Assembly: GCA_012271165.1 (NCBI GenBank)
Contig: JAAXGX010000152.1
Span: forward strand, 1-42,585
Source of the DNA: Vicinamibacteraceae bacterium
Lineage (GTDB): Bacteria > Acidobacteriota > Vicinamibacteria > Vicinamibacterales > UBA8438
DNA: 42,585 bases
Direction of reading: 5' to 3'
Below, piece by piece: positions 1 through 42,585 of the stretch. The notes beneath the pieces are model-generated. The model was not told the DNA's origin and searched no databases. It worked only from the letters and a program-made list of their open reading frames with translations. The first letter of the stretch is position 1. Each line of letters opens with the position of its first letter. Both the position numbers and the translations under genes were made by a program.

Positions 1-1379
1 AAGTCGATCAGGTCGTCCTCGGTGACCCCCTGCTGGTCGAACGCGGGCGGCCGGGTCGGAAAGGGCTGCGTGGGAGAGGCCCGCTCGCCCGGGACGTCCG
101 ACGGCGGCACGGCGCGCTCCTCGATCGGCCACACGGGCTCGCCGGTCTCGCGGTCGAGCACGTAGGCGAACCCCTGCTTCGACAGTTGCACCAGCGCCTT
201 GACGGGGACCCCGTCAACCTCGATATCCGCGAGGATGGGGGCGGTGGGGATGTCGTAGTCCCACAGCTCGTGATGCGTGAGCTGGAAGTGCCACACCCGC
301 TGGCCGGTCTCGGCGTCGAGCGCCAGCACGGAGTTGCCGAAGAGGTTGTCCCCGGGCCGGTAGCCGCCGTAGTAGTCGTTCGTGGGCGTCTCGGTGGCCA
401 CGTAGAACAGGCCGAGCTCGGGGTCCGCCGTCACGGGGGCCCAATGCCCGACGTTGCCCGTGTACTTCCAGGAGGCGTCGAGGAGCTCCGGACGCTCCCG
501 CACCCAATCGTGCGTGCCGGTCGGCACGTCCCAGAGGGCCTCGTCCGCCTGCAGCCAGGTCTCGACCCCGAACTCGCCCTCCTTCGGGACGGTGTGGAAG
601 CGCCACAGCATCCGGCCCGTCCGCGTGTCGTACGCCACCACGTCGCCGGGCATGTTCATGGGCCAGACTTCATTGGGCGAAGCCCGGGTGGGAATGCTGC
701 CCGTATGCAGCGAGATCGACGCCACGAGGGCGTTGCCGAGAATTGCCGGGGGCGACGTGTTGGCCACCCGGCCGGCTCGCTCCGCGGCCGGCCGCTCGCT
801 CCAGCGCAGGTCGTCCATCATGTCGATCACGCCGGCCGCACCGAAGTCCTCCGCGAGAGTCCCCGTCCGGGCGTCGAGGGCCACGAGCTGAAAGCTCGGC
901 GTCACCACGAAGATGCGCGCGTCGCCCGCGCCGTCCGTCCAGTAGCTCACGCCGCGGCCGGCGCTCCGGGCTACCGGCTCGATGATGTCGCCCCATCTGC
1001 GCTCGTTGTCGCCCGGGTGCCAGTTCCAGAGCGGCTCGCCGGTCGCGGCGTCGAGGGCGATCACGCTGCGCTGGTTGCCGATGGTCGTGTAGAGGACGCC
1101 GTCGACCACGATGGGGCTGATCTGCGTCCGGCCGGAGGGCGGAGGCATGCCCTGGTCTCGTGCGCTCCAGCGCCACGCCACCTCCAGGTCGCCGACGTTG
1201 CCGGCGTGGATCTCGTCGAGCGGCGAATAGCGGGTGGCGCCGGCGTCCGCCCCGAACACGCCCCACTCGCCATCGGCGGCGCCGTTCTGAGCGCTTGCGG
1301 CGACGGCTCCCAGACAGGCGGCGGCCGCGACGGCCGCGCAACGGATCGCCGGACGCCGACCGGAATGCGTCTTGTGCAT
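1..1379 (-). CDS. PQQ-dependent dehydrogenase, N-terminal part (runs off left edge)
   Basis: About 459 codons of a secreted quinoprotein dehydrogenase are visible; the C-terminus lies beyond base 1. The ATG at 1379 opens a basic n-region and hydrophobic stretch ending in an Ala-rich cleavage region before mature QNGAADGEW. The mature part shows the repeated propeller signatures of PQQ enzymes: TRYSPLDEI near the start, ALDAATGEPLW, the DYYGGYRPGDNLFGNS segment, WHFQLTHHELWDYDIP, and SKQGFAYVLDRETGEPVWPI. By family knowledge these are eight-bladed beta-propellers that oxidise alcohols or sugars in the periplasm and pass electrons to a cytochrome or quinone. It is collinear with the two complete quinoproteins at 12006-13991 and 18966-20945. 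No haem motif is visible in the part present. The substrate is unknown. About 130 bp separate it from bamD upstream, so it may have its own promoter. Confidence 0.93.
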   Translation of the reverse strand, partial: MHKTHSGRRPAIRCAAVAAAACLGAVAASAQNGAADGEWGVFGADAGATRYSPLDEIHAGNVGDLEVAWRWSARDQGMPPPSGRTQISPIVVDGVLYTTIGNQRSVIALDAATGEPLWNWHPGDNERRWGDIIEPVARSAGRGVSYWTDGAGDARIFVVTPSFQLVALDARTGTLAEDFGAAGVIDMMDDLRWSERPAAERAGRVANTSPPAILGNALVASISLHTGSIPTRASPNEVWPMNMPGDVVAYDTRTGRMLWRFHTVPKEGEFGVETWLQADEALWDVPTGTHDWVRERPELLDASWKYTGNVGHWAPVTADPELGLFYVATETPTNDYYGGYRPGDNLFGNSVLALDAETGQRVWHFQLTHHELWDYDIPTAPILADIEVDGVPVKALVQLSKQGFAYVLDRETGEPVWPIEERAVPPSDVPGERASPTQPFPTRPPAFDQQGVTEDDLID

Positions 1380-1510
1380 GGCTGGCTTCAACCGAACCGG
1401 GCCGCTCCGTCTCAGTCGAGCAGATCGAAGCGGTCGAGGGTCATCACCTTCGCCGCGGACCTCCTCGGTGCAGGAAGGAGTCCGACTCCCCGGCCGGGGC
1501 AGCAGGGCTC

Positions 1511-2386
1511 CTATCGATTTGCGGTCTGGTTCTCGGTAACGTTCTCGGCGCTGCTGGCGGCAGCCTCCCGCTGGGCGGCCCCCTGCCTGAGCTCCGCCAT
1601 GCGCTCCGTGGCGTCTTCGATGAACTCCGACTCGGGGAACTCCTCCAGCAGCTGCTCGAACATCGGAAGCGCCTCCTCGATCCGCGCCGTGCGGCTGAGC
1701 GAGTCGGCGAGATGGTAGTAGACGGCGTCGCGCGCGGTGTATCCGGGATCCTCGTCGAGGATGGTCTCGAGCCGGTCGATCGCGCCCGGGTACCACTTCC
1801 TGTCGTGGTAGTACTTGCCGACGACGTAGTTGTTCTCCGACAGCCGGTCGAGGGCCTCGCGCAGCTTCTCGCGCACGTCGTTGATCAGCCGGCTGCCGGG
1901 GTAGCGCTGCAGGAACAGCTCGAGCTCCGTCACGGCGTTGCGCGTCTCGGTCTGGTCGCGCTCGGGGCGCCGCATCTGGTTGTAGTAGACCATGCCCAGC
2001 TTGTACTGCGCGTAGTCGGCGCGGGGATGGGTGGGGTAGAGGGCCAGGAAGTCGCGGTACTCCGACAGCGCGGAGATGTACGACTCGATGGTGCCTTCCA
2101 CCTCCAGGGTGTCGCCGATGGCCAGGCGCGTCTCGGCGCGCAGCGCGCTCTGCGGGTAGTTGTCGCGGATCTGCAGGAAGTACTCGCGGGCGGTTCGCCA
2201 ATCGCCTTCCTGCAGCGCCGTGTTGCCGCGGTCGAAGAGCAGGTTGTCGGCGCCGACCGTCGCCAGCGGGATCTCCACCGGCTCCTCGCCGCACGCGCCC
2301 GCCAGCAGGGCGCCCGCCAGCAGGGCTGCGAGCCGCGGCCTCAGCCTGCGGCGCTTCCGTCCCGTCCCATTGCTCCGGACAGCCAT
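1511..2386 (-). CDS. bamD: Outer membrane assembly lipoprotein BamD-like (TPR)
   Basis: This 291-residue lipoprotein resembles BamD/YfiO of the beta-barrel assembly machinery, which helps insert outer-membrane proteins from the periplasmic face. The start at 2386 gives a strongly basic n-region (RKRRR), a short hydrophobic core and a lipobox-like LAGAC, and has GGAG a few bases upstream. The mature part is a run of TPR-like helices: RGNTALQEGDWRTAREYF, YSEYRDFLALYP-type and ELELFLQRYPGSR segments. This is longer than the E. coli protein (about 245 residues). The start lies 46 bp inside the 3' end of the epimerase gene, which implies coupled expression with the run to its right. The C-terminus is rich in Ala, Glu and Asn and looks disordered. 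The many outer-membrane proteins of this genome (for example 40331-42585) would be clients. Confidence 0.85.
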   Translation of the reverse strand: MAVRSNGTGRKRRRLRPRLAALLAGALLAGACGEEPVEIPLATVGADNLLFDRGNTALQEGDWRTAREYFLQIRDNYPQSALRAETRLAIGDTLEVEGTIESYISALSEYRDFLALYPTHPRADYAQYKLGMVYYNQMRRPERDQTETRNAVTELELFLQRYPGSRLINDVREKLREALDRLSENNYVVGKYYHDRKWYPGAIDRLETILDEDPGYTARDAVYYHLADSLSRTARIEEALPMFEQLLEEFPESEFIEDATERMAELRQGAAQREAAASSAENVTENQTANR

Positions 2387-3303
2387 TCGTACTCCGTCTC
2401 GATACCCTGTTCCAGCGTAACAGATGGCGCAAACCGCAACTCGCGCCGGGCGCGGCTCGTGTCGGCCCAGGTGTCCCGCATGTCGCCCTTCCGGGCCGCC
2501 TCCCGGCGGACGACGGGCTCGCGTCCGGTGCAGCGGGCCACGAGCGCCAGCACGTCGTTGAGAGACACGCGCGCGCCGCCGCCGATGTTGTACACGCTGC
2601 CGGGCTCGCCCCGCAGGCCGGCCGAGACCGTCGCGGCAACGGCATCGTCGACATGCGTGAAGTCCCGCGTCTGGCCGCCGTCGCCGTACAGTGCGACGGG
2701 GGTGCCCGCCAGGACCGCCATGAGAAAGCGATGGAAAGCCATGTCGGGACGCTGGCGCGGGCCGTACACGGTGAAGTAGCGCAACGACACGGCCGGCAGG
2801 CCGTAGCCGGCCCAGTACAGATGGCACAGGTGCTCGGCGGCCAGCTTCGTGACGCCGTAGGGAGACACGGGCTGCAGGCGCGCGTCCTCGCGCAGCGGGA
2901 GCTCGCCGGCGGCGCCGTAGACCGACGAGCTCGAGGCGTAGACGATGCGCTCGAGCGCCGCGGACCGGCAGGCTTCCAGCAGCACCTGCGTCGCCTCGAC
3001 GTTGCAGGCGGTGTAGGCGCCGAAGTCGCGCCCCCAGCTCCCGTGCACGCCGGCCCGGGCCGCAAGATGGAAGACGTGGGTCGTGCCCGCCAGCAGCGCG
3101 GGCCAGTCCGCCGCCTGGACGGCGGTCTCCACGAAGCGGAAGCCGCGCCGCGCGCGCAGGGCGGCGACGTTGGCCTCCTTGAGCTCGCGCGCGTAGTGGT
3201 CCGTGAAGCAGTCGAGGCCGACGACCGTGGCGCCCTCCGCCAGCAGGCGTTCGGCCAGATGCGACCCGATGAAGCCCGCGGCGCCGGTGACGAGCGCGTT
3301 CAC
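2341..3303 (-). CDS. NAD-dependent nucleotide-sugar epimerase/dehydratase
   Basis: A 320-residue extended short-chain dehydrogenase. The N-terminal dinucleotide-binding motif GAAGFIG is at residues 7-13, the catalytic Ser region SSSSVYG at about 124-130, and the YxxxK pair is Tyr149/Lys153 in YGVTK. Family members epimerise or dehydrate UDP- or GDP-sugars for cell-surface polysaccharide. The sequence is closest in feel to UDP-glucose 4-epimerases and UDP-glucuronate 4-epimerases (YFTVYGPRQRPDMA), but I cannot fix the sugar. Its ATG overlaps the thioesterase stop by 4 bp (ATGA), and its 3' end overlaps bamD by 46 bp. It is complete, with no frameshift seen. Expression is most likely as part of the leftward operon. 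Confidence 0.9.
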   Translation of the reverse strand: MNALVTGAAGFIGSHLAERLLAEGATVVGLDCFTDHYARELKEANVAALRARRGFRFVETAVQAADWPALLAGTTHVFHLAARAGVHGSWGRDFGAYTACNVEATQVLLEACRSAALERIVYASSSSVYGAAGELPLREDARLQPVSPYGVTKLAAEHLCHLYWAGYGLPAVSLRYFTVYGPRQRPDMAFHRFLMAVLAGTPVALYGDGGQTRDFTHVDDAVAATVSAGLRGEPGSVYNIGGGARVSLNDVLALVARCTGREPVVRREAARKGDMRDTWADTSRARRELRFAPSVTLEQGIETEYEWLSGAMGRDGSAAG

Positions 3304-3695
3304 GCCAGCACTTCCCGGACGTCCGCCGGCAGCCGCCGCGGCCGGCCCTGGCCGTCGACGGCCGCGTGCACGGTGCGTCCCGTGGCGAGCAGCGTGCGAT
3401 CGGCCTGCCGGACGACCTCGTACCGGAACTCGACCCGGACGGGTGAGAGCAGTGCCCCGGTGGTTGCGATTTCCAGATCGTCGTCGTAGCGTGCCGGGTC
3501 CCGGAACTCGCAGTGCGCTTCGATCACCGGCAGCAGCACGCCGCGCGCCTCCAGCTCGCGGTAGGTGGCCCCGACGGCCCGCAGCAGATCGCAGCGAGCC
3601 ACCTCGAACCAGACGAAGTAGTTGGCGTAGTACACGACGCCCATCGTGTCCGTTTCGGCGTACCGCACCCGCACCGTGGACGAGGAGGCTGGCAC
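3300..3695 (-). CDS. YbgC/4-hydroxybenzoyl-CoA thioesterase-family hotdog protein
   Basis: A 131-residue single-domain hotdog thioesterase. The N-terminal signature RYAETDTMGVVYYANYF (residues 11-27) contains the catalytic Asp16 expected in YbgC-type acyl-CoA thioesterases. The length is normal for the family (about 130-140). It would hydrolyse short- or medium-chain acyl-CoA in the cytoplasm; in proteobacteria YbgC lies with tol-pal, and here it lies with an epimerase and bamD, so an envelope link is plausible. It is 6 bp downstream of rpe and overlaps the epimerase by 4 bp. The acyl substrate is not determinable from sequence. Confidence 0.88.
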   Translation of the reverse strand: MPASSSTVRVRYAETDTMGVVYYANYFVWFEVARCDLLRAVGATYRELEARGVLLPVIEAHCEFRDPARYDDDLEIATTGALLSPVRVEFRYEVVRQADRTLLATGRTVHAAVDGQGRPRRLPADVREVLA

Positions 3696-3701
3696 GGACT
3701 G

Positions 3702-4373
3702 TCAGGCGGAAGCCGCCACCCGGGCCGCGGCGCGCAAGCGGCGCGTGGCGGCCGCGGGATCGTCGGCGCCGAAGATGGCCGACGCGGCCACCAGGATGTC
3801 GGCGCCGGCGCGGACGACCTGCGCGGCGTTGGCCGGCTGGATGCCGCCGTCGACCGCGATGCTGGCCCGGCTCCCGGCGCGCTCGAGCACGGCCCGCACG
3901 GCCTGCACCTTCGCCGGACTGCGCGGGATGAACCGCTGTCCGGAGAAGCCGGGGTTCACCGACATGACCAGGACGAAGTCGAGCAGCTCGGCCACCGGCG
4001 CCAGCGTCTCCGCGGGGGTCGAGGGGTTGAGCACGGCGCCCGCCTGGACGCCCAGCTCGCGGATGGCGGTCAGCGTGCGGTCGAGATGGGGCGACACCTC
4101 TACGTGCACCGAGATCAGCGAGGCGCCGGCCCGTGCGAACGCCTCGATGTGGCGCTCCGGCTCCACGATCATCAGATGGACGTCGAGCGGCAGCCGCGTG
4201 ACGCGGGCGAGCGCCTCCACGACGGGCACCCCGATGGTCAGGTTCGGGACGAACCGGCCGTCCATGACGTCGACGTGCAGCAGGTCGGCGCCGCCGGCCT
4301 CGACGGCAGCCACGGCGTCCCGCAGGCAGGCGAAGTCGGCGGACAGGATGGAGGGCGCGATGCGCAGCGTCAC
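3702..4373 (-). CDS. rpe: Ribulose-phosphate 3-epimerase
   Basis: A 223-residue TIM-barrel enzyme that interconverts ribulose 5-phosphate and xylulose 5-phosphate in the pentose phosphate pathway. The N-terminus IAPSILSADF is characteristic. Metal and catalytic residues are visible: His33 and Asp35 in LLHVDVMDG, His66 in DVHLMI, MSVNPGFSGQ in the phosphate-binding loop, and Asp in AVDGGI. I chose the GTG at 4373 because it forms a GTGA overlap with the stop of the PASTA gene and puts the conserved motif at residue 5. The length matches the family. The gene is probably co-translated with its upstream neighbour. Confidence 0.95.
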   Translation of the reverse strand: MTLRIAPSILSADFACLRDAVAAVEAGGADLLHVDVMDGRFVPNLTIGVPVVEALARVTRLPLDVHLMIVEPERHIEAFARAGASLISVHVEVSPHLDRTLTAIRELGVQAGAVLNPSTPAETLAPVAELLDFVLVMSVNPGFSGQRFIPRSPAKVQAVRAVLERAGSRASIAVDGGIQPANAAQVVRAGADILVAASAIFGADDPAAATRRLRAAARVAASA

Positions 4374-5113
4374 TGGCTGACCTCGAGCGAGATCGGCTCG
4401 CCGGGCGCGATCTGGAACCCCGCTTGAGGCGACTGGCGCAGCACGGTCCCGGGGGGCAGGCCGGGGTACGGGTGGTCGCCGACGACCGTCACCCGGAAGC
4501 CCCGCGTCCGCAGCGTCTCGGCCGCGGCGTCGGCTGCCACGCCGATCAGATCGGGCATGACGTACGTGCGGCCGCGCTCGCCGCGGTTGACGAGCAGCCG
4601 CACCGCCTGTCCGTCCCTGCCCGGTTGCGGGTCCTGGGCGACGACGGCGTCGGTGGGGTAGCGGCGGGAGCGGATCTCGGACAGCCCGCGCAGGGTGAAC
4701 GCGGCCTCTTCGAGGCGCCGCCGCGCCGCGCCCTCGGAGGCGCCGACCAGGGCCGGCACCGAGCCCGGGGTGCGGCCGGAGCTGAGCCAGACCTTCACGC
4801 TTCTGCCGCTGCGGGTCGCGATCGACCCGTCCGGCTCCTGCTCGGCGATGCGGCCCTCGGCTATCGTCGGATCCACTCGCCGCAGGGGTTCGACGCGGAG
4901 CGCGAGGTCGAGGTCCGCCAGCGCCGCCCGCGCCTCCTCCGGCGTCAGGTTGCCGAGATCGGGAACCGGCACCTCGCGGGTCTGAAGCGCGAGCCGCATG
5001 CCGCCGACGGCGGACAGCCCGAAGGTCAACCCCAGGGCGCCCAGCACGATCACGGCCTTGCCGATTCTCAGGGCCATCTCGAGGCGGTGTCCGCGGGCGG
5101 CATCGGCCGTCAA
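4370..5113 (-). CDS. Membrane-anchored PASTA-repeat protein
   Basis: A 247-residue protein with one N-terminal hydrophobic segment (about residues 17-40, KAVIVLGALGLTFGLSAVGG) followed by three PASTA repeats: VPVPDLGNLTPEEAR..., SVPALVGASEGAAR... and YVMPDLIGVAADAA.... PASTA domains bind peptidoglycan or beta-lactams and usually sit on PknB-type kinases or penicillin-binding proteins; no kinase or transpeptidase domain is present here. The TTG at 5113 overlaps the rsmB stop (TTGA), in line with the other 4-bp overlaps of this operon. An in-frame ATG at 5077 (MALRIGK) is the alternative start and would leave 235 residues. A PASTA protein between rsmB and rpe seems a recurrent arrangement in this lineage; the exact role is unknown. 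Confidence 0.85.
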   Translation of the reverse strand: MTADAARGHRLEMALRIGKAVIVLGALGLTFGLSAVGGMRLALQTREVPVPDLGNLTPEEARAALADLDLALRVEPLRRVDPTIAEGRIAEQEPDGSIATRSGRSVKVWLSSGRTPGSVPALVGASEGAARRRLEEAAFTLRGLSEIRSRRYPTDAVVAQDPQPGRDGQAVRLLVNRGERGRTYVMPDLIGVAADAAAETLRTRGFRVTVVGDHPYPGLPPGTVLRQSPQAGFQIAPGEPISLEVSQ

Positions 5114-6501
5114 GTGTACCGCAAGTCGTGCGCCGGCCGGCTGTCGCGACGCAGGACGGCGGCGAAGAACGCCTCAAGCGAATCCCGATGCGGCAGCGTC
5201 TGCACGCACCCGGCGGCGTCGAGCAGCGGCGCTAGGCGCGGTGCCCGCGGCGGGTCCACGGTGAAGCCGGGGGCGCGGCCGAGGAATGCCTCGACCACGC
5301 GCTGGTTCTCCTCCGGCTCGCTCGAGCAGGTCGCGTAGACGAGCCGCCCACCGGGCGCCACGACCGCCGCCGCCGCGTCGAGCAGCGCCGACTGCACGCG
5401 AGCCAGCGCCGGCAGCTCGTCCGGCGTGCGGCGCCAGCGGATGTCGGGGTCCCGCCGCAGCGTCCCGAGGCCGGAGCACGGGGCGTCGACCAGCACCCAG
5501 TCGAACGCGGGCCCGAAGGGAAGCGGTGCGCATGCATCGAGGCGCACGATCCGCGCGCTGCGGCAGCCGCAGCCGGCCAGCGTATCCGCCAGGAGCGCGA
5601 GCCGCGCCCGCCGCAGGTCGCCGGCGACGAGCAGGCCGCGGTCGGCCATGGCGCCGGCGATCGCCACCGTCTTGCCGCCGGGCGCCGCGCAGGCGTCGAG
5701 CACGCGGTCTCCGGGCCGCGCCCGCACCAGCTCGGCGACCAGCTGCGATGCCTCGTCCTGGACCAGGAACAGCCCGCGCCCGGCCAGGGCCGTGGCCAGC
5801 GGGTTGCCGCGCGTCACGACCAGCGTCGCGGGCGACCAGCGCCCGGCCGCCACCTCGACTCCCTGCTCGGCAAGCTGCGCGGCCAGCGCCCCGGGCGTGG
5901 ACCGCAGCCGGTTGACGCGGAGGGCGATCGGCGCCGCCGTGTTGTTGAACGACGTCCAGCGCTCGGCGGCCGCGAAGCCGTGACGGTCCAGCCAGCGCTC
6001 GACCAGCCAGCGCGGGTGGGACTGGGTCGTGGCGAGGTACGCGAGCGCCTGCCGGCGGTCGAGATTCCCGCCTGCCGCCTCCGCGCCGGCGGGGCGCGGC
6101 GGCAGCGCCGCCGCCGGGCCGGCGGCCAGCGCCCGCAGCACCGCGTTGACGTAGCCGGCGGCGCGCGCGCTGGCCACGGTGCGCGTCAGCGCAACGGCGT
6201 CGTCGACGACGGCATGCGCGGGGACCCGTTGCAGGTGCCGGAGCTGGTACGCCGCCGCGCGCAGCAGGTCGAGCACGTCCGGATCCACCGTGTCGAGTCC
6301 CCGTGACGATACCTGCCGGAGCAGGTGATCGAGCGCCGCCCGCCGGCGCAGCGTGCCGAGGGCAATCTCGGCCGCGAGCGCGCGGTCGCGCGGATCGGCG
6401 AGCGAGCGGCGCGCGCGGTCCTGCGCGCGGGCGAGATCCCGACGGCCGGTGCGCACGTCGCGCAGCACGCGATGGGCGGCGGCGCGCGCCGGGGCGATCA
6501 T
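5110..6501 (-). CDS. rsmB: 16S rRNA (cytosine-967-C5)-methyltransferase RsmB
   Basis: A 463-residue enzyme of the RsmB/Sun family, which uses SAM to methylate C967 of 16S rRNA. The N-terminal NusB-like RNA-binding domain covers about residues 1-130 (AHRVLRDV..., AAEIALGTLRR, YVNAVLRAL). The methyltransferase domain has the SAM motif VLDACAAPGGKT (267-278), the DAPCSGLGTLRRDPDI motif with Cys342, and YATCS with Cys392, the two cysteines of m5C methyltransferases. The ATG at 6501 overlaps the fmt stop by 4 bp (ATGA). The def-fmt-rsmB order is a common housekeeping arrangement. The protein is full length and intact. Confidence 0.96.
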   Translation of the reverse strand: MIAPARAAAHRVLRDVRTGRRDLARAQDRARRSLADPRDRALAAEIALGTLRRRAALDHLLRQVSSRGLDTVDPDVLDLLRAAAYQLRHLQRVPAHAVVDDAVALTRTVASARAAGYVNAVLRALAAGPAAALPPRPAGAEAAGGNLDRRQALAYLATTQSHPRWLVERWLDRHGFAAAERWTSFNNTAAPIALRVNRLRSTPGALAAQLAEQGVEVAAGRWSPATLVVTRGNPLATALAGRGLFLVQDEASQLVAELVRARPGDRVLDACAAPGGKTVAIAGAMADRGLLVAGDLRRARLALLADTLAGCGCRSARIVRLDACAPLPFGPAFDWVLVDAPCSGLGTLRRDPDIRWRRTPDELPALARVQSALLDAAAAVVAPGGRLVYATCSSEPEENQRVVEAFLGRAPGFTVDPPRAPRLAPLLDAAGCVQTLPHRDSLEAFFAAVLRRDSRPAHDLRYT

Positions 6502-7445
6502 GCGGACGTCTTAAAGGCCGTCCCCGGCGCAATCGGGTGGCCCGCCAGAAACGCGCGCGCCGGCAGTGCGCGCCGGCCCTCGGGCTGGATTTCGAGAATC
6601 GCCACGGCCGTGCCGGACCCGGCCGCGACGACGAGCCGGTCGCCGGCGGCCTCCAGCACCGTTCCCGGCACGGTCGGGGCGCCGTCCGGCGGCTCGACCA
6701 CCGTGGTGCGGTGGATCAGGTACCGTGCGCCGCCGAGGTGACTGAAGGCCCGCGGCCAGGGGTGTAGGCCGCGGACCTGATCGTGCACCTGTCCGGCCGT
6801 GCGGCTCCAGTCGATCGCGCCGTCGGCGCGGGTCAGCCGCGGCGCGAACGTGGCCCGGGCGTGATCCTGCTCCTCCTCCGCGGCGCGCCCGCTCTCGAGA
6901 TCGTCCACGGCCTGCAGCAGCGTCACCGCGCCGAGCGCGGCGAGCGCGCGCTCGAGCGTCTCGGCGTCGTCGTCGGGGTCGATCGGCAGCGCGGCGCGGC
7001 GCAGCATGGGGCCGGCGTCCATCTCGCGCACGAGGCGGATGATGGTGATGCCGGTCTCGGTCTCGCCGGCCATCACCGCGCGGTGGATCGGCGCGGCGCC
7101 CCGGTAGGCCGGCAGCAGCGACGCGTGCACGTTGATCATGCCGAGGCGCGGCAGCGCCAGCAACTGGTCGGGGAGCATCTTCCCGTAGGCGGCGACCACG
7201 CCGAGGTCGGGGGCCAGCGCACCGAGCGCCTCGACGAACGCGGGGTCCTTCATCCGCTCCGGCTGCAGCACCGGCAGCCCGCCGCCGGCTGCCAGGAGCT
7301 TGACGGGCGACTCCGAGACGCGCTGGCCGCGGCCCCGCGGCCGATCGGGCTGCGTCACGACCGCCACGACCTCGTGCGGCGACGCCAGCAGCCGCTCCAG
7401 CGTCGGCACGGCGAACGCCGGGGTGCCCAGAAAGACGATCCTCAC
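6498..7445 (-). CDS. fmt: Methionyl-tRNA formyltransferase
   Basis: A 315-residue enzyme that formylates initiator Met-tRNA from 10-formyl-THF. It opens with RIVFLGTPAFAVPTLERLL, and the folate/catalytic region NVHASLLPAYRGAAPI (105-120) is intact, followed by ETGITIIRLVREMDAGPML. The C-terminal tRNA-binding domain (about residues 205-315) is also present. The GTG at 7445 overlaps the def stop (GTGA); a second GTG at 7448 is immediately upstream and would add one residue. Pairing with def is biologically coherent, since def removes the formyl group added by fmt. Transcription is probably from upstream of the operon. Confidence 0.96.
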   Translation of the reverse strand: MRIVFLGTPAFAVPTLERLLASPHEVVAVVTQPDRPRGRGQRVSESPVKLLAAGGGLPVLQPERMKDPAFVEALGALAPDLGVVAAYGKMLPDQLLALPRLGMINVHASLLPAYRGAAPIHRAVMAGETETGITIIRLVREMDAGPMLRRAALPIDPDDDAETLERALAALGAVTLLQAVDDLESGRAAEEEQDHARATFAPRLTRADGAIDWSRTAGQVHDQVRGLHPWPRAFSHLGGARYLIHRTTVVEPPDGAPTVPGTVLEAAGDRLVVAAGSGTAVAILEIQPEGRRALPARAFLAGHPIAPGTAFKTSA

Positions 7446-7951
7446 CACTTGCCGGTCCGCCTGAGCTTCCGGATCCGACGCACGATGAGGTCGCGCCGGA
7501 TGCCCCGCAGCCGGTCCGGGAACAGGCTGCCGTCCAGGTGGTCGAGCTCGTGCTGGAACGCGCGCGCGGCGAGCCCGACGCCAGCGGCCTCGCAGGGGCG
7601 ACCCTCGCGGTCGAGGCCGCGCACGACGGCGCGTTCGGGCCTGGGCACGACCGCCTCGAATCCGGGCATGCTCAGGCAGCCTTCCTCCTCGCGCTGGAGG
7701 CCGTCGTGGCTCGCCAGCTCCGGGTTGACCATGACGACCAGGTCGTGCGGGTTGCGGCCCGCGGAGACATCCGTGACGAAGATGCGCAGGCCGACGCCGA
7801 TCTGCGGCGCGGCCAGGCCGATGCCCGAGGCGGCGTACATGGTCTCGATCATGTCGTCGATGAGGGTCCTGATGTCGGCCGTGACCGCTTCGACGTCGCT
7901 CGCCGCGCGGTGCAGCACCGGATCGCCGTAACGGACGATGGGTCGGATCAC
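7442..7951 (-). CDS. def: Peptide deformylase
   Basis: A 169-residue metallo-deformylase that removes the N-formyl group from nascent proteins. All three family motifs are intact: GIGLAAPQ (43-50), EGCLS (90-94) with the metal-binding Cys, and HELDH (134-138) with two metal-binding His and the catalytic Glu. I chose the GTG at 7951 because it starts the conserved IRPIVRYGDPVL N-terminus. It lies 44 bp downstream of the cupredoxin-like gene on the same strand and overlaps fmt by 4 bp. The basic C-terminus (KLRRTGKW) is usual for this class. Confidence 0.96.
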   Translation of the reverse strand: MIRPIVRYGDPVLHRAASDVEAVTADIRTLIDDMIETMYAASGIGLAAPQIGVGLRIFVTDVSAGRNPHDLVVMVNPELASHDGLQREEEGCLSMPGFEAVVPRPERAVVRGLDREGRPCEAAGVGLAARAFQHELDHLDGSLFPDRLRGIRRDLIVRRIRKLRRTGKW

Positions 7952-7995
7952 GGCAACGATTCCAGCCCCGGGACGGCCACAGGAGCGCCGGGCGG

Positions 7996-8460
7996 CTACT
8001 CGACGACGAACCGCCCGCGAGCGACCCGCCCCGCACCGCCGCGCCGCCGCGTCTCCGACGGCGTGTCGCCGACCGTGAACGCGAAGGTGCCGGGGCGGAC
8101 CGGCGTGAAGCTGAACTGCACCATGCCCGCCACGTCGAACTCGATGGCGCGGAAGGCGAGGGCCTGCAGATGGACCTCGATCTCGCTGATCGTCACCAGC
8201 CGCAGATGCGAGTTGCGGAGCAGCTCGTCCACCTCCAGCCGCCACGTCTCCACGCCGTCGCTGGTCACGTTGAGCCGGTAGTACTCGCCGGTGATCAGCT
8301 CGAAATCGGTGACGGAGAGCTGCGGTCCGTCGGAGCCCGTCGTGAGCTCCAGGTGGAGCTCGACGGGCGGTCCCGCCGTGAGGCTGCCGCCCACCTGCGC
8401 CAGCGGCACGGCAGGCACGAGCGTCAGTGTCAACGTCGTGAGCGCGAGCAGTCGAAGCAT
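7996..8460 (-). CDS. Secreted cupredoxin-like protein lacking visible metal ligands
   Basis: A 154-residue protein with an N-terminal signal peptide (MLRLLALTTLTLTLVPAVPLAQ). The mature part resembles a family of bacterial cupredoxin-like proteins: an ITGEYYRLNVTSDG strand, a WRLEVDELLRNSHLRLVTI segment and a C-terminal VPVRPGTFAFTVGD-like loop followed by RGRFVVE. Classical copper ligands (the Cys-His-Met loop near the C-terminus) are not visible, and the mature protein has no Cys. It may be a structural or partner-binding relative rather than an electron carrier. It heads the leftward run towards def. The upstream 97 bp are shared with the divergent LDI-like gene. Family assignment is by resemblance only. 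Confidence 0.6.
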   Translation of the reverse strand: MLRLLALTTLTLTLVPAVPLAQVGGSLTAGPPVELHLELTTGSDGPQLSVTDFELITGEYYRLNVTSDGVETWRLEVDELLRNSHLRLVTISEIEVHLQALAFRAIEFDVAGMVQFSFTPVRPGTFAFTVGDTPSETRRRGGAGRVARGRFVVE

Positions 8461-8518
8461 GAGCCAATGGTAACAGCCCGCGGCAGAAGGCCCCGATACG
8501 GCGCAGACTCCCAGCCGG

Positions 8519-8524
8519 TATAAT
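8519..8524 (+). promoter_or_regulatory. Candidate -10 box (TATAAT) for the LDI-like gene
   Basis: A perfect TATAAT set in GC-rich sequence, 34 bp upstream of the ATG at 8558, in the divergent gap. No convincing -35 hexamer lies at normal spacing. Confidence 0.45.
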
Positions 8525-8557
8525 CCGGATATTCCGACACGGAGCGCGGAGGGCGTC

Positions 8558-10345
8558 ATGACCACACGACAGGGACACTCGCGGCGGTCGTTCGTGCAGC
8601 GGATGGGGGCGGCAGCCGGCGGGCTGGCGCTCGCGCCGGCGGCGGCGGAGGCGGCCGCGCAGGCGCCGGCGCTGCCGGTCGAGACGCCGCGCTCCGTCCA
8701 CCCGACCCTGAACCGGCGGACGCGCGGCTGGCTGCGCTTCCTGTGGGAGAAGGCGACGACCCCGGACGACTGGAGCGCCGACGGCGTGCCGCACATGTGG
8801 TGGGACCGCTACTCGAACCCGGTGGTCACCAGCTACCCGCGCTTCGACCTCCAGAACTCCTCGTACGCCCTGCTGGTCATGGCCGACCAGACGCCGGCCT
8901 GGCGCGAGGCGTACACGCGCATCGCCGACGGCCTCGCGAGCCGCTACCCGACGCACTGGGGCGCCGTGGACTGGTTGACCCAGATCGGCGAGGACCCGCG
9001 GCGGGAGAACTATCCGCCGCACGTGATGGCGGCGATTCCCGAGCACCTGCGCGGGCGCTACAACCGGATCGGCTGGACGGCCAACGGGGTGGACCCGTGG
9101 GGCCTGTCGGCGGATCCGATCGGCTCGGAGGGGAACCTGTTCTTCCGCGGCTGGTTCAACCTGCTGCTGTCCATCTACAAGTACGTCTCGGGCGACGACA
9201 AGTACGAGCGGCCGTTCAAGGTGACCGGCTACGGCGACGTGGAGTTCGAGTGGGACCACCACCGTGTCGCGGCCTTCCTGTCCGAGCAGTACCGCGAGCG
9301 CCCGGAGGGCCCGCAGTGCGAGAACACGAAGATCTGGTTCGTGTGCAACGCCGCCGCCGCGCTGGGGCTCCATCTCTATGACCGGGTGTACGGCCGCGAC
9401 GCCCACCGGCCGGTCCAGGGCTGGCTCGAGTACGCCCGCGAGAACTACGTGGAGGTCGGCGGCGACGGCAGGCTGGAGTGGGTGACCCGCTACTACGATC
9501 CAATCGTCAATCACAAGGTCAACCTGGGGCCGGGCGGCGGCGTCGGCACGGCGCTGCTGCTGCTGCCGCAGGATCGGGAGCTCGCGGAGTTCCTGTACGA
9601 ATCGGCGGCGAACGCGCTCGGCTGGAACGATCCGCGCGTGGAGATCGAGCCCTCCGCCAACGGGTTGGTGCTGGCGCGCGAGTTCGGCGATCACACCTCC
9701 CTGGCGCGGCTCCGCGCGGCGGCGGAGCGCGAATACGAGCCGCGCTTCTTCGGCGACCACGACGAGAAGTTCGGGTGGTGGTTCGGCCTGAACGAGGCCT
9801 ATCCGCGGGGACAGCAGAGCGCCGGCATGATGGTGGCCGAGGTCGGGACGGGCGATGCCTGGGGCCGCGCGCTCGACGCGCCCCACATGGACAAGTTCGG
9901 GGCGCCGACCGTCGAGGGCGTCGACTTCCCGTCGCTGGGCGTCTACCAGGCGTGGAACGACACCGCGAGCGGCACGCTGCACGTCGGTACGTACCCGGCG
10001 GCCCCCGATCGGCGCGGGCTGGAGACGAGCTGGCGGGTCACGAACCTGCCCGCCACCGACGAGGTGTTCGTGCTGTGCGACGGCGAGCCGTTCACGCGGT
10101 TCGCGGTCGAGGGTGAGAGCGCCATTCGCATCGACGGCACGATCGACCTGCGCCGCTACCAGATCTTCACCGGCTACCGGGGCCCCGGCACGCGCGGCGC
10201 CGAGGCGGCGCGTCGACCTGCCGCCGGCCGCCCGGCCGGCGCGGCCGGCCCGCTCGCCGCCGGCCGCCGCCCGGCGAATGTGCGCCAGGCGACCACCAGC
10301 CTCGCCGCCGTCGATGCGCCCGGCTGCGCCTGCTGCCTCGCATAG
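8558..10345 (+). CDS. Tat-exported linalool dehydratase/isomerase-family protein
   Basis: A 595-residue protein with a twin-arginine signal (SRRSFVQRMG, residues 8-17). The core matches the linalool dehydratase/isomerase (LDI) family as I recall it: EGNLFFRGWFNLLLSIYKYV aligns with the [20 protein letters not shown] region, and CENTKIWFVCNAAAALGLHL aligns with the catalytic two-cysteine segment. Cys254 and Cys263 keep the nine-residue spacing of the catalytic pair in the Castellaniella enzyme. The position of that enzyme's catalytic His appears to be Trp199 here, so the reaction may differ. The alpha/alpha-barrel core ends near residue 400 and a beta-rich C-terminal region follows. The last 54 residues (from about 542) are Ala/Arg/Pro-rich and end in CACCLA, unlike the rest. 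The carboxylesterase follows 24 bp downstream. Substrate unknown; a periplasmic terpenoid or alkenol is a guess. Confidence 0.75.
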   Translation: MTTRQGHSRRSFVQRMGAAAGGLALAPAAAEAAAQAPALPVETPRSVHPTLNRRTRGWLRFLWEKATTPDDWSADGVPHMWWDRYSNPVVTSYPRFDLQNSSYALLVMADQTPAWREAYTRIADGLASRYPTHWGAVDWLTQIGEDPRRENYPPHVMAAIPEHLRGRYNRIGWTANGVDPWGLSADPIGSEGNLFFRGWFNLLLSIYKYVSGDDKYERPFKVTGYGDVEFEWDHHRVAAFLSEQYRERPEGPQCENTKIWFVCNAAAALGLHLYDRVYGRDAHRPVQGWLEYARENYVEVGGDGRLEWVTRYYDPIVNHKVNLGPGGGVGTALLLLPQDRELAEFLYESAANALGWNDPRVEIEPSANGLVLAREFGDHTSLARLRAAAEREYEPRFFGDHDEKFGWWFGLNEAYPRGQQSAGMMVAEVGTGDAWGRALDAPHMDKFGAPTVEGVDFPSLGVYQAWNDTASGTLHVGTYPAAPDRRGLETSWRVTNLPATDEVFVLCDGEPFTRFAVEGESAIRIDGTIDLRRYQIFTGYRGPGTRGAEAARRPAAGRPAGAAGPLAAGRRPANVRQATTSLAAVDAPGCACCLA

Positions 10346-10369
10346 GCGTCGGTGCAACGGAGCGAACCG

Positions 10370-11998
10370 ATGAACGCCAAGCTGAATGCATGGGTGGGAC
10401 TGCTCGCCGTCCTGGCGGTCGCGGTCGCCTGCGGGAGTCCCGAGCCGCCCGCCGCGGCTGCCGGCGGCGGCGCCGTGACCGTTGACGGCGGAAGCATCGC
10501 CGGCGCGCCGGCCGGTGACGGCGGCGTGCGGCGGTATGCGGGCATCCCCTACGCGGCGCCCCCGGTGGGCGCGCTGCGCTGGCGGCCGCCACAGCCCGTA
10601 GCGGCCTGGGACGGCGTGCGCCAGGCCGACGAGCTCTCCGCCGGATGTCCGCAGCCCACCTTACCCGTGCCGCCGGGCGCCGAGCCGTTCTTCGGACCGG
10701 GCGCCACCCGGCTGGAAGAGGACTGCCTCTACCTGAACGTCTGGTCGGCCGCCGGGCCGGACGAGCGCGTCCCGGTCATGGTCTGGATTCACGGGGGCGG
10801 GCTGTTCGTGGGCGACGGCTCGACGGCGGCGTACGACGGGGCGGCGCTCGCCCGGCGCGGCGTGGTCGTGGTGACCATCAACTACCGGCTCGGCGCGCTG
10901 GGCTACCTCGCGCATCCGCTCCTGCGCGAGGAGTCGGCGCACGGCGCGTCCGGAAACTACGGTCTCCTCGATCAGATCGAGGCGCTGCGCTGGGTGCAGC
11001 GGAACATCGCCGCGTTCGGGGGCGATCCGGACCGCGTCACCATCTTCGGCGAGTCCGCGGGCTCGTGGAGCGTCAACTACCTGCTGGCGACGCCGCTGGC
11101 GGCGGGTCTGTTCGCGGGCGCCATCGGCCAGAGCGGGGGCGGGTTCAGCCCCCTGGCCAGCCTGGCGGCGAGCGGCGCGGCCGAGGCGGAGGGCGTGCGG
11201 TTCGCCGAAATCCTGCTCGGCGCCGACACGGCAGTGTCGCTCGACGCACTGCGGGCGGCAGCGGTCGCCGACGTGCTGGCCGCGGACGCCGCCGCACCCC
11301 GGCCGAACGTGGACGGCTGGGCGCTGACCGACGGCATCTACGACACCTTCGCGGCGGGCCGCCAGCACGACGTGCCGGTCATCGTGGGCGCCAACGCCGA
11401 CGAGGGCACTGCGTTGAGGGCGCTCGGCGGCGATCAGGAGATCGCAACGGTCGAGGAGTACCGGGAGTGGGCGCGCGGGGAGTACGGCGAGCTCGCCGAC
11501 GCCTATCTCGCGGCGTACCCCGCCGCAAGCGACGCCGAGGCTGCGGCGGGCCCAGTCGACAGCGGCGGCGACGGTCGCTTCGTGTGGGAGATGCGGACCT
11601 GGGCGCGGATGATGGAAAAGGTCTCGTCGCCGGCCTACCTCTACTTCTTCACCCGCGTGCCGCCCGCCGCCGACGCCGAGCGCTACGGCGCGTATCACAC
11701 CGCCGAGATCCCCTACGTCTTCAACAACCTCGGCGGCGGCGGCCGGTACTGGTTCGCGAACCGGGACTACGACGAAACGGACCGGCAACTGTCCGAGGCG
11801 ATGGCCTCCTACTGGGTCAACTTCGCGGCGACCGGGAATCCGAACGGCGACGGCCTGGCGGCGTGGCCGGCCTACACCCGGCCGGACGAGGCCGCGCTGG
11901 AGCTCGGCGACGTGGTGCAGGTACGGAAGGGCGTGCGCGCCGCGCGCCTCGACTTCTTCGAGCAGCACTACGCCGCCCTCCGCGCCGCCTCCAATTGA
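10370..11998 (+). CDS. Type-B carboxylesterase, lipoprotein-like
   Basis: A 542-residue alpha/beta-hydrolase of the carboxylesterase type B (cholinesterase-like) family. It begins with a hydrophobic signal ending in VAVAC (Cys21), consistent with lipid anchoring though not a perfect lipobox. The oxyanion motif HGGG is at 141-144 and the nucleophile Ser229 sits in GESAG (227-231). The acidic and His members are probably in GANADEGT and AYHTAEIPYVF. I chose the ATG at 10370 over an upstream in-frame GTG (10352) because GGAG lies about 8 bp before it. It follows the LDI-like gene by 24 bp, so the two are probably co-transcribed. It has a close relative at 29785-31497. It would cleave esters in the periplasm; the substrate is unknown. 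Confidence 0.92.
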   Translation: MNAKLNAWVGLLAVLAVAVACGSPEPPAAAAGGGAVTVDGGSIAGAPAGDGGVRRYAGIPYAAPPVGALRWRPPQPVAAWDGVRQADELSAGCPQPTLPVPPGAEPFFGPGATRLEEDCLYLNVWSAAGPDERVPVMVWIHGGGLFVGDGSTAAYDGAALARRGVVVVTINYRLGALGYLAHPLLREESAHGASGNYGLLDQIEALRWVQRNIAAFGGDPDRVTIFGESAGSWSVNYLLATPLAAGLFAGAIGQSGGGFSPLASLAASGAAEAEGVRFAEILLGADTAVSLDALRAAAVADVLAADAAAPRPNVDGWALTDGIYDTFAAGRQHDVPVIVGANADEGTALRALGGDQEIATVEEYREWARGEYGELADAYLAAYPAASDAEAAAGPVDSGGDGRFVWEMRTWARMMEKVSSPAYLYFFTRVPPAADAERYGAYHTAEIPYVFNNLGGGGRYWFANRDYDETDRQLSEAMASYWVNFAATGNPNGDGLAAWPAYTRPDEAALELGDVVQVRKGVRAARLDFFEQHYAALRAASN

Positions 11999-12015
11999 AG
12001 CTCCTCTAATTGGAG
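11989..12015. terminator. Hairpin spanning two convergent stop codons
   Basis: CTCCAATT (11989-11996) pairs with AATTGGAG (12008-12015) across an 11-nt loop. It covers the last codons and stops of the carboxylesterase (plus) and the PQQ dehydrogenase (minus), which are only 7 bp apart. It could act as a bidirectional terminator; there is no classical U-tract. Confidence 0.35.
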
Positions 12016-13991
12016 CTCAGCGCCAGCGCGATCAGCTCCGGGACGTCCCCCCCGATGGTCAGCGCGATGTACTGCCGGCCCTCGTGCAGGTAGGTCATCG
12101 GCGTGCCGATGGCGCCGGCCGGCAGATCGATCGAGCCGACAATGGCGCCCGTCGCCTTGTCGCGCGCCACCAGCCGCGGCCCGCCATCGGAGCCGCCCGC
12201 CGTGAGCGCGCTCACCAGCAGCGTGCTGGTCAGCAGCGGCCCGCCGTGGCCTTCGCCGCCGAGCGGCGGCAGGTCCAGGTGGCGCAGCCGCGGGTGGTTG
12301 CGGTAGCGGTTGCCGTCGCCGTTCGGCTGCATCCAGGCGTGGTCGCCCGCGTTCAGGTCTATGGCCGTCATCCGCGAGTACGGCGGCTTGAGCAGCGGGA
12401 GGCCCTGCGGCATGAGGGGCTGCGTGCCGCTGTCGAAATCCGCCTGCGTGTAGCGCAGGTTGCCGCCCTCCGCGGGATCGGGCGTGTAGTACTTGATGAC
12501 CGAGAAGCGGTTCTCCGACGGCACGTAGAGCAGGCCGGTCTCCGGGTCGGCCGCCGCGCCGCTCCAGCTCGCGCCGCCGGCGATGTGCGGGCGCTGAATC
12601 GTTCCCTGCAGGCCGCCCTCCACGCTCAGCATCGGCGGCGTGAAGAGCGGGCCGAGCCGGAAGTTGCTGACCGCCTCGACCGCCAGCGCGCGAATCTCGG
12701 GCGTGAAGTCGACCAGGTCGTCGATGGTGATGCCCTGGTACTCGAACGGCGGCGGCTTGGTGGGGAAAGGCTGGGTCGGCGACAGCACCTCGCCCTCGAG
12801 GTCGGTGTCGGTCTCCACGGGGCGCTCCTCGATCGGCCAGACCGGCTCGCCGGTCGCGCGGTCGAAGACGTACGTGAACCCCTGCTTGCTGACCTGCGCC
12901 AGGGCCTTGATCGGACGCCCGTCGACGGTGATGTCGATCAGCGTCGGCGCGGCCGGGAAGTCGTAGTCCCACACGCCGTGGTGCACCGCCTGGAAGTGCC
13001 AGGCGCGCTGGCCGGTCTCGGCGTCGACCGCGACGATGCTCTCGGCGAAGAGGTTGTCGCCGAGCCGGTGGCCGCCGTAGTAGTCGCTCGTGGGGGTGCC
13101 GGTCGGGAGGTAGACGTAACCGAGCTCGTCGTCGGCGCTGAGCGGCGGCCAGATGTTCGCGTTGCCCGAGTAGCGCCACGACTCGTTCAACCAGGTATCG
13201 GCGCCGAAGTCGTCGCCCTGCGGTACGGTCCGGAACACCCAGCGGACGTCCCCGGTCCGGGCGTCGACACCCTTCACCCAGCCCGGCGGCGCTTCCCTGC
13301 CGATCACGAAGTCCGAGATGATGGTGGGCGTCACGACCACGTCGCGCGTGATGACCGGCGGCGAGGCCACGCCCACCAGGTTGCGGCCCAGGTGGTTGGT
13401 GGCGCCGCGCACGGCCCGCGGCACGCCTTCCATCAGATCGACGCGGCCGTTGTCGCCGAAGTCGCGCACCGGCTCGCCCGTGCGCGCGTCGACCGCGACG
13501 AGGTACGCCTCCATCGTGCCCCAGAAGATGCGCGCGTCGTCGCCGTCCTCCCAGTAGGCCAGGCCGCGCGAGCGGTAGAAGTGCGTCGGGCGCCCGCCCC
13601 GGTAGGCCTGCGGATCGTGCACCCAGAGGGTCTCGCCGGTGCCGGCGTCGATGGCGGCCGCCTGGTGCAGCGCGGTCGTCAGGTACAGGACGCCGTCGAC
13701 CATCAGCGGCGTGGCCTGCAGGCCGTTGATCGAGACCGGCCGACCCATCACGCCGCGGTGCAGCGCAGCGGGGTCGATCGCGCTGTCGACCGACTGCCAG
13801 CGCCAGGCGATGCGCAGATCGTTGAAGTTGCCCGCGTCGATCTGGTCCAGCGGCGAGTACTTGGTGCTGCCGTTGTCGCCCGCGTAGCTGCGCCATTCTC
13901 CGTCGACCGCGCCGTATTGCGCCCCGGCGGGCTGCGCCGCGGCGACCAGCGCGGCGGCGACGACGGCCAGGACTGCGTGTCGAGCGTGCAT
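12006..13991 (-). CDS. PQQ-dependent dehydrogenase (quinoprotein), complete
   Basis: A 661-residue secreted quinoprotein. The ATG at 13991 has GGAGG upstream and opens a signal peptide (MHARHAVLAVVAAALVAAAQ) cut before QYGAVDGEW. Propeller signatures run throughout: STKYSPLDQIDAGNF, GTGETLWVHDP, DYYGGHRLGDNLFAES, WHFQAVHHGVWDYDFP, SKQGFTYVFDRATGEPVW and IGTPMTYLHEGRQYIAL at the C-terminus. No CxxCH is present, so it carries no haem domain and must pass electrons to another carrier. It is closely related to the quinoproteins at 1-1379 and 18966-20945. It diverges from the sigma-54-type regulator at 14210, which makes it a candidate target. By family it oxidises an alcohol or sugar in the periplasm; the substrate is not determinable. 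Confidence 0.95.
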   Translation of the reverse strand: MHARHAVLAVVAAALVAAAQPAGAQYGAVDGEWRSYAGDNGSTKYSPLDQIDAGNFNDLRIAWRWQSVDSAIDPAALHRGVMGRPVSINGLQATPLMVDGVLYLTTALHQAAAIDAGTGETLWVHDPQAYRGGRPTHFYRSRGLAYWEDGDDARIFWGTMEAYLVAVDARTGEPVRDFGDNGRVDLMEGVPRAVRGATNHLGRNLVGVASPPVITRDVVVTPTIISDFVIGREAPPGWVKGVDARTGDVRWVFRTVPQGDDFGADTWLNESWRYSGNANIWPPLSADDELGYVYLPTGTPTSDYYGGHRLGDNLFAESIVAVDAETGQRAWHFQAVHHGVWDYDFPAAPTLIDITVDGRPIKALAQVSKQGFTYVFDRATGEPVWPIEERPVETDTDLEGEVLSPTQPFPTKPPPFEYQGITIDDLVDFTPEIRALAVEAVSNFRLGPLFTPPMLSVEGGLQGTIQRPHIAGGASWSGAAADPETGLLYVPSENRFSVIKYYTPDPAEGGNLRYTQADFDSGTQPLMPQGLPLLKPPYSRMTAIDLNAGDHAWMQPNGDGNRYRNHPRLRHLDLPPLGGEGHGGPLLTSTLLVSALTAGGSDGGPRLVARDKATGAIVGSIDLPAGAIGTPMTYLHEGRQYIALTIGGDVPELIALALSSN

Positions 13992-14027
13992 GCCATACCT
14001 CCAGTTATCGCGCCAACCGGCTGAGCG

Positions 14028-14033
14028 ATCGTA
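14028..14033 (-). promoter_or_regulatory. Candidate -10 box (TACGAT) for the PQQ dehydrogenase
   Basis: On the minus strand TACGAT lies 36 bp upstream of the ATG at 13991 in an otherwise GC-rich leader. No clear -35 is seen. The rest of the divergent gap (13992-14209) holds no gene. Confidence 0.35.
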
Positions 14034-14183
14034 GCAGCCCTTCGGCTCGGGCGTACCGGCTTCCGGCGATCGACAAACTCGCACGCCGGCCGGGCCGGTC
14101 CGACCGAGGAATCTCCCATCCGTGGGTCTATTGACCTCGGCCACGGTCGGGCTGCGAATGCCCGGCCCCGGCCCGGGTCTCCG

Positions 14184-14197
14184 GGCCGGATTCTTGC
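14184..14197 (+). promoter_or_regulatory. Possible sigma-54 -24/-12 element (GG-N10-GC)
   Basis: GG at 14184-14185 and GC at 14196-14197 are separated by exactly 10 nt, and the -12 side reads TTGCA as in the sigma-54 consensus. The predicted start of transcription (about 14209) is at the annotated GTG (14210), so either translation starts later or the match is chance. A weaker sigma-70-like TTGACC lies at 14131-14136. Confidence 0.25.
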
Positions 14198-14209
14198 ACG
14201 TCGCCGCTC

Positions 14210-16021
14210 GTGGCCCCGACCCGGCCGAGCGGCCGCGCGGATGAGGACGACGGGCGGGTGGTGCGTGCCCGGGCGCGTATCGCCAATGCCCTGGCCGTGG
14301 CCCGCCGCGGCCGCTACGCGTCGGCCGAGCGCATGCTGCGCGATGCGCTCGGCGTGCTCGAGCGCCGGCAGCGCTACGCGGGCGCGGCGCGCGCCGCCGC
14401 GACGCTGGGCGAGCTGCTGCGCGAACGGGGCGAGAGCGAGCGGGCCGGGGCCGCGCTCGAGCAGGCGCGTCTGCTCTTCGATACGGCTCAGGCGGACGCG
14501 GCCGGCGGCGTCCGCCACGCCCTCGCCGGCAGCGAGCACGAGGACTACCTCGAGGTGCAGGCGCTGCTGCGCAGGCGCCCGGACACGGCGCCTCCCGTGC
14601 CGGAGCCGGGGCGACGGGCCGGCGTCGCGCTGGACCGGTTGGCCGGCGAGCTGGCGGCGCTGCTGCGGGCGAGCATGCCGGCGGTTGGCCGCGACGTCCT
14701 CGAGCAGGTCTGCTCCGCGCTGCGGCAGCAGGTGGAAGCCCGCGCCGTGGCGGTGTATCGGCTGGGCGACCGCGGCGCCGTGCTGGCGTCGGCCGGCGAC
14801 ATCGAGCGCCAGGTGCACGAGTCGGTCGGCGACATCGTGGGACGGGGCCGGATGGCGCCGCTCGTGGTGTCCGGCCGCGAGTACCGGACCGCGCTGCCCC
14901 TGCAGGATGGGGACAACTGGCCGGGCGCGCTCGTCATCCGTTGGACGCGCGCGCCGGCGTCGCTCGATCGGCTCATGGTGCTGGCGCGGGTCGCGGGGGC
15001 GGTCTGCGAGCCCGAGCTGCAGGAGCGCGTGCGGTGGACGGACGACGCCGAGGCGGGGAGCGGCCCGGATGCGCTGCTGGGCCGCAGTCCCGAGATGGAC
15101 GCCCTGCGCGTGGCGATCGCGCGCGCCGCGGCAGCGCCCTATCCGGTCCTGATCGAGGGTGAGACGGGCGCGGGCAAGGAGCTGGTCGCGCGCGCGCTCC
15201 ACCGCGGCGGGCCGCGGCACGCGCGCGCGTTCTGCGCGGTCAACTGCGCGGCGCTGACCGACGATCTGTTCGAGGCAGAGCTGTTCGGGCACAGCCGCGG
15301 CGCGTTCACGGGCGCCGTGAACGAGCGCACCGGCCTGGTGGAGGCCGCTGACGGCGGCACGCTGTTCCTCGACGAGGTCGGCGAGCTGTCGGCGCGCGCG
15401 CAGGCGAAGCTGCTGCGGGTGATCCAGGACGGCGAGATCCGCCGGCTCGGGGAGAACGCCGTGCGGAAGGTCGACGTCCAGTTGATCGCCGCGACCAACC
15501 GCCGGCTGGCGGCCGAGGTGGCCGCCGGCCGGTTTCGCGAGGACCTGCTGTTCCGGTTGGCCGTGGTCTGCCTGCAGGTGCCCGCGCTGCGCGACCGGAC
15601 GGGCGACGTGGAGCTGCTGGCGCGGCATTTCTGGTCGCGCGAGCTGAAGCGCGCCGGCAAGCGCGCCACGTTGGGTGACGCGACCATCGACGTCCTGGTC
15701 CGGTACCCCTGGCCGGGCAACGTCCGGGAGCTGCAGAACGTCGTGGCGCGACTGGTCGTGGCTGCCCCGCGCCGTGGTCAGGCGGGTCCGGGCCTGCTGC
15801 CCGCCACCGTACGCGAGCGGTCCGCGGCTGCCCGGCCGACGCTGGCGGAGGCCCGGGAGGCGTTCGAGCGCGGCTTCGTGCGCGCGGCGTTGAGCCGCAA
15901 CGACGGGCGGCCGACCGCGGCGGCCCGCGAGCTGGGCATCTCGCGCCAGGGACTGGCGAAGCTGGTCAAGCGGCTCGGGATCGACGGGGATTTCATGCGG
16001 GACGGGCCGGCGGAGTCGTGA
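14210..16021 (+). CDS. Sigma-54-dependent transcriptional activator (GAF-like, AAA+, Fis HTH)
   Basis: A 603-residue enhancer-binding protein. The N-terminus (about 20-120) is helical and TPR-like; a GAF-like sensory region lies at about 140-275. The AAA+ domain has Walker A GETGAGKE (317-324), the sigma-54-contacting GAFTGA (364-369), Walker B TLFLDE (384-389) and the arginine-finger region RFREDLLFRL (441-450). The C-terminal Fis-type helix-turn-helix covers about 565-592 (TAAARELGISRQGLAKLVK). No response-regulator receiver domain is present, so activation is probably by ligand or protein rather than phosphorelay. The GTG at 14210 is the longest start; GTG codons near 14258-14261 are alternatives and would fit the first TPR-like helix better. 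It is divergent from a PQQ dehydrogenase and is probably its regulator. Confidence 0.9.
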   Translation: MAPTRPSGRADEDDGRVVRARARIANALAVARRGRYASAERMLRDALGVLERRQRYAGAARAAATLGELLRERGESERAGAALEQARLLFDTAQADAAGGVRHALAGSEHEDYLEVQALLRRRPDTAPPVPEPGRRAGVALDRLAGELAALLRASMPAVGRDVLEQVCSALRQQVEARAVAVYRLGDRGAVLASAGDIERQVHESVGDIVGRGRMAPLVVSGREYRTALPLQDGDNWPGALVIRWTRAPASLDRLMVLARVAGAVCEPELQERVRWTDDAEAGSGPDALLGRSPEMDALRVAIARAAAAPYPVLIEGETGAGKELVARALHRGGPRHARAFCAVNCAALTDDLFEAELFGHSRGAFTGAVNERTGLVEAADGGTLFLDEVGELSARAQAKLLRVIQDGEIRRLGENAVRKVDVQLIAATNRRLAAEVAAGRFREDLLFRLAVVCLQVPALRDRTGDVELLARHFWSRELKRAGKRATLGDATIDVLVRYPWPGNVRELQNVVARLVVAAPRRGQAGPGLLPATVRERSAAARPTLAEAREAFERGFVRAALSRNDGRPTAAARELGISRQGLAKLVKRLGIDGDFMRDGPAES

Positions 16022-16045
16022 CGCGGGCTGCCGCGGCGGGGAAAC

Positions 16046-16076
16046 GCCGCCACACCGCGCTGCGCGGTGCGGCGGC
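16046..16076. terminator. Strong hairpin between convergent genes
   Basis: A 14-bp stem with one mismatch (16046-16059 with 16063-16076) and a 3-nt CTG loop lies in the 62-bp gap between the convergent sigma-54 activator and the NTF2-like gene. It is well placed as a bidirectional terminator. Confidence 0.6.
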
Positions 16077-16083
16077 AACGTGG

Positions 16084-16563
16084 CTACTGATCGCTGGCGG
16101 GCAACTGGTCGGCCGTGAACACGCGCTCCTGGAAACGCCAGCCGCCGGGCGTCTTGACCAGCTTGTCCTCGTAGATGCCCGCGACCGTCAGCCCGGCCGG
16201 CTGGGTCCGCGTGTCGACGAGCAGCAGGTAGCAGCCGCCGTCCGCGCCCGCGGCGGTCGGCGTGACGATCAACTGGCTGTTCCAGTGGCGTGCGGCGCCG
16301 TCGAAGTTGGTGAAGAACCCCGCGGCGAAAGCCTTCAATGCCTCGTGACCGACGGTCTCGCCGAAGACGCCGTCGGCCGTGAACGTGTTGGCCCAGCCTT
16401 CCGCGTCGCCGAGGTCGAGGGTCTGCGCGTACTTGGCGTAGAGCTGCTGGATCTCGATGTAGTCCTGCGCGGTGAACGTGCCGCCATCCCCCTGGGCGGC
16501 GCCGACCGACGCCACGGACAGAAGGCACACGGCCGCGAGGGCGATTCTCAGCGTGCGCTGCAT
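16084..16563 (-). CDS. Secreted NTF2-like (SnoaL/DUF4440-type) protein
   Basis: A 159-residue protein with a signal peptide (MQRTLRIALAAVCLLSVASVGAAQ). The mature part has the SnoaL-like layout of the NTF2 fold: YIEIQQLYAKYAQTLDLGDAEGWANTFTADGVF, then a GHEALKAFAAGFF helix and a C-terminal strand set ending RFQERVF. Family members are ketosteroid-isomerase-like enzymes or small-molecule binding proteins; the Asp/His residues needed for a specific reaction cannot be assigned here. AGGAAG lies upstream of the ATG at 16563. It converges with the sigma-54 activator and probably stands alone. Function unknown beyond the fold. Confidence 0.75.
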   Translation of the reverse strand: MQRTLRIALAAVCLLSVASVGAAQGDGGTFTAQDYIEIQQLYAKYAQTLDLGDAEGWANTFTADGVFGETVGHEALKAFAAGFFTNFDGAARHWNSQLIVTPTAAGADGGCYLLLVDTRTQPAGLTVAGIYEDKLVKTPGGWRFQERVFTADQLPASDQ

Positions 16564-16619
16564 GGTCTCGTCTTCCTCTCTTCTTTCTCTCCGCCGGCGG
16601 ACTGCCGGCGGCACTGCGC

Positions 16620-16625
16620 ATCTTA
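16620..16625 (-). promoter_or_regulatory. Candidate -10 box (TAAGAT) for the NTF2-like gene
   Basis: Minus-strand GGTAAGATGCG lies 56 bp upstream of the ATG at 16563. The same GGTAAGATGCG string occurs on the plus strand at 20971, upstream of the DUF1592-type gene. Confidence 0.35.
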
Positions 16626-16682
16626 CCTGCGGGCCCTCCGGCCGTTCAACGGCCCGCGCGGACACGGTGCGCCGGGGGGGTG

Positions 16683-16688
16683 TACAAT
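16683..16688 (+). promoter_or_regulatory. Candidate -10 box (TACAAT)
   Basis: TACAAT follows a G-run in the gap before the secreted protein at 16738, about 50 bp upstream of its ATG. No good -35 is visible. Confidence 0.4.
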
Positions 16689-16737
16689 CGCCGCGTGCCG
16701 CGCAGGCAGCGCGAACGCGGCGACAGGTGATCGACTG

Positions 16738-17580
16738 ATGCGCAGAGAGCTGGCACCGGCAGTCATCGGGCTGGCGGCCGTCGCGGTGGTCCTGGGCGCG
16801 CCCCCCGCACCCGCGCAGGACACGCGCCTGGACGCGCCGCGTCCCCACGCGCGCGGCCAGAGCGTGACGCCGTCGTTCGAGGGCTGGTATCCGAACCCGG
16901 ACGGCAGCTTCAGCCTGGTGTTCGGCTACCTCAACCGCAACTACGAGGAGCATCTGGACATTCCGATCGGTCCGGACAACCGCCTGGAGCCGGGACCGGC
17001 GGATCGCGGGCAGCCGACGCACTTTCTGCCCCGGCGCCAGACCGGCGTCTTCACCGTGGTCGTGCCGGCCGACTTCGGCCAGCAGGAGCTGACGTGGTCG
17101 CTGACCGCGCATGGCGAGACCATCGCCATTCCCGGCCACCTGCGTGCCGAGTGGCGGATCGACGCGTTGAAGGAGGTCACGAACGGCAACACGCCGCCTG
17201 TGCTGCGGTTCGCGCCGGACGGGGAGGCGGGGCAGGGGCCCGGCGGCGTCGCGACGCGCGCCCGGACCGCGCCGTCGCAGCCCGTGGCGCTGTCGGTCTG
17301 GACGAGCGACGACGGCATCTCACGCGCCCGCGGCGGCATGCCCTGGCAGCGCGGGGTGGGGTGGAGCAAGTACCGCGGACCCGGACCGGTGGCCTTCAGC
17401 GAGCCGCAGCCGGCGCTCGACGCAACGGGCAGCGCCACGACGACCGCGACGTTCGAGGAGCCGGGCGAGTACGTGCTGCGCGCCCTCGTCTGGGACGAGT
17501 CGGGAGGGCAGCGCGCGGTGATGGCCGGCGGTTTCTTCTGCTGCTGGACCAACGGGTACGTCACCGTGGACGTGCGCTAG
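16738..17580 (+). CDS. Secreted protein of unknown function
   Basis: A 280-residue exported protein (signal peptide about residues 1-26, ending APAPAQ). I do not recognise a named domain. The N-terminal half has SFEGWYPNPDGSFSLVFGYL, NYEEHLDIPIGPDNRLEPG and a QPTHFLPRRQTGVFTVVVP stretch, which I associate with an uncharacterised family found in this lineage. The C-terminus looks Ig-like or beta-sandwich (ATFEEPGEYVLRALVWDESG) and ends with an FCCW motif. It precedes the cytochrome c/PHM-like gene by 43 bp on the same strand, so it probably belongs to the same oxidation module, perhaps as a substrate-binding or scaffold protein. That role is inference. Confidence 0.7.
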   Translation: MRRELAPAVIGLAAVAVVLGAPPAPAQDTRLDAPRPHARGQSVTPSFEGWYPNPDGSFSLVFGYLNRNYEEHLDIPIGPDNRLEPGPADRGQPTHFLPRRQTGVFTVVVPADFGQQELTWSLTAHGETIAIPGHLRAEWRIDALKEVTNGNTPPVLRFAPDGEAGQGPGGVATRARTAPSQPVALSVWTSDDGISRARGGMPWQRGVGWSKYRGPGPVAFSEPQPALDATGSATTTATFEEPGEYVLRALVWDESGGQRAVMAGGFFCCWTNGYVTVDVR

Positions 17581-17600
17581 GGTTCGGGGCGCAGCCCCGT
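17580..17600 (+). repeat. Repeated leader hairpin, copy 1
   Basis: A 21-bp block identical to 31594-31614. Its core CGGGGC-GCA-GCCCCG (17585-17599) forms a 6-bp stem with a 3-nt loop. In both copies the block is followed by a similar GAAGC...GGAG stretch and an ATG 22-23 nt later, so it forms the 5' leader of a secreted-protein gene. Confidence 0.6.
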
Positions 17601-17623
17601 TTCATTGAAGCCAGGAGATGGTG

Positions 17624-18958
17624 ATGAGCAAGACAGCGCTCGGTTGGACGGTCGCGATCGGCCTCGTGGTCGGCCTCGTTCCGCTCTCGCCCGCGCCGGC
17701 GTTCGCCCAGGCGGCGCCGACGTTCGGCGCGGACGTCGCGCCGATTCTGCAGCAGCGCTGCCAGACGTGCCATCGGCGGGGTCAGATGGCGCCGATGTCG
17801 CTGGTGACCTACGAGGAGGTCCGCCCGTGGGCGCGGGCCATCCGCACCAAGGTGGCCGAGCGCTCGATGCCGCCGTGGCACATCGACAAGACGATCGGCA
17901 TCCAGGAGTTCGAGAACGACATCTCGCTGAGCGAGGCCGAGATCGACACGATCGTGGACTGGGTCGACGCCGGCGCGCCGCGCGGCAATCCCGGGGACAT
18001 GCCGCCGCCGGTCGAGTGGCCCGCCGACGACATCTGGCGCCTCGAGGCGCGCTACGGCCGGCCGCCGGACCTGATCGTGACCTCGCCGCCGTGGACCCAG
18101 AGCGCCGAGGGGCAGGACCAGTGGTGGCAGCCGGTCGTCGAGACCGGCCTCACGGAGGACCGCTGGGCGACCGGCATCGAGATCCGCCCCACGATCGAGG
18201 CGCGCCGCGTCACGCATCATTCCAACGTGTACCTGCTGCAGGAGGAGGCGCCCGGGGACCACGTCGCCGCCGTCGACGTCACGCCGCGGGGCAGCTACTT
18301 CAGCGAGTTCGCCATCGGCAAGATCGGCGACGTGTTCCGCGAGAACACCGGGAAGCTGCTGAAGGCGGGCGCGCGGTTCACGTTCGACAACCACTACCAC
18401 TCCGTCGGCGAGGAGGTGGTGGCGCAGACCGACGTGGGCGTCTGGTTCTATCCGCGTGGCTTCGTGCCCAAGTACCGCGTCTACGGCCAGGCCATGGGCG
18501 CGCAGCAGTCGCAGCAGACCATGGACCTGCCGCCCGGCAAGGTGACCGTGCACCACGCCTACATCCCGCTGCCCGCCCCGGCTCGGCTCGAGAACTACCA
18601 GCCGCACATGCACATCCGCGGCAAGTCGATGTCGATGGAGGCGATCCTGCCGGACGGCCGCGTGGAGACGCTGAGCCACGTAGAGAACTTCGACTTCAAC
18701 TGGCATGTCAACTACGTCTACACGGACGACTCGGCGCCGGTGCTGCCGGCCGGGACGGTGGTCCACATCACCGCGTGGCACGACAACACGGCTGCCAACC
18801 GCAACAACCCCGATCCGCGGCAGTGGGTGGGCTGGGGCCAGCGCAGCTACGACGACATGTACCACGCGCACGTGAACGTCACCTACCTGACGCAAGAGGA
18901 CTACGAGCAGATCGTCGCCGAGCGGGAGGCCAGGCGGCGCACGAACGATCAGCAGTAG
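17624..18958 (+). CDS. Cytochrome c fused to PHM-like copper monooxygenase-type domain
   Basis: A 444-residue exported protein. After the signal peptide, the haem-binding motif CQTCH is at 46-50 in a small cytochrome c domain that extends to about residue 125. The remaining region resembles the two beta-sandwich domains of copper type II (PHM/DBH-like) monooxygenases: paired His at 198-199 (THHSN), HYH at 257-259, HH at 310-311 and HMH at 328-330 (QPHMHIRGKSM). Such enzymes hydroxylate C-H bonds using two coppers; whether this one is active is not known. I chose the ATG at 17624 because AGGAG sits about 6 bp upstream; the ATG at 17618 abuts it. The PQQ dehydrogenase follows 7 bp downstream. 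A paralogue is at 26222-27586. Confidence 0.75.
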   Translation: MSKTALGWTVAIGLVVGLVPLSPAPAFAQAAPTFGADVAPILQQRCQTCHRRGQMAPMSLVTYEEVRPWARAIRTKVAERSMPPWHIDKTIGIQEFENDISLSEAEIDTIVDWVDAGAPRGNPGDMPPPVEWPADDIWRLEARYGRPPDLIVTSPPWTQSAEGQDQWWQPVVETGLTEDRWATGIEIRPTIEARRVTHHSNVYLLQEEAPGDHVAAVDVTPRGSYFSEFAIGKIGDVFRENTGKLLKAGARFTFDNHYHSVGEEVVAQTDVGVWFYPRGFVPKYRVYGQAMGAQQSQQTMDLPPGKVTVHHAYIPLPAPARLENYQPHMHIRGKSMSMEAILPDGRVETLSHVENFDFNWHVNYVYTDDSAPVLPAGTVVHITAWHDNTAANRNNPDPRQWVGWGQRSYDDMYHAHVNVTYLTQEDYEQIVAEREARRRTNDQQ

Positions 18959-18965
18959 GCGAATC

Positions 18966-20945
18966 ATGCGCACCGACGCCTCGCGGCTGGCGGCTCGCGT
19001 GCCGCGGCTGGCGGTGCTGCTGCTGTGCGCGGCGCTGCCCGCGCAGGCGCAGACCGGCGCGCCGCGGGGCGAGTGGCCCACTTACGGCGGCGACTTGGCC
19101 AGCACGCGCTACTCGCCGCTCACGGATATCACCCCCGGCAACTTCGACACGCTCGAGCTGGCGTGGCGCTTCGATCGGGATGCGCTGGGGCCGTTCCGGG
19201 CCACGCCGCTCATGGTCGGCGGGGTGCTGTACTTCACGGGCGCCGCGGGCCGTCCGGCCGTCGCCGTCGACGCGGCCACCGGCCGCCTCCTCTGGAGCCA
19301 CCATCTCGACGAGGGCGACCGGGCCCGCGCGGCGCCGATACCCCTGAGCCGGGGGCTCGCGCACTGGAGCGACGGCAGCGAGGCGCGGATTCTGTACGTG
19401 ACGCTCGGCTATCAGCTCGTGGCGCTCGATGCCGCGACCGGACAGCCGATTCCCACTTTCGGCGACGGCGGCATCGTCGACCTCAAGCGGAACATGGACC
19501 AGACGATCGACCCGGTCGGCGGCGAGGTGGGCCTGACGGCCGCGCCCCTCGTCGTCGGCGACGTCATCGTCATCGGCGCCATGCACGGCGCCGGGGCCGC
19601 GCCGCCGAGCCGCAGCAACGTGAAGGGCTACGTGCGCGGCTACGACGTGCGGACGGGCGAGCGGCTGTGGATCTTCCACACGATTCCATTGCCGGGCGAG
19701 GCCGGCAACGAGACCTGGCTGAACGATTCCTGGAGACATGCCGGCAACACCGGCGTCTGGACCCAGATGAGCGCGGACCCGGAGCTGGGCCTCGTCTACC
19801 TGCCGGTGGAGATGCCCACCGGGGACTACTACGGCGGGCACCGGCCGGGCGACAACCTCTTCTCCGAGTCGCTGGTGGCCGTCGACGTGCGGACCGGGGA
19901 GCGCCGCTGGCACTTCCAGCTCGTGCACCACGGGTTGTGGGACTTCGACATTCCCTGCGCGCCGATCCTGGTGGACATCACCGTCGAGGGCCGGCCGATC
20001 AGGGCCCTCGCGCAGCCTTCCAAGCAGGGCTGGCTCTACGTGCTCGACCGGGTCACGGGCGAGCACGTGTGGCCGATCGAAGAGCGTCCGGTGCCACGGG
20101 GCAACGTGCCGGGGGAGTGGTACTCGCCCACGCAGCCGTTCGTGACCCGGCCGCCGGCGTTCGAGCGCCAGGGCGCGACGCCCGCCGACCTCATCGACTT
20201 CACGCCGGAAATCGCGGCCGCCGCCAGGGAGCTGGCGTCGCGGTACGCCTTCGGGCCGCTCTTCTCGCCGCCGATTCTCAGCCGGCCCGAGGGACCGCTG
20301 GCCGTGCTGATGCTGCCCTACGAGCAGGGCGGTGCAAACTGGCCCGGCGGCGCGCTGGATCCCGAGACGAACCGGCTGTACCTGTTCTCGTCGACGAACA
20401 TAGGCTCGCGCGGCCTCGTGCCGCCCGATCCGGACGAGAGTGACATGACCTACGTCTCCGGCAACATCGAGAGCGGTCCCGCACCGATCGGCGCGGGCGG
20501 CGGCGGTGCGCTGACCGTCGAGGGGTTGCCGCTGGTCAAGCCGCCCTGGGGCCGGATTACCGCCTTCGACCTCGATGCGGGCACGATTGTGTGGCAGATC
20601 CCGCATGGAACCGCGCCGGACGAGGTGCGGAACCATCCGCTGCTGGCCGGGGTCGAGCTGCCTCCAACCGGACGCGCCGGACGCGTCGCCACGCTCGTCA
20701 CGCCCAATCTGCTGATCGCCGCGGAGGCCGGCGTGTTCACCGGGCCGTCGGGCGAGCCCGGGACCATGCTGCGCGCCTACGACAAGGCGACCGGGCGGGA
20801 GGTCGGCGCCGTGCCCGTACCGGGCCCGGTCACCGGCTCGCCGATGACGTACTCGGTGAACGGGCGGCAGCATGTCGCGCTGGCCAGCCGCGGCGCGCTC
20901 CTGGCGTACCGGCTGCCAACGCCTCCGGGAGAATCCGAACAATAG
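18966..20945 (+). CDS. PQQ-dependent dehydrogenase (quinoprotein), complete
   Basis: A 659-residue secreted quinoprotein. A signal peptide (to about QAQ at residues 27-29) precedes GEWPTYGGDLASTRYSPL. Diagnostic propeller segments include AVDAATGRLLW, DYYGGHRPGDNLFSES, WHFQLVHHGLWDFDIP, SKQGWLYVLDRVTGEHVW and TGSPMTYSVNGRQHVAL. There is no CxxCH, so no haem domain. It lies 7 bp after the cytochrome c/PHM-like gene and about 60 bp before the multi-haem DUF1592-type gene, so the haem proteins on either side are candidate electron acceptors. Compared with the quinoprotein at 12006 it lacks a short insertion near residue 90 and has a Gly-rich GAGGGGA loop near residue 520. Substrate unknown. Confidence 0.95.
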   Translation: MRTDASRLAARVPRLAVLLLCAALPAQAQTGAPRGEWPTYGGDLASTRYSPLTDITPGNFDTLELAWRFDRDALGPFRATPLMVGGVLYFTGAAGRPAVAVDAATGRLLWSHHLDEGDRARAAPIPLSRGLAHWSDGSEARILYVTLGYQLVALDAATGQPIPTFGDGGIVDLKRNMDQTIDPVGGEVGLTAAPLVVGDVIVIGAMHGAGAAPPSRSNVKGYVRGYDVRTGERLWIFHTIPLPGEAGNETWLNDSWRHAGNTGVWTQMSADPELGLVYLPVEMPTGDYYGGHRPGDNLFSESLVAVDVRTGERRWHFQLVHHGLWDFDIPCAPILVDITVEGRPIRALAQPSKQGWLYVLDRVTGEHVWPIEERPVPRGNVPGEWYSPTQPFVTRPPAFERQGATPADLIDFTPEIAAAARELASRYAFGPLFSPPILSRPEGPLAVLMLPYEQGGANWPGGALDPETNRLYLFSSTNIGSRGLVPPDPDESDMTYVSGNIESGPAPIGAGGGGALTVEGLPLVKPPWGRITAFDLDAGTIVWQIPHGTAPDEVRNHPLLAGVELPPTGRAGRVATLVTPNLLIAAEAGVFTGPSGEPGTMLRAYDKATGREVGAVPVPGPVTGSPMTYSVNGRQHVALASRGALLAYRLPTPPGESEQ

Positions 20946-21006
20946 GTCGCGGGCGGCCGGACCCGCGATGGTAAGATGCGTCCTGCAGCGGAAGCTGGAG
21001 GTGCGC

Positions 21007-23361
21007 ATGGGAACGCGTTGGCTGACTGGCGGCGCGGCTGCAGCGGCAGTCTTGTGCCTGGCAACGCCTTCGGCGGCTGCACCGGCCGCCTCTTCCGCGC
21101 GCGCGTTGCTGGACGAGTACTGCGTCCGCTGCCATAACGACCGGCTACAGACCGCCGGCGTCGAGCTGGACGCCGCCGACGTCGAGCAGGTGGCTCACGA
21201 CGCCGCGCTCTGGGAGCGGGCCATCCGCAAGCTGCGCGCCCGGGCCATGCCGCCCGCCGGGTCGCCCCGGCCCGACGAAGCCGCCTACGACGAGATGGTC
21301 GCGTACCTGGAGGGCGAGCTCGACCGGCTGGCGCTGGCGGCGCCCGATCCCGGCCGCACTGACACCTTCCGGCGCCTCAACCGCACCGAGTATCAGAATG
21401 CGATCCGCGATCTGCTGGCCCTCGACGTCGACGTGACCGAGCTGCTGCCGCGCGACGACGCCAGTTACGGCTTCGACAACGTCGGCGCCGTCAACCTCTC
21501 GCCGGCCCTGCTGGAGCGCTATCTGTCGGCGGCGAGCAAGGTCAGCCGACTGGCCGTCGGCAGCGCCGTGCCCGCGCCAGGCAGCCGCGTGGTCGTGCTG
21601 CCCGCGGATCTCACGCAGGAAGACCACTTCGACGGTCTGCCGTTCGGCACGCGCGGCGGCGCGGCCGTGACCCACAACTTTCCGGCGGACGGCGAGTACG
21701 AGATCCAGGTCCGGCTGTCGCGCAACCGGAACGAGAACGTCGAGGGCCTGTACGACCCCCACGACCTCGAGATCACCCTGGACGGCGAGCGGCTGCAGGT
21801 GTTCGAGATCCGGCCGAACCGGATGGTGGTGGCCGGCTACTACGCCGACGCCGACATCGACAAGCATCTGCAGGTGCGGGTGACCGTCGGCGCGGGCCCG
21901 CACGAGGTGGGCGCCGCGTTCCTGAAGAAGAGCTCGGCCCTCATCGAGACCGAGCGGCAGCCGTACGACGCCCACTTCAACATGGACCGCCACCCCCGCA
22001 CGCAGCCCGGCGTGCGCTCGGTGGCCATCGCGGGTCCGTTCGGCTCGGCGGGGGCGGGCGACACGCCCAGCCGCCGGCGCATCTTCGTCTGCCGTCCCGC
22101 GCGCGCGGCCGACGAGGCGGCGTGCGCCCGGACGATCATCGGCACGCTGGCGCGCCGCGCGTACCGCCGGCCCGTGAGCGACGACGACCTGGCCGGGCCG
22201 CTGGCGTTCTACGCGCGGGGTCGCGCGCGCGGCGGGTTCGAGGACGGCATCGAGCTGGCGCTGCGGGCGCTGCTCACGAGCACGGAGTTCCTGTTCCGCA
22301 TCGAGCAGGACCCCGCCGGGCTGCCCCCGGGCGCGCCGTACCGGTTGAGCGACGTCGAGCTGGCCTCGCGGCTGTCGTTCTTCCTGTGGAGCAGCCTGCC
22401 GGACGACGAGCTGCTCGGCCTCGCCGAGCGCGGGGCGCTGGGCGACCCCGCCGTGCTCGACGCGCAGGTGACCCGCATGCTCGCCGATCCGCGCGCCAAT
22501 TCGCTGGCGACCAACTTCGCCGGGCAGTGGCTGTACCTGCGGAACCTGGACGCGGCCAGGCCGAACCTGCGGCTGTACCCGGACTTCGACGACAACCTGC
22601 GCCGCGCGATGCGCCGCGAGACCGAGCTGCTGTTCGCGAGCATCGTCGCGGAGGATCGCGACGTTCTCGATCTGCTGCGGGCCGACTACACGTTCCTCAA
22701 CCAGCGGCTGGCCCGGCACTACGACGTGCCGAACGTGTACGGTGACCACTTCCGGCGGGTGGCGCTGGGCGCGGACGGCCGGCGTGCCGGCCTGCTGGGC
22801 CACGGCAGCATTCTCACGGTCACCTCGTATGCGACGCGCACGTCGCCGGTGCTGCGGGGCAAGTGGGTGCTAGACAACATCCTGGGCATGCCGCCGCCGC
22901 CGCCGCCGCCCGACGTGCCGCCGCTCGACGAGGGCGAGGCGGGCGGGGAAGCGCCGTCCATGCGCGAACGGATGGCGCAGCACCGGCGCAACCCCGCGTG
23001 CGCTGCCTGCCATCAACTGATGGATCCGGCCGGCCTCGCCATGGAGAACTTCGACGCGGTCGGCCGCTGGCGGGAGCGCGACGAGGGCTGGCGCGCCATC
23101 GACGCCTCCGGCAGCCTGCCGGGGAGCGCGGAGTTCGAGGGGGTCGCCGGCCTGCGGCAGGCGTTGCTGGCGCGCCCCGACCTGTTCGTCCGGACGCTTG
23201 CAGAGAAGCTGCTGACGTTCGCGCTGGGTCGCGGCGTGGATCACGCCGACGCGCCCGCGGTGCGGCAGGTCCTGCGCGAGGCCGCGCGGGACGAGAATCG
23301 CTTCTCGTCGCTCGTGCTGGCCATTGTCAAGAGTACGCCGTTCCAGATGCGGAGGTCGTAA
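21007..23361 (+). CDS. DUF1587/DUF1595/DUF1592/DUF1588/DUF1585 cytochrome c-type protein
   Basis: A 784-residue exported protein of the planctomycete/acidobacterial cytochrome type. A signal peptide and a haem motif CVRCH (39-43) come first. DUF1587-like (FRRLNRTEYQNAIRDLL), DUF1595-like (ARRAYRRPVSDDDL), DUF1592-like (LRALLTSTEFLFRIE), DUF1588-like (TSPVLRGKWVLDNILG, then a run of Pro) and DUF1585-like (AEKLLTFALGRGVDHAD) follow in the usual order. A second haem-type motif, CAACH, lies near residue 665 before MDPAGLAMENFD. The ATG at 21007 has GGAGG upstream. The stop overlaps the DUF1552 start by one base (TAATG), so the two are translationally coupled. This pair recurs as neighbours in these phyla; function is uncharacterised, presumably periplasmic redox chemistry. 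Confidence 0.92.
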   Translation: MGTRWLTGGAAAAAVLCLATPSAAAPAASSARALLDEYCVRCHNDRLQTAGVELDAADVEQVAHDAALWERAIRKLRARAMPPAGSPRPDEAAYDEMVAYLEGELDRLALAAPDPGRTDTFRRLNRTEYQNAIRDLLALDVDVTELLPRDDASYGFDNVGAVNLSPALLERYLSAASKVSRLAVGSAVPAPGSRVVVLPADLTQEDHFDGLPFGTRGGAAVTHNFPADGEYEIQVRLSRNRNENVEGLYDPHDLEITLDGERLQVFEIRPNRMVVAGYYADADIDKHLQVRVTVGAGPHEVGAAFLKKSSALIETERQPYDAHFNMDRHPRTQPGVRSVAIAGPFGSAGAGDTPSRRRIFVCRPARAADEAACARTIIGTLARRAYRRPVSDDDLAGPLAFYARGRARGGFEDGIELALRALLTSTEFLFRIEQDPAGLPPGAPYRLSDVELASRLSFFLWSSLPDDELLGLAERGALGDPAVLDAQVTRMLADPRANSLATNFAGQWLYLRNLDAARPNLRLYPDFDDNLRRAMRRETELLFASIVAEDRDVLDLLRADYTFLNQRLARHYDVPNVYGDHFRRVALGADGRRAGLLGHGSILTVTSYATRTSPVLRGKWVLDNILGMPPPPPPPDVPPLDEGEAGGEAPSMRERMAQHRRNPACAACHQLMDPAGLAMENFDAVGRWRERDEGWRAIDASGSLPGSAEFEGVAGLRQALLARPDLFVRTLAEKLLTFALGRGVDHADAPAVRQVLREAARDENRFSSLVLAIVKSTPFQMRRS

Positions 23362-24695
23362 TGATCGTAACGAAGATGGCGTTGCCGCGGCGCACGTTCC
23401 TGCGGGGGCTCGGTGCGACGTTCGCCCTGCCACTGCTCGATGCCATGGTGCCGGCGCTGAGCGCGGCGCCCCGGCCGGCCCGCCGCCTGGGCTACGTCTT
23501 CATCCCCATGGGGATGAACCCCGCGCCATGGATTCCAACGACGGACGGACGTCTCACGGCGCTGTCGCCGTCGCTGGCGGCGCTGACGCCGCACCTCGAC
23601 GACCTGACCGTGGTGACCAATCTGGAGATCCGGAATGCCTACACCGCCGGCAACCACGCGTCGTCGAACGCGGCGTTCCTGAGCTGCGTGGGCGGCAAGC
23701 GGACGGAAGGCAGCGACTACGAGCTGGGCACGACGGTCGATCAGATCGTGGCGAAGGCGGTGGGCGGCGAGACCGTGATCCCGTCGCTGGAGCTCGGCAC
23801 CGACCTGATCGCGCAGGTCGGGAACTGCGACAACGGCTTCGCCTGCGTCTACATGAACTGCCTGTCGTGGTCGTCGCCGACGACGCCGCTGCCGCCGGAG
23901 GCCGATCCGCGCGCCGTGTTCGAGCGTCTGTTCGGCGACGGCGGCACGCCGCAGGAGCGGCAGGCCGAGCTGCGGGCGAACGCCAGCATTCTCGACTGGG
24001 TGCTCGGCGACATGGCCCGCCTCCAGTCGCGTCTCGGGGCCGGCGACCGCACCCGGGTCAGCAACTACCTGGATACGGTGCGCGAGGTCGAGCGCCGCAT
24101 CCAGCGGGCGGAGCAGCATGCCGCCGCGTCGCCGCTCCCGGAGCTGGAGCGCCCGACCAGCGTCCCGGATTCCTGGGAGGAGCACGTCAAGCTGATGTTC
24201 GACCTGCAGGTGCTGGCGCTGCAGACCGATCTGACCCGGGTCATCACGTTCCAGCTCGCCCGCGAGGCGAGCACCCGCACCTATCCCCAGATCGGCGTGC
24301 CCGAGCCGCACCATCCGGTGTCGCACCACGTGAACGATCCCGAGAAGCTGACCAAGCTGGCCAAGATCAACGCCTACCACGTGTCGCTGTTCGCCTATCT
24401 GCTCGGACGGCTGCGCGCCACCGAGGACGGCGACGGGTCGCTGCTCGATCACACGACGTACCTGTACGGCAGCGGCATGGGCAACCCGAACGTGCACGAC
24501 CACAGCAACCTGCCGATCGTGATCGCGCGCGGCGGGGCGGGGGACGCGAAGGGGGGCTGGCACCTGCGCTACGCCGAGCCGACGCCGCTGGCCAACCTGC
24601 ATCTGACGCTGCTCGACTACATGGGCGTGCACCTGGACAACTTCGTGGACAGTACCGGCCGGGCCGGCCCGGTCCTCGAGCCGCTGACGTTGTAG
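23361..24695 (+). CDS. DUF1552 protein, Tat-exported
   Basis: A 444-residue member of the DUF1552 family, which almost always accompanies the DUF1592-type cytochrome. It has a twin-arginine signal (PRRTFLRGLG, residues 9-18). Conserved-looking segments include YVFIPMGMNPAPW, GNHASSNAAFLS, YLDTVREVERRI, EPHHPVSHH and the C-terminal LYGSGMGNPNVHDHSNLP, the last two rich in His and Asp and reminiscent of alkaline-phosphatase-like or sulfatase-like (DUF1501) metal sites. The ATG overlaps the previous stop by one base and GGAGG lies inside the previous gene's end. No biochemical function is established for the family that I know of; a partner role for the cytochrome is inferred from context. Confidence 0.9.
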   Translation: MIVTKMALPRRTFLRGLGATFALPLLDAMVPALSAAPRPARRLGYVFIPMGMNPAPWIPTTDGRLTALSPSLAALTPHLDDLTVVTNLEIRNAYTAGNHASSNAAFLSCVGGKRTEGSDYELGTTVDQIVAKAVGGETVIPSLELGTDLIAQVGNCDNGFACVYMNCLSWSSPTTPLPPEADPRAVFERLFGDGGTPQERQAELRANASILDWVLGDMARLQSRLGAGDRTRVSNYLDTVREVERRIQRAEQHAAASPLPELERPTSVPDSWEEHVKLMFDLQVLALQTDLTRVITFQLAREASTRTYPQIGVPEPHHPVSHHVNDPEKLTKLAKINAYHVSLFAYLLGRLRATEDGDGSLLDHTTYLYGSGMGNPNVHDHSNLPIVIARGGAGDAKGGWHLRYAEPTPLANLHLTLLDYMGVHLDNFVDSTGRAGPVLEPLTL

Positions 24696-24714
24696 CCGAC
24701 CGCGGAGGTCATCC

Positions 24715-26199
24715 ATGACGTGGAGGGTGCGGCTGATCGCGACCGCGGCGCTGGCGCTGCTGGCCGGCGGCGGGTCGAGCGCGGCGGTGGACGCGCGGCT
24801 GGTCGAGGCCGTCAAGCGGGCCGACGAAGTGGCGGTGCGGGCGCTGCTCGCGGCACAGGTCGATCCGAACCGCGCCGAGGCCGACGGCAGCACGCCGCTC
24901 CACTGGGCGGTGCACCGCGACCAGCTCGGCATCGCGAAGTTGCTGGTCCGCGCCGGTGCGCGGGCGACGGCCGCCAACCGCTACGGGGTTCGTCCGCTGT
25001 CGCTGGCGTGCATCAACGGCAATGCCGCCATGATCGAGCTGCTGCTCGACGCCGGGGCCGATCCGAACACGGTGCTGGCGGAGGGCGAGACCGCGCTGAT
25101 GACGGCGGCGCGCACGGGCGTCGTCGAGGCCGTGGAGCTGCTGCTGGCCCGCGGCGGCGACGTCAATGCCGCGGAGTCGTGGCGGGGGCAGACGGCGCTG
25201 ATGTGGGCGGCGGCGGAGGGCAACGCCGAGGTCGTTGCGGCGCTGCTCGCGCACGGGGCGGACGTCGGCGCGGCCTCGCAGAACGGCTTCACCGCGCTGC
25301 TGTTCGCGGCCCGCGAGGGGCGGATCGAGGCGGCCGAGCTGCTGCTCGACGCCGGCGCGCGCCTGGACGATGCGTTGTCGATCAACTCCGATCGGACGGC
25401 CCTCGGCGTCGAGAGGCGGCGGGCCTCCAGCGCGGGTCTCGACGCCTTGCTGCTGGCGGTGGGGAGCGCGCACTTCGAGCTGGCGGCGCGGCTGCTGGAG
25501 CGGGGGGCCGATCCCAACGCGGCGCCGCACGGGTGGACCGCGCTGCACCAGGTGTCGTGGGTGCGCAAGACCGGCGACTCCGGCACCAACGACCCCGCGC
25601 CCGAGGGCTCGGGCGACATGGACAGCCTCGAGTTCGTACGTGTGCTGGCGGCGAGGGGCGCGGACCTGAACGCCCGCGTCACGCTGAAGCCGCCCGCCGG
25701 GATCACAGAGCTGAACATGATCGGCGGCACGCCGTTCCTGCTGGCGGCTCGCACCGCGGATGCCGATCTGATGAGCCTGCTGGCCGATTTGGGCGCCGAC
25801 CCGCTGCTGGTCAACGAGGACAACACCACGCCGCTGATGGTGGCGGCCGGGGTGGGCACCCAGTCGCCGGGCGAGGATCCCGGCACCGAGCCGGAGGCGC
25901 TCGAGGCCGTCGAGGTGGCGCTGGCGCTGGGCGGCGAGCTGGACGCCGTGGACGACAACGGCGAGACGGCCATGCACGGGGCCGCCTACAAGCACCTGCC
26001 CGGCGTCGTGACCTTCCTGGCCGACCAGGGCGCGCGGATCGAGGTCTGGAATCGGGAGAACGCCAGGGGCTGGACGCCGTGGCGGATCGTTGCGGGCGTC
26101 CAGCGCGGGGCCAACATCGTCAGCTCGCCCGAGACGGAAGCGGCCGTGCGCGCCGTGATGGCGCGCGCCGGCGTCGGGCCGCCCGACGACCTGCCCTGA
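24715..26199 (+). CDS. Exported ankyrin-repeat protein
   Basis: A 494-residue protein with a signal peptide (to about residue 24) followed by roughly nine to ten ankyrin repeats. Clear repeat cores are GSTPLHWAVHRDQLGIAKLL, VRPLSLACINGNAAMIELLL, ETALMTAARTGVVEAVELLL, QTALMWAAAEGNAEVVAALL and FTALLFAAREGRIEAAELLL. Between repeats 6 and 8 there is a longer insertion containing SWVRKTGDSGTNDPAPEGSG. Ankyrin stacks are protein-binding scaffolds; in the periplasm this one may hold the neighbouring redox proteins together. GGAGG lies 7 bp before the ATG, 19 bp after the DUF1552 stop, so it is the last gene of the module. It converges with the next gene. Confidence 0.92.
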   Translation: MTWRVRLIATAALALLAGGGSSAAVDARLVEAVKRADEVAVRALLAAQVDPNRAEADGSTPLHWAVHRDQLGIAKLLVRAGARATAANRYGVRPLSLACINGNAAMIELLLDAGADPNTVLAEGETALMTAARTGVVEAVELLLARGGDVNAAESWRGQTALMWAAAEGNAEVVAALLAHGADVGAASQNGFTALLFAAREGRIEAAELLLDAGARLDDALSINSDRTALGVERRRASSAGLDALLLAVGSAHFELAARLLERGADPNAAPHGWTALHQVSWVRKTGDSGTNDPAPEGSGDMDSLEFVRVLAARGADLNARVTLKPPAGITELNMIGGTPFLLAARTADADLMSLLADLGADPLLVNEDNTTPLMVAAGVGTQSPGEDPGTEPEALEAVEVALALGGELDAVDDNGETAMHGAAYKHLPGVVTFLADQGARIEVWNRENARGWTPWRIVAGVQRGANIVSSPETEAAVRAVMARAGVGPPDDLP

Positions 26200-26221
26200 C
26201 GCCGGGCGGCGACCCCTCTCC

Positions 26222-27586
26222 TCAGTTCTGCTGGTTCGTGGTCTGGGCGCGCAGCGCCTCGCGCTCGGCCACGACCTCCGCGTACTGTTCCTCGTCGAGG
26301 AAGGTCACCTTCGGCAGTAGCAGGAACATGTCGTCGATCGACCGGTTCCCCCAGCCCTTCCAGTTTCGCGGGTCCACGACGTTGCGGTTCTTGGCGGTGT
26401 TGTCGTACCAGCCAATCATGTGCAGCACGGTGCCCTGCGGCAGGATCGGCGCGTGGTCGTCCTCGTAGACGTAGACCCGCGCCCAGCTGTGGTCGTACTT
26501 CGAGCAGTTGAGCATCTCGCGCGTCTGGTCGGGGTAGACCGCCTCGACGCACATCCGCTTGCCGCTCGAGTGCATGTGCGGCTCGTAGGTCGTGAGGATG
26601 CCGTGCTGCGGCATCGTGTAGAAGCTGTCGAAGCGGACGTTGTCGGCGCCGGCCGGAATGTCGAGCCCGTCGCCGAGATGGCCGATGGCCAGGAAGCCCG
26701 ACTGCGAGTACTTCGGCTCGAAGTCCTGCGGGTGGAACGTGAAGCCGATGTCGGCCCGCACCGGAATCTCCATGCCCGAGGAATAGAGATGAATCGTGAA
26801 GTTCAGCTCGGTGCCCGCCGCCAGCTTCACCCCGGTGTCGGCGGGGTAGATGGTGGCGTTCTGCCCGATCTCGTGCGTCAGCCGGAACCGGTCGCGGTCC
26901 TCCAGCGGGCGGTCGCTCTCTTCCCTGGTGCCCAGTGCCTCGCCGCTGTGGATGCCCATGTGGTGGATGGTGAAGTTGCCGAAGCCGCCCAATGCCCTCG
27001 CTCGCTCCCTGGCCTCGTCGTCGAGCAGCCGGACCTCCTTCACCTCGACCGCCTCGACCCAGCGGTCTTCGGTCAGGCCGGTCGGTACCGGACCGATCTC
27101 GTCATGGTAGTCGGGGGCGACGGCCGGCACCGTCATCACCGGCGTCGAGACGATGAGGTCGGGCGTGCCGATGGTCCACTCGTCCGCGTCGGCCCACTCG
27201 ATGGGCGGCGGCAGGTCGGCGAGGTCGCCGCGCGGCGCACCGGCGTCGGCCCAGGCGCCGAACGTCGCAATCTCCTCAGCGGTCAGCGAGATGTCGTCCT
27301 TGAAGTGCTGGATGCCGATGTTCTTCTCGATGAACCAGGGCGGCATCTCGCGCAGCGCCGTCTTGTTCTCCATCGAGCGCGCCCAGGGCCGTGCGTCCTC
27401 GTAGGTCAGCAGCGACATGGGCGCGAGCGACCCGGGCCGGTGGCAGCTCTGGCACGAACGCTGCAAAATCGGCGCGATGTCCTTGGTGAACGTGACCGGC
27501 GCGCCGGGTTCCGCCTGCGCCGCCGCGGAGGAAACCGCCGCCGGCAACAGGAGCGCCGCTACCGCCAGTGTCGCTGCCATCTTCAT
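26222..27586 (-). CDS. Cytochrome c fused to PHM-like copper monooxygenase-type domain (paralogue)
   Basis: A 454-residue exported paralogue of the protein at 17624-18958. It has a signal peptide (to about residue 24) and the haem motif CQSCH (45-49). The PHM-like region is better preserved here: HHM at 208-210 (IHHMGIHSG) matches the first copper motif of peptidylglycine monooxygenase as I recall it. His266 (FTIHLY) could be the third ligand, and HMH at 337-339 the second-copper HxH. Cys346 and Cys361 could form a disulfide. HMIGWYDNT near the C-terminus is shared with the paralogue as HITAWHDNT. AGGAGG lies upstream of the ATG at 27586 and the gene has its own sigma-70 promoter. Substrate unknown. 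Confidence 0.78.
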   Translation of the reverse strand: MKMAATLAVAALLLPAAVSSAAAQAEPGAPVTFTKDIAPILQRSCQSCHRPGSLAPMSLLTYEDARPWARSMENKTALREMPPWFIEKNIGIQHFKDDISLTAEEIATFGAWADAGAPRGDLADLPPPIEWADADEWTIGTPDLIVSTPVMTVPAVAPDYHDEIGPVPTGLTEDRWVEAVEVKEVRLLDDEARERARALGGFGNFTIHHMGIHSGEALGTREESDRPLEDRDRFRLTHEIGQNATIYPADTGVKLAAGTELNFTIHLYSSGMEIPVRADIGFTFHPQDFEPKYSQSGFLAIGHLGDGLDIPAGADNVRFDSFYTMPQHGILTTYEPHMHSSGKRMCVEAVYPDQTREMLNCSKYDHSWARVYVYEDDHAPILPQGTVLHMIGWYDNTAKNRNVVDPRNWKGWGNRSIDDMFLLLPKVTFLDEEQYAEVVAEREALRAQTTNQQN

Positions 27587-27607
27587 GGTGGGGTGCCTCC
27601 TGCGGCC

Positions 27608-27635
27608 ATTCTACGCCGCCGCCGAGGGGTGTCAA
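27608..27635 (-). promoter_or_regulatory. Sigma-70 promoter (TTGACA-N16-TAGAAT)
   Basis: On the minus strand a perfect -35 TTGACA (27635-27630) is followed by 16 bp and the -10 TAGAAT (27613-27608). The predicted start is about 15 nt upstream of the ATG at 27586, with AGGAGG in between. It is the best promoter in the window. Confidence 0.7.
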
Positions 27636-27647
27636 CGATTGCCGGGC

Positions 27648-27653
27648 TATAGT
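27648..27653 (+). promoter_or_regulatory. Candidate -10 box (TATAGT) giving a leaderless PIG-L transcript
   Basis: TATAGT ends only 5 bp before the ATG at 27659. With normal -10 to start spacing, transcription would begin at or near the A of the ATG. No Shine-Dalgarno sequence is seen upstream of this gene. Confidence 0.4.
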
Positions 27654-27658
27654 GCCGC

Positions 27659-28414
27659 ATGCCGGCGCCCCGCATCCTCCTGATCTTCGCGCATCCGGAC
27701 GACGAGAGCTTCATCGCCGGGGGCCTGGTGCGCCGTCATGCCGACCGGGGCGCCGAGACGGTGCTCGTGACGGCGACGCGCGGCGACGCCGGACGCGTGG
27801 GCGATCCGCCCCTGTGCCGCCGGGAGGAGCTGCCGGCCGTGCGCGAGGCCGAGCTGCGGCGCGCGGCCGACATCCTCGGCATCGCGGAGGTGGCGTTGCT
27901 CGACCAGCGTGACAAGCGCCTCGCGGAGGCGCCGGCCGCCGACATGCGCGAGGCGCTGGTCCGGCGCATCCGCGAGCACCGGCCGCACGTGGTGATCAGC
28001 TTCGACCCCGGCGGCATGAACGGCCATGCCGACCACGTGGCCATCGCGGGCTTCACGGTCGATGCCGTCGCGGCGGCGGCCGATCCGCGCTGGGCCGGCG
28101 CGGCGGGGCGACCCTACCGCGTGCCGCGCCTGCTCTGGAACGCGCCGCTCCCGCCGTGGGAGGTGACGCGGCCGCGCGACCTGGGCAGGGAGCCGGGCGT
28201 CGACTTCGTGATCGACGTGGCGGCGCAGCGGGCGGCGAAGGCGGCCGCGCTGCGGGCGCATCGCACGCAGCGGGTGCCCATCGACCGCTGCTTCTTCAGC
28301 AAGCCGGACGTCGATCGGATCCTGAGCATCGAGGCGTTCAGGCAGGCGTGGGGTCCGGCCCTGCCACGCGTCCCCGCGGACGACGTGCTGGCCGGCATCG
28401 ATCTGTCGGAGTGA
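27659..28414 (+). CDS. PIG-L family deacetylase (LmbE-like)
   Basis: A 251-residue zinc-dependent de-N-acetylase of the PIG-L/LmbE family. The metal-binding AHPDDE is at 11-16, and the third ligand region GMNGHADH at 119-126 is intact. Family members deacetylate N-acetylglucosaminyl conjugates (for example mycothiol or bacillithiol precursors, GlcNAc-inositol lipids) or detoxify conjugates. The local context (SMR transporter 4 bp downstream) does not settle the substrate. No signal peptide, so cytoplasmic. The gene diverges from the cytochrome c/PHM-like gene at 27586. Confidence 0.93.
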   Translation: MPAPRILLIFAHPDDESFIAGGLVRRHADRGAETVLVTATRGDAGRVGDPPLCRREELPAVREAELRRAADILGIAEVALLDQRDKRLAEAPAADMREALVRRIREHRPHVVISFDPGGMNGHADHVAIAGFTVDAVAAAADPRWAGAAGRPYRVPRLLWNAPLPPWEVTRPRDLGREPGVDFVIDVAAQRAAKAAALRAHRTQRVPIDRCFFSKPDVDRILSIEAFRQAWGPALPRVPADDVLAGIDLSE

Positions 28415-28418
28415 TGAC

Positions 28419-28748
28419 ATGCACTACCTCTATCTGGCCGTCGCCATCACGTCGGAGGTGGTCGGCACCATGGCCCTCAAGTCGACCGAGGGATTCACGC
28501 GGCTGCTGCCCAGCGTCGTGGTGGTCGTCGGCTACGGCTCGGCCTTCTACTTCCTGTCGCTCTGTCTCGAGCGGCTTGCGGTCGGCGTCGCCTACGCCAT
28601 CTGGTCCGGCACGGGGATCGTCCTCATCGCGGTCTTCGGGCTGCTCGTCCACGGCCAGAAGCTGGATGGCCCCGCGGTCGCGGGCATGGGGCTGATCGTG
28701 GCCGGCGTCGCCGTGATCAACCTGTGGTCGAGGACCCAGTTGCACTGA
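28419..28748 (+). CDS. Small multidrug resistance (SMR/EmrE-QacE family) transporter
   Basis: A 109-residue protein with four transmembrane helices. Helix 1 contains the essential acidic residue Glu13 (ITSEVVGTMALK), helix 3 has the AYAIWSGTGIVLI signature of SMR proteins, and helix 4 has GMGLIVAGVAVINL. The length is typical. SMR dimers exchange protons for lipophilic cations or, in Gdx-type members, guanidinium; the motif details do not decide between these with confidence. It lies 4 bp after the PIG-L gene and is presumably co-transcribed with it. Confidence 0.94.
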   Translation: MHYLYLAVAITSEVVGTMALKSTEGFTRLLPSVVVVVGYGSAFYFLSLCLERLAVGVAYAIWSGTGIVLIAVFGLLVHGQKLDGPAVAGMGLIVAGVAVINLWSRTQLH

Positions 28749-28759
28749 GCGCGCCGCGG

Positions 28760-28765
28760 TATGAT
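28760..28765 (+). promoter_or_regulatory. Candidate -10 box (TATGAT)
   Basis: TATGAT lies 48 bp upstream of the ATG at 28814, just after the SMR stop. A possible -35 TTGCAC (28740-28745) is only 14 bp upstream, shorter than usual. Confidence 0.35.
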
Positions 28766-28813
28766 CCGCCGGACAGTCGGGCGGTAGCAGGTCGCAGCGG
28801 GAGGAGAGGCGTG

Positions 28814-29761
28814 ATGACAGGCGCGTGTGCCGTGCTGGCGGGCGCCCTGCTGGTGCTGGCCCCGGGATGGGCGGCGGCGCAGCCGGCGGAGACCGCCGAC
28901 GTGCCGCGCACGCCGTGGGGCCAGCCCGACCTGGGCGGCGTGTGGGTCAACGGCACGACCACGCCGCTGGAGCGCCCGGAATCGTTCGGCGATCGGGAGT
29001 TCCTGAGGGAAGGCGAGGCAGAGGAGCTGCCACGGCAGTTGTTCACGGACCGCCTCGGACCGCTCACGGCACAGGAGCGTGCGCTGGCCGTCGAGGGTGG
29101 CCCGGCGTTGGCCGGGGACGGGCCGCTGAGCCGGCGGACGTCGCTCGTCACGGGGTCGACCGGCAGGATTCCGCCGCTCACCCCGGCGGCGCGGGAGCGT
29201 CTGGCCGACGGCCTCAACCAGTTCATCACCGAGCGGGCCGACTCGCACCAGGACCGGGGTTACAGCGAGCGCTGCCTGCGCTTCGTCAGCGGCGGGCCGC
29301 CGATGATGGCGTTCGGGGCCGCGAACGTCCACCACATCTTCCAGACCCCGGACCGGGTCGCGTTCCTCCACGAGGAGGGCCACGTCGTGCGCATCATCCA
29401 CCTCGACGCGCGGCCGCGCATCGACCCTCGCATCAGGCTCTGGAGCGGCGACTCGCGCGGCCGCTGGGAGGGCGACACCCTGGTCGTCGAGACGACGAAC
29501 TTCAACGGCGTCGACGGGTTCCGGGGATCGGGCCCGGGACTGCATCTCACCGAACGGCTGACCCGCGTCGACGACGAGACGATCTTGTACGGGTTCACGG
29601 TCGAGGACGTCGAGACGTGGACGGAGCCGTGGTCGGTCGAGATGCCGCTGCTGGCGTCGGCGGGGCAGCTCTACGAGCACGCGTGCCACGAGGGCAACTA
29701 CAGCCTGGTGAACATCCTGCGCGGCGCCCGGGTGCAGGAACGCGAGGCGGAGGCCCGCTGA
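28814..29761 (+). CDS. Unnamed secreted WEGDTLVVETTNF-family protein, member A
   Basis: A 315-residue exported protein (signal peptide ending AAAQPAET). It belongs to a family with four copies in this window and no name that I know. Shared features, in order, are: WGQPDLGGVW...TPLERP at the mature N-terminus; ERCLRFVSGGPPMM; an IFQTPDRV segment; GDSRGRWEGDTLVVETTNF; LTERLTRVDDETILYGFTV; WTEPWSVEMPL; and HACHEGNY near the C-terminus. The conserved Arg, Trp, Glu, Asp, Cys and His suggest either an enzyme or a ligand binder of mostly beta structure. AGGAGAGG lies upstream of the ATG. Members A and C (32629) form one subtype and B (31637) and D (37898) another. The carboxylesterase follows 23 bp downstream. 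Confidence 0.75.
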   Translation: MTGACAVLAGALLVLAPGWAAAQPAETADVPRTPWGQPDLGGVWVNGTTTPLERPESFGDREFLREGEAEELPRQLFTDRLGPLTAQERALAVEGGPALAGDGPLSRRTSLVTGSTGRIPPLTPAARERLADGLNQFITERADSHQDRGYSERCLRFVSGGPPMMAFGAANVHHIFQTPDRVAFLHEEGHVVRIIHLDARPRIDPRIRLWSGDSRGRWEGDTLVVETTNFNGVDGFRGSGPGLHLTERLTRVDDETILYGFTVEDVETWTEPWSVEMPLLASAGQLYEHACHEGNYSLVNILRGARVQEREAEAR

Positions 29762-29784
29762 AGCGCGGACCACTGGGGGGAGAG

Positions 29785-31497
29785 ATGGGGATTCGCGCGT
29801 GCAGCCACGCACGTGTGTGGCGTGGCGTGCTGCTCGCCGCGATGAGCGCTCTCGCGGCGGCCTGCGGGCAGCCGGAGGTCGAGACGGCGCCGGCCGCCAC
29901 GCTCGACCCGGGCGTTCCCGTGACCGTTGCGGGCGGCGAGCTGCGCGGCGCGGCCGCCGACGGCAACCCGGACATCGTCGCGTTCCGGGGCGTGCCCTAT
30001 GCCGCGCCGCCGGTCGGCGATCTCCGCTGGAGGCCGCCGCGGCCGGTGGTCGCGTGGGACGGGGTCCGGGACGCCTCCGCACCGGGTCCGATCTGCATGC
30101 AGACCGGCCCGGCCTGGGTGCGGGCGCCGGACGCGGGCGAGGACGACCCGGAGAGCGAGGACTGCCTCTTCCTCGACATCTGGGCGCCGCGGGAGAGCCG
30201 GGAGCCGCGGCCCGTGATGGTGTGGATTCACGGCGGCGGCTTCTTCAACGGCGCCGGGTCGCTCCCGATCTACGACGGCGCCCGCATCGCGGAGCGCGGC
30301 GTCGTCCTCGTGAGCATCAACTACCGGCTCAATGTCTTCGGCTTCTTCGCGCATCCCGCCCTGTCCGCCGAATCGCCGCACGACGCGTCGGGCAACTACG
30401 GCCTGATGGACATGGTGGCCGCGCTCGAGTGGGTGCGCGACAACATCGCGACGTTCGGTGGCGACCCGCAGCGGGTCACGATATTCGGGGAGTCGGCCGG
30501 CGGCGGCGCGGTGATGGCGCTGCTGCTGGCCCCGCAGACCGCGGGCCTGTTCCACCGCGCCATCTCGGGGAGCACTTGGGTGTACGGCTGGGACCGGGCG
30601 CTGCGCGAGCCGGTCGGCGCCGGGTCCACGGCCGAGGCGCAGGGCATCCGGATCGCCGAGTCGCTGGGCGCGTCCGGCGCGACGGCCCTGGCCACGCTGC
30701 GGGCCGCCACGGCGCAGGCGCTGCAGGCGGCGGCCAACGCCGACGCGGGCAGCCTGCTCATGCGGACCGGATACGTCTGGGCGCCGAACGTCGACGGCTG
30801 GATCGTGCCGAGCGACCCGCTCGGCATGTACGAGGCAGGCCTGCAGCACGACGTGCCGCTCATCACGGGCATGAACGCCGACGAAGGCGTGTCGGTCGCC
30901 CGCCGCGCGAACGTGGAGGACCGCGAGGCGTTCGAAGCACACGTGCGGACGGTCTACCCGGGCGTCGCGGACGAGCTGATCGCCCACTACGGCGTCGACT
31001 CGCCGGAGGCGGCGAGGTCGCAGATGGCGCAACTGGTTCACGACATGTCGTTCGCGGGCCCGGTGCGTGTGCAGGCGGAGTCTCACGCGAACGTCTCCGC
31101 ACCGGTCTGGCTGTATCACTTCACACGCGTGCCGCCCACCGCCCTGGGCGCCGTCGTGGGCGGTTCCTACCACGGCGGCGAGCTGGTGTACGTGTTCGGC
31201 ACGATGGCCGCCGGGCCGGGGCCGCCGGGCGGGCGTCCTCATCCGATGGCGGTCCACGGCGACTGGACCGAGACCGACCGCCGGCTGTCGGAGACGATGA
31301 TCGCCTACTGGACGGAGTTCGCCGCCACCGGCAATCCGAATCGCGGCGATCTGCCGGCGTGGCCGGAATTCGATCCGCCGGCTGGCAGGCACCTCGATCT
31401 CGGCGAGACCGTGGTCGCCGGCAAGGGGTTGCACGAGGCGGCCGGCCGGTTGTTCAGAAGCTTCGCGGCGAGCCGCCGGGCCCGGCCTGCCTGCTAA
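29785..31497 (+). CDS. Type-B carboxylesterase, lipoprotein-like
   Basis: A 570-residue type-B carboxylesterase related to the one at 10370-11998. A signal ending LAAAC (Cys27) suggests a lipoprotein. HGGG (149-152) is the oxyanion loop and Ser237 in GESAG is the nucleophile. GMNADEGVS and the SYHGGELVYVFG region probably carry the acid and the His. GGGGGGAGAG lies before the ATG at 29785. It sits between two members of the WEGDTLVVETTNF family, so the hydrolase and the unnamed proteins probably act together outside the cytoplasm. Substrate unknown. Confidence 0.92.
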   Translation: MGIRACSHARVWRGVLLAAMSALAAACGQPEVETAPAATLDPGVPVTVAGGELRGAAADGNPDIVAFRGVPYAAPPVGDLRWRPPRPVVAWDGVRDASAPGPICMQTGPAWVRAPDAGEDDPESEDCLFLDIWAPRESREPRPVMVWIHGGGFFNGAGSLPIYDGARIAERGVVLVSINYRLNVFGFFAHPALSAESPHDASGNYGLMDMVAALEWVRDNIATFGGDPQRVTIFGESAGGGAVMALLLAPQTAGLFHRAISGSTWVYGWDRALREPVGAGSTAEAQGIRIAESLGASGATALATLRAATAQALQAAANADAGSLLMRTGYVWAPNVDGWIVPSDPLGMYEAGLQHDVPLITGMNADEGVSVARRANVEDREAFEAHVRTVYPGVADELIAHYGVDSPEAARSQMAQLVHDMSFAGPVRVQAESHANVSAPVWLYHFTRVPPTALGAVVGGSYHGGELVYVFGTMAAGPGPPGGRPHPMAVHGDWTETDRRLSETMIAYWTEFAATGNPNRGDLPAWPEFDPPAGRHLDLGETVVAGKGLHEAAGRLFRSFAASRRARPAC

Positions 31498-31559
31498 GCT
31501 GTGCATGGCGTTGCGCGGCGCCGAACGGGGCCCGTGGACTCTGTCGAGCCAGGAGCGGC

Positions 31560-31580
31560 GCGGGGCTATGGGGTCCCCGC
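31560..31580 (+). other. GC hairpin in the leader of member B
   Basis: GCGGGG (31560-31565) pairs with CCCCGC (31575-31580) across a 9-nt loop, 14 bp before the repeated leader hairpin at 31594. The 139-bp gap 31498-31636 holds no gene but two stem-loops, either a terminator for the esterase or part of a regulatory leader. Confidence 0.4.
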
Positions 31581-31593
31581 AAGCGGACGCCGG

Positions 31594-31614
31594 GGGTTCG
31601 GGGCGCAGCCCCGT
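31594..31614 (+). repeat. Repeated leader hairpin, copy 2
   Basis: Identical over 21 bp to 17580-17600, with the same CGGGGC-GCA-GCCCCG stem-loop (31599-31613) and the same downstream arrangement: GAAGC, then GGAGG, then the ATG 22 nt later (31637). Confidence 0.6.
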
Positions 31615-31636
31615 CTGATAGAAGCTGGAGGGTGCG

Positions 31637-32605
31637 ATGAGACGTGCGATGACCGCGTTGGCGGGTGTTCTGCTGGTGCTCGCGCCGGCCGCGGCGGCGG
31701 CGCAGGCCGGCGGCGGGGAGACGTGGCGGACGGCCTGGGGCGATCCCGACCTGCAGGGGACATGGACGAACACCACCACGACGCCGATGGAGCGTCCGAG
31801 CGAGTACGAGGGGCGGACGGCGCTGACCGACGAGGAGCGCGCCGAGCTGGACGCGCTGGCTGCGAGCCGCCGGGACCGCGAGCCGCCGCCCGGCAGCACG
31901 GGCGCGTACAACAGCTTCTGGGTCGAGAGCGGGCAACGCTCCGCCCAGACCTCGCTCGTGATCGATCCGCCCGACGGGCAGCTTCCCGCGCTCACCGACC
32001 GGGTGCGCGAGCGGGACGCCGCGGTGGCCGCGTCGAGGAACGCCGCGCCCGACTCGTACACCGACCTGAACCTGTACGACCGGTGCATCACGCGCGGCCT
32101 GCCGGGGGCGATGATCCCCGGCTTCTACAACCACAACTACCAGATCTTCCAGACGCCCGACCACGTCGTGATCCTCGTCGAGATGATCCACGACGCGCGC
32201 ATCGTCCCGCTGGACGGTCGGGCGCCTGCGCCGGAGGGCGTCGGCCAGTGGCTGGGCCATTCGCGCGCCCGCTGGGAAGGCGAGACCCTGGTGGTCGAGA
32301 CCACCAACTTCAGCCCCGGGGCGGACGAGCGGGCGGTCAGCGGGCGGCTGCACCTCGTGCTGGCCGCCGGCGAGCGGCTCCACCTCGTCGAGCGCTTCAC
32401 GCGCGTGGACGCCGACACCATCGACTACCGGTTCACCGTCAACGACCCGCAGACGTACGCGCAGCCGTGGACGGCGTCCATCCCGATGAGCCGCATCGAC
32501 GGGCCGCTGTTCGAGTATGCCTGCCACGAAGGCAACTACGGCCTCGAGAACATCCTGCGCGGCGCGCGGAACCAGGAGCGCGCGGCCGAGGCCGGGTCGC
32601 GGTAG
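31637..32605 (+). CDS. Unnamed secreted WEGDTLVVETTNF-family protein, member B
   Basis: A 322-residue exported protein (signal peptide to about residue 22, AAAAAQ). It shares with member D the B/D subtype features: WGDPDLQGTWTN...TPMERP, QTPDHVVILVEMIHDARIVPLDGR, and LGHSRARWEGETLVVETTNF. It differs from the others in having His for Asp before SR and Ala for Gly after it. It then has LHLVERFTRVDADTIDYRFTV, YAQPWTASIPM and YACHEGNY. Between TTNF and ERF it has an insertion with a repeated LHLV. GGAGG precedes the ATG at 31637. Member C follows 23 bp downstream. No function is known to me; the conserved acidic/His pair in EMIHDAR is a candidate active or binding site. Confidence 0.75.
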   Translation: MRRAMTALAGVLLVLAPAAAAAQAGGGETWRTAWGDPDLQGTWTNTTTTPMERPSEYEGRTALTDEERAELDALAASRRDREPPPGSTGAYNSFWVESGQRSAQTSLVIDPPDGQLPALTDRVRERDAAVAASRNAAPDSYTDLNLYDRCITRGLPGAMIPGFYNHNYQIFQTPDHVVILVEMIHDARIVPLDGRAPAPEGVGQWLGHSRARWEGETLVVETTNFSPGADERAVSGRLHLVLAAGERLHLVERFTRVDADTIDYRFTVNDPQTYAQPWTASIPMSRIDGPLFEYACHEGNYGLENILRGARNQERAAEAGSR

Positions 32606-32628
32606 CCGGTAGGAGAGGAGAGGGGTCC

Positions 32629-33573
32629 ATGCGTCGAGTGCCGCTCGTGATGCTCGTGCTGCTGCTGCCGGTCCCGGGAGCGGCCCAGCCGGCGGAGACC
32701 GCCGACATCCCGCGCACGCCGTGGGGCCGGCCGGCCCTCACCGGCGTGTGGACCAACTCGAGCCTGACACCGCTCGAGCGCCCGGACGAGTACGGCGACC
32801 GGGAGCTCCACACAGCGGACGAGCTCGTCGAGCTGCAACGGACCGCCGTCCAGCGGCGCATCGACGCGCTCCGCGGGCCGGAAGCCATCCTGGCCGTCGA
32901 GTTCAGCGAGATCTGGATGGAGCCGGGCGCGCTGAGCGGGCGGACGTCGCTGATTACCGGGCCGACCGGCAAGATTCCGCCCTACACGCCCGAGGCCGAG
33001 GAGCGGCTGGCCGACGGCCTCCGCCAGCCGATGACCCAGCGGGCCGACTCCCACGACGATCGGGGCTACAGCGAGCGCTGCCTGCGCTTCGTCACCGGCG
33101 GCCCGCCGATGATGGCGTTCCCGTTCGCCCCTCTCGTTCAGATCGTCCAGACCCCGGACCACGTGGTGATCCAGACCGAGGAGAACCACGAGACCCGGAT
33201 CGTGCACCTCGACGATCGACCCCACGTGGATCCCCGGATACGGCTCTGGCGCGGCGACTCCCGGGGACGCTGGGAGGGCGACACCCTGGTGATCGAGACC
33301 ACGAACTTCAACGGCATGGGCGGGTTCCGGAACTCCGGTCCCGAGCTGCACCTGACCGAGCGGCTGACGCGGGTGGACGCCGACACCATCCTGTACGGCT
33401 TCACGGCCGACGATCCCGGGACCTGGACCGAGCCGTGGTCGGCCGAGATGCCGTTGCGGGTGTCTCCGGCGCCGACCTACGAACACGCCTGCCACGAGGG
33501 CAACTACACCCTGCCGCTCGTCCTGAGCGGCGCTCGCGCGCAGGAGCGCCGGGCGGAGGAGGGGGCGAGGTAG
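32629..33573 (+). CDS. Unnamed secreted WEGDTLVVETTNF-family protein, member C
   Basis: A 314-residue exported protein (signal peptide MRRVPLVMLVLLLPVPGAAQ). It is very close to member A: RTPWGRPALTGVWTN...TPLERP, ERCLRFVTGGPPMMAF, IRLWRGDSRGRWEGDTLVIE, NFNGMGGFRNSGPELHLTER and EHACHEGNY are shared with few changes. The near identity suggests a duplication of an A-type gene placed on the far side of the esterase and member B. GAGAGGGG precedes the ATG at 32629. It ends the rightward run; the VapBC pair converges on it. Confidence 0.75.
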   Translation: MRRVPLVMLVLLLPVPGAAQPAETADIPRTPWGRPALTGVWTNSSLTPLERPDEYGDRELHTADELVELQRTAVQRRIDALRGPEAILAVEFSEIWMEPGALSGRTSLITGPTGKIPPYTPEAEERLADGLRQPMTQRADSHDDRGYSERCLRFVTGGPPMMAFPFAPLVQIVQTPDHVVIQTEENHETRIVHLDDRPHVDPRIRLWRGDSRGRWEGDTLVIETTNFNGMGGFRNSGPELHLTERLTRVDADTILYGFTADDPGTWTEPWSAEMPLRVSPAPTYEHACHEGNYTLPLVLSGARAQERRAEEGAR

Positions 33574-33662
33574 TCGCCGCGGGCCGACGCGCTGACGGCG
33601 CAAGCGAGTGCGGTCGGTGCGACAAGGCCTGTCTGTATGCGCGACAGCTGTCTCGAAGACGC

Positions 33663-34103
33663 TCAGGACGCACACAACGGATCGACGACCGTCAGAAACG
33701 GAAAGCGGCGGAAGTCGGTGTCGCGCGTGCAAATCCGGTTGACCCCGTGCTCCCGCATCAGCACGGCCGTGTGTACGTCGTGCATCACGTTGCCGTGCAG
33801 ATCGGGCAGTTCCGACAGGGTCCGTGCGAGGGTAGCCGCATGACGCGGGGTCGCCACCAGCACTTCGACCCCCGGCGACGCCAGCAACGCCTCGATGTAG
33901 GCCCGGGCCTCCGGCAACGTCCACGGGTTCACCGGGGTGCGAGCGTGGGTGGTCACCCGCAGAAACTCATAGCAGATGCTCCAGGTGACGAAGGTGGGTG
34001 ACACATCGTCGCGCGCCCGCGCCAAGCGATCACGGCACGGAGCGTGAAACGGAGAATCCTCGTCGGCCGCGTAGACCAGCACGTTCGTATCGAAGACAAG
34101 CAC
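33663..34103 (-). CDS. vapC: PIN-domain toxin (VapC-type)
   Basis: A 146-residue PIN-domain ribonuclease toxin. The acidic active-site residues are in place: Asp5 (VFDTNVLVYA), Glu46 (CYEFLRV), Asp109 (MHDVHTAVL) and Asp128/Asp130 (TRDTDF). VapC toxins cleave tRNA or rRNA and are neutralised by their antitoxin. The GTG at 34103 directly follows the antitoxin stop codon (TGA-GTG), so the two are coupled. The catalytic set is complete, so the toxin is probably functional. Confidence 0.9.
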   Translation of the reverse strand: MLVFDTNVLVYAADEDSPFHAPCRDRLARARDDVSPTFVTWSICYEFLRVTTHARTPVNPWTLPEARAYIEALLASPGVEVLVATPRHAATLARTLSELPDLHGNVMHDVHTAVLMREHGVNRICTRDTDFRRFPFLTVVDPLCAS

Positions 34104-34346
34104 TCATTCTTCCTCTTCCATGGCCTGATAGAGCGCGTCGCGGTCGGCGATATCGACCCTGAATCCTCCGCTGTGCCACGTGGGCAACGGCGCCAGCCCG
34201 CCTGACGGGGCATCCATCTGCTTGGGTTCGGCCAGCACGCGTCTGAGGCCGGCCTCCACGAGCGCGGACATCGTTGTGCCGCGCCGCGCTGCCGCCTCCC
34301 GCAACCGCTGGATCACCGAGTCGTCGATGTTGAGCGTCGTCTTCAT
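34104..34346 (-). CDS. vapB: Ribbon-helix-helix antitoxin (VapB-type)
   Basis: An 80-residue antitoxin. The N-terminal ribbon-helix-helix (MKTTLNIDDSVIQRLREAAA...TMSALVEAGLRRVL, residues 1-39) would bind operator DNA. The C-terminal part (FRVDIADRDALYQAMEEEE) is acidic and would wrap the toxin. It is encoded immediately before the PIN toxin. A palindrome just upstream of its ATG is a plausible autoregulatory operator. The pair lies beside an IS630 remnant, in keeping with a mobile island. Confidence 0.88.
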   Translation of the reverse strand: MKTTLNIDDSVIQRLREAAARRGTTMSALVEAGLRRVLAEPKQMDAPSGGLAPLPTWHSGGFRVDIADRDALYQAMEEEE

Positions 34347-34347
34347 G

Positions 34348-34361
34348 TATGGAAAACCATA
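34348..34361 (-). promoter_or_regulatory. Putative VapB operator palindrome
   Basis: TATGG-AAAA-CCATA is a perfect 5-bp inverted repeat with a 4-nt spacer, ending 1 bp upstream of the vapB ATG (34346). Palindromes of this kind at the start of toxin-antitoxin operons are the usual sites of ribbon-helix-helix autorepression. Confidence 0.5.
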
Positions 34362-34375
34362 TCACGGTTCCGTAA

Positions 34376-34734
34376 GAGAGCAACGGGGAGACGCCGGGGG
34401 TGCCGTGTCGCCGATAGTCATGCGTTCGCCGTTCGGCCTGGCGAGGCTGCATCGGCAGCAAGGGCGCGGTGCGGTCGACGGCTTGAATCTGGGACTTCTC
34501 GTCGACGCACAGCACGACGGCCTGGTCGTGCGGCTTGACGTAGAGGCCGACGATGTCGGGGGCCTTCTCGATCAACAGCGGGTCGGGCGACAGCTTGAAG
34601 GTCTCGCTCCGGTGGGGACGCAGCCCGAAGGCCCGCCAGTTGCGGCGCGGTGCGTGACCGCCGCGCCATCGACCAAGGTGCTGCCGCTCAGCTTCGGTGA
34701 GCACGATGGTAACCGTTGGGCGTCCTGCTCGCAT
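34376..34734 (-). pseudogene. IS630-family transposase remnant, internally deleted
   Basis: The reading frame keeps an IS630-type N-terminus (MRAGRPTVTIVLTEAERQHL) and then jumps, around residue 22-32, to the start of the DDE catalytic domain (FGLRPHRSETFKLSPDP, then VLCVDEKSQIQAVDRT with the first catalytic Asp, and QAERRTHDYRRHG). The helix-turn-helix region of roughly 110 residues is missing, and recognisable homology stops near 34380, so the later catalytic residues are lost. The open frame runs on to 34030 only by reading through the antisense of vapB. It is a dead fragment. Confidence 0.75.
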
Positions 34735-34833
34735 ACCATCTCTTTGGGCGGAAAAGTAGGGATCTATAGACTAAATAGCGCTTGGAAGCCAGCTTCTAAT
34801 CGATTCACCACAGCTCTTACTCAGCGACCCTGG

Positions 34834-34857
34834 CCACCAAATACGCCACCAAATACG
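34834..34857 (+). repeat. 12-bp perfect tandem duplication
   Basis: CCACCAAATACG occurs twice head to tail (34834-34845 and 34846-34857) and ends exactly where the 14-bp hairpin begins. Confidence 0.85.
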
Positions 34858-34892
34858 GTGTCGTGCATCATCAGGAACATGATGCACGACAC
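34858..34892. repeat. Perfect 14-bp inverted repeat with 7-nt loop
   Basis: GTGTCGTGCATCAT (34858-34871) and ATGATGCACGACAC (34879-34892) are exact reverse complements around CAGGAAC. There is no T-run after it, so it is not a typical terminator. A second inverted repeat, CATGGTTG (34897-34904) with CAACCATG (34923-34930), follows at once. Confidence 0.85.
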
Positions 34893-35042
34893 GCCTCATG
34901 GTTGTTATGGGCCAAGCGAAGGCAACCATGGGACGGTGGGCGAACTAGACATCAAGTCGCGATCGGCGCGACGGGCAAGGTGTGTTTCTTGTGGTCGGAC
35001 CTCCGGTGCGACGAGGTGCGATCCGCCAGCCGCCGCCCCGGC

Positions 35043-36215
35043 TCAGGCGATGCTTACCGTGCGCGGGAACTGCTGGTGGTTCTCCAGGCCCGTCTGCTTG
35101 TACTCCAGCTCCTCGGCGGTCGGCTGCACCCGGCCCTCGGCGTCGGTGGCGCGGGAGACGAGCGTGTGCTCGCCGGGGGTGGCGCCGTCCCAGTCGTAGC
35201 GGAACAGCTTCCAGGAGTAGGTGTCGGAGGCCGTGGCCGCGTCCAGCGCGGCGGGCTGCCAAGCGCCGCCGTCCACGCTGACCTCGACGGACTGCAGCGG
35301 GGTGCCGTCGTGGAGCACGAAGCCGTGGACCGTGTGGCGGCCGCCCGCGCGCGTCACGCGCGCGATGACCGACTTGACCCGCAGGCGGGTGATCTCGGTC
35401 TCGTGGTAGCTCACCTCGCCGTCGATCTCCTCGGCCCACAGCGTGCGGTACCAGCGGGCCTGCCACTTGCCCAGGAAGCGGTCCTGCTGCGCCCGGATGC
35501 GGGTCAGCCACTTGACGTTGCTGACGCCGTACCAGCCGGGTACGACGAGGCGCAGGGGGAAGCCCTGGTCGCGGGTGAGCGGCTCGCCGTTGAGCGCATA
35601 GGCCAGCAGCGGGTCGGGCCCCAGGGCGTCGGTGCGCGACATGCTGCGGGCGAACGGCTGATCGACCGCGTGGGTCTGCCCGCGGAAGTCGACCATCTCC
35701 TCGCCGTGGTCCGCGCCGAAGAAGACCACTTCGCGGGCCAGATCACGCAGGCCGACGTGCTCGAGCACCGTGCGCAGGCGGACGCCGGTCCAGCGGCCGT
35801 TGCTGGCCAGTCCCTGAATCATGCGGGGACTGTTGCCGGAGCATTCGAAGCCGGCGACGGTCTCGTCGCTGCCCATGCCGCGCAGGTCGGCGAGGGAGAG
35901 CTCTGCCGGCCGCTCGACCAGGCCGCTGATCTTCAGGCTGAACGCGCCGGGGTCGATCTCCGGCTTGTCGAAGTGCTGGATGGTGTAGAAGTCGTCGCGG
36001 GACGTGAGCGGGCCGGTGATCGTGCGGATGTCGAGGACCCGCCACGTCGGTCCGAGCGCCCCGCTGCCGAACTCGTCCGGCACGTCCGTGAACGGCACGA
36101 GCTCCTCGCCCTGGGCCAGGGCCGGCAGGGCCAGCTCCGGCCATCCGAACATGCCCAGGCCGGCGGCGGCGAGGCCGCCCTTCAGTAGCGTTCGACGGGT
36201 CGTCTGGTTCGCCAT
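35043..36215 (-). CDS. Sulfite oxidase-type molybdopterin oxidoreductase, Tat-exported
   Basis: A 390-residue molybdoenzyme with a twin-arginine signal (TTRRTLLKGGLAAAG). The sulfite-oxidase fold domain carries the molybdenum-ligating Cys125 in GFECSGNSP, and GWYGVSNVKWL is typical of the family's cofactor-binding end. The C-terminal Mo-co dimerisation (Ig-like) domain covers about residues 275-385 (VHGFVLHDGTPLQSVEVSVDGG). The length is normal for SorA/SoxC-type periplasmic enzymes. No haem domain and no SorB-type cytochrome gene is adjacent, so the electron acceptor is elsewhere. Sulfite is the default substrate, but the family is broader. It lies upstream of, and on the same strand as, nothing obviously linked. 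Confidence 0.92.
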   Translation of the reverse strand: MANQTTRRTLLKGGLAAAGLGMFGWPELALPALAQGEELVPFTDVPDEFGSGALGPTWRVLDIRTITGPLTSRDDFYTIQHFDKPEIDPGAFSLKISGLVERPAELSLADLRGMGSDETVAGFECSGNSPRMIQGLASNGRWTGVRLRTVLEHVGLRDLAREVVFFGADHGEEMVDFRGQTHAVDQPFARSMSRTDALGPDPLLAYALNGEPLTRDQGFPLRLVVPGWYGVSNVKWLTRIRAQQDRFLGKWQARWYRTLWAEEIDGEVSYHETEITRLRVKSVIARVTRAGGRHTVHGFVLHDGTPLQSVEVSVDGGAWQPAALDAATASDTYSWKLFRYDWDGATPGEHTLVSRATDAEGRVQPTAEELEYKQTGLENHQQFPRTVSIA

Positions 36216-36289
36216 CGTCTCATCCCTTCCGCTCGGATCGGCCGCCGCGACTGCACGGGATGCAGGTTACCACAGTCGGGGCGCGCGCC

Positions 36290-37132
36290 TCAGAACGCGT
36301 AGCGCATGGAAACGACGAGTCCATGGCCCGCGAGGTCGGCCGTCGTCTCGGCCAGCGCGATCTCCAGCGGCTCCCGTCTTCCGTCGCGCCACACGATGCG
36401 GCCGGCGCCGCGCCCGGTGTCGACAGCGCCCAGGTGCGTGTAGCGCCAGGCGACGTCGAGCGTCACCCCTGGTCCCAGGGCCGTTGCCACGCCCGCTGCG
36501 GGCATCCAGGCCAGGCTGACCTGCGGTCCGCCGGGTACGACCGTCGTGGTCCGCGGGAATTCCATGCGGGTCTCGCCAATCTCGACGCGGGACACGCCAG
36601 CGCCGCCGCCGGCGAACGGGACGAAGGGACCGAGACGGGGCAGGCCGAGCGCCGGGAGGTCCAGATACGCGGCCAGCAGGCCGGAGACCGCAGAGACGTC
36701 GGCAGAGACGTCCTGCCTGCCGCTGGTCTGGACGAAGTTCGCGCGCCCCTCGAACGGGGTCCGCGGGCGATGCACGACCACGGCCTCGATCCGCAGCGCG
36801 GCTCCCGCCGCGTAGCCGACCCCGAGCTCGTAGCCCGCCGTCGTCCCGAAACCGCCCAGGGTGCTCAGCGGCGCGCCGTCGAGCCCCGTGCCGCAGCCGT
36901 AGAGGGCGGCCGGCGACTCGCTGGCGCAGTTACGGTCCGCGAACCGCGCGCGGGCCGGGTGGTCGAGCACGGCTCCCGTGCGGAGATAGAGATCGTTGGG
37001 CGCCGGGGCCGACTGCGCGGACACGGCGGCGGTCCCGGCCGTCACGAGCGCCGCGGCCGCCGTTGCGGCCAGGGTGGCCCGGGGTCCTGCCGTGCGGCCG
37101 CGGCCGCGGCCGTCCTTCCGGTTGCCTGCCAT
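36290..37132 (-). CDS. Outer-membrane beta-barrel protein
   Basis: A 280-residue protein with a basic N-terminus (GNRKDGRGRGR) and a signal peptide ending AVSAQ. The mature part is rich in alternating strands (YELGVGYAAGAALRIEAVVV, FVPFAGGGAGVSRVEI, VTLDVAWRYTHLG) and ends with the outer-membrane signature GLVVSMRYAF (terminal Phe). It resembles small porin/OmpW or surface-antigen barrels. I chose the ATG at 37132 because GGGAG sits 6 bp upstream, whereas the ATG at 37138 directly abuts it. A Cys pair (NCASES...YGCG) may form a periplasmic or surface disulfide. Function unknown. Confidence 0.75.
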   Translation of the reverse strand: MAGNRKDGRGRGRTAGPRATLAATAAAALVTAGTAAVSAQSAPAPNDLYLRTGAVLDHPARARFADRNCASESPAALYGCGTGLDGAPLSTLGGFGTTAGYELGVGYAAGAALRIEAVVVHRPRTPFEGRANFVQTSGRQDVSADVSAVSGLLAAYLDLPALGLPRLGPFVPFAGGGAGVSRVEIGETRMEFPRTTTVVPGGPQVSLAWMPAAGVATALGPGVTLDVAWRYTHLGAVDTGRGAGRIVWRDGRREPLEIALAETTADLAGHGLVVSMRYAF

Positions 37133-37172
37133 GCGCATCTCCCGTTGCCGCCTGACCGGCGGGCGGCGGCGC

Positions 37173-37178
37173 TATAAT
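37173..37178 (+). promoter_or_regulatory. Candidate -10 box (TATAAT)
   Basis: A perfect TATAAT in the 82-bp divergent gap, 36 bp upstream of the ATG at 37215. No clear -35 at standard spacing. Confidence 0.5.
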
Positions 37179-37214
37179 GCCTTTTCCGGCTCAATTCCGC
37201 ACGAGGGGGACCTG

Positions 37215-37901
37215 ATGACGGCGGCCAGACTCGCACGCGCGGCAATGTTGGCCGCTCTGCTCTCGGCGCCGGGTACGGCCTGGTCGCAGGCTGCCGGCGG
37301 GGGCGGGCTGCCGCCGACGATCCCGCTCTTCCCGCTGCAGGACGTCGTCCTGTTCCCGAACATGTCGCGCCCCCTGCACATCTTCGAGGAGCGCTACCGC
37401 GACATGGTGACCGAGGCGGTCCAGGGCGACGGACTGATCGGGATGGTGCTGCTGCGGCCCGGCTACGAAGCGGACTACGAGGGCAATCCGCCCATCTTCG
37501 AGGTCGGCTGCGCGGGCGAGATCGTGCAGGCCGAGGAGCTCGACGACGGCCGCTGGCTCATCCTCCTGGAGGGCACGGTCCGCTTCCGTGTGCTCGGCGA
37601 GGACCACAGCCGGTCGTACCGCGTGGCCGACGTCGAGGCGCTGGCGGAGCAGAACGACCAGGACGACCGGCGCGTGCTGCGCGGCTATCGCGAGCAGCTC
37701 GCCGAGGTGTTCACCGCCATGGCGCCCAGCCGCGACACGCCGCCCGAGGACGTGTCGGACACGGATCTGGTCAACGCGCTGTCGCAGTTCCTGCCGCTCG
37801 CTCCGGAGGACCGCCAGGCGCTGCTCGAGGCGGCCGGGCCGCGGGCGCGCGCCGAGGCGCTGTTCGCGCTGATCGGCGAGCCGGCCGGGGGACCGCGGTG
37901 A
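37215..37901 (+). CDS. Exported LON substrate-binding (LAN-type) domain protein
   Basis: A 228-residue protein whose body matches the N-terminal substrate-binding domain of Lon protease: IPLFPLQDVVLFPNMSRPLHIFEERY (residues about 36-61), then GLIGMVLLRPGYE, VGCAGEIVQAEELDDGRWLILLEG and RFRVLG. Stand-alone proteins of this type are usually cytoplasmic. Here a hydrophobic N-terminus (RAAMLAALLSAPGTAWSQ) looks like a cleavable signal, which is unusual. The GAGGGGG upstream of the ATG at 37215 supports this start. No ATPase or protease domain follows. The stop overlaps the next start by 4 bp (GTGA), so it is coupled to member D of the unnamed family. Function unknown. Confidence 0.8.
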   Translation: MTAARLARAAMLAALLSAPGTAWSQAAGGGGLPPTIPLFPLQDVVLFPNMSRPLHIFEERYRDMVTEAVQGDGLIGMVLLRPGYEADYEGNPPIFEVGCAGEIVQAEELDDGRWLILLEGTVRFRVLGEDHSRSYRVADVEALAEQNDQDDRRVLRGYREQLAEVFTAMAPSRDTPPEDVSDTDLVNALSQFLPLAPEDRQALLEAAGPRARAEALFALIGEPAGGPR

Positions 37902-38947
37902 CGCCCGGGCGCCGCGCCGCGCGCGCGGCGGGCGTGCCGCTGCTGCTGGCCGCCGTGGCGCTGGCGCCAGCGGCGGCCGGCGCCCAGACCGGAGCGTCCG
38001 GACCGCAGCGAACCGCCTGGGGCGATCCCGATCTGCAGGGCGTCTGGGACTTCCGCACGATCACGCCGATGGAGCGGCCGGCGGAGCTGGCCGGCAAGGC
38101 GCTGCTGACCGCCGAGGAGGCCGCCGGCTTCGAGGCGCGGGAGAACCGGCGCCAGAACCGCGATCTGGTCGATCCGGAGCAGGGCGGGGCCATCTATCCG
38201 CCGGCCTCGGAAGGCGGGGTGGTGCCGTACAACGAGTTCTGGTACGACCGCGGCTCGTCGCTCGCGGCGGGCGGCCGCACGTCGCTCATCGTCGATCCGC
38301 CGGACGGACGGCTTCCGCCGCTGGTGCCGGGCACGGCGCAGCAGGGGCGCGCGGTCAGCGCCGACGTCGCCGGCGAACGCCCCGTCCGGTTCCGCAGCGG
38401 CGGGATCGGGGCGGACGGGCCGGAGGACCGCGCGCTCGGCGAGCGCTGTCTGCTCGGCTTCAACGCCGGGCCGCCGGTCATCCCCAGCGCCTACAACAAC
38501 ACGCTGCAGGTGCTGCAGACGCCCGACCACGTGGTGATCCTGAACGAGATGATCCACGACGCCCGCATCGTGCCGCTGGACGGCCGGGCGCATCTCGCGC
38601 CGTCGATCCGGCAGTGGATGGGCGATTCCCGCGGGCGCTGGGAGGGCGCCACGCTGGTGGTCGAGACCACCAACTTCAGCGCCAAGACGTCGAGCTTCAA
38701 TCCGACCATTCAGAGCGCCGTCGGCACGGGCGCGACGTTGCGTCTGGTGGAGAGGTTGACGCGGACCGGCGCGGGCGCGCTGCGCTACGAGTTCACCGTG
38801 GACGATCCCCACACCTTCACGCGGCCGTTCACCGGCGTCATTCCCATGGCGACGGCCGACGGACCGCTCTTCGAGTACGCCTGCCACGAGGGCAACTACG
38901 GGATGTTCAATCTTCTTGCGGGCGCCCGCGCGCAGGAACGACGGTGA
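37898..38947 (+). CDS. Unnamed secreted WEGDTLVVETTNF-family protein, member D
   Basis: A 349-residue exported protein, the longest of the four family members. The GTG at 37898 overlaps the LON-domain stop and opens a signal peptide ending AAAGAQ. The family core is present: WGDPDLQGVW...TPMERP, NTLQVLQTPDHVVIL, EMIHDARIVPLDGR, MGDSRGRWEGATLVVE, RLVERLTRTGAGALRYEFTV, FTRPFTGVIPM and YACHEGNYG. It has an extra segment at about residues 130-170 (VPGTAQQGRAVSADVAG). It groups with member B. The exported epoxide hydrolase follows 68 bp downstream. Function unknown; the recurring neighbours (hydrolases) suggest a secreted catabolic role. Confidence 0.75.
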   Translation: MTPGRRAARAAGVPLLLAAVALAPAAAGAQTGASGPQRTAWGDPDLQGVWDFRTITPMERPAELAGKALLTAEEAAGFEARENRRQNRDLVDPEQGGAIYPPASEGGVVPYNEFWYDRGSSLAAGGRTSLIVDPPDGRLPPLVPGTAQQGRAVSADVAGERPVRFRSGGIGADGPEDRALGERCLLGFNAGPPVIPSAYNNTLQVLQTPDHVVILNEMIHDARIVPLDGRAHLAPSIRQWMGDSRGRWEGATLVVETTNFSAKTSSFNPTIQSAVGTGATLRLVERLTRTGAGALRYEFTVDDPHTFTRPFTGVIPMATADGPLFEYACHEGNYGMFNLLAGARAQERR

Positions 38948-39015
38948 CGCGCGAACCGCGCGAACCGTGCACGCGCGCCGGATTGCCGGCGGGGGAGAGG
39001 CTGGCGAGGGAGAGG

Positions 39016-40296
39016 ATGACTGCGATGAGAACGTCGACGCCGCGCCCACTGGCCATGGCGCTTCTGCTGCTCGCGGCACTCGGACTGCTCGGCCCGCGCT
39101 TTCTCGGCCCCGTGGTCGTCGCGGGCCAGTCGGGCGCCGCTGAGGCCACGCCGTTCACCATCGACGTGCCGGACGCGGCGCTCGACGACCTGCAGCGGCG
39201 GCTGGCCCGCGCCCGCTTTCCGGACGAGCTCGACGGATCGGGCTGGACGCGCGGCACGGACCTGACCTACCTGCGGCAGCTCGTCGAGTACTGGCGGGAC
39301 GGCTACGACTGGCGCGCGCAGGAGCGTACGCTGAACGAGTTCCCGCACTTCACCATGAACGTCGACGGGCTGGACGTGCACTTCATCCATCGCCGCTCGC
39401 CGGAGCCGGACGCGCTGCCGCTCATGCTGATCCACGGCTGGCCCGGCACCTTCTTCGAGTTCTGGAAGACGGTCGACCGGCTCGCCGATCCGGTCCGCCA
39501 CGGCGGGAACGCGGAGGACGCCTTCCACGTGGTCGTCCCGTCGCTGCCCGGCTACGGGTTCTCGGAGCGCCCGCGCCGGATGGGGCACTCGCGGCGGCGG
39601 ACGGCCCGGATGTTCATGGAAGTGATGGCGCGGCTGGGCTACGACCGCTACGGCGTGCAGGCCGGCGACGTCGGCGCGAGCGTGGCGCACAACATGGCCG
39701 TGTACGACGCCGACCGCGTGGCGGGGCTGCACCTCAACAGTTGCGGCGGCGCGCCGCCCGACCCCGACAACCCGCACGCCGGCCTGACGGACGCCGAGAT
39801 CGAGCGGCTGCGCGAGCGGCGCGAGTACTTCAGCGACGAGGAGCGGGGCTATCAGCGCATCCAGGCGACCCGGCCGCAGACGCTCGGCTACGGGCTGAAC
39901 GATTCGCCCGTGGGCTTGGCCGCCTGGATCGTCGAGAAGTACCGCACCTGGTGCGACTGCGGCGGCGATCCGGAAGCAATCTTCACGAAGGACGAGCTGC
40001 TGAACACGGTGATGATCTACTGGGTGACGGAGACCGCCACTTCGGCGGCCCGCTACTACTACGAGGGCCAGCACATTCCCGAGCCGCCGTACGTGCCGCC
40101 GACCGACCGGGTGGCGGTGCCGACCGGCTGCACCGTCTTCCCCGGGGAGCTCGGCTTCAGCCCGCGGAGCTGGGCGGAGACCCGCTACAACGTCCAGCGG
40201 TTCACGTACATGGAGCGCGGCGGGCACTTCGCCGCGCTGGAGCAGCCGGAGCTGTTCAGCGACGAGCTGCGGGCGTTCTACCGCGAACTGCGCTAG
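39016..40296 (+). CDS. Exported epoxide hydrolase-type alpha/beta hydrolase
   Basis: A 426-residue alpha/beta hydrolase of the juvenile-hormone/microsomal-type epoxide hydrolase family. A signal peptide or anchor (about residues 10-35) precedes the N-terminal epoxide-hydrolase domain (PFTIDVPDAALDDLQRRLARARFPDEL). HGWPG (140-144) forms the oxyanion loop, and Asp218 in QAGDVGAS is in the nucleophile position. The His lies in ERGGHFAALEQPEL near the C-terminus. Such enzymes open epoxides to diols; most are cytoplasmic or membrane-bound, so export here is notable. GAGGGAGAGG precedes two in-frame ATGs (39016, 39025). The DUF5916 gene follows 34 bp downstream. Confidence 0.9.
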   Translation: MTAMRTSTPRPLAMALLLLAALGLLGPRFLGPVVVAGQSGAAEATPFTIDVPDAALDDLQRRLARARFPDELDGSGWTRGTDLTYLRQLVEYWRDGYDWRAQERTLNEFPHFTMNVDGLDVHFIHRRSPEPDALPLMLIHGWPGTFFEFWKTVDRLADPVRHGGNAEDAFHVVVPSLPGYGFSERPRRMGHSRRRTARMFMEVMARLGYDRYGVQAGDVGASVAHNMAVYDADRVAGLHLNSCGGAPPDPDNPHAGLTDAEIERLRERREYFSDEERGYQRIQATRPQTLGYGLNDSPVGLAAWIVEKYRTWCDCGGDPEAIFTKDELLNTVMIYWVTETATSAARYYYEGQHIPEPPYVPPTDRVAVPTGCTVFPGELGFSPRSWAETRYNVQRFTYMERGGHFAALEQPELFSDELRAFYRELR

Positions 40297-40330
40297 CGGC
40301 GGCGCAGCGCAAGGACCGGGGAGGCAACCG

Positions 40331-42585
40331 ACGCTCCGCATCCGTCCCGGCAGCGGCCTGCTCCGCATTCGCCGGCATCCGGCCCCCTGGTGGCTGCCGC
40401 TGGCGCTGGTGCTGTCGTGGGCGCCGCCGCCGGCCGCCGCGCAGCCTCCCGCCGGATTCGCGGGCCCCGATCTGCCCGTCGTCATCCAGGGGCCGCCGCC
40501 GCCCGAGCCGCCGGCCGTGTTCACGCGCGACGCCGCCGGCCGCATGACCATCCGGGCCATCCGCCTCGCCGCGCCCCTGGAGATCGACGGGGAGCTGGAC
40601 GAACCCTACTACCGGGACGTCCCCGGAATGACCGACTTCGTGCAGGTCGAGCCCATCGAGGGCGCCCCCGCCACCGAGCAGACCGAGGTGTGGCTGGCGT
40701 TCGACGACGACAACGTCTACATCAGCGGCCGCTGCTGGGACTCGGCGCCGGAGTCGCGCTGGGTCGCCAACGAGCTGCGCCGCGACAGCTTCAACATCGG
40801 CCAGAACGAGTACATCGACATCGTGCTGGACACCTTCTACGACCGCCGCAACGGCATCAACCTGACAGTCAATCCGCTCGGCGGCCGGATGGACGGGCAG
40901 ATCACCGATGAGCGCGACTACAGCGCCGACTGGAATCCCATCTGGTCCGTGCGGGCGGGGCGGTTCCCCGGCGGGTGGACGTTCGAGTCGGCGATTCCGT
41001 TCAAGTCCCTGCGCTACCGCTCGGGCCGGGCGCAGGTGTGGGGGTTCAGCCTCACCCGCAAGGTCCGCTGGAAGAACGAGCTGTCGTCGCTCGTGCCGCT
41101 GCCGATCTCACAAGGCATCATGCTGATATCGCAGGCCGCGACCGTGGTCGGCATCGAGGCCCCCGCCGGCGGCGGGCGCACGCTCGAGATCAAGCCGTAC
41201 GCCATCGGGGACGTGACGACCGACCGCGGCGCGGTGCCGGCGCTCTCGAACGCGCTGCACGCCGAGGCCGGGCTCGACGTGAAGTACGCCCTGACGCAGA
41301 ACCTGGTTGCGGACGCGACGGTCAACACCGACTTCGCCCAGGTGGAGGTGGACGAGCAGCAGGTCAACCTCACCCGCTTCGGCCTGTTCTATCCGGAGAA
41401 GCGGGAGTTCTTTCTGGAGAACCAGGGGGTCTTCGCGTTCGGCGGGACGGCGAACAACCTGTACGGGGATGTCAGCCCCAACGTGCCGATCCTGTTCTAC
41501 AGCCGCCGCATCGGCCTGGAGGAGCACGGCGCGGTCACGGCCGAGGTGCCAATGGAGGCGGGCGGGCGGCTGACCGGCCGGCTGGGCGCGTTCAGCGTCG
41601 GGGCGCTGCACATCCGGACGGGCAATCAGCCGCGGACCGACACGGTCGCGACCGACTTCTCGGTGATGCGCGTCAAGCGCGACGTGCTGCGGCGCAGCAG
41701 CATCGGGGCGCTGGTGGCCCGGCGCTCGGTCTCGCGCCGGGGTGCGGGAGGCAACGACACGTACGGCGTGGACGGGACGTTCTCGTTCTACGACGATTTG
41801 AACATCAACACCTACTGGGCGCGGACGGCGACGGCCGGCATGCGGGACGAGCTCAGCTACCGGGCGCAGCTCGACTACGCGGGCGACCGCTACGGCGTGC
41901 AGTTGGAGCGGCTCGTGGTGGGGCACGGCTTCAACCCGGAGATCGGGTTCCTGCGGCGGGACGACTTCGAGGGGAGCGTCGCCGCGCTGCGCTTCAGCCC
42001 GCGGCCCGCGTCCATTGAGGCAATTCGGCAGCTGACCTGGGAGGGGAGCGTCGACCACATCGCGGATCGCGCCGGGCTGCTCGAGACGCGCGAGCAGATC
42101 GCGCACTTCGGCATCGAGTTCGAGAACAGCGACCTGTTCGACGTCTTCTACACCCGCAGCTACGAGTTCCTCAAGGAGCCGTTCCACATCGCGCCGGACG
42201 TCGTGCTGCCGGTCGACGGCTACGACTTCCAGCAGGTGGAGGTCTCGTTCGCCCTCGGCCAGCAGCGGCCGTTCGCCGGCGCGCTGGGGATCGTGCAGGG
42301 CTCGTTCTACGGCGGCGACAAGACCACCGTCAACCTGTCGCAGGGCCGGCTCGAGATCACGCCGCGGCTGTCGCTCGAGCCCAGCGTCTCGTTCAACTGG
42401 ATCGACCTGCCCCAGGGGCGCTTCTCAACCGAGCTCGTGACGACCCGGACGACGTACACGGTGTCGCCGTTGATGTTCGTCAGCGCGCTCGTGCAATATA
42501 ACTCCAGCAACGCGTCGCTCGGCGCGAACGTGCGCCTGCGCTGGGAGTACCAGCCGGGGAGCGAGCTGTTCGTCGTCTACAACGA
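40331..42585 (+). CDS. DUF5916 outer-membrane protein with CBM9-like N-terminus (runs off right edge)
   Basis: About 751 codons are visible. A signal peptide (LRIRPGSGLLRIRRHPAPWW..., hydrophobic LPLALVLSW, cleavage after AAAQ) is followed by a carbohydrate-binding-family-9-like domain (RLAAPLEIDGELDEPYY, VWLAFDDDNVYISGRCWDS, NEYIDIVLDTFYDRRNG). The DUF5916 beta-barrel comes next (FGLFYPEKREFFLENQGVF, YSRRIGL, many amphipathic strands). The frame contains no ATG, GTG or TTG start ahead of the signal peptide. ACG at 40331 lies 6 bp after GGGGAGG and is in the exact position expected for a start, so the gene either uses ACG or has a changed start base. Family members are outer-membrane barrels of unclear function, possibly hydrolase- or uptake-related. 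The C-terminus is outside the window. Confidence 0.85.

Follow-up and report, generated by a model that had tools for sequence, protein, structure and literature searches.

Four related genes and their surroundings

The window, by which we mean the whole 42,585-nucleotide stretch of a Vicinamibacteraceae contig (JAAXGX010000152.1) that was analysed, carries four related genes, members A to D, together with a carboxylesterase, a LON-domain gene and an epoxide hydrolase.

28814..29761, + strand: member A, long subfamily, N-terminal signal sequence, sister of C
29785..31497, + strand: secreted carboxylesterase between A and B (PF00135, E 2e-116)
31637..32605, + strand: member B, long subfamily, signal sequence, start possibly at 31649
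32629..33573, + strand: member C, long subfamily, N-terminal signal sequence
37131..37901, + strand: secreted LON substrate-binding-domain protein (PF02190), overlaps D, start uncertain
37898..38947, + strand: member D, long subfamily, signal sequence, GTG start
39055..40296, + strand: epoxide hydrolase (EHN plus alpha/beta hydrolase; PF06441, E 4e-42) downstream of D, start uncertain

All four reading frames are genuine, with the starts and strand given above, and the same frames were chosen by a codon-usage gene caller. D starts at a GTG that shares bases with the stop codon of the LON-domain gene before it (GTGA). The products of A to D (~315-350 aa) all begin with signal sequences, in keeping with the secretion that had been proposed for them, export itself being what these sequences imply. 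Relative to A, identity is 45% for B, about 64-66% for C and 41% for D, and in a search of the whole genome A and C match at E 8e-129; the similarity among the four thus far exceeds chance. Their four-way alignment has 88 invariant columns and upholds the ordered motifs described previously (G-x-W, TP.ERP, QTPD.V, W(E)G.TLV.ETTNF, ER.TR and ACHEGNY). As to the two motifs that the earlier note called strict, CHEGNY is present in all four, while GDSRGRWEG is found in three, B having GHSRARWEG instead; among long members of the genome (n=104), 82 have strict CHEGNY, 35 strict GDSRGRWEG and 103 the looser C.E.N. Of two proposed subtypes, A/C is borne out by a tree of the genome's members that joins them as sisters (support 0.998). 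The same tree places B and D each nearer to other paralogues than to one another, so a B/D subtype is not real.

The A-D neighbourhood is mostly syntenic in a sister species of the same genus, where the order is PSD/DUF1552/ankyrin/PIG-L, then B', C', the carboxylesterase and another member, a molybdopterin oxidoreductase, and finally LON, D' and the epoxide hydrolase. Here the carboxylesterase adjoins C', the order of the LON gene and D is kept, and the epoxide hydrolase start meets the end of D', so that the pairing of D with the epoxide hydrolase is conserved. The cassette at 20872-26199 (planctomycete-type cytochrome/PSD domains, DUF1552 and an ankyrin protein) is likewise syntenic, and genes like it recur near other family members. 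Between C and D, at 33663-34734, a PIN-domain-like toxin/antitoxin-like pair and a transposase-like fragment were recognised by eye, and near the matching point a further family member occurs in the sister species. Also in the sister species, a small exported GTW-motif protein (L176:4107-4634, +) is encoded immediately upstream of a family member.

Copy number, spread and age of the family

To speak of four copies, as the earlier note did, is a large undercount. A search with C alone returned 153 matching pieces in the window's genome (3.72 Mb, 72% complete, a fragmented assembly), and at least 119 genes of the family lie in 719 kb of stretches from that genome, of which 115 encode 240 aa or more. 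These 119 comprise 111 genes of the long and 8 of a short kind, and if the genome is taken to have roughly 3,200 genes, we estimate the family's share at about 3-4%. Copy counts derive from single-protein searches and DNA stretches, and profile-search figures, capped at 54 or 9 per genome, are lower bounds. At least 54 matches occur in each of the 24 other genomes of the window's taxonomic family. A relative assembled in three contigs, with a 6.1 Mb chromosome, has 110, and hence the expansion is no assembly artefact.

Outside the window's taxonomic family the spread is patchy, and carriers often hold multiple copies. The family occurs in 31 of 247 Acidobacteriota genomes and in 9 of 299 from the phylum of a gammaproteobacterial carrier; among 16 carrier genomes examined, 15 have 18 to 156 matches (18-57 in the marine gammaproteobacterial ones) and one, from Gemmatimonadota, has 2. 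Distant, shorter relatives annotated as ‘hypothetical protein’ are found on sphingomonad plasmids. On one of these (Sphingobium sp. TomTYG65, L173:7668-10196) unnamed genes, a relative among them, are arranged as tandem pairs beside a TonB receptor, a tauD-like gene and monooxygenases.

Comparison with the same-genus species speaks to the age of the copies. Of 50 members compared, 33 are reciprocal best hits with the window's genome (median identity 80%), and 29 of these are clearly closer to their counterpart than to the nearest paralogue. The sister-species orthologues of B, C and D are 83%, 82% and 91% identical (dN 0.12 / dS 0.53, dN 0.13 / dS 0.59 and dN 0.08 / dS 0.37, respectively), which places dN/dS at about 0.21-0.24 and the copies under purifying selection. 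Together with the synteny, these orthologues and low ratios indicate that the copies are old and individually maintained.

A second subfamily, shorter at ~260 aa and often encoded beside long members, begins with G-x-W as they do and keeps their ordered core and two cysteines. It is without the full CHEGNY ending (His277, Gly279 and Asn280 in the numbering below are missing), and it has no match in Pfam or NCBIfam.

Conserved residues and predicted fold

Conservation was scored over 313 long members in the numbering of mature B, the stretch used for modelling (31697-32602). Gly94, Cys130, Gln152, Arg168, Gly187, Glu232 and Cys276 are 99-100% conserved, and Glu162, Trp193, Tyr244, Thr247, Asp250, Glu273, His277, Glu278 and Asn280 reach 95-99%. 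Three sites in B serve as landmarks.

31757..31765, + strand: G-x-W codons (Gly21-Trp23), predicted strand A; Gly21 98%, Trp23 93% conserved
32084..32086, + strand: Cys130 codon, proposed half of a disulfide, conserved in at least 99%
32522..32539, + strand: CHEGNY codons (Cys276-Tyr281), start of the C-terminal helix in the model

Beyond residue 30, most long members of this genome (92 of 107) contain two cysteines and no more, which suggests a single disulfide, and Cys130 probably pairs with Cys276. The short subfamily keeps both cysteines as well as equivalents of Glu162, Arg168, Glu232, Asp250 and Glu278.

That the family is unnamed, as previously noted, is correct: neither Pfam nor NCBIfam holds a model that covers it, and searches of PDB sequences found no solved relative. 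Sequence searches of Pfam, NCBIfam and PDB gave no confident match to a characterised domain; they returned three BRANT_His_rich matches (best E 3e-5), and the C-terminal domain of phospholipase C (PF05506) was rejected: among the four it matched D only, at 13.7 bits, below the Pfam cut-off of 24.4, and in a wider set it matched one of 116 members. A viral fold library gave no useful match. In the open-licence papers searched, we found no mention of the family motifs and nothing relevant on DUF6152 (see below) or on reported expansions.

AlphaFold modelled mature B from a 116-row alignment with a pLDDT of 87.6 and a pTM of 0.87, and a short member with values of 91.8 and 0.87. Both models have the same predicted topology, namely a G-x-W first strand, helices, a second strand, a meander and a C-terminal helix, with eight strands beyond the first and hence nine counted. 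In Foldseek searches of the PDB with either model, iLBP-type barrels (SAHS, FABP, CRBP, CRABP) lead the matches, the long model also matching NanoLuc and UnaG. Best E-values are 6e-4 (long) and 1.3e-3 (short) at a probability of about 1.0, and TM-scores are mostly 0.4-0.6 when normalised to the target and only about 0.2-0.37 when normalised to the query, the latter being low because the barrel match leaves a large part of the protein uncovered. By strand order and Foldseek matches, both models are thus predicted to be of the calycin/iLBP fold class, which, given such modest E-values and TM-scores, is an assignment to a fold class and not membership of a family.

The family resembles several known groups. 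With the iLBPs (FABP, CRBP, CRABP), small barrels that carry fatty acids and retinoids in animals, its models share the G-x-W first strand, the helices between strands A and B and the up-and-down meander. In contrast to these cytosolic proteins of ~135 residues with a helix-turn-helix lid, members are apparently exported, have a mature length of about 240-320 residues (about 300 in the long subfamily), carry an insertion of ~120 residues after strand A, a C-terminal helix and a probable disulfide, and show no detectable sequence similarity; no Pfam family or PDB sequence match supports placing them in the FABP/iLBP family proper. Tardigrade SAHS proteins, secreted FABP-like barrels too, head the Foldseek list for the long model (E 6.4e-4), but they are about half as long, 12% identical and eukaryotic stress proteins, and a PDB sequence library that includes SAHS structures gave no match, so the similarity is one of fold only. 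Lipocalins, exported calycin-type barrels of eight strands, likewise have a G-x-W motif on strand A. Nine strands are counted in the models, and Foldseek ranks iLBP folds first, listing one lipocalin, nitrophorin 7, at low probability.

DUF6152 and other neighbours

Within pooled loci chosen for holding the family, where gene calling was seeded with family genes, DUF6152 (PF19649) was adjacent and co-directional to a family gene in 33 of 36 cases and mostly lay immediately downstream. As such a choice of loci could by itself produce linkage, we retested it from the DUF6152 side, on stretches picked by genome-wide DUF6152 searches: in three genomes, 18 of 21 have a same-strand family gene within 400 bases, where chance would predict a few per cent if the family makes up 2-4% of genes. 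Among related genomes, DUF6152 occurs in 29 of 30 with the family and in 0 of 10 without it, and in the annotation of two sphingomonad plasmid records it lies next to the distant relatives, a third showing a similar arrangement of unnamed genes. DUF6152, a separate family of ~100 residues, is the sole specific partner gene of the family. The linkage does not mark a single clade; it takes 25 changes on the tree, fewer than the 38.5 seen with shuffled labels. DUF6152 proteins (e.g. L152:13285-13728) have an A-x-A-type signal site directly followed by an invariant His-His, as well as an invariant NPH.W. The mature protein probably starts with His-His, and these residues and NPH.W may form an N-terminal metal site.

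Beyond this partner, neighbours are very diverse. The close co-directional ones (123 proteins) span 135 Pfam families, which argues against a constant pathway operon and leaves no pathway pinned down. Commonest among them are PQQ dehydrogenase domains, with 7 members; the window itself has PQQ-dependent dehydrogenase-type genes at 3-1379, 12009-13991 and 18966-20945, and PQQ-propeller candidates are very numerous in the genome (175 pieces for PF13360, unscored and given no weight here). The expected association with esterases and epoxide hydrolases is not general: with two carboxylesterases among the 123 neighbours and one epoxide hydrolase seen, the link is local. No consistently linked transport gene emerged among the neighbours.

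Fusions to enzymes

In the window's genome, the sister species and the relative with the 6.1 Mb chromosome, two VOC/glyoxalase-like modules precede a family domain within one exported protein.

L155:9769-11496, - strand: exported VOC-VOC-family-domain protein, from one of the three genomes
L188:12606-14342, + strand: exported VOC-VOC-family-domain protein, from one of the three genomes
L150:6547-8301, + strand: exported VOC-VOC-family-domain protein, from one of the three genomes

Moreover, a GDSL esterase is fused to a family domain in the relative with the 6.1 Mb chromosome, and in a genome from Gemmatimonadota a short member carries a DUF3089 hydrolase. Each of these fusions is a single open frame. 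Binding modules typically occur joined to a range of unrelated enzymes, and the fusions favour such a role.

Interpretation

The genes documented above are related, numerous, old and kept by selection, with a predicted barrel fold, a DUF6152 partner and enzyme fusions. On this footing we tentatively favour, at somewhat less than even confidence, a model in which exported calycin/iLBP-like barrels bind small organic molecules and present them to extracytoplasmic catabolic enzymes. As judged from their signal sequences, the proteins would reach the periplasm or the outside, where the barrel may take up small, probably hydrophobic, molecules and hand them to partner enzymes. The scaffold would be held by the putative Cys130-Cys276 disulfide and by Gln152, Glu162, Arg168, Glu232, Tyr244, His277, Glu278 and Asn280, and over 100 diverged copies might reuse it, every one for another substrate; the ‘lid’ insertion that separates strand A from strand B, which is less conserved, is the probable site of tuning. 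Export, a calycin-like barrel with a polar core, old paralogues and enzyme fusions together point to secreted binders, or perhaps transformers, of varied small molecules. The earlier idea of an enzyme or ligand-binding family rather than a structural one fits the predicted barrel and the fusions and so finds partial support.

Which of these two functions applies is less clear, as the near-invariant polar set favours an enzyme and the fusions to unrelated enzymes favour a binding module. That the proteins are calycin-type lyases, isomerases, cyclases or hydrolases, whose polar residues are catalytic and whose paralogues differ in substrate, strikes us as possible though doubtful. Gln152, Glu162, Arg168, Glu232, Tyr244, Glu273, His277, Glu278 and Asn280 are 95-100% kept, more than is usual for ligand binders of varied specificity, the short subfamily retains equivalents of Glu162, Arg168, Glu232, Asp250 and Glu278, and the VOC, GDSL and DUF3089 fusions would also suit consecutive catalytic steps. 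No catalytic motif was recognised, however; fusion and adjacency to unrelated enzymes look more like those of a binding module, and the short subfamily does without His277, Gly279 and Asn280. A purely structural role for the conserved residues, in abundant exported protectants or envelope components comparable to tardigrade SAHS, is improbable to our minds: while a SAHS protein heads the PDB matches of the long model and the invariant positions include many Gly, Pro, Trp and Cys, neither more than 100 diverged, individually conserved copies nor conserved enzyme fusions would be expected of a bulk protectant. As for the expansion stemming from faulty assembly, from contamination or from selfish amplification of recent date, the incomplete, fragmented genome might invite such a reading, but it is hardly credible, being already contradicted by the counts in the three-contig relative and in all 24 other genomes of the taxonomic family and by syntenic orthologues with low dN/dS.

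Returning to the exported binding barrels that we favour, their repertoire recalls that of SusD-like proteins, which occur as many diverged exported copies per genome and are thought to divide substrates among themselves; the family differs in its fold and in having no constant transporter partner. While the fold class is already known, its architecture, scale and partners here are, as far as our searches show, undescribed. It is rare for a bacterial gene family to exceed 100 old, diverged and individually conserved copies per genome, and this one seems multiplied in several separate lineages (Vicinamibacterales, other Acidobacteriota and marine Gammaproteobacteria). Should every copy deal with a compound of its own, the family would amount to a readable catalogue of the diet of these uncultured bacteria, and its fold, probable disulfide, residue set, DUF6152 partner and enzyme fusions offer an assayable starting point. 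A wider and rather unlikely proposition is that a calycin scaffold underlies a previously unnamed family of exported enzymes or receptors which, together with DUF6152 as a possible metal protein with an exposed N-terminal His-His, forms a main toolkit for extracytoplasmic small-molecule catabolism in several uncultured marine and soil lineages, at ~3-4% of genes. As to what the substrates might be, the window has a linalool dehydratase/isomerase match at 8603-10342 (PF18566, E 1.7e-16), and such a gene along with the epoxide hydrolase weakly hints at terpenoid-like compounds.
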